A stretch of 64,000 nt of DNA from Apostichopus japonicus. Lineage: Eukaryota > Echinodermata > Holothuroidea > Aspidochirotida > Stichopodidae. Position numbers and translations under genes: made by a program. The stretch lies in the NCBI RefSeq assembly GCF_037975245.1, contig NC_092579.1, positions 2,905,001 through 2,969,000 on the forward strand, in the 5' to 3' direction. Numbering within the stretch: position 1 is the first letter of the stretch; each line of letters starts with the position of its first letter. The notes beneath the pieces are model-generated. The model was not told the DNA's origin. It searched no databases and worked only from the letters and a program-made list of their open reading frames with translations. Below, piece by piece: positions 1-64,000 of this stretch.

Positions 1-985
1 ACGTAGCAGTTTCATATTTTGATTTGGACATCGGTAAAAGATTAAAACTGCAGATGTTCGAATTCCATGTGATTTCATATCCCTCTCCATATTAACAAAT
101 GGTACTTTTATTAATTGCTTATAATCTAATTGTCGACAAGTAGGGAGTTAACACTTTATCCTTAAATTTTAATACCGTTGGAATGTTTGGATGGCTGTCG
201 ATGTTCTTCATTGAGAATTTCTTCAAACTGCCCTTTATTTTTTTTTTCGTAGAAATGTTATCTTTTTGTGAGTGAAACTGTAGGTTAATAACCATGATGA
301 CATAAGTCACTCTACTTTTGCCGATCACAAAATATCAGTGTCGTAGCTCCATACCAATACAGGGTGAGTCAAGTAAAAAACGACTGCTAAATGACGCTTT
401 TGTGACAACAAAAGTGATAAACACTCAATTGCTTTATGCTCTCAAATATATGTATTACTGTAACTCCTTAAACTTCAATGGTACTTTTCACTTAATTGTA
501 TATACTTTCACTTCATTTCTAGCCATTGCTGAAGAGGGTTTCAGTGGTAAAATGTAAAAGTATTTTGGAGGGATTTTACTTACTTTCTTCACAGATAAAA
601 ACAAAGAAATCCGCGCGCAAGACACTCTATAACCCCATAGCAAGCTACCTCTTTCCAGGCCGAAAGCCATGAATTCTGAGGAATTCTGGCCATTCATGTC
701 TTACTTACCTTAATACTTTCGACAAGGTTGGATCACTCCTCTCGGAAGGAAAAATGAATTATGCGATGGTGGTGGCGTGTGTGACGCTTTGGTATAAACA
801 CTGTAACGCCAAAAGTATTTGGTTGAAGGACATACATGGTGTGTGGATGCACCGTAATGGGTACAAGAACCCTATGCTTTTCTGAGTATAGATCAAATGT
901 CTTTGGAAGCCAACAGAGGTAAACGTCTGAAAATCTGGTAAACGTGATAACTCAAAAGTTGCATGTTCGTTAAATTTCATACTTG

Positions 986-987
<2 letters not shown>
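1..987. repeat. Duplicated non-coding block, left copy
   Basis: This block matches 14158-15402 over nearly its whole length, with scattered substitutions. Both start ACGTAGCA and both carry the same text around the GTGTGGATGCACCGTAATGG motif (839-858 and 15250-15269). The right copy has extra sequence near 14770-14830 and 14905-15090. The right copy lies just after the last exon of the copy 1 gene, so this left copy is probably the 3' flank of another array member upstream of the window. No convincing gene is visible in it. Confidence 0.85.
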
Positions 988-1046
<59 letters not shown>

Positions 1047-1080
1047 AATAAATATATATATATATATATATGTATATATA
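988..1080. repeat. (AT)n microsatellite
   Basis: A nearly pure AT dinucleotide run with a few interruptions at the end of the duplicated block. Confidence 0.9.
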
Positions 1081-1081
1081 G

Positions 1082-1637
1082 TGTGATGCCGTTGGTCATC
1101 ATATAAGTCGCCCTCTATTTGTCGTAGGCTACATTACGTAATAATTACAGGTCACGTGATGTCTGCTCATCAGCTCAGCTGAAGCAGACCTCACGACTTG
1201 TGACCAGTCTTCGCTCCCGATCTGAATCGTTTGGTTCGGTAGTAGCCCTGGCTCCGACCAATGTGGTCGTACTTGTATCTGTCTTGTATTCGTCTTTTAT
1301 ACACTTTTGTACGTATCGTTATAGGACTCTACTTCGGTATTGAGACCTCGTTTGTGACCATTATCGTTAAGTGCATGTTTTCTACCTATTATTGAGGGCT
1401 TCGTGCCGATGTATTGTTTGTACCGTGGTTGTTTATAGTAATAGATTGCGAAATCTACACAGCGCTTGTTCTTTACTAGTGTATTTATGTGTTATATCTT
1501 TTGCATGTAATAGCGAGATTTAAGGCTCGTCGTTACTAACATACAACCATCCAAGCCGCATTTGTTTCCATACCACCACCAGTCCTCAGCAGGGAATATT
1601 TGGACGCACCAGAATCTTAGACTGAGTTAGCGTTACA
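1082..1637. mobile_element. Possible solo LTR
   Basis: A 556-bp non-repetitive segment lies between two AT microsatellites. It begins TGTGATG and ends GTTACA, giving the TG...CA ends of a long terminal repeat. No target-site duplication can be read because the flanks are simple repeats, and no second copy is present here. The call rests only on its ends and isolation. Confidence 0.3.
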
Positions 1638-1722
1638 ATATATACATATTTATACACACATATATATATTTATTTTTATATATATGTATGTACAATATAT
1701 ATGTGTGTATATATATATATAA

Positions 1723-1770
<48 letters not shown>
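1638..1770. repeat. (AT)n / (ATATATAA)n microsatellite
   Basis: AT-rich simple repeat with variants such as ATATAAAT and GTATGTAC, closing the region begun at 988. Confidence 0.9.
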
Positions 1771-1772
<2 letters not shown>

Positions 1773-1992
1773 CATTAACATAAAGTCTGTTCACAGTATC
1801 TATTTCGAGATCCGGCTTTGGGAATCACAAATGATTTCGAGTTGGTTAGCATCATGTTTGATCTCTAGAGTAAGGCAAAATATGTCACCAAAAACAGAGC
1901 TAGTATTGTTCGATACAGGTGAAAAACGCCTACAGTGGAATTACGACCTTCCTTACCGGTTTCGAACCTGTGGACATACAATCAGCGTTCAT

Positions 1993-2064
1993 AGCCTATA
2001 GTTGGTTAGGGTATCCGCGTACAAAGCGGAAGGCCCGTGGTTCGAATCCCTATGGAGGCTGATA
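1993..2064 (+). repeat. Degenerate tRNA-derived sequence (SINE head or tRNA pseudogene)
   Basis: The segment contains an A-box-like TAGTTGGTTAGGG, a clean anticodon arm (TCCGC/GCGGA, 5-bp stem, 7-nt loop GTACAAA) and a B-box-like GGTTCGAATCC. The T-stem and acceptor stem do not pair well, so this is not a functional tRNA. It is probably the 5' head of an old SINE or a tRNA pseudogene. Confidence 0.5.
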
Positions 2065-2242
2065 GTTTTTTCACTGTTCTGGATTTTCAACTCACTACAA
2101 TTTCAATTAGGCCTATATATAAGACAAGGTAATTTACTTTGTCCGGATATCCAACCTCGTACGGATCATATCCACCCTTGTGTGTTCACGTTTGCTCACA
2201 ACGAGCGCTCGCGGTCTCTTCCAACCTATCACTGTATGTCGG

Positions 2243-2268
2243 TGATGATGATGATGATGATGATGATA
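2243..2268. repeat. (GAT)n microsatellite
   Basis: About eight GAT triplets in a row. Short reading frames crossing it on both strands are artefacts. Confidence 0.85.
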
Positions 2269-2668
2269 TGTCTTAGTTTTTATGACCAGATTTTGCGCCA
2301 TTGTTTGGCTCAAAATCTGTGGGATAGTGTCGAGAGCCAAAAAAATAAACAAACAACATTTCGCCTCATACACCTGCGTATTATGGGTACCATATCTCTT
2401 ATATAGCGGCGCAGCGCGCTGCTAACGAAAACTTGACGTAGTTGGAACGGGTCTATGTTACGCGCATGAGCACAGAGTGGAAATCCCCTCGAAAGCAAAC
2501 ATCTATGAAACAAATACCCAACAACAGTACGCCTATGGGATAATAAAACGACGTGTTACTGTGCTGAGCCTGATACGTACGGTACACACTCGCATGGATT
2601 AAAACATTGCCAATCTCTTGACTTAGTAAAGAGGAATTTAACTTCGAAATGTTCTATTTAATGACTAT

Positions 2669-2675
2669 TATAAAG
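2669..2675 (+). promoter_or_regulatory. TATA-like box upstream of the copy 1 gene
   Basis: TATAAAG lies 42 nt upstream of the first ATG of copy 1 (2717). The distance would give a very short 5' UTR, so this is a plausible but unproven core promoter element. Confidence 0.3.
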
Positions 2676-2716
2676 TGTACATTCAACTGACTGTAGTACC
2701 AAGTTCACTTTCAGCA

Positions 2717-2817
2717 ATGGGATATCTCAAGTTCTTTTTTTTTGCAATCATGCAGCCAATACTAGCAATCTTCCTTATATTGATGGCGGGACTGTTGACG
2801 GAGTCTACATTCAGTCG
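2717..2817 (+). CDS. Copy 1 exon 1 (signal peptide)
   Basis: Encodes MGYLKFFFFAIMQP and then an apolar leucine/isoleucine-rich core, ending TFS plus two bases of the next codon before the GTGAGT donor at 2818. It leaves phase 2, exactly as exon 1 of the copies at 23624, 33119 and 48717. Confidence 0.7.
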
Positions 2818-5800
2818 GTGAGTATTAATGCGATTGCTTGTTGTAGTGATGTATGAGTAGCTGTAGGCCTATAATATATTAGTGTTAGCCCAAGGAGTGT
2901 TAGCTCAGTGGTTAACGCCGGTGCCTTTCAATCATAAGGTCCCGAGTTCGAGTCACTCCAAGATTAATGTAAGTCGTCCAGTTACAGAGTTGTATACAAT
3001 TGAAAGCATCTCAAGTAAATAGTCAACCAGAAACTGTAAACTTGTTAGATAATTAATAAATAATTAATAAATAACTATAATGTAATAATAACACAAGACA
3101 GGTTATTCCAGTTGTTGAGGCTCTGTATTCAATAGTCATAATCAGTATATAGTACTATAGTAGAACAATCTGTTATATAAGCTCATTTACTCTTAAATCC
3201 ATATATGGGCAAAGATAGGCTAGGATGGTGGCTGGGGTCAGGGTAAGTATGTAACCTCCAGGTATGACTGGCAGTGGTTGGTCTAAACTACAGGTTGCAG
3301 TACAATATGTTACATCTCCCTTTCTTTGTAAGTTAAATGATGTCACAACAACTAGTGTATAAAATATAATGACTACATGAAATTTTAACATAGTGGTTAA
3401 ATACAAACATTATAGTGGTTAAATACATAGATTAAGAATATCTTATTTACATGACGTAGTCCTTTGCCCAGACAGGTTTTGTTTTTAGTCTAGAGCTTCT
3501 ACGTATCTCTTCATTAGTCTCAGTATTCTCTCGCATGTCTCTCTCCTCACTTTCTGGGTCAATAAGCTGCATGTCAAGCTCTTTCAATGAGTCATAGTTT
3601 TCCTTAGTTTTACGAAGGTGTTTACGGTTTCGACGATAATTTGTACCATCAAGTGTTTCGACAATGTATGAGCGGGGTTGACCCGTTCGAGAAGTCACTG
3701 TTGCTGGGACCCACCCCTTTTCTGTTTGCATTCTTATGTTTTCACCGGGATAAAGTTGGGCTAGGGGTCTTGCTTGCCTGTCAAAGTAGGTTTTCTGCAT
3801 TTGTCGTTTTTCAGCAAGTCGTTTGGTTACAGTGTCCGGTTTCAATATACGGGGTTGCAGGAGCCGTTCACTAGTGGGTAGTCTTGTTTTAGTTCTGCGT
3901 CCAAATAGTCGTTGGGCGGGTGACCCGAGGATGTCATCTCTGGGGGTATTGCGATACTCAAGCAATGCTAAATATGGATCTTGACCATCCTCTTTTGTCT
4001 TTGTAAGCAAGCCCTTTGCTATCTGTACAGCCTTTTCGGCCATACCATTCGACTGAGGGTGGTACGGACTAGAAGTTGTATGGTGAAATTGAAACAAATG
4101 TGAAAATTCAGAAAAACAATTACTGCTAAATTGTGGCCCGTTGTCACTTACAAGTGTGTCTGGTATCCCATGTCGTGCAAATTGAGATTTCAAATTTGTT
4201 ATTACAGTTTCGCTTTTCGTGTTTGGGAGATGTGCCATTTCAAAATATCCCGAATAGTAATCAATCAAAATTAAATAATCTTTACCATTCCATTCAAACA
4301 AATCTGCACCAATTTTTGCCCATGGCCTTGTTGGAACATCATGCGGCATCAGGGGTTCTTTGGTGTTTTAATTTCTGTATTTGTTACAAATCTCACATTT
4401 AGATATAAGATCTTCAATCTCAGCATTCATCTGAGGCCAGAATAGAACATCCCTGGCCCTTCGTTTGCATTTTTCAATGCCAAAATGAGCACTATGAATT
4501 TGCGCCAGAATGTCACGCCTCATTTTTAGTGGAACGATAACTTTATCACCCCTGAATAGTATCTCGTCATTGACAGTAATTTCATGCTTGTAGCTCCAAT
4601 AAGGCCTTGCGCAGACTGGAAGTTCTGACCGTGTCTCAGGCCAACCCTCTCCGATATATTTCACAAGAGTTTGCAAACTAATGTCCTCTACTGTGAGTTG
4701 TCTTAGTTTAATTAACTTTTCATTTGACATAGGAAGCATCTGAATCTGAGCTATTTCAAATGCTTTCTCTCCTAGATTATCAGCCATTTCAGCCAAGCTA
4801 CACCTAGACAAAGTGTCAGCTATGTACAATTCTTTACCCGGTTTGTAATTAACTGACAAAGGGTACTTTTGAACTTTCAAAAGCATCTGTTGGAGCCTGT
4901 GGGGAGTTTGGTACAACGGTTTTGTAAATATTGCCTCTAAGGGCTTGTGATCGGTTTCGACATTGATTGACTTTTGACCATACAAATATTCGTGGAACCT
5001 TTCACAACCGAATACAATCCCTAACATTTCTTTTTCGATTTGTGCGTAATTTTGTTGGCTTTTGGTCATTGATTTTGATGCATAGGCTATTGGGGCGCCC
5101 TCTTGAAGTAGCACAGCTCCAAGCCCCTGACTACTTGCATCTACAGATATAGTAACCTCTTTGTTTACGTCAAACAATTTCAGCACAGGTGTTTTTGTGA
5201 TTTTCTCTTTTAGTTTTTGGAAACTCTTTTGTTTCGTTTCATCCCATTCCCATTGGACACCTTTTTCTAGTAGTGCCCGAAGGGGCGCACTTTCTACCGA
5301 CAAATTTGGAATGAATTTTGCCACATAGGTAACCATCCCCATGAACCTCCGGAGGCTCTCCTTGTCATGTGGAGGCTCCATTTCACTTATCGCCCTTACC
5401 TTTTCTGGGTCTGGCTTCAGTCCATTAGAAGTTAACACATGTCCCAAATATGAAATTTGAGGCTTTCTTAATTGACATTTGTCCTTGTTTAACTTAACGT
5501 TTCTGTCTCTTGCTCGTTGCAACAATTGTTCCAATCGTTGGTCATGCTCAATGTCGTCTTTTCCCCACACAAGAATATCGTCGGCTACGATTTCAATGCC
5601 TTCCAGATCTTCAAACACCTGACTCATCACATCTTGGAAGACTTCTGGAGCAGAACAGATTCCAAATGGTAGGCGGTGGAACTTGTATCTCCCAAAAGGT
5701 GTGTTGAATGTGCACAGGTTGGTACTTTCCTCATCAAGGTTGACCTGCCAGAACCCAGAGCTGGCGTCCAGCACAGAAAATACTTGGGCGTCGGGCATCC

Positions 5801-8800
5801 GCGAAATCACTTCTTCTATCGTGCGCATTGGGAAGTGTTCCCTTTTGATGGCTTTGTTCAAATCCCGCGGATCTATACAAATCCTAATTTTATTAGGCTT
5901 GATTACGGTGACCATACTGTTCACCCATGCAGTAGGCTCGCGAACGCGTGAAATAACATTCATACGTTCCATCCGATTTAGTTCTTTGCGTATCCTCTCT
6001 CGGAGGGCTACTGGGACCTTACGCGGTGGATGTACGACCGGGGCAATGGTGGGGTCGACGGTTATATGGTGTGTTACATCTGTAACTGATCCCAGTCCAG
6101 TAAATACATCTTTGTATTTCTCAAGCAGATCTAGCTCTGCTGTTGATTCTTCACTGTCTAACTCCTGAGTCTTAAATACTCTCTTGATCAATGACAGCTG
6201 CTCACACGATGGTAGTCCTAATAGACAAGGAACTACTCCATCTACGACCTGAAAATTTATCACATAAAACCGGTCTTTATATTCACAGGCTATGTCAACA
6301 CAGCCAATCGTTTTGAGCTTTTGTCCTCCGTACGCGACTAGTTTAGCTTTTGATTTCTTCGGTGGTTCATTCGTTATCTGCTCGTAGATACTTTTACTAA
6401 TCACATTACACTCTGCGCCCGTGTCAATTGTGAAGTTGACTAAACATTCATTTAGAGACAGCTGAACCTCCCAGTTTTTGTCTGTTTTCGGGCCTTTTGC
6501 TTTTTCCACTTTTGTCATACCGATAAAAAATTCAGTTTCACTGTCAGTGTCCGATCCAGTCGCTTGGTTTATCACTCGAATGTCTTTTTGGCTTTGAGAT
6601 CTCTGCTTCTTGCTGTTGCTTTGCGTGTACGCCAATTTTTGATTGTTTCGGCATACCACGGCAAAATGATTTAGTTTCCCACACGAATTGCATTTGGCAC
6701 CTATCGCCGGACAGTCATGTTCCCTATCCCAAGATCGTCCACATTTGTAACAGTTTCTATTACCACTACTGGTTTGCGATTTTTGTGACTTTCCTCGTGT
6801 GTTAGAGTTGTACGATCTTACCTGGTGTATTAGTAAGTTTGTCTCCCCTGCCAATGATTTCATTTGCGCCGAAGTCGCTTCGCTGGCGCGGCAAATGTCG
6901 ATCGCTTTGCCAAGTGTTAAAGACTCCTCCCTAAGAAGACGTCTGCGTACTTGGTCATCGTGTATGCCACATACAATTCGATCGCGAATCAAGCCGTCAG
7001 TGAGTTCCCCGAATTCGCATCCTTTAGATTTGTTTCTCAAATCCGTAACGTATTGGTCGATAGGCTCACTCGACTTTTGGTTGCGTGTATTAAAAATATG
7101 ACGCTCCCAGGTAATGTTTTTTTTTTGGCTTACAAAATGCCTCAAACTGATCCATAACTTTGTTAAGTTTCCAGCAATCTCCTTCCTCCTCCCATTTGAA
7201 GGAGTTATAGATTTCTACAGCGTCCTCCCCAGCAATATGAAGTAGTGCTGAAGTTTTTACTTTATCTGTTTTAGCGCTTAGTCCACTAGCTTCCAGATAT
7301 AGGAGCAACATCTGTCTCCATTTTCTCCAGTTTTCAGCCAGATTTCCTTGCAGACTTAATGAACTTGGTTGCTTTAACTGATCCATTTTGAAATGTCCAC
7401 AATGGTGTTCACTTCTGACACCATGTAAACTTGTTAGATAATTAATAAATAACTATAATGTAATAATAACACAAGACAGGTTATTCCAGTTGTTGAGGCT
7501 CTGTATTCAATAGTCATAATCAGTATATAGTACTATAGTAGAACAATCTGTTATATAAGCTCATTTACTCTTAAATCCATATATGGGCAAAGATAGGCTA
7601 GGATGGTGGCTGGGGTCAGGGTAAGTATGTAACCTCCAGGTATGACTGGCAGTGGTTGGTCTAAACTACAGGTTGCAGTACAATATGTTACAGAAACGAT
7701 CAAGCTGTCCAATGTTTTTAAGCAGTTTTGGAGCAATCAAACGTCTGGTACTTATCAAAGTACATTGCCATCGCAGTACTCTGTACAGCAAGTTCCACCA
7801 TCACTTCGAAGCTTCACCCTTGTAAAAACTATAACTTATTCGATTTATTGTCTTTTCAGTTTTGGATCGTTAACATATAAGTAATCCTTACCTTCAAAGA
7901 AGGACAGTCATCTGCAATGAGACGTATACACTCACAGTCGATGGCCGAAGTATTGTTTTACGAACTTATGGTTGTAAATGTACACAAACAAGTCCGCGCA
8001 AAAGCAAAGAAAAAAACATTTTAACACATTTTTTAACAAAGTTGTCTCATGACAGTCGCCAGTTCATACAGTATACGTGTATGCGAATCACGACCCACTG
8101 TGTGCACGTGTATGTTCATGTGAATACACACACCCATACTGTAAGCAAGAACTTCCCAATTCAGCATCAAAGGTGCAAGACCAGCCAATGAGAAGCGAGG
8201 TATGCAAATGATGGCCTTTACCGCGCTGGGAAAAAGATCTCGCTCCCTGGACACCACCCACCTATGCAGCAAAATCCATAGAAATTAAATTCTCTTCCTT
8301 TCACGTATTTTGTGCTTTAATCTCGCTACGGAAGAACAATGAATACCAGCACTCAGGGGTGGCGATTTGTTTCAAATATTGGGGGGGGGGGGTTGCATTT
8401 GCTTAGTTGGCGCGCAGCGTATAAGAAAATTTCTGGTTTTGATATGGCACTTCTCGAGCTTGAAAATGACCAACCAGAAGAACACTTTTGTTTGAGAACC
8501 AAGTTTTTCCCAATAGTTTTTTTTTCTTCATCCATAACCTTTTTCAAGATTGTCACCAGTCACACATCATGTTCGACCTCATCGCATCTCCTGTGGATCA
8601 TTGCTTTTGTAGGTAATTCTACGTAACGGCCCACAATACCCGTCAGCCCTTTCAAGGTTTTAAGCCCATTATTTGTTCAAAATTGGAATAATAAATTCAC
8701 TTCAAAACATACCCATAATGTTGCACAAAATTTCATCTGTGGACAACCAATATAAAAAAAACCTTCCAACCCCTAACAGACCGGTCAAAATTGCACGAGT

Positions 8801-11800
8801 AGAGGGAAGTATGATGAAGAATGTTGGTCAGGGAATTTTTGAAAATTCAGACACAGTTAATTTATTGGTATACAACAAATATTAAAACCTCTTATAACGG
8901 CCACTTTAAAACTTCGATATCATAAAAAAATTAAAAACTATGCTCAAGGGGGAGGGGCGGTTCCCCCCCTTCGCCCCCACCCTTGGCTACGCGCCTGCGG
9001 TTAGAAATCTTGAAGAAACAGGCCAAATGGAAACCCAGTAAACCCATAACATTGTGGATCATAATAATAGTAAACAGTTCTTATATAGCGCAAGTTACAA
9101 TAAAGTCTCGCCGCGCTGTACAAAAGAAAGTGAAAGATATGTACACAATATACAATAGGAGTAAACATAACAATTATAACAATGAAAACAGGTGTGTCTT
9201 CAAAACAGTTTTGAACATCTCCATAGACACGACATCCTTTATGTTGAGTGGGAGTTTATTCCAAATGAGGATTGAGGAGTACTGGAAAGATCACTCGCCA
9301 TAAGATTTAGTGGACACAGGGTGCATAGAGAGCAAAGGTTGGGTGCTAGAGCGCAGACGGCGAGTTGGGGTATAGCTTTGAACAAGTTCACCAAAGTAGT
9401 GTGGCGCAGTACCATGAATACATTTAAAGGTTAAACGGAGTACCTTGTAAGTTTGACAGGTGAAGGTCATGAAGTATGGGGGTGATGTGAGAGACAGGGC
9501 TAGTGATAGTTATCAGCCTGGCAGCAGAATTTCGAATGCGTTGCGATTTAACCAGTTAGCTATCAGGGAGACCAAAGACCACACTATTTCAGTAGTCAAA
9601 GCGTGATGTAATAAAAGCATGGACAAGTCCCTCGGTTGTTTGATTGTTCAAAAACGACGAATTTTACCAATCTTATGAAGAGCGAGAAATGCAGCCCGGC
9701 AGATATCATTTACATGACACTCCATGTTCAGATTTTTGTCAAATATGACTCCTAAGTTACGAACATGTGAAACAGGTGCAATCGAGGCATGTGAAACTCT
9801 AACAAGTGGGATTGGAGTGACAGATCTCATATATATGATTGTACGTACTTAGACTCATGCACAAGAGATGTACAGACATTATGGTAATAATCATGAGAAA
9901 CAACATGCTATATGGTCACAGGTCACAGAAACGACCACGAGGAGTCATTTACCTCATGCAGCATGTGCTGGATGAAGTTTTAGCCACCGCCAAATATGAT
10001 TTGGATAAATAATCTCACGCATTATTTTTTATTTATAGACACAAAAAAAACTATGCCACCAAATATTGGGGGGATATTAGATACTATATCCCCCACCTAA
10101 AATATTGGGTGGGGGACATGTCCCCCCCCCCCGTCCCCCCATGATCGCCACCCGTGTCTGCACTCCCATTCAATGCCAGTGTACAGTTGTAATTATAAAT
10201 CTAGTTGCCGCTATTGTTGGTTAAATTTTCCGAAACGTTGCTCAGCTATAGTCACTTCAGTCGGTCCTGGGGGTGGGGTGGGGTAGGACGTGTGCCCTAG
10301 CCCCTTTAATTCTCCCGTACTGTGTACTTCAGTTACGCAGCAACTCCTCAATTTCATAATTCTCGTCAGGATTTGGTGTTAGCGTAAATCGTCAATTCGA
10401 CATAGATATTAAGTAACATAAGATATGTGGTGTTATACTAACACAGTTCGTCTATGCAACTCCTATGTGCATACAAAACCACCATACGATTCACGTTGTA
10501 TAGTTAACTTTAGAAATGATACCAAGTTATATTTTTTTCTCATAGAAATGATGACTATGAAAACCAGAAACTGATCACAGAGAAGATGAAAATTGTTGCG
10601 GCAAGTTTGAAGGTAAATAATACTTTGATCCAAAGTTGTTAATATGTATATCCTCTTCATGATTCCGCTTGATTTTGTAAAAAAAAAATGCTATTTCGTT
10701 TAGGCCTACCCATACTTTACTGAAACATTTTTGTCAAACTTATAATCTGTTAATATCGTTATCTAAGTCTGTCATGAGCCTGCAATAGTGGCGTCACCAG
10801 ATATTTGGATGTAAGGTTGGGGAGGTGGGGGGGGGGGGAGGCTGGGGAGGCACAGCAAAATGAGAACAAAATCAGTAATTTTGTTGGCGTAGGTGTGTAC
10901 AAGTATCTGTGACACCGTTCTTGTAAACACGGTATCTCAAAGAGGGATAGTTGGATGGACCTTAAACTTTGTGTGTAGATGCCACTTATTTAGCCAAACA
11001 TGCGAAAACCTTGTTAATTACAATATTTCAAGACTGCAATCTTGGTTGCATCTCATATTTACCACGAGGGTGCTCCATATTGAGTAAATGAACCCTATTG
11101 TTTTAGTTGGTGGTCTCAACTGTTGTACCGTCTTTCATGGAAGCTTGCTCACAGTGTCAGCAAGCTAGGTTTAAACCAATCAGTTTTATGTGACCTAAAA
11201 AGTGGATGTACTCTGCCAGTAGCTGCGCATTTGTGCAAGGATCACCCTTGATGCAACCATACATAGGGACTCACCTAAACGTGAACCAAGTATCGTGTCT
11301 ACTCTGGCCGTAAGGTCCTCAACTATCGGCACCTATAACCGTCTGTACAAAATGCCTAGACTATGAAAGTGACAATTAAAGAGTATGACAAATCGAGACA
11401 ACATAACTGAAATACCACGCGACACCCGTATAACAAAGCAACACTCTACATGAAGGCTATGTCCCCAAACAAACCCTGTCACCTTACAAATTAAGTAACT
11501 CAGAATGTGCATATTAGTGAAGTTACTCCATAATCGAATCAACACAATGGCTAAAATAATCCAATTCGGCATAAAGGTACTGAACAACAGAAAAGTAATA
11601 ATAAGATAAATGTAAATACAAACAATGCACATAACAAAACAGCTTAAGTTCAAATAACAAAATCTCCCTACACAACCCAAGCATATGCCAAGTAATGGAG
11701 CGCACTCCATATGCAAATTCAGAGACAAGATGGCCCATGTCATTGAATACAATGTTCACACACACGCAGTGCCATCTTCCACAGTATTACCCCATGTAGC

Positions 11801-13041
11801 ATTCACTGTCTCCTAACTTAAAGAAGAATATGACTTAAAACAGCTAAGTATATAACACAACTATACTTTACAACTTATACATAATAAACAACTACCATCA
11901 GGCACATGCATCTTACAAAACGCTTGTTTCATTCTGGACGCAAAACATAGGTGTTCCATACGTTATCTGTATTGTGAAACTCATATTGAACACCCATAGG
12001 GTAATTTTTCCGCTCTCCCTTCATCTGATTGTTCATTTCTAATTAATGATAATATAACGTTGTTTACACTTTCTCTCTGTATAGGAACTCGACATATACT
12101 GCGAGCGGTACAGCCACATAAACTACCGTGATCTTCACCAAATTGCAAACCAACTTGATTCTGACCTTGCGTATGCATCTGACCATGTTAGCATGCTATC
12201 CTCGCAGGCAGGAATACTTGGTTCAGTAATGATGGCTTCTTCCATTATACCTACCCCTTTGAGTGGTCTTCTGTTTTGTTACGGTGGTTACTTAACCGCA
12301 GGTTCTACTGTGGGGCATGCTGGTAATACCGCCTATAAGTTTTTGAAAAAGCCTATAGATGTCCGCAAACTTGAAGACACTTTTGAACAAGTTCGCGAGT
12401 TTATGGAAAATGCTCAGGTTGTTGAAGTCTCCCATGAAGGTAGAGGAAACTTATCTACAGGGGCAACATTGCTTACCGTCAGTGACGTGTATTTCAGTGG
12501 AGAGGAAACAGAAGCGATTCTTCTCAAACTTCATGAAATTGAAGAATATATATCGTTGGTGGGAAATGATAAAGTAAGCAAAAAGGACCTGCTCAAGCTT
12601 TGCAAATGGATGAACAATGTTCTAAAATATTTCACTGGTGTGGGCTTCAACTTTCAGACCTTGACCATAGAGTACCATAACCATAAGAATCCCACACAAG
12701 ATGTTAGCGGTACTGTGGTGCAACTTTTCTCACCTCCTAGTGGCGGACTATTGACATCAGAAATGAAGAGCATAACCAGTGGCGTATTACAGAATGTTGC
12801 TGCAGGGCAAGCGGTAAGCAATGATATACTGTTAGTAAATTAACATATCTTAGTTTACGTGTGTGTGTTTTGGTTTCATTTAATTTTCATTTAATTTATT
12901 TATTTTCACATGAATAGAATTGTTTCTTGATAGGCTTTTTCGTTATATATATAAAACGACAGAAACATAACGAAACACACACATGACCTTCAACATAGTT
13001 CAAACACCCACACACACACACACACGCACACGCACCCACAC

Positions 13042-13121
<80 letters not shown>

Positions 13122-13968
13122 CAAAGGCTTTTAAGCACAACTTCTATAGAAAACTGTGTGCACTGCTGTGCTGGAGAACAACTAAATAAATCTCAAAGTA
13201 ACGATCGATACCATAGTTAAACCTGGTTGAGATTCTGGCTGAAATCAGAAACATTGAAAAATAAGTAGTGTTTTAATTGTTTCTTAAAGGTAGCAGCACT
13301 TTGGACTTCTTTACGGCTGTCAGTAAGCTTATTCCACAATTTAGGCTCAATAGAGGCTCTATCAATAACGTATTTCTGCTACGGTCAGTGGTTACCAACA
13401 TATCACGGATATATTTAGGACCCAGTCCTCTAACAGACTTAAACACGATCAATATTATTTTAAAGTACACCCTCTCCTTGATTTTAAGCCAATGAAGGTC
13501 ATGGAATAAATCAGTCACATGATCATATCTACTTCTACCATATATCAATCTTGCAGCAAAATTTTGAACAGATTGGAGTTGATCATATCAATGTTGGTTG
13601 ATACCAAAATAAAGTAAAAATAAAGAAATATATATGTGTGACCATTATTTGAAGCAAGGCAACTGCAAAGTTTGTTTATATATATATATATATACATATA
13701 AACAAACTTTGCAGTTGCCTTGCTTCAAATAATGGTCACACTTATTCTTTGAGGCTATATTTATGTTTTTCTATAGCTCCTGACTGGTATCAGCCGTTGG
13801 GCAGTTGTTTTCAACGGAATAGCGAGCGTGTGGAATATCAAAAATGAATTGGGAACAATAGAATCAACGGAAAAACAAATGAGAGAGAAGCAACGTATGG
13901 CTGACGAAATCCGAGATGTTGCTGAGGAAATCAGAGAAGTATGTTCTCGGTCTCCGTACTGCAAGTAG
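2717..13968 (+). CDS. Copy 1: secreted hydrophobic-hairpin protein, tentatively ApoL-like (four exons)
   Basis: Exons are 2717-2817, 10546-10612, 12085-12813 and 13777-13968. Phases match at every junction (2, 0, 0) with GT/AG borders, giving 362 residues. Residues 1-31 form a signal peptide; an internal ATG at 2750 is an alternative start. The 22-codon exon 2 is charged and helical. Exon 3 (residues 57-299) has a Cys in DIYCER, then a long Ala/Gly/Pro-rich apolar stretch (about residues 95-128, core ASSIIPTPLSG) that could form a membrane hairpin, followed by amphipathic helices. Exon 4 (residues 300-362) ends with CX5C. Helix, apolar hairpin, helix with a signal peptide recalls apolipoprotein L; this is a judgement by eye and remote. 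Intron 1 (7.7 kb) is swollen by a SINE, a gypsy element and a hAT/LINE composite. The related genes are at 23624, 33119 and 48717. Confidence 0.7.
2894..3029 (+). mobile_element. tRNA-derived SINE, copy 1
   Basis: Starts GGAGTGTTAGCTCAGTGG (A box) and carries GAGTTCGAGTC (B box) followed by ACTCCA, then a non-tRNA body beginning AAGATTAATGTA. The same head and body occur in reverse at 22382-22604, which identifies it as a SINE family rather than a tRNA gene. The 3' part is unlike the other copy and the gypsy element follows directly, so its end is uncertain. Confidence 0.75.
3035..3314 (-). repeat. Gypsy 3' LTR (element orientation)
   Basis: 280 bp, starts TGTAAACTTG and ends AATATGTTACA on the + strand. 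It carries one extra 11-bp unit compared with the other LTR. Confidence 0.95.
3315..3331 (-). promoter_or_regulatory. Gypsy polypurine tract
   Basis: On the element strand the bases directly before the 3' LTR read AAAGAAAGGGAGA, an uninterrupted purine run where plus-strand DNA synthesis would be primed. Confidence 0.75.
3447..4349 (-). CDS. Gypsy integrase core and C-terminal tail (in frame with pol upstream)
   Basis: 300 codons. The retroviral-type integrase catalytic triad is visible as D16 (ADLFEW), D69 (SDNGPQF) and E105 (MAEKAV), with exactly 35 residues between the last two. SPYHPQSNG precedes the Glu as usual. The C-terminal part is basic and has no visible chromodomain. The upstream 925-codon frame ends at a TAA (4368-4370) six codons before this ATG in the same frame, so this is the end of one polyprotein split by a single stop and not a separate gene. 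Confidence 0.9.
   Translation of the reverse strand: MPHDVPTRPWAKIGADLFEWNGKDYLILIDYYSGYFEMAHLPNTKSETVITNLKSQFARHGIPDTLVSDNGPQFSSNCFSEFSHLFQFHHTTSSPYHPQSNGMAEKAVQIAKGLLTKTKEDGQDPYLALLEYRNTPRDDILGSPAQRLFGRRTKTRLPTSERLLQPRILKPDTVTKRLAEKRQMQKTYFDRQARPLAQLYPGENIRMQTEKGWVPATVTSRTGQPRSYIVETLDGTNYRRNRKHLRKTKENYDSLKELDMQLIDPESEERDMRENTETNEEIRRSSRLKTKPVWAKDYVM
4368..7145 (-). CDS. Gypsy gag C-terminus / protease / RT / RNase H / integrase zinc finger
   Basis: 925 codons. In order: gag C-terminal part; two CCHC-type zinc knuckles at about residues 125-168 (CYKCGRSWDREHDC and CNSCGKLNHFAVVC); aspartic protease motif DTGAE at about 240; reverse transcriptase with LPFGICSAPE and the catalytic VADD at about 518 (in place of the usual YVDD); RNase H starting VDASSQG at about 668 with TDHKP; and the integrase HHCC finger ending CEICNKYRN. 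The N-terminus belongs to the ORF at 7090-7386, shifted by the T10 run at 7117-7126. Replication of this copy would need both lesions to be absent, so it is probably defective in its own coding. Confidence 0.93.
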   Translation of the reverse strand: MRHFVSQKKNITWERHIFNTRNQKSSEPIDQYVTDLRNKSKGCEFGELTDGLIRDRIVCGIHDDQVRRRLLREESLTLGKAIDICRASEATSAQMKSLAGETNLLIHQVRSYNSNTRGKSQKSQTSSGNRNCYKCGRSWDREHDCPAIGAKCNSCGKLNHFAVVCRNNQKLAYTQSNSKKQRSQSQKDIRVINQATGSDTDSETEFFIGMTKVEKAKGPKTDKNWEVQLSLNECLVNFTIDTGAECNVISKSIYEQITNEPPKKSKAKLVAYGGQKLKTIGCVDIACEYKDRFYVINFQVVDGVVPCLLGLPSCEQLSLIKRVFKTQELDSEESTAELDLLEKYKDVFTGLGSVTDVTHHITVDPTIAPVVHPPRKVPVALRERIRKELNRMERMNVISRVREPTAWVNSMVTVIKPNKIRICIDPRDLNKAIKREHFPMRTIEEVISRMPDAQVFSVLDASSGFWQVNLDEESTNLCTFNTPFGRYKFHRLPFGICSAPEVFQDVMSQVFEDLEGIEIVADDILVWGKDDIEHDQRLEQLLQRARDRNVKLNKDKCQLRKPQISYLGHVLTSNGLKPDPEKVRAISEMEPPHDKESLRRFMGMVTYVAKFIPNLSVESAPLRALLEKGVQWEWDETKQKSFQKLKEKITKTPVLKLFDVNKEVTISVDASSQGLGAVLLQEGAPIAYASKSMTKSQQNYAQIEKEMLGIVFGCERFHEYLYGQKSINVETDHKPLEAIFTKPLYQTPHRLQQMLLKVQKYPLSVNYKPGKELYIADTLSRCSLAEMADNLGEKAFEIAQIQMLPMSNEKLIKLRQLTVEDISLQTLVKYIGEGWPETRSELPVCARPYWSYKHEITVNDEILFRGDKVIVPLKMRRDILAQIHSAHFGIEKCKRRARDVLFWPQMNAEIEDLISKCEICNKYRN
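7090..7386 (-). CDS. Gypsy gag N-terminus, frameshifted
   Basis: Starts MDQLKQPSSLSLQGNLAENW and reads WRKWRQMLLLYLEASG, typical of the gag start of this gypsy group. After FEAFCKPKK the frame slips; the continuation (ITWERHIFNTRNQ) lies in the neighbouring frame of the 925-codon ORF. The slip coincides with a run of ten A residues on the coding strand, so a one-base indel is likely. Confidence 0.88.
   Translation of the reverse strand: MDQLKQPSSLSLQGNLAENWRKWRQMLLLYLEASGLSAKTDKVKTSALLHIAGEDAVEIYNSFKWEEEGDCWKLNKVMDQFEAFCKPKKKHYLGASYF
7411..7423 (-). promoter_or_regulatory. Gypsy tRNA primer-binding site
   Basis: Immediately inside the 5' LTR the element strand reads TGGTGTCAGAAGT. Its complement ends CTGACACCA, as expected for a tRNA 3' end with CCA. 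I cannot say which tRNA. Confidence 0.75.
7424..7692 (-). repeat. Gypsy 5' LTR (element orientation)
   Basis: 269 bp, matching 3035-3314 except for one missing 11-bp unit; followed by the GAAAC target duplication. Confidence 0.95.
7698..8345. other. Intron 1 of copy 1, no recognised element
   Basis: Unique-looking intronic sequence between the gypsy element and the hAT-like element. Short frames on either strand have no recognisable motif. Confidence 0.5.
8354..10156. mobile_element. hAT-like non-autonomous element containing a LINE fragment
   Basis: The ends are inverted repeats CAGGGGTGGCGAT (8354) and ATCGCCACCCGTG (10144-10156), differing at one position. They are flanked by 8-bp sequences CCAGCACT (8346-8353) and TCTGCACT (10157-10164) that agree at six of eight positions. 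Eight-base duplications and CAGGG-type ends are typical of hAT elements. G and C homopolymer runs follow each end. No transposase is present, and a LINE 3' fragment occupies the middle. Confidence 0.6.
9000..9840 (-). pseudogene. LINE reverse transcriptase 3' fragment (CR1/L2-like)
   Basis: The minus-strand frame at 9648-9830 contains VRNLGVIFDKNLNMECHV followed by RAAFLALHKIGKIRRF, the conserved block after the polymerase domain in CR1/L2-type non-LTR elements. The rest of the 0.84-kb fragment has lost its reading frame. It is truncated at the 5' end and clearly old. Confidence 0.65.
10546..10612 (+). CDS. Copy 1 exon 2
   Basis: 67 nt from the CATAG acceptor to the GTAAAT donor. It completes the split codon and adds 22 codons (NDDYENQKLITEKM then KIVAASLK). 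Exon 2 of unit A (26558-26624) has the same length and phase and a related sequence, which supports both. Confidence 0.7.
10613..12084. other. Intron 2 of copy 1
   Basis: No recognised gene or element. A G-rich run lies at 10816-10850. A 139-codon minus-strand frame at 11333-11752 is low-complexity in composition and has no motif, so I treat it as chance. Confidence 0.5.
12085..12813 (+). CDS. Copy 1 exon 3 (hydrophobic hairpin exon)
   Basis: 243 codons in phase 0, from acceptor TATAG to donor GTAAGC. It encodes QIANQLDSDL, the apolar SSQAGILGSVMMASS and IPTPLSG stretch, GYLTAGSTVGH, then amphipathic helices. Without splicing the frame would stop at 12841-12843 after ten further codons. Exon 3 of units A and B aligns along its whole length. 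Confidence 0.8.
13007..13117. repeat. (CA)n(AT)n microsatellite
   Basis: A CA-rich run to about 13042 followed by a pure AT run of about 75 bp, in intron 3 of copy 1. Confidence 0.95.
13255..13610 (-). pseudogene. LINE 3'-end fragment (CR1-like)
   Basis: The minus-strand frame 13273-13548 reads RSRYDHVTDLFHDLHWLKIK and continues with FKIILIVFKSVRGLGPKYI. This is the C-terminal block (HVTxLLxxLHWLPI...GLAPxYI) found near the end of many CR1/L2-type ORF2 proteins. The fragment is short and truncated. Confidence 0.7.
13636..13741. repeat. 46-bp perfect inverted repeat with AT loop
   Basis: 13636-13681 is the exact reverse complement of 13696-13741, separated by 14 nt of AT repeat. Arms start GTGTGACCATTATTTG. 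It lies 35 bp before the exon 4 acceptor of copy 1 and would form a very stable hairpin in the pre-mRNA. Confidence 0.95.
13777..13968 (+). CDS. Copy 1 exon 4 (C-terminal exon)
   Basis: 63 codons and TAG, phase 0 after acceptor CTATAG. Starts LLTGISRWAVVFNGIASVW, continues as a charged coiled-coil-like helix and ends CSRSPYCK. The homologous exon in unit A (29876-30061) ends CAGLDSCSN, so the CX5C ending is conserved. Confidence 0.7.
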   Translation, partial: LLTGISRWAVVFNGIASVWNIKNELGTIESTEKQMREKQRMADEIRDVAEEIREVCSRSPYCK

Positions 13969-14157
13969 CCTAGGTTACGAAGCTGCATCCCATATCACAA
14001 CAAAGAAGACCCTGCTAGGATCGAACCGTCGGGCTTTCTAACTTATACTTTTACTATAAACACAGGCTTTTTTTCAGTAGATAAGCATTTTGTTAACAGT
14101 TTTACCCCTCTTGGAGATGTAAACAGTAAGCATAATGGTTATAAGTGTACATATTAA

Positions 14158-15402
14158 ACGTAGCACTTTCATATTTTGATTTGGACATCGGTATAAGATT
14201 AAAACTGTAGATGTGCGAATGTCATTTCATATATCCCTCTTCATATTAACAAATGGTACTTTTATAAATTGCTTATCGTCTAATTGTTGACAAGTAGGGA
14301 TTTAACACTTAATTCTTAAATTTTAATACCGTTTGAATGTTTGGATGGCTGCCGATGTTCTTTATTGAGAATTTCTTCAAAATTCCCTTTACTTTTTGTG
14401 TGGAAATGTTATCTTTTTTGTGATTGAAACTGTAGGTTAATAACCATGATGAAATCAGTCACTCTACTGTTGCCGTTCACAAAATATTAGTTTCGTGGCT
14501 ACATTCCAATACAGAGTGAGTCAAGTCAAAAAATGACTGCTAAATTACGCTATTGTGACGACAAAAGTGATAATCACTCAATTGTTTTATGCTCTCAAAT
14601 ATATGTATTACTGTCACTCCCCTTCAATGTTCATTTCACTTTATTGTATATACTCTGCACTTCTAGCCGTTGCTGAAAAAGGTTTCAGGGGTAAAATGTA
14701 AAGGTACTTTGGAAGGATTTGACTTACTTACTTGAGAGGAAAAGACAAAGAAATCCGCGCGCAAGACATTTCGCACATGACCCCCCCCCCATGTAGTTCA
14801 TTTCATATTTGCTAACGAAGTATAAGATATATGATAACTCAATAGCCTCATAACAAGCTACCTCTTTCCAGGCCGAAAGCCAGGAATTCTGAGTTGGAGG
14901 GGCGCCAAAAATGTAACGAGGAACAACAGCAATTTAAGGAGTGGCACAATACTCGTGTCCTGTAACTTGTGAAGTTTTAGTAAGCCGATGGGGGAGGCAT
15001 AATAGTCCTCTTTGGCCCGGCCATGATATGGACCTGCTCCCTCTACAGAAAGTTCATTACGACTGTGATAATATCGGCGAAATACGTCATATGGCTGCTC
15101 TGGCCATTAATGTCTTACATACCCTAATACTTTCGACAAGGTTGGATCACTCCTCGCGGAAGGCAAATAAATTATGCGGTGTTGGCGGCGTGTGTGACGC
15201 TTTGGTGTAAACACTGTAACGCCAAAAGTATTATGTTGAACATACACGGTGTGTGGATGCACCGTAATGGGAACAAGAACCCTATGTTTTTATGTGTATT
15301 GGTCAAAGGTCATTGGAGGTCAACAGAGGTAAACGTCTGAAAGTCTTGTAAACGTGATAATTCAAAAGTTGCATGTTCGTTAAAAGTTCATACTTGACAA
15401 AG
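14158..15402. repeat. Duplicated non-coding block, right copy
   Basis: Counterpart of 1-987, following copy 1 by about 190 bp. It contains extra segments near 14770-14830 and 14905-15090 that the left copy lacks. Confidence 0.85.
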
Positions 15403-17760
15403 GTCAACAGTGGTCAATGCAAATCTTGTATAGAAGATAACTCAAAATCTACATTTCAGTTGACATCCATAACCAGTATGCTACGGTTTCAGCTTAGTCA
15501 AACTTATTATTACTTGATATGTAAATCCCCTTTGATAAACATGTTAATGCTATCGAAATTTGTGAGGTTAAAGGTAATTTGAGGTGAACAGAAGTCAAAT
15601 TCGTTAAACCTTATAATCCACATTATTGAAAGAACTTTGCTGATCACTTGCAGTCAGTTATGGTCAATCATGATTCCAATGTTACCTTTGAAAGATTCTC
15701 AAAATGTAGCAGGAAAACACTTAGCCTGTTTGCTTTCTGGTTCTACTTGCCTGGCTGTCACTGGATATTCGTTTAACATGGTCGTGTCCAATGTTCATTG
15801 CTGGAGGTGAAGGAGTGTTCTCCATCGTTTCGGGCAATCGACAATGGCGTGTGGCAGTTGTTGGCCCAAACTTTAAAATACGTTAGTTCTTCTCCTCCTT
15901 TTTTGAAATTTTCCTGCATTTTATTGCCGAGTTTGATTACGTGCTCGAAGCGAAAGTGATCGACCGCTTCAAGCCGTATTTCATTTTGTGGACTAGTACT
16001 AAAAAAAAGTCAACAATGGTTGAAAGGCTAAAGCTCAAAGATTCCTTGCTGGAATATCAACAGACTTGGTGAAGTTACAACATATGTTTAATAGTAATTG
16101 ACATAAAAAAGTGTATGTCATAGGTCAATTGGTCAAACATTGAACCGCGCAAAATCCTACTATGACTTTTGATTTACATCAAACTTGGCGATAATCATAA
16201 GTCGAAGATGGATCAATGAAGTGTACTATGCATAAAGGCCAAAGGACGTTGGAGATCACAAGAGCAATAATCTCATTAAAACCTACTCTTCCTAGGGTTT
16301 ATGCGTGATTTTCATCAAACTTGGTGGGTCATAAAAATTGTACCGTACTCAGCTTTGAGACCAAAGGTCACTTTGGGTCAAGAGAGGTCACACAGGGACA
16401 CTCACGTGGAAACTTACTTCTCTTAGGCTTTGCTTTTGATGTGATCTAAACCTAGTCTCAATAATGAATAGATATTATTGATCTTTAGGCCAGCGGTTAT
16501 TTGGGGTCCCCATGGTAAGCTCCTGTATATCATATACTGTGCCATATTAATGAATTTGCCCTAATCTAGGCTGATTTAAATTTGTCTTCCTGGCTCTCCG
16601 TTATTTCATTAGAAATTATCTTTATCCTATATATATTTTCCCCGGATCCTTAATTGATCTGAGACCCCGTGCTGCATGTATTTTCTATATCTCCTTTCTT
16701 CCGGCCAGGCTGCGTATTCTGTACTATAGGTAGCATACCACAATTAGAATAGTCCTCACTTGATCTACTGAAGTGACTTTTTCTGCATATTTTAAGTGGT
16801 CATTCTGTCTTCTTCTTATGCGTTCTTCCTTTTTTTTATTGAAATTTGAATGCTCATACCGTATAACAATAGTAATAAAATATCTTCCAGATGACGTTAT
16901 ACACAATATTTCGTATTATAGACCTATCTAACATTCGCTACACCTAAAATTAACGACTCGGTACTGTATTGATACCTTTTACTTGCTTTGATTGATTGAT
17001 TGACATATATGATTTAACTATGTGTAACATTCGAATAGATGTAACATTATTGTTAGATGTGTAATATTGTACCATCATAGGCGAATTGGAAGACATTTCA
17101 CAGGGAGCGGAAGGCGTTTGTCCTGACAATTTTCCCTGATTGGCAAACAATCATGACATGCATTGAAAGGGATAAAATCTTAGAAAGTCACATGCTGCAT
17201 ATCAATTCCTTTTGGAGAAAATGTTGGTATCGAAAAAACAGAAAAAATGTCGTGTGGTCTTTGTAATGAACATGCTTTCAGTAGCCTAAAAGAGTAGTGT
17301 CTAAAATATAAAATAAAATAGCTATGCCTGTGTAAATATTTGTAAAACCTCTAAAAGTTCTGGCAACAATGAAAACAATATATTTGTGTGGATGTTGTAA
17401 AGTTTGATGATTCATTCTCAAAGTTGACATTTATGAAAATACCAAACTTTGCCTCCAAACGATCCTTATCTAATTTTTACAAGTTTGACACTGTTTCAAA
17501 GCTACTTTTCATTTACATGCATTGCAATATCCCCTAAGCTACAGAGAATCTCATGGTCGTTGCTCCCAAATATGCTTTCTAATTCTTATAAAACTTTGTC
17601 AAGCGCACAGAATTATGTCTTCATCTTGTATATAGTGTATTAGGATACTGCAAATTGTTGAGATTACGCACAGTCACATACCTTCATGAACTGTATATGT
17701 GTTCAATATGTTTCACATCAATAAAGATTAATCTGAAAGACGCAAGTGAAGAGTTCGAGT
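15403..17760. other. Intergenic stretch without a recognised gene
   Basis: No coherent coding region. The part 15400-16500 is rich in AGGTCA/TGACCT-like words, as in the intronic repeats of the later units. Nothing else stands out. Confidence 0.5.
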
Positions 17761-17801
17761 GTTCTCTAACGACCAGTCTCAAGACACGACAATTGGTGAA
17801 G

Positions 17802-20389
17802 AAGATGGCGGCGTCAATCGGACAGATTAACGACTTCAATTAAAATCTCGAATATTTCGGTAGTTACTTTCAACGATTTGAGCATTGATTCATCACGAAC
17901 AACATTCCAGAAGCAAAGAAAACATTGTTTCTGTCGTGATAGGGCCACGTGCATACCAACTTTTGACGAACCGGTTACTACATGCGGCAAAGTCTATAGT
18001 AAGAAGACGCGTACGCGGACCTACCACATAATTTGACTACACAGCACGAGCCCAAGCCACTCATAATCGCCCAATGGTTTGGATTTCATGATACAAGTCA
18101 AGGGACTAAAGAATCAATCACACAGTCTATTGTGTCGCTCAGGAAATCGGGCAACTAACTGTGCATTTGGGATTTTTTTTTGCAAGATGCGTTGCGGGAC
18201 AGGATGTATGCGGTATTCGTAGCGAAAGCATCCAACGCATAATAATGTGTACCAAGGACTTTAACGTAGTTATGAAGAGATATCGTTAGCAACGGAAGCC
18301 GCCATTGCAAATGCTTCCACGTTGGGTAGTAATACAGGAAGTGGGCCACCAGTGAACAAAGTTGACGAAGGAAGAAGGCCACAAATCAGATTCAGGCGAA
18401 AAGAAAATGACAAGAAATGGAGTAAGAAAGAGCAGGATCCATGTCATCAAATATTTGCTTCTTTATAGATCAAGAATGCTATCCTTGCGGAAAGAACGAT
18501 GTGCAAAAGTAAAGGTGGGATGGGGGTGGGGTAGGGGCTGAAACCCACCTATATCAGGCCTACTCCAAGGGCTACTGTAAGTTTGTGCAGGGGGAATATG
18601 AAAGTGATTTCAAGGAACTATTTTCAGTATACTCTGTTAAGGATACTATAGCTAATACAAGTATTTGGGTAGAGGTTTGTGTAGAAGGACAGTATGACAT
18701 TTCTATTAAATACTGGGTCGTCCGTACCTATCATACCTGACGAGATATACGCAGAGAAATGCACGGGCCTACTATGACCACATGTCAGTATAATTTGACA
18801 ACATAAACAGGGGAAAGCATCTCAAAAATGAGTCAAGTGTCTGTTTCAGTTGATCAAAAGGGAAAACACCAAGGAGTAACCCCTATAGTAGCAGTGGAGG
18901 GAAATAAACCTCAATTTCTTGGACGGGATTGATTGTCGAGTATCCAGCTAGATTGGGCCAACATATTCTAGGTACAACGCCAACTTTGATAATCTAGAAC
19001 ATGTTCTAATGCAACATAGAGATGTCGTGGATGGTCAGTCACCCAGTCGAGTTACTGAGTTTAAGGCAGGGATGAGAGTTGATGAGAGAAACATCCTCTC
19101 ACGTGTTCTGCAAACCCCGACCCGGGCCATATGCAAGACCAACTCTCAAAGTTGGAGGAACACTTCCAATGAAGCACGAAGCAAGTGGGCAGCTCGGCAT
19201 TGTGCTTAAAGCTGATAAGTCATTACGCATATATGGAGACTGCAAAGTAACATTTAACCCGTACTTGGTTGAGCACCGTACCCCTTACCAAATTATGAAG
19301 GATGTTTTGCCAAATTACAATTGCCAATTTGAAAGTACTTCAGTACACGGGATTTCTCGCAAGCATAAAAACAGTTGGATTTAACAGAACATTCCAACGA
19401 ATATCTGACAGTGAATATTCACAAAAGATTGTTTCTTTGCCATCGGTTGCTATTCGGAGTATCCTCGGCACCGGCCAATTTGCTAGCTGCCGTTGACCAT
19501 GGACCAGTTCAAGGACTTGATAAGGTAGTTTTCTATTTGGATTACATTTTTAACAAGACCAGAGGAGTATGGCTTCATAATTAAGAAAGATAAGTGCAGT
19601 TCCATGGAAGAGAGCATTATGTACTTAGGCCTTGAGAAGGGTTACAACCTATACCGAGGAGAAAGTTGAGGACATTAATACACAACAGTCTACAAATCTA
19701 GCGGAATTGAGATTCTTTCTAGATTTAGTAAATTACTATATGGGAGATTTATAAGAAACCTCTCCACCTTATTAAAACCGCTAAACGACTTGCTTCAAAA
19801 AGGGAAAGTTTGGCCTTGGGGAAACGCTTGTAGAGAAAGCTTAACAAATGTAATGAAAGTTTCGTTGCCAGCACAGTGCTTGTGCATTATGAACCCTCTT
19901 AACCACTACGCTTAGCATGCGAGACTGCGCCATACGGGAAAGGACCAGTGATTTCCCGTGTTTTTGAAAGTGGGGAAGAACGACCTATTGCCTTTGGGAC
20001 AAGATCTCTCATTAAGAGTGAACAAAAAACATCCGAATATTGAAAAGGAGTCGCTTAGTTTTGTACATGGAGTCACAAAGTTCCACAAATTCTTATATGG
20101 TAGGGACTTCACCTTAGAAAGCGACCACAAACCATTGGTCACTATATTTGGTCCCAAGAAAGGTATCCCAATTTTTGCCACACTTAGATTACAAAGATGG
20201 GCCTTGATATCACAAGCTAATTTATATGACATTGTCTACAGGACGTCTGAGGATCATTGCCATGTAAACTGCATGTCTAGGGTTCCTCGTGGTTCATCAG
20301 ACTTGGCAACAGAAACTAGTATTTGTTACATTTCTCGTATCGATGATATGCCAGTAAATGCCCAAGAGATAGAAGAGCAGACTCACTAA
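17802..20389 (+). pseudogene. Degenerate Ty3/gypsy element (gag to RNase H)
   Basis: A decayed element spread over several frames with many stops. The gag start is at 17802 (MAASIGQINDFN, then ITNNIPEAKKTLFLS in the same frame after stops). A relic of the protease-RT linker is at about 18830-18960 (LGRD, SSIQLDWANI). RT fragments are at 19120-19560 (LKADKSLRIYGDCKVT; LLFGVSSAPA), and RNase H at about 19920-20290 (EKESLSFVHGVTKFHKFLYG, LESDHKPL). Internal deletions are evident and no integrase or LTR pair was found. It belongs to a different gypsy lineage from the one at 3035. Confidence 0.85.
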
Positions 20390-21573
20390 GGTCACCAAGT
20401 TTTGCATGCATAAATGGCCTGAGGCCATTTAAGATGAGTCTATAGAAATGCGTCCATATTCTTTGCATCTTAGCTTTAGAAGCTCCAGAAAACTACCCCT
20501 GTTCGTGTTAGAAATGTTCCCTTAATCATGGCGTGTTTCCCCATGGCTGCGTGGTGCGATATTCTACTGTGCTTTGAGCATCAAACATAACAACTCTCAA
20601 TAATATATTATCTGTTTTGTTGAACAAACGCTTTGTGACAACTATCAAGCTGGTTAAGAATAGTTTAGTTCCCTTTCTCGTTTTTTTCCCCTCACGTATT
20701 GATCCAATGTATCATTGCTGAACAATGTGCTGCTGTCACGCTAGAGTAGATAGGACAGTGTATTTTACTATTAGTGATAGTACGCTGGTTCATCTTTTGC
20801 ATGAGTGAACAAGCTTTTGTGTATTAAAACGTTTATCCAGGGAACTAGTCAGATCTAGTATAGTGATGTCGGCTATGTAGTAGAAATATGCCAGCATTAT
20901 AGACACAGGTGTATTGGTAGAGAATGCTTGGATAGGTTGAGAATGCTATAGAGTTTCTCGCAGTGTCAGAGTGATCCTACTATCTGCGCTAATAGATGCA
21001 ACCTATTTTCTTTACAATGGATTAGCCAATTCATGTAGGTTAGGAGCAAACACATCACTCGCAGCTGAAACGTAATGCTGTTAGAGTTGTAGGATTTCTA
21101 TGTGTCTCTCTTGGTAAGGCGCCCCATTTAATTTTCCGTTGCAACAGGTGGCATGGGGTTTATTTCACTTATAAAAACCCCTTTATTACCCTGGGGCCAT
21201 AATGTTGTGAATTTGGAATTCATCGTTGGCAAGAGGTAAGTTGGGAAAAGTCGCCTGGGTACCAGAATCTTGATAGAGGCTCATTAGGGCAGCTGCATTA
21301 TGGCAGTATTGGACGTCAAATAGGAAATCATTGTAAGTAACACTTTGACATAAAACCATGTGTTACAGTAAACATTATTTGGTTAAATATGGTGAATCGC
21401 CGTAGGAGAAAAACAATGTTAAAGGAATGCAAATTTAGCCAGAACTCTGAATACCAAAATTAAGGAAAAGTTCGTGCAATTTAATTTTTGAAAATTATGA
21501 AAAAGGGGTTGTAATTTTTAGAAATTTTGAATGGAATTTCTAAAAATCTTCCAAATCCATTTCGTGCAATGTT

Positions 21574-21611
<38 letters not shown>

Positions 21612-22012
21612 TATATATTTTGTTACTGTATGTATAGGGTTGATAAATTTAACGTTGTACCTTACCCGTTGTACCTTACTTATTAATACCAAGAATTAAG
21701 TGTCGTGGCGGTTTATTAACCAATAAAAGGCAGTCAAAATCAATTTATGCCTATTCTACACACATCTTTTTTGCTGGTGGGGGGGGGGCAAGGATCGTTT
21801 TTTCTTGTACTTTTACAGATAATACTAGCGTGGAGAAAGAGATTTCTAGCAAACACAATAACAGGCAGTCGGTTTCAAATGAAAGAGCAGGACGGTTTCT
21901 CTTACCTTCATTCCGACTGTATTTGTACAGGTGGAAAACAATATAGATTTTTTTTATATACATAATTAAAGGTCAAAGTCTAATGCCTAGAGCCGTTGAA
22001 GCGTTCAATTGT
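20390..22012. other. Intergenic stretch without a recognised gene
   Basis: No gene or element recognised. An (AT)n run lies at about 21574-21606 and a G10 run at 21779-21789. Confidence 0.5.
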
Positions 22013-22381
22013 ACCCCACTGTTCTTGGGCAAGTGCTGGTTTGAATTATGTTATTCAACTATAGGCCTAACGTGAGGCCTTCAACAGGAAAAGAAAGACA
22101 ATAACTTTGATAAGGCACATTACATCAATGTATCATTATCATGAATGATACAGGCTATTGTGTTAATCACATTTGTATGGTATGATTATCCCAGAGACAT
22201 TGTGGGCTGTAACAAACATGTTTCACTTTCAGAATCTGGACACATAGACCATCTTTGACGAAACTAATTCACGATTGACAATTAGCCAAAAGACAATTTA
22301 TTAGTTTTATACGAGAGAAAAAAAAGGTAATCTGGAGGGGGATTCTGCGGACTTAACAACTATCCAAACTGGCTCACAATT

Positions 22382-22604
22382 TTTGTATATTTGTATTTTT
22401 AGATCGCGTAGAAGCCATCTTTGGCTTATCAAAGCCGAAAGTTGACCGCAGTCAGTAGCTTAGATTCATATTTAACGTCCATGATTATAAATTGTCAATT
22501 TTTAACAGATCTTTAACTGGACGACATACATTAATCTTGGAGTGACTCGAACCCGGAACCATTATCATTGAAAGGCACCCGCGTTAACCACTGAATTAAC
22601 ACTC
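22382..22604 (-). mobile_element. tRNA-derived SINE, full length, unit A only
   Basis: A 223-bp insertion flanked by a perfect 7-bp duplication CACAATT (22375-22381 and 22605-22611). On the minus strand it begins GGAGTGTTAATTCAGTGG, has the B box GGGTTCGAGTC, then a body beginning AAGATTAATGTATGTCG and an A-rich end (ATACAAATATACAAAA). Units B and C have the uninterrupted site (around 31750 and 47360), which fixes the boundaries. Confidence 0.92.
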
Positions 22605-23623
22605 CACAATTGAAATAGGCCTATTAAAGCATTTAATATTCACTGGGAATATTATGTCAATAGAAGATCATTGGAAAAGTGCATTGACTTTCAATATGTC
22701 GAAAAACCTATACGAGAAAAGGTTTGTCAGTGTCTAAAGTTGAAACTGACACTTCACCAAGTTGCCTAGCAACAACAGACTGTCTTTTATCCATCCAAAC
22801 ATTATGTGTTTCTAGGGATGTTCTTGTGCATGCTAAAGAAGGTGACTATCCGTTACTGAAAACAAATATTGGATAGTCTTGAAAGGCAGAGCCATGAATG
22901 AAAATAACAGATTGAAAACGGTTGTAGAATGTGATTTATAAACTCTTTTATACTAAACTGAATTAAACATGATTTGAAAAGCGATGTTTTTTTTATGTTT
23001 ATTTTCTTTATGACCGATTATTTTTGGAATTCGGCCCTTGGGACAATAAACTTTTCCAGATGCTAAACTCTCTAACTTGTCCTCTCTTATTATGATGCTT
23101 CACTCTTAATATCTTATTAGCAAATATGAAGTTCCTAGCCTTTTCTGATGCTGCTCAAACTGTCAGTTCAAGTACTCAGTCGCAGTTTCGCTTATCATGG
23201 AAGGATTCGTGTGTGTAGCACAATGATAGGCTTATGGTATTATATATACTGAATGAATAACAAACAACACGCTCATAGTGCATAGCGTATAGGAATCATT
23301 GGAAATCCCCTCGACCGCAATTAGGTTATCTAAGTCAACGATTCTGCCCATAGCGTAGAAAGCATCGGAAATCCTCTCTAAAGCAATCACCTTATCAAAG
23401 TTAATGATGTATATGAGCATATGGTGACGTGTCACTTCATAGACACGCAAGGTTTAAAATTTGTCAGTCTTGACATTAAAAATACGTTAATACATTCTGT
23501 TTATCAGTGTTTATCAAGTATACATACATCTGACGCAGCTACCAGTTAGCCTCTGCCCGATTGCTGTTATTAGAGTATACCTGATTACTGCACATATCAG
23601 CTAGTTTTCTCTTTATCACAGCC

Positions 23624-23709
23624 ATGGAGAAAACAAGGATATTCAGCTTGGTTCTTGTTTTGGTCGGGCTCTGCCAGACGGCCTTATCGTCCACTAATCT
23701 GGATGAAGA
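23624..23709 (+). CDS. Unit A exon 1 (signal peptide)
   Basis: 28 codons plus two bases, ending LDE before donor GTGAGC. The ATG is in a good context (GCCATGG). The same exon is at 33119 and 48717. Confidence 0.8.
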
Positions 23710-26404
23710 GTGAGCATTTGTCAACATGATTTTTTCTATTGTAGTATTAAATAGATGTTGAGGTTGTATTAGGTGTAAAGAAATAACGTTATTTAGAAGC
23801 TAATGAATGATGGTTAATGCTTTGAATTGAAACCTGACTAGGGTGGACAAATACCTAAATTTGAAGAAATATCTACACATTTCTTTCGTTAAGTGCTTAG
23901 TTGTTCGTAAACTTGTATTCATTGCTCGAAGAACAGCTGGTCTTCGATGGGACTAGAAAAACCTAGGCTATGGTCACCCTTAATACTACACTTGGTATCA
24001 CAATTAAGCCTTCGATCATGTTCACAATGTCTCTCTGACTAGGCCTAATAGCTTTATTTATCAGAGCTAGGTCTCCGACTAGGCTACTAATGTTATTATT
24101 ATACATAGGCTTCTACCTGTAGTACTTCTACGCCTGCTAACAGTAACAGTTCGATCAAGTTCTAACTGACGTTCGATGAAGTTGATCGAAGGAACAATTG
24201 CCTCAAATAATTTGCATGGGTTATACCGGCAGGCGCGTAGAGAAGGGGGGGGGGGGAGGCGAACAACGGGGTACACAACCACAGTATAGGCAGGCAGCAC
24301 ACTTGATGCACAGACAACTTTGCTTGGAAGCCATGCATACAGACGAAAGTTGCCCGCACCCCCAAGAGGGCACGTGCCCTCCCAAAAAAACATCGTGCCA
24401 CCCAGATGCGATTTCTAGTGTTAAAAACATTTCTCAAAACAATAACTTTTTCACAAAGGACGAAACGTATTACATCTTTCCACCGATCTTCAGAATAACC
24501 AGTTGTTTTCTCACTTCAGGGTCACAGAAGCCCCGGCGTAGATCGCTAGTGCTTAAACTTCGCTACTCCCCTGCATGAATTTCAATTGTCAACACTCTTA
24601 ATTAAAGCCATTATCAATGCAACAGGGTTAAATTTCCTCTTTTATCCGCCTCGATTAAAAACATAAATATCAGACGGACTTAGCCCGAAAATTATTGAAC
24701 ATAAAGTTACTTCAAGTTGCAAGTTATAGCACCAGATTGCATCTGAGGGCCCTCAATTAATCAAACATTTCTCTCTCCCCCTTAGACCCCTCCTGACGGC
24801 ATTCAAGAGTAAGCACTGTGCCTCCTAATTAAGCGCTGTGCCCTCACTGTGCCCCCTCTCAAGATTGAAATGTCTGCCGATGTCACTGGTTAGGTTACAT
24901 TTGTGTCTAACCATCTCCGCTCTTTGACCTCGGTTGTAGATATTCATTGACTACTAAACAGCGGAGCTAATGAGTTTGCAAGATTTGACAACTTTATGCC
25001 GTTATCTTTCGTAAATTCAATGAAAGTCAATCATATTAACAACTTGATCGGGCAGTGTTTGATTGATTCACGGCAATTTCGCAATAGCTTCCGGGTCCAA
25101 AATAAACCTTCATTCCAACTTTAAAGGCCCACAACTTCCTTGCGAATACGTGTTGGAATATATAATGCCGAAGGACAGTTTAAAATTGCTTAATTTTGTT
25201 GCAACAACAAGGGGACTTCGAGAGAATACCAATTAAGAAAAACTATACAAAAGTCATTAACGAAAGTTCCCATTGGTCTAAATTTCATAAATATATGTTT
25301 TGTAAAGAACTAGAACAGAGTGTATTTCGTTTTGCATACAGTCTATGACGTAAACGTTGGCCAATCACAATCCAATATTTAAATCTTTCTCAACGTTTTT
25401 ATCGTCTAACAACATCAAAACTGGCACCAGGCGTCCATCTCACAAGCCGTCAGGCTTTCTAGTTTAAATTAAATTCTGCAACTTTAAAAAAGTCAATTAC
25501 AACATAGCTTCTTAGAAATTGCAGACGAAGCCGTGTTTACGACTCTGAACCTTTACAGACGGCGCCCTCTATTTCGTTTTCTGGACATTCAGTTTGACCT
25601 TGCATGATAAGATTTGAACGTTCATAAAATGATATATATGTATCAAGGATGTAGCTTGTACCTGATGAAATGTGCAAAGTTAGCAATATTTTCAATTTTG
25701 AACACATCAGTATGAGGAACTGGCCGCCATTTTGTCCTGTCAAACATTGAAATTGGTTTACGGTCTTGTTCAAGGCCAGGCCCTCTCACTCGACCTCACA
25801 ACACTAACCCCAGTCCATTGGTAACTTGTCACACCCACACACCAAAGTGTACACAATATAAACAAGAGGGCATTCCACGGAGTTGCATATCTTATCACAA
25901 ACAAACGCTGATTTCAAATGAACAAATGTATTATTAGCAACGCAATCTGGAAAAACGTTTTGAAGTAAACATGACTACATTCTTAAAAATACACATTTGA
26001 CATTTAACCACCTGACTTTTGACCTCGGTTTCCATGGCAACCAGTTTGATACTACTTGATATTTTCGTTATACCTGTGCAGGTTCCATGTCAACTTTATT
26101 TTTCAACTTGGACTAATAGCAAAAGATCAATTTTAACTAATTTTTTTCTACCTTTGACCTCTGATCTTTGCTTCCAGGGGTCTGAGAGACACAAGTTTCC
26201 TACCAAGTTTCAAAAAAATCTGCCCACCCATTTTAGGAGTTTTTTTTTTACACACAATTTGTCACAAACACACATTGAATGGCACGTTGTCAAACACACA
26301 CAAACATACACCCGCCACACGTTTCGATCAATCCCTCTGTCATGGACTTCCGGTCACCATGGGTGAATCCCCATCCCCAGAGAAGATACTCAGGATAACC
26401 AATC

Positions 26405-26446
<42 letters not shown>

Positions 26447-26479
26447 TATATATATATGTGTGTGTGGGTGCGTGTGGGG

Positions 26480-26532
<53 letters not shown>

Positions 26533-29500
26533 TATATTATATACTCTTTCTTTAAAGAAACTACAATGAATGGAGCAATGAATTGATCGCTCAGGAGATG
26601 ATCACTGTTGCAGCAAAGTTTAAGGTATCAATCCTCTTGTTCTTTTGTTTTATTAGTATTATAAGTAATATTATCATATATGGGCTGACTTTACTAAATA
26701 TGTTGGTTTGTCATAGCTTCATACGGTTAATTGGGCCTTTGATGCTCTAAAATCTAAATCAACGTGTTTTCTTAATTTTGGAGTACGCTCAAAGCCTTGG
26801 GATGAACCGGTCAGGACTCAATGTGATTGTGAAGCTATGTAGGCACAAACAAAGAATTAGAACCAAAATCTTATCACACAAAACGTTCATCCACAGTGAG
26901 TAAAATGTGTACAGAAGTTGTTTCGATTTCTCTAATTGGTTGTGCGATTATTCGAAAGGGGTGAAGAACTAAACACTGCCCGAAGCAATAAAGCTCTATT
27001 TTGATACGATCTCCTATAAATATTATTATTATTATTATTATGAAGTCATAGACAGGGGCGTGCACAGCATTTCAACTGGTGGGGTGGGGTGAGGGGTCAC
27101 CAATAGTAGGCACCTAAACCAAAGGCGGATGAAGGATATTAAAAGGGGTGTTATCCTGAGGTCATTGAAGCAAACAGCCATATAGGTGGGGGGGGGGGTG
27201 TCGGCTACTCCACCGAAGAAATAAACATTCGAAGCATCCGAATTCTGCACTTTGAGGCATATTTAGATCATCATATAGATCTATGTAAATATCTTTAAAC
27301 GTAAGATTGTGCTAAAGTACTCATAATTCCCTGCAACCGATTTTTGCAGTGTGTGTCGATACCCCTATGGAAGCGCCAAGAGCGAATGAAGGATTTTAAA
27401 AGGGGAATGCTGTCCTGAGCCGACAGCCATGTAGGTAGGTTGCACTTCACAGAAGAAACAAAAGCTTCAAATTCTGCCGATATTGAGGCATATAAAGTTG
27501 TCTGGGGGATACAACCCCCAGAAAATATTTGAAATTGAGATGTGATGCGAAGCGTGACCTTGCAAGTATCTGATGTGTTTATGATCGCCGGGTGTACTGG
27601 AGTAGATGGTTTACTATTCAATAATGTTTCAATTACTGATAAATCACTCCCTTTGTCTTCTAACATTCCATATATTGCCATTCTTTACAACCTTTCTTTG
27701 GCTGTTTTGTCTTCTGCAGGATATTCGAACATATTGCCGAGAAGACGGTTACCCGGATAGTGATAGTCTGGACGACATAGCAGACCAATTAGATTCAGAA
27801 CTCTCTCACTTAACCGACCAGATCAGTTTATTTTCGTCCCAAGGAGGTTTGCTTGGCGGCCTGTTAGTCGCCTCTTCGTTCATCCCGTCACCTCTGAGTC
27901 CTGCCCTCTTCTACTACGGTAATTACTTGACTTTGGGTTCTGGAGTTGGGCACATCAGTAACATAGTTTTGAAAAGCGCAAGAGATGACATAAATGAGGT
28001 AGACCTGAAGGGCATCCTCTTCCGAATTGGTAAATTGCATCACAACATCGAAGTTTATAAGTTAGCACGTAAAGGCATCGACAGTCTACCTGTAGCAGCA
28101 AAGTTACTCATGAACGACGAAATGATTCTCAGCGAGGAAGAGTCACAGAAGATCCTTCACAGACTTCACAATATTGAAAATATTATGCCATCGATTTTGA
28201 AAGGCGAGAAAATAGGCCTAGCGGACCTTTTAGAAATATGCACCAATATATACGAGATCATTGATCATTTCGACGCACTTACCATTGTTCGAGAAACTTG
28301 GCAACAAGTGAAATGGCAGATCTATGAACTGAAAAGGGATTCAACGAATGCTGCTGGATCGTTCAATGGGCACAAAAGTGCCATCAGTACAGAATTGAAG
28401 AGCGTGGTCGGCGGTACTTTTCAGTTACTTGGCTCAAACTCAAAGGTTATTAAATTTTACAGTATTTAACAAGAAATAAAACAGTTCATACACCCACCAC
28501 ATATATCGAAAGCAGTAATAAAGGTATGCGATGGTAATTGCACGTGTGTATGTGACGCCTTCGGTTTTAAACACGACCTAGTTTCGAATGAGGTGTAACA
28601 GAAGTTTTAACAACACCATCGATCCCAGAAAATACACACACACAGCTGGCTACCGTCGGTATTTAGCACTAGTGTACACTCAGTACATACAGCTGCGGTC
28701 AATATCTACAGCATAGTATACAATTAAGGATACAGCGATGGACATCTCAGATCCAGCTTAAGATAACAATTAAGGTATCACGTTTCATTACTGTCTGCAT
28801 TTTGTTGCGACAAGAACAAAACGTCACTTGCAAGCAACAGAAAGTTAACTTTTTCAGAAGGCCGCACGAGGTTTGGGGCGAGTTTTCAATGCCTTTAATG
28901 AGCTTTGACCTCTGACCTCTAGCCATATAACGTCTCACAGTGACACATTAGTCCATTGAGCTTGCAGATTCGGAGAAGTTTGTGGCACACATTTTCTCAC
29001 GACTTTGCCAAGTTTGAAATCGTGAGTTTTGCCGTTTTGCCTTAAGTAAAACCTAGATAATCACGGAAGTGATGGTTTCTGTCATTTAAGTGTCATATTA
29101 GCCCCGCGTGTAATGACACAAAATATAGCTTGGACGATGTCTGATCATTAGCCATGTCCTCACCGGTTGAGGCACAACAGCTTGTGCACATATAGATCCC
29201 TTTACGTTTTCAAGTCCATATGAATTGCAGGTAAAGAGAAGTTTGGACACTTTTCGCACTGATTTTAATTTTGACCACGTGGCTGTTTAAGTTTTACGTA
29301 AAGTAATAGTAATAATGAAAAGGTATACTTCAAAAGATTACAACTTTTAATACCAACTTTCAGTTGAAAATTGGATGTTATGCCTACAGTAGACTACGTC
29401 ATTGTGACTAACCAGAAATGCACGCCAAACAGCAAAGCAAAACAAATTATATTTTGCTACACTGCAGTCAATTATAGTTACTATTTTGTTACCATACTTT

Positions 29501-30061
29501 TCTTATAGGACTAGATATCCTCGATAGGTGGCTCAGTCTTTACTGAATGTAAGACTCCTCTCTAGTTAACTATGTATGTGTGTGTATGTGTGTATGGGTG
29601 TATGTATGTATGTATATGCTGTGAGAGTCGATGTCTCGAGTTTTCATTGCTGTGGACGATGGCATTGTTTGAGACTTGTCGTTCAATATATACGGTACCC
29701 ACTATCCAAAGAACCAGCACACTGCTGATTAGAACACACGATATTCTTTTAATGCGCTTACATGGTGAAAGACACCGATGCCCGAGCTTACATACTATAG
29801 CGTGAAAGCATTGATCAAATCCATGGCCTTCTGAAACCCCAAGATCACCCCATTATCTTTCTCCTTTTCTTTCAGAGTATGGGACTATGGTCCAATGTCT
29901 TTAGTGGAACATTAAGCGTATTGAATATCTATAATGAGGCAGGGAACATCGATTCCACGAAAGGACACATCAGAAATAAGAGGGCCTTGGTACGTGAACT
30001 TCGAGCTATTGCGAGAAACGTAAGACAAATTTGTGCTGGGTTAGACTCTTGTTCAAACTAA
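23624..30061 (+). CDS. Unit A gene: secreted hydrophobic-hairpin protein, tentatively ApoL-like
   Basis: Exons 23624-23709, 26558-26624, 27720 onwards and 29876-30061. Exon 1 is a signal peptide ([18 protein letters not shown], then TALSS). Exon 2 adds [20 protein letters not shown]. Exon 3 has a Cys near its start (TYCRED), the apolar hairpin ([31 protein letters not shown]) and helices. Two C-termini are possible. Reading through to TAA at 28467-28469 gives 300 residues, with AATAAA six nt later. Splicing from the weak GTTATT donor at 28446 to exon 4 gives 354 residues ending CAGLDSCSN. Phases fit either way. The protein would enter the secretory pathway; its function is unknown. Confidence 0.72.
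24233..24545. mobile_element. Possible MITE-like insertion in intron 1 of unit A
   Basis: At 24233 the unit A sequence departs from unit C (49513) just after TTATACCGG and enters a segment starting CAGGCGCGTAGAGAAGG with a G11 run. It later carries GTGCCCTCCCAAAAAAAC, a phrase also seen at 35024 in unit B. The 3' boundary is uncertain and no duplication was found. Confidence 0.35.
26405..26530. repeat. (AT)n and (GT)n microsatellite before exon 2 of unit A
   Basis: AT runs flank a GTGTGTGGGTGCGTGTGGGG core. The corresponding region in unit B (36164-36385) has expanded and exon 2 is gone there. Confidence 0.95.
26558..26624 (+). CDS. Unit A exon 2
   Basis: 67 nt between acceptor TTTAAAG and donor GTATCA, completing the split Glu codon and adding 22 codons. 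Same size and phase as exon 2 of copy 1. Confidence 0.75.
27720..28469 (+). CDS. Unit A exon 3 (hairpin exon, read through to stop)
   Basis: Begins after the CTTCTGCAG acceptor with [20 protein letters not shown] and runs 249 codons to TAA. It aligns with 41885-42637 throughout and with copy 1 exon 3 up to ELKS. The apolar hairpin spans about codons 37-70 of the exon. If exon 4 is used, this exon ends at 28445. Confidence 0.8.
   Translation, partial: DIRTYCREDGYPDSDSLDDIADQLDSELSHLTDQISLFSSQGGLLGGLLVASSFIPSPLSPALFYYGNYLTLGSGVGHISNIVLKSARDDINEVDLKGILFRIGKLHHNIEVYKLARKGIDSLPVAAKLLMNDEMILSEEESQKILHRLHNIENIMPSILKGEKIGLADLLEICTNIYEIIDHFDALTIVRETWQQVKWQIYELKRDSTNAAGSFNGHKSAISTELKSVVGGTFQLLGSNSKVIKFYSI
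28475..28480 (+). promoter_or_regulatory. Polyadenylation signal AATAAA after the exon 3 stop
   Basis: AATAAA begins six nt after the read-through stop codon of unit A and is preserved after the unit B stop (about 42643). Copy 1 lacks it at the equivalent place. It may allow a short transcript that omits exon 4. Confidence 0.45.
28565..28855 (+). repeat. Unclassified interspersed repeat
   Basis: This segment matches the reverse complement of about 34020-34285 in intron 1 of unit B, for example the shared words CGAATGAGGT, ACCATCGATCCCAG and CGTTTCATTACTGTCTGCAT. It is absent from the corresponding intron of unit B. No coding capacity was recognised. Confidence 0.7.
29876..30061 (+). CDS. Unit A exon 4
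   Basis: 61 codons and TAA after acceptor [26 protein letters not shown], then a basic helix, ending CAGLDSCSN. Phase 0 fits exon 3. Use depends on a weak GTTATT donor. Confidence 0.6.
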   Translation, partial: SMGLWSNVFSGTLSVLNIYNEAGNIDSTKGHIRNKRALVRELRAIARNVRQICAGLDSCSN

Positions 30062-30500
30062 AGGTCGTGGTCTTTATATGCTGAACATTCGCCAGGTTTA
30101 AACACCTTATCTTTAAATACAGGATTGGCAGAGAAGGGATGGGCTACTAAAAGGTGTGTGTTTGTGGGGGGGGGGAGGGGTGGGGGTGAGGGTTAACCCA
30201 TCATGAATTGCCCTCATAGGACGTTTGGTGACATATTTTGATCGTATCTTATGATAATAATAGTTTTGATTTCTTTTTGCGCAATATTATTATCCAATAA
30301 AATCATTTCTGGACAATCGCACAAGCTTTCAATGGACTTGTTTCCATTGACTTATCTGCATCATTCAAAATAGATACCGTTTCTGTATAAAATATAGAAA
30401 TATTATCAAAAAGCAAAACTAATTGAAACTAAGAAGAAAGATATAGCTCAGTCACTCCCTATTCCCCTTTTCCACATCCCCCACCCCCCCCCCCATAAAA

Positions 30501-31313
30501 ACACCCGTCTAGAATAGTAAAATATTGTGTACATTATATATACTCAACTTGATAGGCGTATGAATAAACATTATGTTGTTGTTTTGTTTATATGAAGACG
30601 TATTAGTTTCACCCTCCTACTGTGAGATCTTTCTTAGGTATAAACAGGTGTATTTTCTTTGTTGGTTTGTGTGGATTCCCTTTTATTTAATTGTTGTTTA
30701 TAATTGTTGTACTTGTCTTAGTAAAGGTGGTGATGTATATACATATTCTCGTAATATAAGTTTTTTAATTATCAGTCTTATGTTAAACTTAGCATTTAAA
30801 AATTTACTTTCACATTATTTTATAACATTAGTGTCAGATTAAAACTGTAAAACACGCAAGTTTGCATTTTACCCTCATATATTCATGTGCTGAAATTATT
30901 CACCCGTCTATTATACACCCGTCTAGAATAGTAAAATATTGTGTACATTATATATACTCAACTTGATAGGCGTATGAATAAACATTATGTTGTTGTTTTG
31001 TTTATATGAAGACGTATTAGTTTCACCCTCCTACTGTGAGATCTTTCTTAGGTATAAACAGGTGTATTTTCTTTGTTGGTTTGTGTGGATTCCCTTTTAT
31101 TTAATTGTTGTTTATAATTGTTGTACTTGTCTTAGTAAAGGTGGTGATGTATATACATATTCTCGTAATATAAGTTTTTTAATTATCAGTCTTATGTTAA
31201 ACTTAGCATTTAAAAATTTACTTTCACATTATTTTATAACATTAGTGTCAGATTAAAACTGTAAAACACGCAAGTTTGCATTTTACCCTCATATATTCAT
31301 GTGCTGAAATTAT
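30501..31313. repeat. Perfect 414-bp tandem duplication
   Basis: 30501-30914 is followed by a second copy starting at 30915. I see no difference between them over about 400 bp. Units B and C have one copy (43900-44300), so the doubling is recent and specific to unit A. Confidence 0.92.
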
Positions 31314-31344
31314 TTAACTTAATCTTTCAATTTTTGTAAAATGT

Positions 31345-31354
31345 GTCGTGTACA

Positions 31355-31404
<50 letters not shown>

Positions 31405-31458
31405 GATTTTCATTTATATATATATATATATATATATCTATATATATATATATATATA
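31345..31458. repeat. (AT)n microsatellite at the A/B junction
   Basis: Two AT runs separated by TTAAGATTTTCATTT, matched by 44338-44413 at the B/C junction. Confidence 0.95.
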
Positions 31459-32074
31459 CTGTTATTGGGGGATGTGCTAGTTTGGATGATGTTATTCAAC
31501 TATAGGCCTAACATAAGGCCTTCCACAGGAAAAGAAAGACAATGACTTTCATAAGGCACATTATCATGAATGATAAAGGCTATTATTTTATTCACTAATT
31601 TTTATATAGTGTGATTATCTCAGAGACCATGTGGGCTGTAATAAACATGACTAACTTTCAGAACTTGGACATATAGACCATCTTTGACAAAACTGATTCA
31701 TGAGTGACAGGTAGCCAAAAGTCAATTTATTCGTTTTATACGAAAAAAATGGCTCACAATTGAATAATATGGGAATACTATGTCAAAGGAAGGTCATTGG
31801 AAAAGTGCATTGACTTTCAATATATCGAAAAGTCTACGAGAAAAGGTTTGTCAGTGTCAAAAGTTGAAACTGACACTTCACCAAGTTGCCTAGCAACAAC
31901 AGACTGTCTCTTATCCCTCCAAACATTATGTGTTTCTAGGGATGTTCCTGTGCATGCTAAAGAAGGTTACTATCCGTTATTAAAAACAAATATTGGAAAG
32001 TCATGAAAGGCAGAGCCATGAAAAAAATAACAAATTGAAAACGGTTGTAGAATGTGATTCATAACTCTTTAACA

Positions 32075-32455
32075 CAGTGGCATAGGAAGATACTTTTGAG
32101 TGGGAGGGGGGGGGGGTGAAGACTGATGGCCGGCCTGGGGGAGGGCTCTAATGGGAGGGGTGTCCTCCTCCCCTTTGGATAATTTTTTGCATTTCCAGGC
32201 GGCCTCAGATGCAATTTGGTGCTATATAGCAAACTTCAACACCCACTCCATATTGTAAATAATTTTGCATTTTCACCTAGCCTTAGATGCAATTTGGTGC
32301 TCCAAATGAGATTTTTTTACTCATTTGGAAATTAAAAAGGGGTTTTCTGACTGGCGAAGCGGGGGGGGGGGCGTGATGATACTTCCGCCCCCCATATTTT
32401 TCACTGGGGCGGGCTGGCGCTTCCCCACAGCCCCCCCCCGGCTCCTACGCCCTTG
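32075..32455. mobile_element. hAT MITE, unit B copy
   Basis: 381 bp with ends CAGTGGCATAGGA and TCCTACGCCCTTG, flanked by CTTTAACA (32067-32074) and CTTTAATA (32456-32463), an 8-bp duplication with one change. The orthologous insertion is at 47677 in unit C. Unit A has the empty site at about 22945-22952. Confidence 0.88.
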
Positions 32456-33118
32456 CTTTAATACTAAACTTTAATACATGCTTTGAAAAGCGATGATTTT
32501 TCATGTTTACTTTCTTTATGAACGATTATTTTTGGAATTCGGACCTTGGGACAATAAAATTTTCCAGATGCTAAACTCTCTAACTTGTCCTCTCTATTAT
32601 GATGCTTTACTCTTATTTCTTATTAGCAAATATGAAGTTCCTAACCATTTTCTGATACTGCTAAAACTGTCAATTCTAGTACTTAGTCGCAGTTTCGCTT
32701 ATCACGGAAGGATTCTTGTAAGTAGCACAATGATAGGCTTATGGTATTATATTGAATGAATAACAAACAACACGCTCCTGCGCATAGCGTATAGAAATCA
32801 TTGGAAAACCCCTCGAACGCAATTACGTTATCAAAGTCAATGATTCTGTGCATAGAGTAGAAAGCATCGGCAATACCATCTAAGGCAACCACCTTATCTA
32901 AGGTGGCGCCGTATATGAGCATAGGGTGACGTGTCACTTTATAGACACGCAAGGTTTAAAATTTGACATTATAGAAATACATAAATACATTCTGTTTATC
33001 GGTGTTCATCAAGTTTACATACATCTGACGCATATAACAGTTAACCTCTGTCCGATTGCTGTTATTAGAGTATACCTGATTACTGCACATATCAGCTAGT
33101 TTTCTCTTTATCACAGCC

Positions 33119-33201
33119 ATGGAGAAAATAATGATATTCAGCTTGTTTCTTGTTTTGGTCGGGCTCTGCCAGACGGCCTTATCGTCTAATCTGGATGAAG
33201 A
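33119..33201 (+). CDS. Unit B exon 1 (signal peptide)
   Basis: 27 codons plus two bases before donor GTGAGT. It lacks one codon found in A and C (SSNLDE against SSTNLDE). Confidence 0.7.
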
Positions 33202-34019
33202 GTGAGTGTTTGTCAACATGATTTTTTCCATTGTAGTATTAAATAGATGGTTAGCTTGTATTAGGTGTAAAAAAAGTAACGTAATTTAGAAGCTAATGAA
33301 AGATGGTTATTGTTGTGAATTAAACCTGACCAAGGTGGACAAATTCCCAAATGTAAAGGGATATTTATACACATTATTTCGTTTAGTTCTAAGTTGTACG
33401 TAAACTTGTATCCATTGCTGCTGTGCTATAGCATGCTAATCATATTTATTACCACAAACTTTAAGTGGTTCTGTGTGTTTCGAAAAGGGAATACATAAAA
33501 AAGTTCATTTTCATTAAAACAATGGAACTTCGTTTAAGCTGCTTATCTGACGAACCATGAAAAATGGGAAGGTTTCGCCTAGCTCATTTTGCCTAAAACG
33601 TTTCATTAATTAAAAAATTAATGATCAAAAGTATCAAAAGTATCAATACTTGGAAACAGATTTCATTCATGTATTCTGTTACGCAGTTCCTCTTGATTTA
33701 AACAAGCCAGTGAGGGAACACATTGTAAAGATATTCAGTAACAACGAAGCTCTCCTTGCTCATTACTAAACTCACGGCTAGGCGTGGCCTAGCTCTCATA
33801 ATGAGAATCGTTTTTTTTTCCTAAAATGCTTTCAATATTACCGTTGTTACGCCGCTTCCGTTAGTTTTAACAACCATCACTGTCATTTCAGTCATTAAAT
33901 TACATGTTCACCCATGAAAAACACCGGTGGTACATCGAAACATTTTTGGTTTGCACGTAGTCACTTTAAAGGCATCGAAGACTCTCCCTAAACCGCGTGC
34001 CACCCTCTGAAAAGGTTAA

Positions 34020-34285
34020 GTTCCCGTTGCTTGCAAGTGAAGTTTTATTCTTGTCGCTACAAAATGCAGACAGTAATGAAACGTGATACCTTGTTATCTT
34101 TTATCTAGACCTGAGATGTCCATCACTGCTATGTACACTGTGTTGTGGGTATTGACCGTAACTGTATGAATTGATTGTACAATAGTGTCTAATTACCGAC
34201 GGTAGCAAGCTGTGTGTGTATATTCTGCTGGGATCGATGGTGGTGTGTATACTTCTGTTATACCTCATTCGAAACTAGGTCAGAT
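34020..34285 (-). repeat. Unclassified interspersed repeat, inverted relative to 28565
   Basis: Reverse-complement match of 28565-28855, located in intron 1 of unit B and absent at this place in unit C. Confidence 0.65.
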
Positions 34286-36163
34286 TACCGGCATGAGACG
34301 TTTCTTTGTGCGCGAGTTCTTCACACCCTTTAAAGGAGGATTCACTGTTTGATATCTCAAACACATTGTTTCATTCTTTCATGGAATTTTCGGCCGTTCA
34401 TTCACTACTCTTTCCGTACATACAATTATATTCAGCTTCTCATGCATATATAGATAATTCACTAATTAGCGAGTAATTGCCTGAAGAATCATGATTGACA
34501 GGTTTTTTTCGGCGGCCATTACGTATTTAAATTTCCACCCAATTTCCCAGTAGCCTACTTCATAATTCATGAGCGTTTCAAACGGCCAATGAGCAGGAAG
34601 CAAGTATTTGCAAGTGAGCCCTAGTGAACACCAGTGAGCCCTTGAAGTAGTATTAGCAAGCACAAGGGTACATGTGTATCCAATCTCTGCAGTATAGAAC
34701 TGTAATACTTCACGGGGAATACAACCATATAGGTAGGCAGCACACTTGATGCAAAGACAACATTGATTGGAAGCCATACAGACGAAAGTTGCCCCCTCCC
34801 CTAACACAGAGGAAAGCAAGAAAACGAGATCAATGTTAGAAGTCTGACGTTCAAAGGTTGAGATTTGGAAGGAAATTGTCATATGGCAATCGTTAGAGAT
34901 GGCGAAAGGTTTTAGTTCCGACGTACAGGTGGCCAAATTACTTCTTTCCAGGTTTGTACCTATATGGTTAGGTTCAGTGGCTTCGCCAAGGGTATACTGG
35001 GGGGCTAGGGGTGGGTGGGCACGTGCCCTCCCAAACAAAAATCGTGCCCCCAAGGTGCCCCCTATAGATGCGATTTCTAGTGTTAAAAATTTCCTTTCCT
35101 TTCCAGATTCTTTAGCAAGGTTTTACGTCAAGTATGGAGCTTGTCCCTGATAAAATATACAAAATTAGCAATATTTTCAAGTTTGTATAAATCAGTATGA
35201 GGAACTGGCCGCCATTTTGTATTGTCAAACATTGAAGTTGGTATACGGTCTTGTTCAAGGCCAGGCCCTCTCACTCGACCTCACAACACTGTCCATTGGT
35301 AACTTGTCACACCCACACACCAAAGTGTACACAATTTAAACAAGAGGGCAATCCACGGAGTTGAATATCTCATCACAAACAATTGATTTCAAATGAACAA
35401 ATTTATTATTAGCTATGCAATCTGGAAAAACGTTTTTAAAGAAAACATGACTACATTCTTAAAATACACATTTGACATTTAACCACCTGACCTTTGACAT
35501 TGGTTTCCATGGCAACAACATATTTTGATAGTACTTGATATTTTCGTTATACCTGTGAAGGTTCCATGTCAACTCTATTTTTTTCCCTTGGAGTAATAGC
35601 AAAGATAAATTTTAACTATTTGTTTTACCTTTCATCTTTGACCTTTTCTTCCTGGGGTCTGCGAGACACAAGGGTTCACCAAGTTTGAGAAAAATCGGCC
35701 CACCCATTTTAGGAGGTCTTTTTATTATTAACACAACATTTTTCAGAAACAATCATTGAATGACACAATGACAAACACACACATACCCAAACCCAAACGC
35801 TCGCACACGTTTTAATCAATCCCTCAGTCATGGACTTCTGGTCACCATGGTTAAACCCCCACCTCCAGAGTAGCTACTCAAGATAACCAATCATTACCAT
35901 GCCAACTGTTGCTATGGCAACTGACGTAGCCGTATATGACCCAACTGTCAAAGGAACTACAATATCTGCTCCCGCTATGGGAGCGATGAGATAAAAAACA
36001 TTCCTGGGGCACTTGCATTAATGTGCAACTTTAACGCTTACTATTTTTAATATTAAAAATATGTATTATCAACCAACTATGATTTTTCTTTTAGTCCCCA
36101 GAATGTTGCAACAAAAGTCAACATTGAAGCCACTTTATATACTTTATCCGAAGGCCAATATAT

Positions 36164-36304
36164 ACACATATATATATATATATAAATGTGTATGTGTGTG
36201 TGTATATATATATTTGTATATATATATGTATATATATATATTATATATATACACATATATATATAATATATATGTGTATATATATATACATATATATATA
36301 TATG

Positions 36305-36336
<32 letters not shown>

Positions 36337-36385
36337 TATATATACATATATATATATATATATGTGTGTATATATATATATATAT
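36164..36385. repeat. Expanded (AT)n/(GTAT)n tract replacing exon 2
   Basis: About 220 bp of AT and TATATGTA repeats. It ends at TTGAAGGTATTAATT, which aligns with the last bases of exon 2 and its donor in unit A (TTTAAGGTATCAATC). Reading frames rich in Tyr and Ile here are artefacts. Confidence 0.9.
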
Positions 36386-38700
36386 TGAAGGTATTAATTT
36401 TGTTAATGGTGAAATTGTTTTTATTTTCTTATAATTAAGATTATTATATATGCGCTGACTTTACTAAATGTATTGGTTTGTCATAGCTTCATACGGTGAA
36501 TTGGGCCTAAATCAACGTTAAAAAAAAAAAAAAAAAATTGGGGTACACTCAAAGCCTTGGGATGAACCGGTCAGGACTCAATGTGATTGTGAAGCTATGT
36601 AGGCACAAACAAAGAATGAGACCAAAAATCTTAACACACAAAACGTTCATCCACAATGAGTAAAAAAGTGTACAGAAGTTGTTTCGATTTCTCTAATTGG
36701 TTGTGCGATTATTCGAAAGGGTTAAGAACTAAACACTGCCCGAAACTAAAGCTTTATTCTGATACAATCTCCTATAAATATTATTATTGTTATTATGAAG
36801 TCATACACTGAAAAAATAAACTAGTCAATATTGCCACGGACTAACGTTAAATTAGTCTGTAACGTTAGTCAATGCACACGGACTAGCAAAAATCTTCGTT
36901 TCATCGCTGCTTCTTAGTCAGTTTACACTGACTAAGGAAAATATAATCGCAGCTAAGTCGGTGGCGACGGACTAAGGTATTTTAACCCATGGACTAAGAA
37001 CGATACGCCCCCCGATTTACGCCATAATCGTAGCTTAGTCGGTGTCGACGGACTAATGTATTTTAACCCAATTCGATTCACTTCAATTTGGAAACCGAGA
37101 GGCAACGGCAGCTTGCTGGACTTGGCATAGTTTCATACGATCACTCTAAGCAACTTTCAACCGTAAATCACCCAAGAAGGTCTTTAGAAGAATGGAGGTA
37201 TTAACTGCCATCATCGGCCTACCTGTTATTCCTTTCACTTGAAGGTAAAATTAAAGTTAATTGTTAGGCCACTGGCACTAGTACTGTATTATGGTTAGTG
37301 TAACGCTACCGTTGTCACGCTGGCGTTTCGCAATACACAAGTGCAATGACAGTGAGTAGCCTATAGGCTTCCACTGGGTACTGCAGTGCATTCTCAACAC
37401 TAAAGTGTGCATTCTAAACACCAATTAACAATGTGTTATGTGTGTATTGGGCTAGATTGAACAGTGGCACATAATCTTCTAATTTATTCCCAAACAAATA
37501 CTGGAACTATAAGTCTCAATAGTTTATTTGAAGTCTACACTCATTTGGTAAAGATTTCCTGTAATTTCCCATGTGAATCTAAATGGGTAGGCTTTGTGAT
37601 ATTGAATAAGCAAGGCTAGACCTTCAAACGTACAGTCACAGTAGGCTGAACAAATTATGTTGGCTAGTCAACGGTATTATATGTTGCGAGCAGTCAGGAT
37701 GCACGCTTCAGTTCTATTTAACCTTTTCATTTATCATTTTTTAGTATTTAATTTCCGGTCACGCCCAGGAAACAATTGCGACATTCCTTCACGGTCGACT
37801 TGTTTACTGTAAGAAGTATTAACCGTTTTTTCTCAGGAAAGCTTGATAGTCTGAAGTTATTATAACATGTGCTTTTAGTATACTGCCAAAAGAGTAAGTT
37901 GTTGTATTTGTATTGATCTTTTATGTAGAAGTAACGGAAAATTTAGTATGTTTAGTTTGGTCTGATTGCACGTTTTTTTTTTTCTGTCCAATGTAGTGCA
38001 GGGTTCACTTGCGCGAATTCAAATTATTCTGTTTTACTTTATGTATTTGTATATGCATCGATTCGTAGATTATGATGTTTTTTTGACATTTATTTGTAAT
38101 TCAAGCATATCTGTTTAGTAGCAAAGTTTAAAGGTTAAGATTAATTAGTTTTCTCTTTTTGATCCTAGATTGAATGAAACTCATTGACATAAATAATAGA
38201 TCAGATGATACAGTTTAACGCAGTTGCTAAAACTCTGGGTATTCTCTAGTCTTCGCCGGTCCATTATATACTTCAGTACTACTAGTAAGACTAAATCAAA
38301 ACGACCGAAAGACAAACTTAGTGTAACAAAGTACTGATTCTCCTCTAGCCTAGGTCTAAACAGGCTTGTTATGTGAGCAAGCAAAATAACTAAAAACGAT
38401 TAGGCCTATAAATAAGTTGGCTCAGTGCATTTGTGTTTCTAAAATTTTATATTGTTAAAGATCATAAAAACAAACAAAGATTTAGCCCATGCTTTATTAT
38501 CTCTGTATTCTGGGCATTTGATTCTGGTTGCAATGGTGATGACACTCTGGTTCAAATGTTCAGCTTTAAATACAGTCTTCTTCAAACTTTGGGATTGTAT
38601 TTTGAGACTATAGTGGAAGCAAATCTCACATAACTTTGTGGTGATAACTTTATTTAATTTTTTTTCAAATGATGAATACTTTGCTGTTTCTTTTTTCCAG

Positions 38701-38915
38701 CAGGAATTGAAAAGCCAAATATCTAAGTCAAGGGTGAGGTTTCCTGTGATGTACGACACCAGTGTGGAGGCAACAACAGAAGAGGAGAACTGTGTTATAT
38801 ATGGCTTAAAGACATGTTTTAAGATGATATATTGGTACCCTTCGCAGAACAAAAGAGTTTATCCAAGAGTCCAAAAAGCAAAGGAACAAGTACTACAGAG
38901 AAAAAAGATGGAAGA
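38701..38915 (+). CDS. Unidentified coding-like exon inside the CACTA-like element
   Basis: Open for about 72 codons between a TTTTTTCCAG acceptor and a GTGAGT donor. It starts QELKSQISKSRVRFP and ends with a basic helix (RVQKAKEQVLQRKKMEE). A possible 3' exon follows the acceptor at 40690 and stops within ten codons, with AATAAA at about 40917. I do not recognise the protein. It may be a relic of a second element gene or a captured host exon. Confidence 0.35.
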
Positions 38916-39051
38916 GTGAGTGTAACTATTGTACCCAACTGTTTAATGATATTAAAGATACTTTTCATAACCTGTTTAAAAAAAAAAAACAGTCTAGTAT
39001 ATCATTTACGTGCAAGCTTCATAAGTTTGGTCAAATTTTCACTGATCTGTA

Positions 39052-40437
39052 GAGCGGGAGTCCAGAAGGTTTGGTTAGTTGGGAAGGTAACAAATTGCCT
39101 GGTACATCACAATGTTCACAATGCATTCCTGTATATGAAACCTGACGACTGGCAAACCGACTGTGGTGGATGTGGCTGGGAGAGCAATTTTAAAGTCACC
39201 TAATAGCTAACCTAGATCAGCTTTCATGGTAACCACATCAAAGTAAGAACAATATGTCAGGTATGGCCCCAAGAGCAACAAATGGTCATCGCCAGTAATT
39301 ATTGGTGGTGGTGTACCCCTGCCAGTGATCAACAATTGACCCCTCACGGCTGAACTAGGTCAGCTCATGAGGTAACCACTTGAAACCTACTGGAAAATGT
39401 TGGTTAGGACTTCAGATACAAGGGATGGGCATTGCCAGTAATTTTTATTGGTGGGGTACCCCTGCCAGTAGACCCCCAATATGCCCATCCCCTCATTGAC
39501 CGAGGTGAGCTCATGATTTGACCAGTTGAAACCTACAGGAAAATGATAGGTATCACTTCATATGTAAGGATGTGGCATTTCCAGTATTTTATATTGGTGG
39601 GCCACCACTGCCAGAGTCCGCCAATCCCTTACATATACAGTAGAATCCTGTCAATCATTTTCCAGTAGTTTTCAACTGGTTAAATCATGAGCTGACCTAG
39701 ATCAATGAGGGGGGGGGGGCATTTTGGGGGTCTACTGGCAGGGGTACCCCACTAATATAAATTACTGGAAATGCCCATCCCTTACATATAGAGTCCTGCC
39801 AATCATGTTACATTAGTTTTCAACTGGTTACCTCATGAGCTAATCTAGGTCAATGAGGGAATGGGCATTTTGGGGGTCTACTGGCAGGGGTCCCCCCCCT
39901 AATATAAATTACTGGAAATGCCACATCCTTACATATGAAGTGATACCATTTTCCAATAGTTTTCAACTGGTTACATCATGAGCTCATCTAGGTCAATGGG
40001 GGATGGGCATTTTGGGGGTCTACTGGCAGGGGTACCCACCAATAAAAATTACTGGCAATGCCCATCAGTTGTATCTGAAGTCCTAACCAACATTTTCCAG
40101 TAGGTTTCAAGTGGTTACCTCATGAGCTGACCTAGTTCAGCCGTGAGGGGTCAATTGTTGATCACTGGCAGGGATACCCCACCACCAATAATTACTGGCA
40201 ATGGCCATTTGTTGCTCTTGGGGCCATACCTGACACATTGTACTTACTTTGATGTGTTACCATGAAAACTGATCTAGGTTAGCTATCAGGTGACTTTAAA
40301 ATTGCTCTCCCATTCACACCCACCACAGTCGGTTTGCCAGTCGTCAGGTTTCATATACAGGAATGCACTGTGAACATTGTGATGTACAAGGCAATTGGTT
40401 ACCTTCCCAGCTAACCAAACCCTCTGGGCTCCCGGTC
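39052..40437. mobile_element. Foldback element nested in the CACTA-like element
   Basis: A 1,386-bp segment whose halves are inverted copies over several hundred bases. The left end is GAGCGGGAGTCCAGAAGG; the right end read in reverse is GACCGGGAGCCCAGAGGG. It is flanked by TA on both sides (39050-39051, 40438-40439). Each arm contains tandem subrepeats with the phrases CTGGCAGGGGTACCCC and CATGAGCT. The 50-codon frames with KPDDWQTDCGGC at both ends are the two arms and not genes. Confidence 0.85.
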
Positions 40438-41884
40438 TATTGGGATCATTATTAACATGATTAACATAATTATTAAGCTTTGAAAAATAACTTGGTGTCA
40501 TGCTATGCAAAGCTAATAATTATTTGGTAAAGCTGCTATTCCTGGCTTATAATTTGAGGGACCTAGATTAAATGTATACCTCCCAATATGTTATAAAATT
40601 TTAATGTAAATGTATGTTTATGATAATGTGGGTTATCATGTGCTATATCTGTATCTGTGCTTACACGTATATCATCTTTTCTGTTCACAGGTCAATAATG
40701 GTGCAGATTTTGGCTTCCTGAAGACAATTGGGAGGCCATTTGTAGTTAAGAGAAACACTCTTTGTTCGTGAAGACTTAACTGGTGTCGATTTGGGGTACC
40801 ACTTTAAAACGAAAGTCATGAGGAACTCTTGCCCAAGATTCAACTTTGCATTATTGTGCAGTGCTATACTTTTGCGATTCATGTTTGATCCATTAACTTG
40901 TCTTAACTTTGTTGGAATAAAATCATATTATCAGATTTTTGTTTACAGTGATTTCTTCTCTATCTGTCGAAAGTCAGCCTATGTAGACATCAGAAGTTTT
41001 ATCAGAAATAAATACTGCCAACGTACACATTATTTGTGTTTCTTCTGCTCTCTTTTCTTTCAGTGATGCTAGTCAGTGAAACTAGTCGGGTTTAATTCTT
41101 TCAGTGATTCTAGTCAGTGCAACTAGTCAGTCGATACCGACTAAGAAAGGTTAGTCGGGAGAGGCACCATCCTGACTAATGTAAAACCTGCTATAAACTA
41201 GTCGGTGGCTCATATAAATTAGTCGGTAAAGACCGACTAATGTCACCAACTAATGTAACTTACTAATATACATTTACCGACTAAGAAATTGTTGATCGAC
41301 TTAGCTGACGGACTAAGATGACCGACTAAGAAATCCAACTGACTAAGGAATAAATTAGTCGGTATAGCAACTGACTAAGGCTATGTTAGTCGGGAGAGGC
41401 ACCAGATGGACTAACGTTATGTTAGTCGGTGAACCAATTTAAGTTTTCAGTGTAGACAGGGGCGTGCACAGCATTTCAACTGGCCGGGTGGGGTCACCAA
41501 AAGTTCGCACCTGAACCTTCACGGAAGGGCCAGAGGCGGATGAAGGATATTAAAAGGGGTGTTATCCTGAGGTCATTGAAGCCGACAGCCATGTAGGTAT
41601 GGGGCACTTCCCAGAAGAAACAAAAGCTTCAAATTCTGCCGATATTGAGGCATATAGAGTGGTCTGGGGGATACAAACCCCAGAAAATAATTGAATTGAG
41701 ATGTGATGCGAAGCGTGACTTTGCAAGTATCTGATGTGTTTATGAGCGTCGTGTACACTGGAGTATATGATTTACTATTCAATAATATAATGGTTTACTT
41801 ACTGATAAATCCCTTTCTTTGTCTTCTAACATTGCATATATTGCCATTCTTTACAACCACTCTTGACTGTTTGGTCTTCTGCAG

Positions 41885-42637
41885 GATATTCGAACATATT
41901 GCCGAGAAGACGGTTACCTGGATAGTGATCGACTTTATGACATGGCAGACCAATTAGATTCAGTACTCTCTCACTTAACCGACCAGATCAGTTTATATTC
42001 GTCCCAGGGAGGTTTGCTTGGCAACCTGTTAATCGTATCTTCGTTTATCCCGTCACCTCTAAGAACTGCCCTCTTTTACTACGGTGGATACTTGACTTTG
42101 GGTTCTAGAGTTGGGCACATCAGTAACTTAGTTTTGAAAAGCATTAGAGATGATATAAATGAGGAAGAACTGAACGGCACCCTCTTCCGAATGCGTAAAG
42201 GGCATCACAACATCGAAGTTTATAAGGTAGCACGTAAAGGCATCGACAGTCTACCTGCAGCAGCATCAGCAGCAAAGTTACTCATGAACGGCAAAATGCT
42301 TCTCAGCGAGGAAGAGTCACAGAAGATCATTCGCAGACTTCACAATATTGAAAAGATTGTGCCATCGATTTTGAAAGGCGAGAAAATAGACCTAGATGAC
42401 CTTTTAGAACTATGCACCAATTTATACGAGATCCTTGATCATTTCGACGCACTTACCATTGTTCGAGAAACTTGGCAGAAAGTTAAAGGGCAGATTTATG
42501 AACTGAAAAAGGGTTCAACGAATGCTGTTGGATCGTTCAAAGGGCACAAAAGTGCCATCAGTTCAGAATTGAAGAGCGTCCTCGGCGGTTCTTTTCAGTT
42601 ACTTGGCTCAAAGGTTATTAAACTTTACAGTATTTAA
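41885..42637 (+). CDS. Unit B exon 3 (hairpin exon)
   Basis: Starts [20 protein letters not shown] after the CTGCAG acceptor and remains open for 250 codons to TAA. It is closely similar to unit A exon 3, with the same apolar hairpin ([21 protein letters not shown]). Confidence 0.7.
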   Translation, partial: DIRTYCREDGYLDSDRLYDMADQLDSVLSHLTDQISLYSSQGGLLGNLLIVSSFIPSPLRTALFYYGGYLTLGSRVGHISNLVLKSIRDDINEEELNGTLFRMRKGHHNIEVYKVARKGIDSLPAAASAAKLLMNGKMLLSEEESQKIIRRLHNIEKIVPSILKGEKIDLDDLLELCTNLYEILDHFDALTIVRETWQKVKGQIYELKKGSTNAVGSFKGHKSAISSELKSVLGGSFQLLGSKVIKLYSI

Positions 42638-43282
42638 CAAGAAATAAAATAGTTCATACACCCACCACATATATCGAAAGCAATAATAAAGGTATGCGAT
42701 GGAAATTGCATGTGTTTATGTGACGCCTTCGGTTGTAAACACGATAAGTCAAACGTCAATAAGTATAGGCAATATATGAAGCTACAAACCTAACCTAATA
42801 ATTTGTTATATGACCTTTGACCGCTGACCCTCTCATGTCATCGCTCACGAATCTAAACAGCGGATGCCTGGGTAAACACCTACCGACTTTGACTTCCACG
42901 AGCCTTGTCACTTGTGAGAAGTGTTCTACAAACTTGGTTCTAATGAGCTTTGACCTCTGACCTTTAGCCATATAACGTCTAACAGTGACAAATTAGTCCA
43001 TTGAGCTTGCAGATTAGGAGAAGTTTGTGGCACACTTTTCGCACGACTTTGGACGTTGGACGATGGAATTGTTTAAGACTTGTCGTTCAATATATATGGT
43101 ACCCACTATTCAAAGGACCAGCACACTGCTGATTAGAACACACTATATTCTTTTAATGCGCTTAGATGGTGAGAGTCACCGATGCCCGAGCTTACATACT
43201 TATGTGAAAACATTGATCAAATCCATGGCCTTCTGCAGCCCCAAGATCACCCAATTAGCCTATCTCTCTCCTTTTCTTTCAG

Positions 43283-43460
43283 ACTATGGTCGAATGTCTT
43301 CAGTGGAACATTAAGCGTATTGAATATCTATTATGAGGCAGAGAACATCGATTCCACGAAAGGACACATCAGAAATAAGAAGGCCTTGGTACGTGAACTT
43401 CGAGCTATTGCGAGAAACGTAAGACAAATTTGTGCTGGGTTAGACTCTTGTACAAACTAA
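43283..43460 (+). pseudogene. Unit B exon 4, out of phase
   Basis: Reads [19 protein letters not shown] to CAGLDSCTN. Eight bases present at the start of unit A exon 4 (AGTATGGG) are missing, so the length is 3n+1 and exon 3 can no longer join it in frame. Confidence 0.65.
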
Positions 43461-44337
43461 AGGTCGTGGTCTTTATATGCTGAACATTCGCCAGGTTTAT
43501 ACACCTTATCTTTAAATACAGGATTGGCAGAGAAGGGATGGGCTACTAAAAGGTGTGTGTTTGTGGGGGAGGGGTGGGGGTGAGGGTTAACCCATCATGA
43601 ATTGCCCTCATAGGACGTTTGGTGACATATTTTGATCGTATCTTATGATAATAATAGTTTTGATTTCTTTTTGCGCAATATTATCCAATAAAATCATTTC
43701 TGGACAATCGCACAAGCTTTCAATGGACTTGTTTCCATTGACTTATCTGCATCATTCAAAATAGATACCGTTTCTGTATAAAACATAGAAATATTTAAAA
43801 AAAAGCAAAACTAATTGAAACTAAGAAGAAAGATATAGCTCAGTCACTCCCTATTCCCCTTTTCCACCTCCCCCTACCCCCCCACCCCCATAAAAACACC
43901 CGTCTAGAATAGTAAAATATTGTGTACATTATATATACTCAACTTGATAGGCGTATGAATAAACATTATGTTGTTGTTTTGTTTATATGAAGACGTATTA
44001 GTTTCACCCTCCTACTGTGAGATCTTTCTTAGGTATAAACAGGTGTATTTTCTTTGTTAGTTTGTGTGGATTCACTTTTTATTAATTGTTGTTTATAATT
44101 GTTGTACTTGTCTTAGTAAAGGTGGTGATGTAAATATTTATTCTCGTAATATAAGTTTTTTAATTATCAGTCTTATGTTAAACGTAGCATTTAGAAGTTT
44201 ACTTTCACATTATTTTATAACATTAGTGTCAGATTAAAACTGTAAAACACGCAAGTTTGCATTTTACCCTCATATATTAATGTGCTGAAATTATTTAACT
44301 TAATCTTCCAATTTTTGTAAAATGTGGCGTGTACATA

Positions 44338-44341
44338 TTTA

Positions 44342-44376
<35 letters not shown>

Positions 44377-44413
44377 TAAGATTTTCATTTATATATATAT
44401 ATATATATATATA
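44338..44413. repeat. (AT)n microsatellite at the B/C junction
   Basis: Two AT runs, counterpart of 31345-31458. Confidence 0.9.
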
Positions 44414-44573
44414 CTGTTATTGGGGGATGTGCTAGTTTGGATGATGTTATTCAACTATAGGCCTAACGTGAGGCCTTCCACAGGAAAAGACAGACAACAA
44501 CTTCATAAGGCACATTATCATGAATGATAAAGGCTATTATTTTATTCACTAATTTTTATATGGTGTGATTATC

Positions 44574-47167
44574 ATCAGCAATAACTTATAAGAATCCTGT
44601 AGAAACCGAACAATTTTACCAAAATCTTGAAGATCTACTAAATACTGTCAATAAAAAAGAAGTGATTATATGTGGTGATTTCAATGCAAAAGTTGGCTCA
44701 TCAAATCCTTTCTTTCCTAAACATATTGGAAAATACACCACTGGAAATACTAATACTAATGGTGATTTCTTAACAGACCTAATTGTACGTAATGATCTAT
44801 ACTTATGTAATACTTTCTACAAACACAAACTTGAGCATATCAACACTTATACAAGTAATTTTATACCCAATAATCACAGAAACCCAATCAGGAGCCAAAT
44901 TGACTATATCATAGCCCCATTAAACTTCAAAATTATTAATATTGATGCTCGAGCTTATAATGGCCTTCATATTAACACTGATCACAAAATCATTATAAGT
45001 AGTTTCACCCTGAATAGCTCAACAAGAAGACAAATTTATCCAGTCAATAAGACTGTTGAAAGAAGTAATTCCTGCCATCTTAAATCAAACAAAATTAACT
45101 ATAATGAAAACGTATTTAACACATTAAACGAAACCAATTTTTCCCAATCACCAGCTACGTATTGGAAGGAACTGTCAACAGTTTGTTTAAACAATGCCCG
45201 AAACTTAAATCCACCAACAAAAAAAGTACGTTTTAATAATACTAAAATAGCAAGCTTATCCAAGAAACAAAAAGACCTAAGACTACAGATTGACAACTGT
45301 AAAGATATTGATCAAAAGAGAAATTTAAAAACTAAAAGGAACAAAATAATTAAACAACAACATTTTCTAGTCAAAACTACCCATGAACAAAAATTAATTG
45401 ACGATATTTCCGAAATTGAAAATTGTAAGGATGACTCCCATCGTTTCTTTAAAGCAATAAGAATAGTACAACAAAAGAGTAAGAGAGACCCTATTACAAT
45501 TAAAATTGGCGATAAACATATAGGAGATACCGACGCAAAAATTAAAGAAATCAGCAAACATTTCGAAAAGACTTTTAACTGCAATATTCCAGATCCCAAA
45601 CCAAACGTGTTTCCAGAGAAACTAAACACGCCCTTTGATGAAGATGAAATTAAACAAGCAGTCTCATCCTTAAAAAATAATAAAACCCCAGGTTGTGACA
45701 AGGTCACAGCCGAACATCTCAAATATGCCCCATGCACACACAAACACATAGCAAATATCTTAAATAGTATAGCCGAATCAGGAGATTTCCCAATTGAAAT
45801 TAAACAAGGAATCCTAACTCCTATCCAAAAACCGGGAAAGACTAAAGGTCCACCAGAAAACTTAAGACCAGTAATTTTATTATCAACACTGAGGAAAATT
45901 CTTGCGGTTTGTGTGGCCAGGAGGATTCGTCCGTCAATTGATGAGCATATCCTCCCCATTACCCAAACTGCCTACACTTCAGGACGTTGCACAGCTGAAC
46001 TTGTCTTCGCTTTTAAAGTGTTAGCAGAAAAAGCTATAACATCCATAGGTTACACTATAAATCTATTGATGCTAGATATGAGCAAGGCGTTCGACACAAT
46101 TCAAAGAGGATCCTTGCTAACTGACCTAGAACAGGTTCTTGACAACGACGAACTTCACCTGATATCACTACTAATCGATAACGTCTCCTACACCGTCAAA
46201 TTAGAGGGCAAACTAGGACTTCCTTTTAACACTAACATTGGTTCACCACAAGGAGATAGTGCAAGTGCACTATTTTTTATAACTTATCTAGCCAACTCTA
46301 TGAAATCAGATGATAATGATATCGATGCAGTTATCCTCCCATCGCAGTTAGTTGATCATGATTACAGCACTACCACCACTAATTCTTTTTTCACAGTAGA
46401 CCAACAATACGCTGATGATATCTCTTGGGCATCAACTGGTCAGCATATACTGCAAGACATCGAAAAACGAGTCTCTGACAAACTGGCAGTAAGAAATCTG
46501 AAAATCAATTGCACAAAAACTGAGAAATTTACAATCACAAGAAAAGGAAATGACAGTTGGAAGAAATGTAAATATGTTGGAAGCTTGCTGGGAACCGAAG
46601 AAGACATTAACAGAAGAATTGGTATAACCAACGGTGCTTTCAACACACTGTCAAGCATTTTTAAAAGCAAAAACATAAGCCGGAAAATTAAGCTTAGGAT
46701 CTTTGAGACTTTATTAAAGAGTATTTTTTTGTACTATTGCGAACTGTGGGGCACAACGAAGGATCTTGATCGCAAAATTGACACTTTTCAAAGGAGACTA
46801 CTTCGAAATATTCTCAACATTAGATGGACCAATAATAATTGGTTATCAAATGATGAGCTCTACAACGAAACCAACCAAACACCTTGGTCATCGATAGTCG
46901 CACATAGAAGATTGAGATTTTTCGGTCATGTAGCAAGACTCCAAGAGGACGCTCCAGCAAAGGTTGCTCTAAGAGAAGCACTGAGACATACTGCTAAACC
47001 AGTTGGAAGGCCCGTGACTACCTTGCTTGGAAAAATAAAGTCGCAATTCAAGGACATTAATATTAACAGTTTCGAGGAAGCAATAAACCTTGCGCAAGAT
47101 CGTAAAACGTGGCGGAGGTTAATAACTGAGCATGTCGAATAGACGAGACTCAACTTACTACTACTAC
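44574..47167 (+). mobile_element. 5'-truncated non-LTR retrotransposon, unit C only
   Basis: Inserted into unit sequence with the duplication ATTATC (44568-44573 and repeated at the right end before TCAGAGACC). The element ends with a short (CTA)n tail after its stop codon. Its reading frame is already open at the first base, so the 5' part including most of the endonuclease is missing. Unit B (31605-31625) shows the uninterrupted site. Confidence 0.9.
44575..47142 (+). CDS. Non-LTR endonuclease C-terminus and reverse transcriptase
   Basis: About 855 open codons with no internal stop. The endonuclease remnant has ICGDFNAKVG, QIDYII and NTDHK. The reverse transcriptase has NNKTPGCDKVTAEHLKY, NLRPVILLS, LMLDMSKAFDTI, GSPQGDSAS and the catalytic YADD (QQYADDISWAS). 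The C-terminus has RLRFFGHVARLQ, a block common at the end of several non-LTR clades. There is no ATG near the 5' boundary because the element is truncated. The open frame indicates a recent insertion. I do not assign the clade. Confidence 0.92.
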   Translation, partial: SAITYKNPVETEQFYQNLEDLLNTVNKKEVIICGDFNAKVGSSNPFFPKHIGKYTTGNTNTNGDFLTDLIVRNDLYLCNTFYKHKLEHINTYTSNFIPNNHRNPIRSQIDYIIAPLNFKIINIDARAYNGLHINTDHKIIISSFTLNSSTRRQIYPVNKTVERSNSCHLKSNKINYNENVFNTLNETNFSQSPATYWKELSTVCLNNARNLNPPTKKVRFNNTKIASLSKKQKDLRLQIDNCKDIDQKRNLKTKRNKIIKQQHFLVKTTHEQKLIDDISEIENCKDDSHRFFKAIRIVQQKSKRDPITIKIGDKHIGDTDAKIKEISKHFEKTFNCNIPDPKPNVFPEKLNTPFDEDEIKQAVSSLKNNKTPGCDKVTAEHLKYAPCTHKHIANILNSIAESGDFPIEIKQGILTPIQKPGKTKGPPENLRPVILLSTLRKILAVCVARRIRPSIDEHILPITQTAYTSGRCTAELVFAFKVLAEKAITSIGYTINLLMLDMSKAFDTIQRGSLLTDLEQVLDNDELHLISLLIDNVSYTVKLEGKLGLPFNTNIGSPQGDSASALFFITYLANSMKSDDNDIDAVILPSQLVDHDYSTTTTNSFFTVDQQYADDISWASTGQHILQDIEKRVSDKLAVRNLKINCTKTEKFTITRKGNDSWKKCKYVGSLLGTEEDINRRIGITNGAFNTLSSIFKSKNISRKIKLRIFETLLKSIFLYYCELWGTTKDLDRKIDTFQRRLLRNILNIRWTNNNWLSNDELYNETNQTPWSSIVAHRRLRFFGHVARLQEDAPAKVALREALRHTAKPVGRPVTTLLGKIKSQFKDININSFEEAINLAQDRKTWRRLITEHVE

Positions 47168-47676
47168 TATTATCTCAGAGACCATGTGGGCTGTAATAAA
47201 CATGTCTAACTTTCAGAACTTGGACATATAAACCATCTTTGACAAAACTGATTCATTAGTGACAGGTAGCCAAAAGTCAATTTATTCGTTTTATACGAAA
47301 AAAATGGTAAACTGGAGAGGGATTCTGCGGACATGAAAACTATCTAAACTGGCTCACAATTGATTAATATGGAAATACTATGTCAAAGGAAGGTCATTGG
47401 AAAAGTGCATTGACTTTCAATATATCGAAAAGTCTACGAGAAAAGGTTTGTCAGTGTCAAAAGTTGAAACTGACACTTCACCAAGTTGCCTAGCAACAAC
47501 AGACTGTCTCTTATCCCTCCAAACATTATGTGTTTCTAGGGATGTTCTTGTGCATGCTAAAGAAGGTTACTATCCGTTATTGAAAACAAATATTGGATAG
47601 TCTTGAAAGGCAGAGCTATGAATGAAAATAACAAATTGAAAACGGTTGTAGAATGTGATTTATAAACTCTTTAATA

Positions 47677-48055
47677 CAGTGGCGTAGGAAGGTACTTTTA
47701 AGTGGGGGGGGGGGGGCTGAAGACTGATGGCCGGTCTGGGGGAGGGCTCTAATGGGAGGGGGTGTCCTCCTCCCCTTTGGATTTTTTTTTGCATTTCCAG
47801 GTGGCCTCAGATGCAATTTGGTGCTATATAGCAAACTTCAACACCCACTCCATATTGTAAATATTTTTGCATTTTCACCTGGCCTTAGATGCAATTTGGT
47901 GCTCCAAATGATTTTTTTTTACTCATTTGGAAATGAAAAAGGGGTTTTCTGACTTGCGAAGCGGGGGGGGGGGGGCGGAATGATACTTCCACTCCCCATA
48001 TTTTGCACTGGGGCGGGCTGGCGCTTCCCCACAGCCCCCGGTTCCTACGCCCTTG
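47677..48055. mobile_element. hAT MITE, unit C copy
   Basis: 379 bp with ends CAGTGGCGTAGGA and TCCTACGCCCTTG, flanked by a perfect 8-bp duplication CTTTAATA (47669-47676 and 48056-48063). Contains G10-G13 runs. Same insertion as 32075 in unit B. Confidence 0.92.
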
Positions 48056-48716
48056 CTTTAATACTAAACCTTAACACATGCTTTGAAAAGCGATGATTTT
48101 TCATGTTTACTTTCTTTAAGACCGATTATTTTTGAAATTCGGACCTTGGGACAATAAACTTTTCTAGATGCTAAACTCTCTAACTTGTCCTCTCTATTAT
48201 GATGCTTTACTCTTATTTTTTAATATCAAATATGATGTTCCTAGCCATTTTCTGGTACTGCTCAAACTGTCAGTTCAAGTACTTAGTCGCAGTTTCGCTT
48301 ATCATGGAAGGATTCTTTTAAGTAGCACAATGATAGGCTTATGGTATTATATACAAACAACACACTTCTGAACATAGCGTATAGAAATCATTGGAAATCC
48401 CCTCTAATGGAATTACGTAAAAAAGTCAACGATTCTGCGCATAGCGTAGAAAGCATCGGAAATGCCCTCTAAAGCAATCACTTTATCAAAGGTAACGCTG
48501 TATATGAGCATAGGGTGACGTGTCACTTCATAGACACGCAAGGTTTAAAATTTATCAAGCTCGTGACATTAGAAATACATAAATACATTCTGTTTATCAG
48601 CGTTTATCAAGTAAACATACATCTGACGCAGCTACCAGTTAGCCTCTGTCCGTTTGCTGTTATTACAGTATACCTGATTACTGCACATTTCAGCTAGTTT
48701 TCTGTTTATCACAGCC

Positions 48717-48802
48717 ATGGAGAAAACAAGGATATTCAGCTTGGTTCTTGTTTTGGTCGGGCTCTGCCAGACGGCATTATCGTCCACTAATCTGGATAAA
48801 GA
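48717..48802 (+). CDS. Unit C exon 1 (signal peptide), gene incomplete in window
   Basis: [18 protein letters not shown], then [10 protein letters not shown] plus two bases before donor GTGAGT. Nearly identical to unit A exon 1. Exons 2-4 are not seen before the transposon at 50716. Confidence 0.75.
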
Positions 48803-49160
48803 GTGAGTATTTGACAACATGTACTTTTTTGCTATCGTAGTAATTAAATAGATCTTGAACTTGTATTAGGTGTAAAGAAGTAACGTAATTTAGAAGCTAA
48901 TTAAAGATGGTTATTGTTTTGAATTAAAACTGAACCAAGGTAGACAAATACCCAAATGTGAAGGAATATCTACACATTTCTTTCGTTAAGTTCTAGTTGT
49001 TCGTAAACTTGTATCCATTGCTCGAAGGGACTCGAAAACCTAGGTTATGGTCACCCATAATACTACACTTGGTATCACAAACCTTCGATCATGTTCACAA
49101 TGTCTTCCTGACTAGACCTAATAGCGTAACTTTATCAGAGCTAGGTCTCTGACTAGGCTA

Positions 49161-49355
49161 ATTTTTTTTTTAAGGAAAAGTCGCCCAGGAAAGAACCTGG
49201 GCACGAAACCAAACTACCAAACGAATGATCCGCTCTCAGCCCCAGTCCCCTTGCATCGGGACTGTGACTGTGTGATCATCGTCGGGTGTGCATCACCAAT
49301 CCCCTCGAAAGGGAACATATACTACACATGATCTTAGCCAAAAGGCCGAGAAGCT
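49161..49355 (-). mobile_element. U2 snRNA-headed SINE
   Basis: A 195-bp insertion absent from unit A. It is flanked by GACTAGGCTA (49151-49160) and GACTATAGGCTA (49356-49367), and ends in a poly(A) tail (minus strand). Its 5' end on the minus strand reads AGCTTCTCGGCC then TTTTGGCTAAGATCATGTG, which is the 5' end of U2 snRNA for roughly 45 nt with a few changes. The remaining 150 bp are not U2; they include a CCCAGGTTCTTTCCTGGG hairpin. A related body without the U2 head is at about 58690-58828. Confidence 0.85.
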
Positions 49356-50126
49356 GACTATAGGCTACTAATGTGATTATAATACATAGGCTTCTACCTG
49401 TAGTACTTGTACGCCTGCTAACAGTAACAGTTCGATCAAGTTCTAACTGAAGTTCATTGAAGCTGATCGAAGGAACAATGTCTTGGATAATTTGCAGGTG
49501 TTATACCGGCGACACTTTTACTGTTTACATTTACTCTTTATATATATAGTTTGCATATTCATTACTAAACTCACAACTAGGCGTGAACTAGCTCTCATAA
49601 TGAGAATCGTTTTTTCTAAAATGCTTTAAAAATGTTACCGTTGCTTCGACGCTTCTGTTAGTTTTAACAACTATTACTGTTATTTTCAGACACTAAATGA
49701 CATGTTTCACCCATGAAAAACACCGGTGGTAGGCCTATATCGATTCATTTTTCGGAACGCACGTATAGTCACTTCAAAGGAGGATTCAGTGTTTGGAGTC
49801 TCAAACAAATTGTTACATTCTTTCAGGGAATTTTCGGCCGTTCATTCACTACTCTTTCCGTACATACAATTATATTCAGTTTCTCATGCATATATACATA
49901 TTCACTACTTAGCGGGTAATTGCCTGAATAAACATGATTGACAGGTTTTTCCGGCGGCCTTTTCGTATTTTAATTTCCACCCAATTTCCCAATAGCCTAC
50001 TGCATAATTCATGAGCGTTTCAAAACGGCATATGAGCAGGAAGCAAGTATTTGCTAGTGAGCCCTAGTGAACACTAGTGAGCCCTTGAAGTAGTATTAAC
50101 AAGCACAAGGGAACATGTGTATCCAA

Positions 50127-50200
50127 TCTCGGCCTTTTGGCTAAGATCATGTGTAGTATCTGTTCCCTTTCGATGGGAATGGTAATGCACACCACTCAAT
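50127..50200 (+). mobile_element. Fragment of the U2-headed SINE
   Basis: Reads ATCTCGGCCTTTTGGCTAAG then ATCATGTGTAGTATCTGTTCC, the same U2-like head with the same ATCATG variant, and the first bases of the non-U2 body (GGTAATGCACACC). It is truncated and joined to unit sequence, replacing about 600 bp present in unit B. Confidence 0.75.
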
Positions 50201-50999
50201 CTTACAACTCTAACCCCTGTCCATTGGTAACTTGTCACACCACACACCAAAGTGTACAAAATATAAACAAGAGGGCAATCCACGGAGTTGCATATCTCAT
50301 CACAAACAAACGCTGATTTCAAATGAACAAATGTATGATTAACTATGCAACCTGGAAAAACTTTTTTGAAGTAAACGTGACTACATTCTTAAAAATACAC
50401 ATTTGACATTTAACCACCTGACCTTTGACCTCGGTTTCCATGGCAACCACATATTTTGATAGTACTTGATATTTTCGTTATACCTGTGCAGATTCCATGT
50501 CAACTCTATTTTTCAACTTGAAGTAATAGCAAAAGATCAATTTTAACTATTTTTTTCTACCTTTGACCTCTGACCTTTGCTTCCTGGGGTCTGCGAGACA
50601 CAAAGTTTCATCCTGGGGTACTTTCCTACCAAGTTTTAAAAAAAATCTGCACACCCATTTTAGGAGGATTTTTTTTGTTTACACACGATTTGTCACAAAC
50701 ACACACATTGAATGACACTCTCTTAAAATGATAGACTGAATTTTCCAGTGTAAAGTGCGATTGAAATTTTTTTCAGTGCATAAGACTGAGTTTAGACTGA
50801 AAACCAGTCCAAATAGTATGAAGAGTCCGTTGCACAGCTCAATCTGTGTTTACACTGAACGTAATATCCAATCATATCGTTCAATTTTGTCACGGGATTG
50901 CGTCGATTTCAGTCGTTCTGTTCCACTGAAATGACGTCCAATCAGAAATGTAATACATGATCACGTGATCTTGATATTTGCATTATTACAATAGCTGAG

Positions 51000-51129
51000 C
51001 GGCGACCGCGACCGCGACCGATAGCGCATTGCATGCAGGCAGGGAAATGCACACTGTACATACGCACGTAAGTACGGTGGGTAAGGTACTCGTACGTGAC
51101 ACGTAGTACTAGTACTTGGACGTTGCAAA
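51000..51129 (+). promoter_or_regulatory. Likely promoter/5' UTR of the EnSpm-type element
   Basis: A CpG-containing stretch with (GCGACC)n repeats around 51001-51020 and repeated ACGTAC words directly upstream of the first ATG (51130). It is markedly richer in CpG than its surroundings. Promoter function is inferred from position. Confidence 0.3.
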
Positions 51130-54100
51130 ATGGCAGAATCGTTAAGAACGTTTCTTACGAAGAAAGGCTTTGATGAGGAAATCCTTACGCAGTTTGAGGG
51201 TATGTTATTCTTTTGTTTAATTTATATAAAATGTAAGCAGGCACAGTCGTGTGGCTTAGCCTGCGTGTATATTACATTTGCAGTTTGGAACACTGAACAT
51301 GATGTTGACTGGAGGTAGGCCTAGTAAGTTAGGCCTAACAGTAACATAGGCTCACTGGCTAGCAAGAATTAGGGGCCTACTGTACATAGTAACTAGTGAG
51401 TTAGGCATAGACTCAAGACTGTCAAGTTCGTCCTAACGTTAGTCCTGGCATAGCCTAGGCAATTAAACGTAGCATAGACAAACTGTTTTCGATTGTTCTG
51501 TCTTGGCATATACTCTAATAATTTTTTTTGTGTATGCACGAAGTAACGTGAAAGACTGAACTCGATTGAAGCACTCCCACCAAGATAATCGACAACCAGA
51601 GACTAGCTAGGCGATTATCTTGTTATGCAGGCCGGAAAAGTTGCAAAAAAAAAAATAACCTTGCTTTGCATAATAAAATATTAAAAGAGTTTGTCGTATT
51701 TGTCAGAGACTGTGAAGTTTGTTACAGAGCATATGTACGGCTCTGGTATGTTATATTACTAGACTGCAACCAGCGTGTTTTTATCCGCGTTTTGAGCTAG
51801 ACATTTGATATGCATTGTTGCTCTGCATAAGGCGATTCATTGTTCAAATAAATCTGTGCACATTCCAAATTTCGTTGCGGTAGACATGTGTAGTCAGGCA
51901 TCGTATATTTGAGGCGATTGTGCATCATTCATTGCTGTTTACAGTGACTGTAAAATATAACAATAGTCTACCTGGGGAGAGAGCAGTCGGACAAAAAAAT
52001 AATTTTCATTTCCCACGTAGAAATTATACAGTCGCAACTCGTTCAAATGGTGAAAAATAATCACATAATTAAATGACTGCAAGTATTGTTTCATTGCTTT
52101 TTTGAATGATAAGTTTGGTGTAGGAATAGAACCCCAAAGTACAATGGTTTCATTTGCCCAAAAGTCAATAAACTTATAAAGGAAAAAATATGACTACACG
52201 CACGTAGAATACTGCAGTAGCTGTGCATAGACGTGTACTATACTAACAATACTATAGTGTGTGCACGCGAACGTTGTTCTTTACACTGAACTGTGTACAA
52301 CATGATACTGGCGCGCTGTACAGTGACAACCACTAGCTTGTGATTGTATGGGTTTAACAAAGTATTTTGCACAAACCAATATTAAAATTCCATATTAAAT
52401 TATATTGTATCAATCTTCAGTTTCACTGGTGTAGGCTGCAAATTACTCGGTGAAGCTGCCAGAAAACAGTGTGTGATTCGCTCATACTGATCATGCTGCT
52501 TTGATGTATAGGGAACTATCAAAAAAAGTAAATATATTTTAAAGGGCTCACAATTTGTGTTTTCACGTTCTTGCGCAACACAATGTAGCAATATACCTAC
52601 ACTTACACACTGTGATACATCAATATATACCAGCAACCACTCCCCATTTCTCTTTTTTTTTTAGAATGCAGTCAACTTGACAAGATGTTTTGGTAACTTG
52701 TGACCTAACCGTACTAGAATGCACTAGAAAATGGGATTTATTTGTTTCAAGTGTGGACAACATATAAGTGGGAGGACAAGAGAATTAGGATATCATCTTC
52801 ATGCATTTCACACAGTTGTAGGCTCAGGTGATCACCTAACTTGTGGACAAGATGGATGCATGAAGACATTCACCATAATTAATTCCTACTTGAGTCACAT
52901 AAGGCATGAACATGCACCGCATCAGAATGAACAGATTGTTGGGAATAATTTAAATGAAAATAACCGGCATAATGATTTCAATCATGAAATTGACGATTTA
53001 CCCGAACCAGAATTTGAAGAGAATGACATTTTTCAAGAAATGGAGCCTGAAGTTAATGGCCATGCTTTGGACTACCTAGAAGGTTTTGATCATGAATCAC
53101 TAAAGAAGCTAGCCGTTCATTTGATTATAAAGTTGAGGTCTACCTGTTCAATTTCATTCTCATCAATACAAACAATTATTAGTGGTACAAGCGATGTGTT
53201 TAGATATGCAGTTTCCTCTCTACAGCAGGATATGTTGCGCTTGATGGAAACACATGGAGTAGATATCAATGCCCCAGATGTAGGTAACCTTTGTGCAAAA
53301 TTTAACTTGTTTGAAAATCCGTATGCTGGTATCGAAACAGAAAGAAAACAGGCTACATACATGGTCGAAAACTTAATGTTGGTCAAACCAATTCAGATTG
53401 CTTTAGGAACACGGTTTGAACAAGCAGTTGAACGGAAAACTGGTGAAATTGTACAGAAGGTAGTAACTGACAGCTTTCAATATATTCCTGTTGCTGAAGT
53501 TATTAAACTTATTTTGAGTCAACCTATTGTTAGAGAGTTGATTGAAAATGAAGAACACTCTCCTGAAAATTTTCTCCGAGGTTTTCAGGATGGCACACTA
53601 TACAAACAATCTGGATTTTTTAAGGAACATGCATGTGCTCTACGTTTACAACTATATTATGATGATGTAGAGGTAACAAATCCACTTGGCAGTAAAATTG
53701 GTGTTCATAAACTGGCTATGTTTTATTATTCAATCCAAAATCTACCAAGGCGTTTCAATTGTACAGCAAGTAGCATTCATTTGCTGGCCGCTTGTTATTA
53801 CCAGGATGTGGCAAAATATGGCTTTGAGCCAATTTTGGCACCATTTATTGAAGAAATGAAACACTTTGAAAGTGATGATGGTGTTCAGCTTATGATTGAT
53901 GGAAGAATGATCAATATTCATGGAAGTTTGGTGTCATATAGTGCGGACTCATTGGCAGCACATGCATTACTTGGTTTCATGAGCCCCTCTGCTAATAAGC
54001 TTTGCAGGTTATGTTATGCCTCACGTGATGATATTCAGAACTATTTTCTTGAAGATGATTTTGAGTTGAGAACAATTGATAGTCATGATTTAGATGCAGA

Positions 54101-57100
54101 AGAAGCTTCTCGACAAGGATTCAGAGACCCAAGAACTGGTGTAAGAAGCTATTGTCCTCTAAACACCTTGCGAAATTTTCACAGTGCTACCAACTTTAAC
54201 TTAGACATCATGCATGATATGCTTGAAGGTGTATGCCCTTATGAAGTTAAGTTATTGCTCCACCAGTTTATTTATGTGGATCATTTTATAACTGTAGAAG
54301 ACTTCAATCAGTGATTGAAGGCATTTCGTTTCCCTTTCAATGATAGAAAGAATAAGCCATCGGCAGTAAAACCTGACCGCCTTCGAAATATTGCAGACCA
54401 CAAGTTAGGGCAAAAGGCAGTGCAGATGTGGTGCTTAACTAGAATGCTTCCTCTTCTCATTGGCAGTAGAGTTCCTTACAACAATGAATACTATGAATTG
54501 CTTTTGCTATTACTTCGATGCATGGATATAATTTTTGCTCCTGTAATCTCCACCTCTCATACCGTTTATCTGAAACATCTAATAATGGAACATCACGCTC
54601 AGTTCAAGTTGAAATTTCCAGGGCAACGTTTTATCAACAAACAACATCATATGGTTCATTATCCTACTTGCATGAGAATGTCTGGACCTCTGACTACACT
54701 TCAGTGTCTCAAATATGAGATGAAGCACTCATTTAGTAAGAAGATTCCTGCCATTAACTGCAACTTCAAGAATATATGCCAATCAGTCACTCTAAAGCAT
54801 CAGATTATGCAATGTGCTGTATGGTCTGGCAGTGGTCTACGCCTTGACTTTGAATGTGCTGGAGGAAATTTAACTTCCATTGATTCACTAGCAGGAAGCA
54901 GGGTTATTGCAGAGCATCTACAAGTTGCTGAAGATACAGAAATATTTGAAGCACGTCAAGTGTCACTTTTTGGTACAGACTATAAGCCAAAATTATTTCT
55001 AGCAACAGATATGGTCGAGGACATACCACAATTTGGTCGTATTTGTAGCATTTTGGTTCGTGCACAGACACCTGAATCTGTTTACTTTGTAGTCCAGAAG
55101 TGGCGAAACAAAGGATTTTCCCCTCACTTTCATGCCTATGCAGTGACAAATTTGGACAACCCAGAATTCTCCATTGTACAGCTTGAGTCTCTCTTAGATT
55201 TCCATCCACTGTCAGGTTTAACCTCATATGAACAACATTCACCACTTTATCTGTGTCCGAGATACACCCTCAGTCAGATTAATTGAAGGTATATCAATAG
55301 TGTCTCTCTTTATTTCTAAACACAATAGTTGCAATTTATACACATGCTTAAAAAATGCTAAATGAGTTCTGTAGAATTGGTTTTTAATCCCCCAAGTTTT
55401 AATACACAAGTGCACTTGTCTTGCATAAGTCTCACGTCTTGCTAGTTGCTTTAAAAAATATCAAATTAACATATTTTCACTGCACTAGTGATTATAGTAT
55501 TTAACATTCATATTTGGGTAAAGCAGTGTAAAAAAAGGAGAAATGATTAAAAGATTTCACATCAGTTATCAAAAGATCAAACCATGTTTGCTATCAAAAC
55601 AGACTTCCTTTGTTGATAACATAACCAACTTTTGTGGTGAGCTGTTTTTCCTCACCATTAGCTGCTGCAAAGAAAACCTTTTTAATGTGAATTGTGTGCC
55701 ACATAGAAATTATCTTCTGTAGAAACTTATGCCGCATGTGTCTGCATTCTTCTCGTTTCAAGCTTCACCTAATTTTAACATTTTGCACTTCCACTTGTAG
55801 AAAATGATGTTGACATGGAGGTTTTTGGAAGCATGTCTGAAGAAGATTTCAAAGAAATTGGAATAACATCATTTGGAGTACGAAGGAAGCTATATATAGC
55901 CATTCAACAATGTAAGACAGATAAGGAAGAGGTAATGTGTGTATTTCGTTAATTGATTTTTTTTTTGGGGGGGGGGGGGGATCACTACAGGTAATTTAGT
56001 CCCTTTAGAGTCCACACTCTTGACTTTGAGAAATTAAGAGGTTGAAAGTCTTTGAAGACTCTACAAGCCTTCCTAATCCAAATCATCAAAAATATATCTC
56101 TTTCCTCAGAAATATGCAATTGATATTAAATGCCTTTAATTGCCATGTAAGGTACTTGCTGTGTTAAACATATGTAAACATCATCACATATTCTATTACT
56201 GGTCCATGGCATTCAAACTGCACTTACATATGGAGACGACAAATCTATTACTGAGATGATATTTTCTACTCTTGATGGATTGCCTACAAGTTTGTGTATT
56301 CTTCCTTCTTACTGTCAGACTACCTATTAACCATCTTTTTTTTTCTTTTCAAAATGATCATTTCTTTTGTTGTAAGGATTCAGAGCCATCTGATCTTGGC
56401 TCAAGCTCTGTCTCACAATGGGATCCACAGGAAGAAGCATCTGTGTCAGGAAGTGGTCCTTCTGCAAGTTCTACTCCATGTAAGAAGATGAGGTCTGTGT
56501 CCCCAATCATGGTAAGTCCAGTTCTCACTTACTTTACATTTGCATTATTTAGTTTTAAACTGATTGGAAACATTGTGCCTGCAAAGCCCCTGTATATAAC
56601 TCCATTTTGACGTAATGGTTTTGCACTGAAATTCTAAGGAAAAAATAAAACAGAGGGCCTTAAAGCCTCAAGAGGTGCCAAGTACAGCTCTTTTAACGAG
56701 ATGCATATATACATTGGTAATGAGTCAAATGTTCAGGTATTTTGCACTTTGGTCCAATTAATGAATTCTTAAAGGAAACACTCTCTGAAAGATTCACTAC
56801 ATGCAAGACAGGTCTGCAGTGCTTTCAAACCTCTGAAACCAGAATAGAGTGGCAATTAACTGAAGTAATGAGTAGTGATAGTATAAATGCTATACAACCA
56901 GTGTGTGATTAATAACATTTACTAATTTAGAACCAGGTAGCCTATTCAAGGTCAATTTGTTTGTGTCTTTTTTTGCTCAGAATGTGGCTGCTACTGCTAG
57001 GTAAACATTAACCAGATGCATCTTGATTTCATTCTTTTTTAGAACTTTGGTCTGAAAGAAATGATGCTTAAACATTCTGAAGGAAAAGTTTTGGCCAAAC

Positions 57101-60100
57101 AATTAGAGAATGCTGAAGTTTTGACAGATCAGTGTAGAAGAACACTAATACGCTTGACGGTAGCTTGCCTTATAGAAAAGACTGGTGACCTGTAAGTAGT
57201 ATTAGATCAGTATCTTTGAGATACTGTTATGCCAGTGGCCAACTCTTTTCAGTATGAGGACCCTCTGTAACACTGCTAAGCATTGAGAAGCTAGTTTAAC
57301 TTTTCATATTTTCTATATGTTGCAAGATAACACTACTTTTTTAATGGAGTTCCTTCACTGTCTGCAAAATTGATTGCCTCAAATTTGATCTAGGAATCTT
57401 TGGTTTCTTCTATAGGTATCCATCATCAGAGCAAAAAACACTACTGGCAAAAGAAATCATTGCAACATTTCCATCGGTTAAAGACACTACACGGGGAATG
57501 AAAGGTTATGTAAGTATTTTACTTTGCAAACTTCTGTAGGAATTGAGAACATCAACGATTTGCTATGCCTTTAGCAGGTGCACCTCTCCCCTATCCCCTA
57601 CCTGCTGCCACTTCCTATATTGCCCATTAAGAAATTATGTGACACTTCAGGCAAGACTTCTGAAACTTGAAACATTCTCAGTTATAAATTAGACTTCATG
57701 ACAAGGTTGAAGGATTTCAAAAGTTGCACTAGTGCAAAGAACTTCGCTGTGACTCCTGAAATATTTAGAAAGAGGGAAACCATCAGCTGCAAGTGGTGTG
57801 TCAAAATCAAATATTTGTAATAATCAAATGACAAATACTAGTAACACCTGATGGTTTTATGTAATTTAAAGATGGTTTGATTAAAAGTTTCTTTGTATGT
57901 TGTGTTTTCACCATATGTCATACCAACAGTATTGCTATATTAATTGAAAATATAAGTATACAAGTTTATGTCATACTCAATCATAATATTATTTCAGTTG
58001 AATGATTAATTTAAATATCATAGAAGGTGTGACGTTTCCATTTGGAAAGTTTCTCTCTTATTTTCAAAGACCATTGAAGTCACTAAGATACATTGACATC
58101 GATTCCTTTGTTGATTTTTTTTTTCACTGTGGCAAGTTGCTACATAAAACAATAGCATGTCTACATGCGTTCCTTGTATACTCTAGGAACAGTTTTATGC
58201 AAATGGTCAGGGATTCATAGAATATCGTCTGAAGAACCTACGATCAACTCGACCAAAGGAGGAGAAGAGAAGGACAACAAAAAGACAACCCTCGAGTCAA
58301 CCATTGCCAGCTGAAGAAGAGGAAGATCATTCAAATGATCAAGAGCTTGCTGAAATGGTATATATTTTACTTTAAGTGTTAGAACTCATCCTATATGCTG
58401 GTTGAAGTAGAGATTATGCAATAATTAGAGTATTTAAAGATCTACTGTATTGACCCCAGATATAGCATGTATCACTAAAACAATTCTTGCGGTTATGTTA
58501 TCGACCTGCCATGGTCCCAAAATTTTCCTAATTTGGGCCAATACAGCATATCTTTAAGAAGGGTCCACCGAAGTTCCTACAGTTAGTCCGAGGTACAAGA
58601 ATATGCAAATGTAATAATTTGTTGAAAACCAGAGATTGCGTCAAGAAGCTTTATGTACTATTAGTTCGAAAATTAAATGTACTTTTTAAGAAAAGTCATC
58701 CAAGAAGGAACCTGGGCATGAAACTGAAACGAACGGTGCAACCGCCATGGCAACATTTGTCAAATGACCAACCTCTTGACCCCAGTCCCCCTACATTGGG
58801 ATCAGTGGACTGTGATCACAAGTAATTAGTGAGTTCTCGTCTGTTCTCATAGAGTTCACAATTTAAATGTATGTTATATTGGGCCCAAATATGATCACCA
58901 GCTGGTCAAAATTCTTAAACTATTTTGATTAGCACCCTTTAGGAAACTGACCTCACTGAGACAGTCAGTCATCTTAGGTTCATTTAGAACGTCTGAGAAA
59001 AATTTGGATAGAAAAGACCTCCAGGAAACTACATTATAAAAACCTCTAGCAATTATAGCTTGCTATCGCTTCTGGCCAATACAGACTTCCTTTAATTTCT
59101 CGAGGTTACTTAGGTATAATTGGGGCCAATACAGCAGATTTGCAAAAAGGGTACTCCAAATTTCCCACAGTTAGTCCTAAGTACAAGAATATTGCAATAA
59201 AACATTTTTTTGAAAACCAGAGATTGCATCAATTTACATACTATTTGTTCACAATTTAAATTTCTCCAGGTTAATTGGATGAAGTACACACCTCCTTTGC
59301 AAGACAACAAGAACAGGCACAGAGAGACATTCAAGGATACATTTACCTATAGGAGGAGGATGTTAGGTCAGCAGAATCTCACCATTACAGAAATGCTGAA
59401 ACAGTTCCGAGAATGCAAGACATGCATGAGTTGGTAATTAATTACAATTGATTTGCACTACATTGTTTAATGAGTATCAACATAATTGGAGAATGCAGTA
59501 ATATTAATGAACTGACTTAAAATAGCAGCCGGTCTTTATGGAGTTATTTAAAAGGCAATTTTAAGTAGTAAAACTTGCTTTAATGCCATTTTGGCCTTTG
59601 AGAATGTGAGTGATGGTGGCCTGTATAATATTCAAACTACTATGGAGCCAAACTAGTTTTGTGTACTACAGTGCTCAGATAACTGAGTTGCTGAGTAACT
59701 AAGTTGTAACTTAGAGTAGCCGCTGGGAATGGGTATGCTGTACCACAACAACATGTCCAGAGGGCCATGCCATGAAAGGAGCATCAGCACATCATCAGTG
59801 TAATGCTATAAGCCTCAAACAGTTCTTGACTCTTTAAACCTGCACTGCTCAGGCCAATGCCCTAATCACCATAACTCTCACTAATGTAACCAAATATCCC
59901 AAGAAATAATAACGTTAAATGTATGTATTTAAACTTTTTTTTGAAGTAGGAAATACTTGACAATGCTCCTTTTGTTATGAAAGGTTTCTCAAGCCAGACA
60001 CATTCAGTAGTCTATTAGGGTCCCATGAGCACAATTCAGGTCCACTGAATGCCACTTGGCTCCTGCTTTTAAAAGCACCCATTGGTCATGGTCGAGAATC

Positions 60101-60809
60101 ATGTGGTTCACTCACATCCGGTAAATGGAACATAAAACGACTGTCCCCGGAGCAGGATGGGATCAGCTACCCTTAATCGCAATATCATGAGTGCACAAGT
60201 CAAGTTTTGCTGGTTCCACATGACAATAACAGTCTCTCTTGTTTCTCTTCCTTTCAGATCAATGTAGAATTTGACTTAATGTATCCTGAAAAATCCCAGA
60301 ATTTCCTGACTAAATGGGATGCCTACTTCAAGAAGCGTATCATAGCTGTAGGAAAGAAGTTTTCAACAGCTGTGGCCTTGCTAATCAATTCTTTTGATGA
60401 GTGTGACAGTAAGTTTGATCATTTTTGTTCAAGTATGTTGGGGTAGTAGGTTTGACGTAAGTCTGTCCTATGGCATTGGTGTGTTCATTCAGAGAATAAT
60501 GCCTACATTAGAAAGAAAGACTGCCTTAAGCTCTTGGAATTTTTAGATGTGCCCTTTTATTAGTTAATTAGAGAGGCACTGTAAAAGTTGTGGGAGGTGG
60601 ATGGAAAATCTCCATACCATTTGAACTATGGTGCATTTCTGTGATGTTCTAATTCTTTGGTATTGCTTCTTTTCATTTTAGAAGACATCTGTGCAATATC
60701 TGCTCTTATCTACATGTTGCACAGATCTGTCAACATGAAGAGGTCCAGTTATGGGAAGCTGGCAACTAGTAGATCTGGAGCTGTCCTGTACTTTATACAG
60801 AATATACCT
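51130..60809 (+). CDS. SAM-domain protein, SAMD3-like, carried by the transposon (at least nine exons)
   Basis: Exons 51130-51199, 55801-55931, 56377-56511, 57043-57191, 57416-57509, 58187-58357, 59270-59433, 60258-60408 and 60682-60809, all with GT/AG borders. Exons 1-2 form a sterile alpha motif (FLTKKGFDEEILTQF, then GSMSEEDFKEIGITSFGVRR). Exon 3 is Ser-rich with a basic patch (CKKMRS). Exons 4-9 resemble the body of SAMD3-type proteins (LYPSSEQKTLLAKEI, FPSVKDTTRGMKGY, DTFTYRRRMLGQQ). Phases agree except at exon 7 to 8, where TG joins ATC and makes a stop; one base seems lost, so this copy may be decaying. The first intron (4.6 kb) contains the whole transposase gene. Further exons are expected beyond the LINE insertion. 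Confidence 0.72.
52731..55286 (+). CDS. EnSpm/CACTA-type transposase with C2H2 zinc fingers, one in-frame stop
   Basis: 851 codons in one exon, broken by a single TGA at 54312-54314. Two N-terminal C2H2 fingers are readable: C5-x2-C8, H22-x4-H27 and C38-x4-C43, H56-x4-H61. An acidic linker follows. The central part has LMIDGRMINIHG, a CxxC pair (KLCRLCYAS) and LDIMHDMLEG (residues 491-500), the acidic D..HD..EG block seen in animal CACTA transposases. The downstream half (from AFRFPFNDRKNK) continues in frame after the TGA. The assignment is by motif, not alignment. The gene is nested in intron 1 of the SAM-domain gene, on the same strand. Confidence 0.75.
55287..55800. other. Segment between transposase and SAM exon 2
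   Basis: Serves as transposase 3' UTR and the end of SAM intron 1. No other feature was seen apart from the CTTGTAG acceptor. Confidence 0.5.
58537..58690. repeat. Intron 6 direct repeat, left copy
   Basis: Matches 59125-59275 (shared phrases GGGCCAATACAGCA, ACAGTTAGTCC, GAAAACCAGAGATTGC). The right copy runs up to the exon 7 acceptor. Confidence 0.75.
58690..58828 (-). mobile_element. Body of the U2-headed SINE family, 5'-truncated
   Basis: Shares with 49165-49290 the ordered words GAAAAGTC, GAACCTGGGCA, CCCCAGTCCCC and GACTGTGATCA. The U2 head is missing. Located in intron 6 of the SAM-domain gene. Confidence 0.65.
59125..59275. repeat. Intron 6 direct repeat, right copy
   Basis: Counterpart of 58537-58690. 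Ends in the TTTCTCCAG acceptor of exon 7. Confidence 0.75.
59434..60257. other. Intron 7 of the SAM-domain gene
   Basis: No recognised element. Ends in the CTTTCAG acceptor of exon 8. Confidence 0.5.
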
Positions 60810-61004
60810 GTAAGTAAAACCTGTAATGAATTAATGGATTTTTACAAGGGGCCACTGAAAAACCATGCAAATAAGTGATGCTTTCATCACACTGTTAATA
60901 GTAATACCAGTATCCAACCTACCTATAGTGCTGATATCATCCCCCATAGTCTGCAATAACATCTTTCCAATTGTGAATTTCTTTCTAAACAGAACACATA
61001 CATC

Positions 61005-61580
61005 ATGCATTGCAGGATTGCACTGGGCCTACTGCTGTTTGGGATGGGTCTGCTGTTATATTTTACTGTCCATACTGTGGGAATCAGGGAGGCTGATACT
61101 GGTAGAGATATGTCATCTTGTTATATTCCAAGCTCAAGGTCAGTCAGTATTCTTTCTTATCTTATCTCAAACATAGGTAAAAAGGGTAGATATGTTACAG
61201 TCCACAGTAGTTCGTACACCGGACCCATTACCTCACGTCGCAAACTGGTGTATTTATCCTTGTTACTTGTGCTGGCAGGGGACATCGAATTAAATCCTGG
61301 TGCAGGTTTTTATTGTGGTATTTGCTGTAAACTAGTCAAAAGGAATGACAAGGCTTTTCAGTGCGACGAGTGTGACAAGTGGGTTCACATTCGTTGCGGT
61401 AACATCACAAAAGAGGGTTATAGGGTGTTGCAATTGTCCGACTTTGTTTGGATTTGTCCAAACTGTAGCAACCCCAATCTGTCAGCCACATTAGGGGTTT
61501 CTGCTTCCCAAAATGAACTTAATCTAAGCAATAGCTTTAGTGCCTTGGATTCGCTTCCTAGTAATGATCCCCCCCAGTGA
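61005..61580 (+). CDS. Non-LTR retrotransposon ORF1 with 2A-like motif and PHD finger
   Basis: 191 codons from ATG 61005, with an upstream in-frame stop at 60957. The N-terminus is apolar. At 61278-61304 it reads GDIELNPGA, the 2A ribosome-skipping core D-x-E-x-N-P-G but with Ala in place of the final Pro. A PHD-type zinc finger follows at once (CGICC...CDECDKWVHIRC...WICPNC). PHD and 2A-like modules in this arrangement are known from CR1-type non-LTR elements of marine deuterostomes. ORF2 starts at 61564 in the +1 frame and overlaps this ORF by 17 nt. Confidence 0.8.
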   Translation: MHCRIALGLLLFGMGLLLYFTVHTVGIREADTGRDMSSCYIPSSRSVSILSYLISNIGKKGRYVTVHSSSYTGPITSRRKLVYLSLLLVLAGDIELNPGAGFYCGICCKLVKRNDKAFQCDECDKWVHIRCGNITKEGYRVLQLSDFVWICPNCSNPNLSATLGVSASQNELNLSNSFSALDSLPSNDPPQ

Positions 61581-64000
61581 GTTGCCCCATGGCCGGGGCC
61601 CGATAACCAAAGTGCCTAGCAAAAGGCAAACTGTGAACAAGATCGTCCTTGCTTCAATTAATATCAATGGTGTCAGAAGTAAAAAACTAGAGCTCCAAGC
61701 CTTTCTGAATACTCATAGTCCCGTTGTGGTAGCGCTCCAAGAAACCAAAATTGACAGTTCTGTTGGTTCACAAGAGCTCCTGCCTGCTACTTTGGGGTAC
61801 GTCACTTTTAGAAATGACCGTACCATGGGAGGTGGGGGTACAATGTTGCTGATTAAGAAGCAGTTGCAACCGGTAGCGGCTCCTTTCCTCACAAATGGCT
61901 CTGAATCTGTTTGGGCGAAGTTCACTGTAAATGGTAGTTGCCACTATGTTGCTTCCTGGTACAAGGATCCTGATGCTCTTTCTGATCATATCAACTTACT
62001 CAGAGAGCAACTGAACATGATCACAGCAAAATACCAAGCTGGTAGACAACCATGTTTTCATGTCCTAGGAGACTTTAACTTCAGTAAAATTGACTGGTTT
62101 ACTAGACTGAACAAGAAAAGTCTAAACTGTTTAACTCAAAGTTGTGGCAAACCATTGTTAGATATCATCGATGATTTTGCTGCGGACCAGCTAGTCAGTT
62201 TCCCCACTAGAGGTGAAAACACCTTGGACCTCGTTATCACTAACACGCCTAGTCAGTACGAGGAAGTTAAGTTTTCATCCCCTATGAGTGACCATGACAC
62301 GGTCCTTTGTACACTGAAGTGTTTTCGGCCCTATGATAGACAGCCACGTAGACGTATCTTACTTTACTCTAAAGGCAATTATGATGCCATGCGTCATGAA
62401 ACGAGAGCTTTCACTCAAAATTACTTCAATGGGTTACAGAACAAACGGGATATTGAATCAAACTGGAAACTCATAAAGTCATTCTTAGACAGTACTGTCA
62501 AAAGAAACATACCTTCAAAGATGTCTTCAGGTAGGAAGTCATTACCATGGGTGTCCATCCACATTCAGAGACTCATCAGAAGGCGCGACAGACTGCATAG
62601 TCTGTACAAAAGAACTAGTAAGACCAATATCTATGACAAATGGGTGGAGATGCGCTCAAGAATAAAGAAAGAAATTAGAGCTTCACACACAAATTTTGTA
62701 AATGGCATCCTGGGGGATGTCAAAACTGACTGTAAGCCCTTTTGGAAATACATAAATGGTAAACGTAAGGATAAATATTGCATTCCTCCACTGCAGACTA
62801 AGGACAAAATAGTGTTCAGTGACATAGATAAAGGTGAAGCTTTCAATGAGCAGTTCTCCAGTGTTTTTACTAGGAATACCCCAGATGAAATCCCATTACA
62901 AAGTCCTTTGTGTGTGAGGATGGATGACATTCATGTCTCCACCTTTGGAGTGGAGAAGCTGCTGCGGGGTTTGAAAACTTCAAAGGCTGTGGGGCCAGAT
63001 AACATGCATCCTTGGGTACTAAAGGAACTGGCTACTGATATTGCTCCAACTATCAGCCATCTTTTCCAGCAATCAATCACTGATGGGAGACTACCTAGGG
63101 ATTGGAGAACTGCTAACATCTGCCCCATATATAAGAAGAATGATGTATCCTCGCCATGCAATTATCGCCCTGTTTCCCTTACCAGTATCTGCTGCAAGCT
63201 CTTGGAGCACATAATCAGTTCTAATATCATGGAGCATTTCCAGAATAATAACATCTTGACTGCTAAACAGCATGCATTCAGGAAATACCATAGCTGCGAG
63301 ACCCAGCTCGTTTCTGTCATCAACGAATGGGCCTCCTCCCTTGACCAAAGAAAGCAAGTGGATGTCTTCATCCTTGATTTTGAGAAGGCTTTTGACACTG
63401 TTCCTCACGAATTATTGAAATCTAAACTGTACACTATGGGTGTTTCACATCAGGTTCTCTGCTGGGTGGATGCTTTTCTGAGTGATAGAGAGCAGTCGGT
63501 TGTTGTCAATGGGTCTAGGTCTAATCCTTCTAAGGTTACTTCCGGTGTTCCGCAAGAGTCATTTTTGGGACCCATTCTCTTCCTGGCCTACATAAATGAT
63601 ATTGGTAATGCTGTTTCTTCTGGTGTCCGACTGTTCGCTGATGACTGTGTCTGTTATCGGGTTATCGATGATGTCAGTGATGGTCATCAACTTCAGGAAG
63701 ATATTAATATACTAGGGCAATGGGCTAAAGATTGGGGCATGAGTTTCCAGCCGGTGAAATGTAACATTATGACCATTACTAGAAAGAGGAAACCTGTGAA
63801 TTTCAATTACATGCTCAATGGGGTTCACTTGGTTAAGGTTGATTGTGTTAAATATCTGGGTATTCATATCACTTCAGATCTCAACTGGGGAAAGCATATT
63901 CAAAATGTGTGTAACAAAGGCAATAGGATATTGGGAGTTCTTCGTAGAAACTTATCCCCTTGTTCGAAGGATGCAAAATTGGCTGCATATAAAGGTCTCC
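61564..64000 (+). CDS. Non-LTR retrotransposon ORF2: endonuclease and reverse transcriptase (runs off the window)
   Basis: 812 codons with no stop to the window edge, starting MIPPSELPHGRG. Apurinic-type endonuclease motifs: ASININGVRSKK, ALQETKID, GDFNFSKIDW, MSDHDTVLC. Reverse transcriptase motifs: SKAVGPDNMHPWVLKEL, NYRPVSLTSICCKLLEHI, FILDFEKAFDTVPHELL, SGVPQESFLGPILF (usual PQGS changed to PQES) and the catalytic FADD, then KYLGIHITSDLNWGKHI. The order and motifs fit the CR1/L2 group. The open frame indicates a young element. It lies downstream of exon 9 of the SAM-domain gene and interrupts the EnSpm-type element. Confidence 0.93.
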   Translation, partial: MIPPSELPHGRGPITKVPSKRQTVNKIVLASININGVRSKKLELQAFLNTHSPVVVALQETKIDSSVGSQELLPATLGYVTFRNDRTMGGGGTMLLIKKQLQPVAAPFLTNGSESVWAKFTVNGSCHYVASWYKDPDALSDHINLLREQLNMITAKYQAGRQPCFHVLGDFNFSKIDWFTRLNKKSLNCLTQSCGKPLLDIIDDFAADQLVSFPTRGENTLDLVITNTPSQYEEVKFSSPMSDHDTVLCTLKCFRPYDRQPRRRILLYSKGNYDAMRHETRAFTQNYFNGLQNKRDIESNWKLIKSFLDSTVKRNIPSKMSSGRKSLPWVSIHIQRLIRRRDRLHSLYKRTSKTNIYDKWVEMRSRIKKEIRASHTNFVNGILGDVKTDCKPFWKYINGKRKDKYCIPPLQTKDKIVFSDIDKGEAFNEQFSSVFTRNTPDEIPLQSPLCVRMDDIHVSTFGVEKLLRGLKTSKAVGPDNMHPWVLKELATDIAPTISHLFQQSITDGRLPRDWRTANICPIYKKNDVSSPCNYRPVSLTSICCKLLEHIISSNIMEHFQNNNILTAKQHAFRKYHSCETQLVSVINEWASSLDQRKQVDVFILDFEKAFDTVPHELLKSKLYTMGVSHQVLCWVDAFLSDREQSVVVNGSRSNPSKVTSGVPQESFLGPILFLAYINDIGNAVSSGVRLFADDCVCYRVIDDVSDGHQLQEDINILGQWAKDWGMSFQPVKCNIMTITRKRKPVNFNYMLNGVHLVKVDCVKYLGIHITSDLNWGKHIQNVCNKGNRILGVLRRNLSPCSKDAKLAAYKGL

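Follow-up and report, generated by a model that had tools for sequence, protein, structure and literature searches.

A transposon of the sea cucumber Apostichopus japonicus carries its transposase gene within the first intron of a second gene, which encodes a protein with a SAM domain, and both genes move as one unit. This nested layout is a real property of the transposon: seven copies, distributed among three diverged families (A, B and C), carry between their two termini first SAM exon 1, then the one-exon transposase, then SAM exon 2 and the remaining exons. The copy found in the window, i.e., the whole stretch of 64,000 nucleotides of contig NC_092579.1 that was analysed, is degenerate and probably (at a rough probability of 0.75) represents a DNA transposon with two genes that belongs to the CMCT clade (EnSpm/CACTA, Mirage, Chapaev, Transib, RAG1); its transposase would be encoded by a cassette exon, and its SAM protein would play the part of a TNPA-like partner. 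This copy is broken by a TGA at 54312-54314, which splits the transposase frame, and by a frameshift in SAM exon 7 (164 nt vs 165 nt in copy C14), both overlooked in the original prediction.

Table 1. Features of the nested element and its surroundings (window positions; a slash marks the splice junction).
Feature	Position	Strand	Remarks
Host dispersed repeat carrying the insertion	50300..50717	+	CA at 50716-50717 is the target duplication
5' terminal inverted repeat CTCTCTTAAAATGA	50718..50731	+	also present in copies C14 and C19b; matched by a 3' end, with a 2-bp duplication
5' subterminal GACTGA words	50734..50914		50734+, 50784+, 50795+, 50909-
SAM gene exon 1	51130..51199	+	ATG to donor GAGG/gtatgt, MAESLRTFLTKKGFDEEILTQFE then G/gt; length and phase unchanged in families B and C
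Proposed transposase cassette exon	52665..55287	+	acceptor ...tttttttttttag before 52665; donor AG/GTATAT after 55287; deposited model P0030 uses the donor
Transposase ORF	52731..55286	+	851 codons, one exon; N-terminal zinc fingers, predicted RAG1-like core, predicted BAH-like C-terminus
SAM gene exon 2	55801..55931	+	second half of the SAM domain, after acceptor ...cacttgtag
SAM gene exon 3	56377..56511	+	
SAM gene exon 4	57043..57191	+	
SAM gene exon 5	57416..57509	+	
SAM gene exon 6	58187..58357	+	
SAM gene exon 7	59270..59433	+	one-base frameshift relative to copy C14
SAM gene exon 8	60258..60408	+	one prediction ends one base later
SAM gene exon 9	60682..60809	+	
SAM gene exon 10	within C19:2970294-2970626		beyond the window
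LINE in the intron after exon 9	60992..64000	+	runs past the window end; PHD-finger ORF1, endonuclease/reverse-transcriptase ORF2

The element starts at 50718 and its 3' end is located outside the window, beyond a LINE inserted after about 60991. The partner of the 5' terminal repeat is TCATTTTAAGAGAG, ending at about 67438, and the 3' ends of the copies read TCTCATTTTAAGAGAG. The ends consist of CTCTCTTAAAA flanked by a 2-bp TA or CA duplication, and CTCTCTTAA begins the window copy as well as C14, C19b, C3m, C7m, C22m and C10, while the distant C8 family starts with CACTCTTAAAA and displays a TA duplication. Families A-C have CT..AG as their outermost bases, and C8 has CA..TG. All eight loci with both ends display a target duplication of 2 bp, either TA or CA, and none a duplication of 3 bp. 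The original prediction had placed the start at 50716 and considered the element as CACTA-type; the first point has to be amended and the second is not supported in the strict sense, the apparent CACTC resulting from the duplication CA followed by the terminal CTC. Paired ends of other copies identify this CA as the duplication, and an assignment to CACTA from the ends was rejected. The data do support a place for the element in the wider CMCT clade (EnSpm, Transib, RAG1). The host repeat that received the insertion occurs uninterrupted, as an empty site, at 25895-26285 and 35373-35766 of the window. The idea of a fixed host SAM gene invaded by a transposon was rejected, because SAM exon 1 is part of the insertion, the flanks of which join up into the empty repeat.

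The SAM gene extends to a tenth exon which, like the 3' terminus, lies outside the window and had been overlooked. Once joined in phase, exons 1 and 2 match the Pfam profile SAM_1 (E 1.2e-9, 38.8 bits for a cut-off of 23) over positions 6-64 of 64; exon 2 by itself covers only positions 29-64, and exon 1 thus supplies the missing first half, in agreement with the single in-phase SAM fold anticipated from the two exons. Homologue searches gave relatives named from Patiria, Antedon, Dendronephthya and Paramuricea, and the name SAMD3 appeared on no match, as judged by the match names. Both genes display protein constraint between families, and the pN/pS ratios suggest relaxed constraint on the SAM gene inside family A (0.89 for the window copy vs C14, and 0.55, with few changes, for C14 vs C19b).

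With respect to the partner role of the SAM protein, the first 300 bp of the element hold four GACTGA words and the last 400 bp hold 19, vs 0.44 per kb inside, which bears out the earlier claim of repeated subterminal words; over the whole window they are not enriched (31 vs 25.9 expected). The dense arrays are family-specific, built from AGACTGA in families A and B and from AGATTGA in family C. Such repeats are compatible with a TNPA-like partner, and we infer that the SAM protein may bind DNA and multimerise, its SAM domain resembling SAMs that polymerise. The partner could instead be an anti-silencing, regulatory or host-interaction factor, the zinc fingers of the transposase alone binding the subterminal repeats, and this reading deserves serious consideration even though we would place it below even odds. 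Zinc fingers do occur at the N-terminus of the transposase, the SAM protein (the structure model of which, with a pLDDT of 53.9, is too poor for use) showed no recognisable DNA-binding domain, and PMC12730594 reports fungal CMCT elements with partner genes believed to act on DNA methylation. Against it, without being decisive, stand the dense and family-specific arrays, as expected for a multimeric binder, and the likeness of the SAM domain to polymerising ones.

The transposase frame agrees with the predicted one-exon zinc-finger protein in both its coordinates and its N-terminal zinc fingers. It contains the CMCT motif set as defined in the available text of PMC12730594, with putative catalytic residues, and its core is predicted to adopt a RAG1-like fold, the structural matches sharing only about 8-14% sequence identity. 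Searches of Pfam and NCBIfam provided no family name for the protein. Transposase_21 (PF02992), the profile checked for EnSpm/CACTA, is absent from the profile matches of the window protein and also from the 25 families listed, out of 27, for 23 transposases at E values up to 10; weak matches in this set include DUF4218 in five proteins (best E 0.087) and Plavaka in one (0.0057). A scan of viral contigs with protein P0001 gave no relative.

Splice signals surround the transposase frame in all three families A, B and C, with a donor at or near the end of the ORF and candidate acceptors that precede the ATG by no more than about 100 bases. Two of these donors are used by two deposited protein models. 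The place of the donor is not the same in every family, because that of family C precedes the ORF's own stop by about 17 codons. Together, the sequence signals and the deposited protein models suggest that the RNA is spliced in two forms. The element would be a single transcription unit starting near its 5' end. Splicing of exon 1 straight to exon 2 would yield a protein of some 500 residues with a SAM domain, and retention of the cassette exon of about 2.6 kb from intron 1 would yield the RAG1-like transposase, with a frame ending approximately at the exon end, followed by the SAM exons. The transposase would cut and join DNA at the termini. The SAM protein would use its SAM domain to form multimers on the subterminal GACTGA words and would bring both ends together, a task that TNPA performs for Spm, and the proportion of one splice form to the other would set the activity. 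It is also conceivable that the two genes merely share the element and depend on separate promoters, in which case the donor at the transposase end would be little used or an artefact of annotation. Neighbouring genes are frequently fused in automatic models, and the Holothuria models P0006, P0021 and P0023 have their junctions elsewhere in the transposase. We regard this as unlikely, since the donors and candidate acceptors recur in the three families and two of the donors are used by the deposited models.

The nesting was followed in 12 transposase loci, out of 82 scored and 309 candidates. It is present in seven of them, both genes lying between one pair of inverted termini as anticipated in the original prediction, and a SAM-gene core occurs downstream of the transposase in all 12, weakly in one, none of the examined loci being devoid of it. 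Two copies on different contigs share 99.8% identity precisely from end to end. In the distant loci C1, C12x and C7x, no SAM half of the partner was found; the partner of C12x does not occur within 4.3 kb downstream of the transposase and appears when 8 kb more are included. In C8, a weak SAM exon precedes the transposase, and the intron position is therefore not universal. A possible PB1 domain at the C1 locus (E 0.0062, below the cut-off) is a lead only. The pair could also be a chance nest, formed when a transposon with the transposase alone inserted itself into intron 1 of a second element that carried the SAM gene, or of a SAM gene of the host. Such an insertion would look like a gene within an intron, and the transposase, which precedes SAM exon 2 in A-C and follows a weak SAM exon in C8, may have landed in different introns. 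This reading is very improbable, since the boundary common to C14 and C19b is the outer one, the inserted DNA includes SAM exon 1, the nesting persists between families at 54-64% transposase identity, and a search of intron 1 for inverted repeats on both sides of the transposase, as an independent element would have, gave no pair above chance (three copies, one per family; best E 0.075).

In maize, the tnpD frames sit in intron 1 of tnpA, and Spm possesses dense subterminal repeats. The sea-cucumber element resembles En/Spm by its transposase ORF located inside an intron of the partner gene, the splicing being read here from signals and protein models. It differs by its partner, which has a SAM domain and is likened to TNPA by layout, by its CTCTCTTAA termini and 2-bp duplication instead of CACTA and 3 bp, and by a predicted C-terminal BAH-like domain. 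The predicted fold of the transposase core recalls Transib, ProtoRAG and RAG1, which differ by 5-bp duplications and a RAG2 partner, compared to 2 bp and a SAM partner in the sea cucumber. According to PMC1636069, tnpA and tnpD derive from one alternatively spliced unit, including a long transcript with tandem ORFs, and both proteins are required for En/Spm transposition. In the same paper, SmTRC1 from Schistosoma shows 2-bp direct repeats in 7 of 14 copies and is alternatively spliced, most ESTs skipping the transposase ORF and one transcript joining the transposase to a second ORF; no relative of its partner PrA was found in other animal or fungal elements, and the authors asked for tests of its role. 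Set beside the animal TRC elements by description, the sea-cucumber element shares an animal host and 2-bp duplications, whereas the SmTRC1 termini, unlike those seen here, begin with CCC, and the sea-cucumber partner, unlike PrA, is conserved among families and has relatives in other animals. Elements of the ESTA and Plavaka groups, compared by description, share CMCT transposase motifs and, in ESTA and PlavakaA, 2-bp duplications. PMC12730594 describes these elements in fungi, where some carry a TET/JBP dioxygenase gene; ESTA are EnSpm-like and have TA duplications, and Plavaka termini are TGT or CATCA.

The arrangement appears in no title or abstract among the open-licence PubMed Central papers that the literature searches listed, and the family may be catalogued in Repbase. 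Its logic is already known from maize Spm and Schistosoma SmTRC1, and the sea-cucumber element uses a similar one. An enzyme of predicted RAG1-like fold is linked to a second protein encoded in one nested unit. This partner, which has a domain recognisable as one for self-assembly, is conserved across the sea-cucumber families and also occurs among octocorals and further echinoderms. Owing to this conserved SAM partner and to the dense subterminal repeats at the ends, the TNPA analogy becomes directly testable in an animal element. More tentatively, and with the odds rather against it, a cassette-exon transposase within an oligomerising partner gene could be the standing architecture of one whole animal branch of the RAG1-like CMCT transposons, the partner being the missing conserved counterpart of TNPA in animals, a SAM polymer coating family-specific repeats, and one splice choice setting the ratio of scaffold to enzyme. 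If true, the same design in maize would mean either shared ancestry or a striking convergence.

The genome searched comprises 671.6 Mb in 35 contigs, the window occupying C19:2905001-2969000, and the 99% and 95% matches of the window proteins are Apostichopus japonicus proteins. The original prediction, that exon 1 of a SAM-domain gene lies upstream and exon 2 downstream of a transposase, completing one SAM fold in phase, is borne out: once joined, the two exons cover positions 6-64 of 64 of the Pfam SAM_1 profile (E 1.2e-9), exon 2 by itself corresponding to 29-64. The window copy is broken, because its transposase is interrupted by a TGA and SAM exon 7 carries a one-base frameshift; an unbroken transposase frame is present in other copies of the same genome.

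Features of the window (window coordinates)
Feature	Coordinates	Strand	Remarks
SAM gene exon 1	51130-51199		
Transposase ORF	52731-55286		single exon
SAM gene exon 2	start 55801		
SAM gene exons 3-9	downstream of exon 2, to 60809		GT-AG borders
Glycine-rich ORF	12085-12843	+	
Glycine-rich ORF	27606-28469	+	
Glycine-rich ORF	41867-42637	+	
LTR-retrotransposon-like frames	3447-7452	-	
Domains within these frames	4368-7214	-	reverse transcriptase, RNase H, integrase zinc-binding
Open LINE frame	44569-47142	+	endonuclease/reverse transcriptase, 857 residues
Tandem repeat	30501-31314		414-bp unit, two copies, 100% match

Among the other features of the window, the three ORFs of about 250-290 residues, similar by eye and containing a glycine-rich hydrophobic stretch, gave no Pfam family at E 0.001; they may resemble proteins of the apolipoprotein-L-like type.

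For comparison, stretches of 13.5 to 25 kb were taken at 11 more transposase loci of the same genome. Two of these copies, C14 and C19b, match at 99.8% across 14.9 kb, their similarity ending on either side immediately beyond the 2-bp flanks of CTCTCTTAAAATGA...TCTCATTTTAAGAGAG. These ends recur in the window copy, flanked by CA on each side, its 3' end lying at about 67438 (window coordinate) behind a LINE inserted after about 60991. On its 5' side the element is bordered by a dispersed repeat, two further copies of which continue in the window without the element, and the joined flanks align across the junction with each of these empty repeats (83% over 871 columns, 86% over 544). Among the 12 loci compared, 2-bp flanking duplications occur at all eight with both ends found, TA in C14, C19b, C3m, C7m, C22m, C10 and C8, and CA in the window copy; since C7m lies within a TA microsatellite, its duplication carries no weight. 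The CACTC terminus initially proposed does not stand, since these paired ends and duplications resolve it into the duplication CA followed by CTC of the element.

The 12 loci, drawn from 82 scored matches (309 candidates), fall into family A (window copy, C14, C19b), family B (C3m, C22m, C7m), family C (C10, C17m) and distant copies (C1, C8, C12x, C7x). The order SAM exon 1, transposase, SAM exon 2 occurs in seven of them, namely all loci of families A and B together with C10; in C17m, later SAM exons are present, exon 2 was not found and the expected exon 1 site falls outside the fetched stretch. The two genes travel together. Core exons of the SAM-domain partner lie downstream on the same strand at 12 of the 12 transposase loci examined, the best single exon, in searches of the locus alone, reaching E 5.9e-18 in C12x and just 3.3e-4 in C7x. 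Over its first 527 residues, the window transposase shares 61-64% identity with family B and 54-58% with family C, values that make the nesting an old one. Nesting within the partner intron is not universal: in C8 the transposase is immediately preceded by a weak, cleanly bordered SAM exon (SAM_1 E 0.018, below the cut-off), and a SAM domain was not found in the C1, C12x and C7x loci. At the C8 locus (L027:2956-3171) the distant family has ends CACTCTTAAAA, a TA duplication and GGGTCA-type subterminal repeats, with the transposase placed after, not before, the weak SAM exon. Directly downstream of the transposase, the C1 family shows at L025:6135-6578 a possible domain of the PB1 type, another self-assembly domain (E 0.0062, below the Pfam cut-off).

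Depending on the family, the donor site is TGAAG|GTATAT, 2 bases past the transposase stop (A), TGTAG|GTAAG overlapping that stop (B), or ACTAG|GTACAT, about 17 codons ahead of the ORF's own stop (C), and all three families possess a pyrimidine-AG acceptor at most about 100 bases upstream of the transposase ATG. C8 has GTATGT a few bases past the stop, and C1 a weaker GTGTGT. Among the deposited models, P0030 joins the family A donor to SAM exon 2 and P0036, as read from its sequence, the family C donor to exon 3; in P0031, which belongs to family C, exon 1 is connected to exon 2. Taken together, splice signals and models suggest a putative cassette exon, about 2.6 kb long, within intron 1. 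As annotated, the Holothuria leucospilota models P0006, P0021 and P0023 and the unnamed protein P0013 pass directly from transposase sequence to the latter half of the SAM domain; the fusion points within the transposase differ among the four, and that of P0006 was additionally mapped onto the window exons.

SAM partners are also named from Dendronephthya, Paramuricea, Antedon and Patiria. The octocoral proteins P0018 and P0033 (Paramuricea) and P0032 (Dendronephthya) match the window proteins at 58%, and 41-42%, about as near as other sea-cucumber families, and horizontal transfer may possibly lie behind this likeness.

A search for sequence resembling the 5' terminus yielded 41 matches among 112 candidates, namely the three copies of family A plus 38 rows at 70-88% identity, and several occurrences of the SAM gene's last exon are remote from all 82 scored transposase matches. 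A shortened copy inspected on C7 (L036) retains the 5' end together with late exons of the SAM gene, contains reverse-transcriptase-like frames and shows no transposase. These shortened relatives are read as deletion derivatives. Copies with a terminus about 81-84% like that of the element, the inspected shortened copy among them, occupy 12 places on C7 (2.36 to 12.29 Mb) and are nearly confined to it, the exception being one partial 84% match on C16; five copies at 87-88% cluster on C22 (16.9-17.4 Mb).

According to PMC1636069, maize Spm and Schistosoma SmTRC1 combine alternative splicing around the transposase ORF with a second ORF. As far as a search of open-licence PubMed Central papers reaches, the new features are the SAM-domain partner with nesting kept across families, the occurrence in an animal of an element that ends in CTCTCTTAA and has TA duplications, and a predicted RAG1-like model of such a transposase.

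Both proteins are constrained when C14 is compared with families B and C (pN/pS 0.28-0.31 and 0.36-0.40, with saturation at synonymous sites); in the comparisons with C8 and C1 the ratio is 0.55-0.61. The SAM gene seems relaxed inside family A, at 0.89 and, from few changes, 0.55. In families A and B, GACTGA is dense at the element ends, with 19 occurrences in the last 400 bp and four in the first 300 bp of the window copy versus 0.44 per kb inside. The longer palindrome AGACTGAAATTTCAGTC is confined to the 3' end in family A and present at either end in family B; the ends of family C are dense in AGATTGA instead (14 versus 0 inside). By sequence, the solved structures nearest to the SAM domain are the ANKS3, BICC1 and tankyrase SAMs, which form polymers. 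We give about one chance in three to the partner doing something other than gathering the ends as a SAM polymer. The most likely role is that the SAM protein would polymerise on the subterminal array and so bring the two element ends together.
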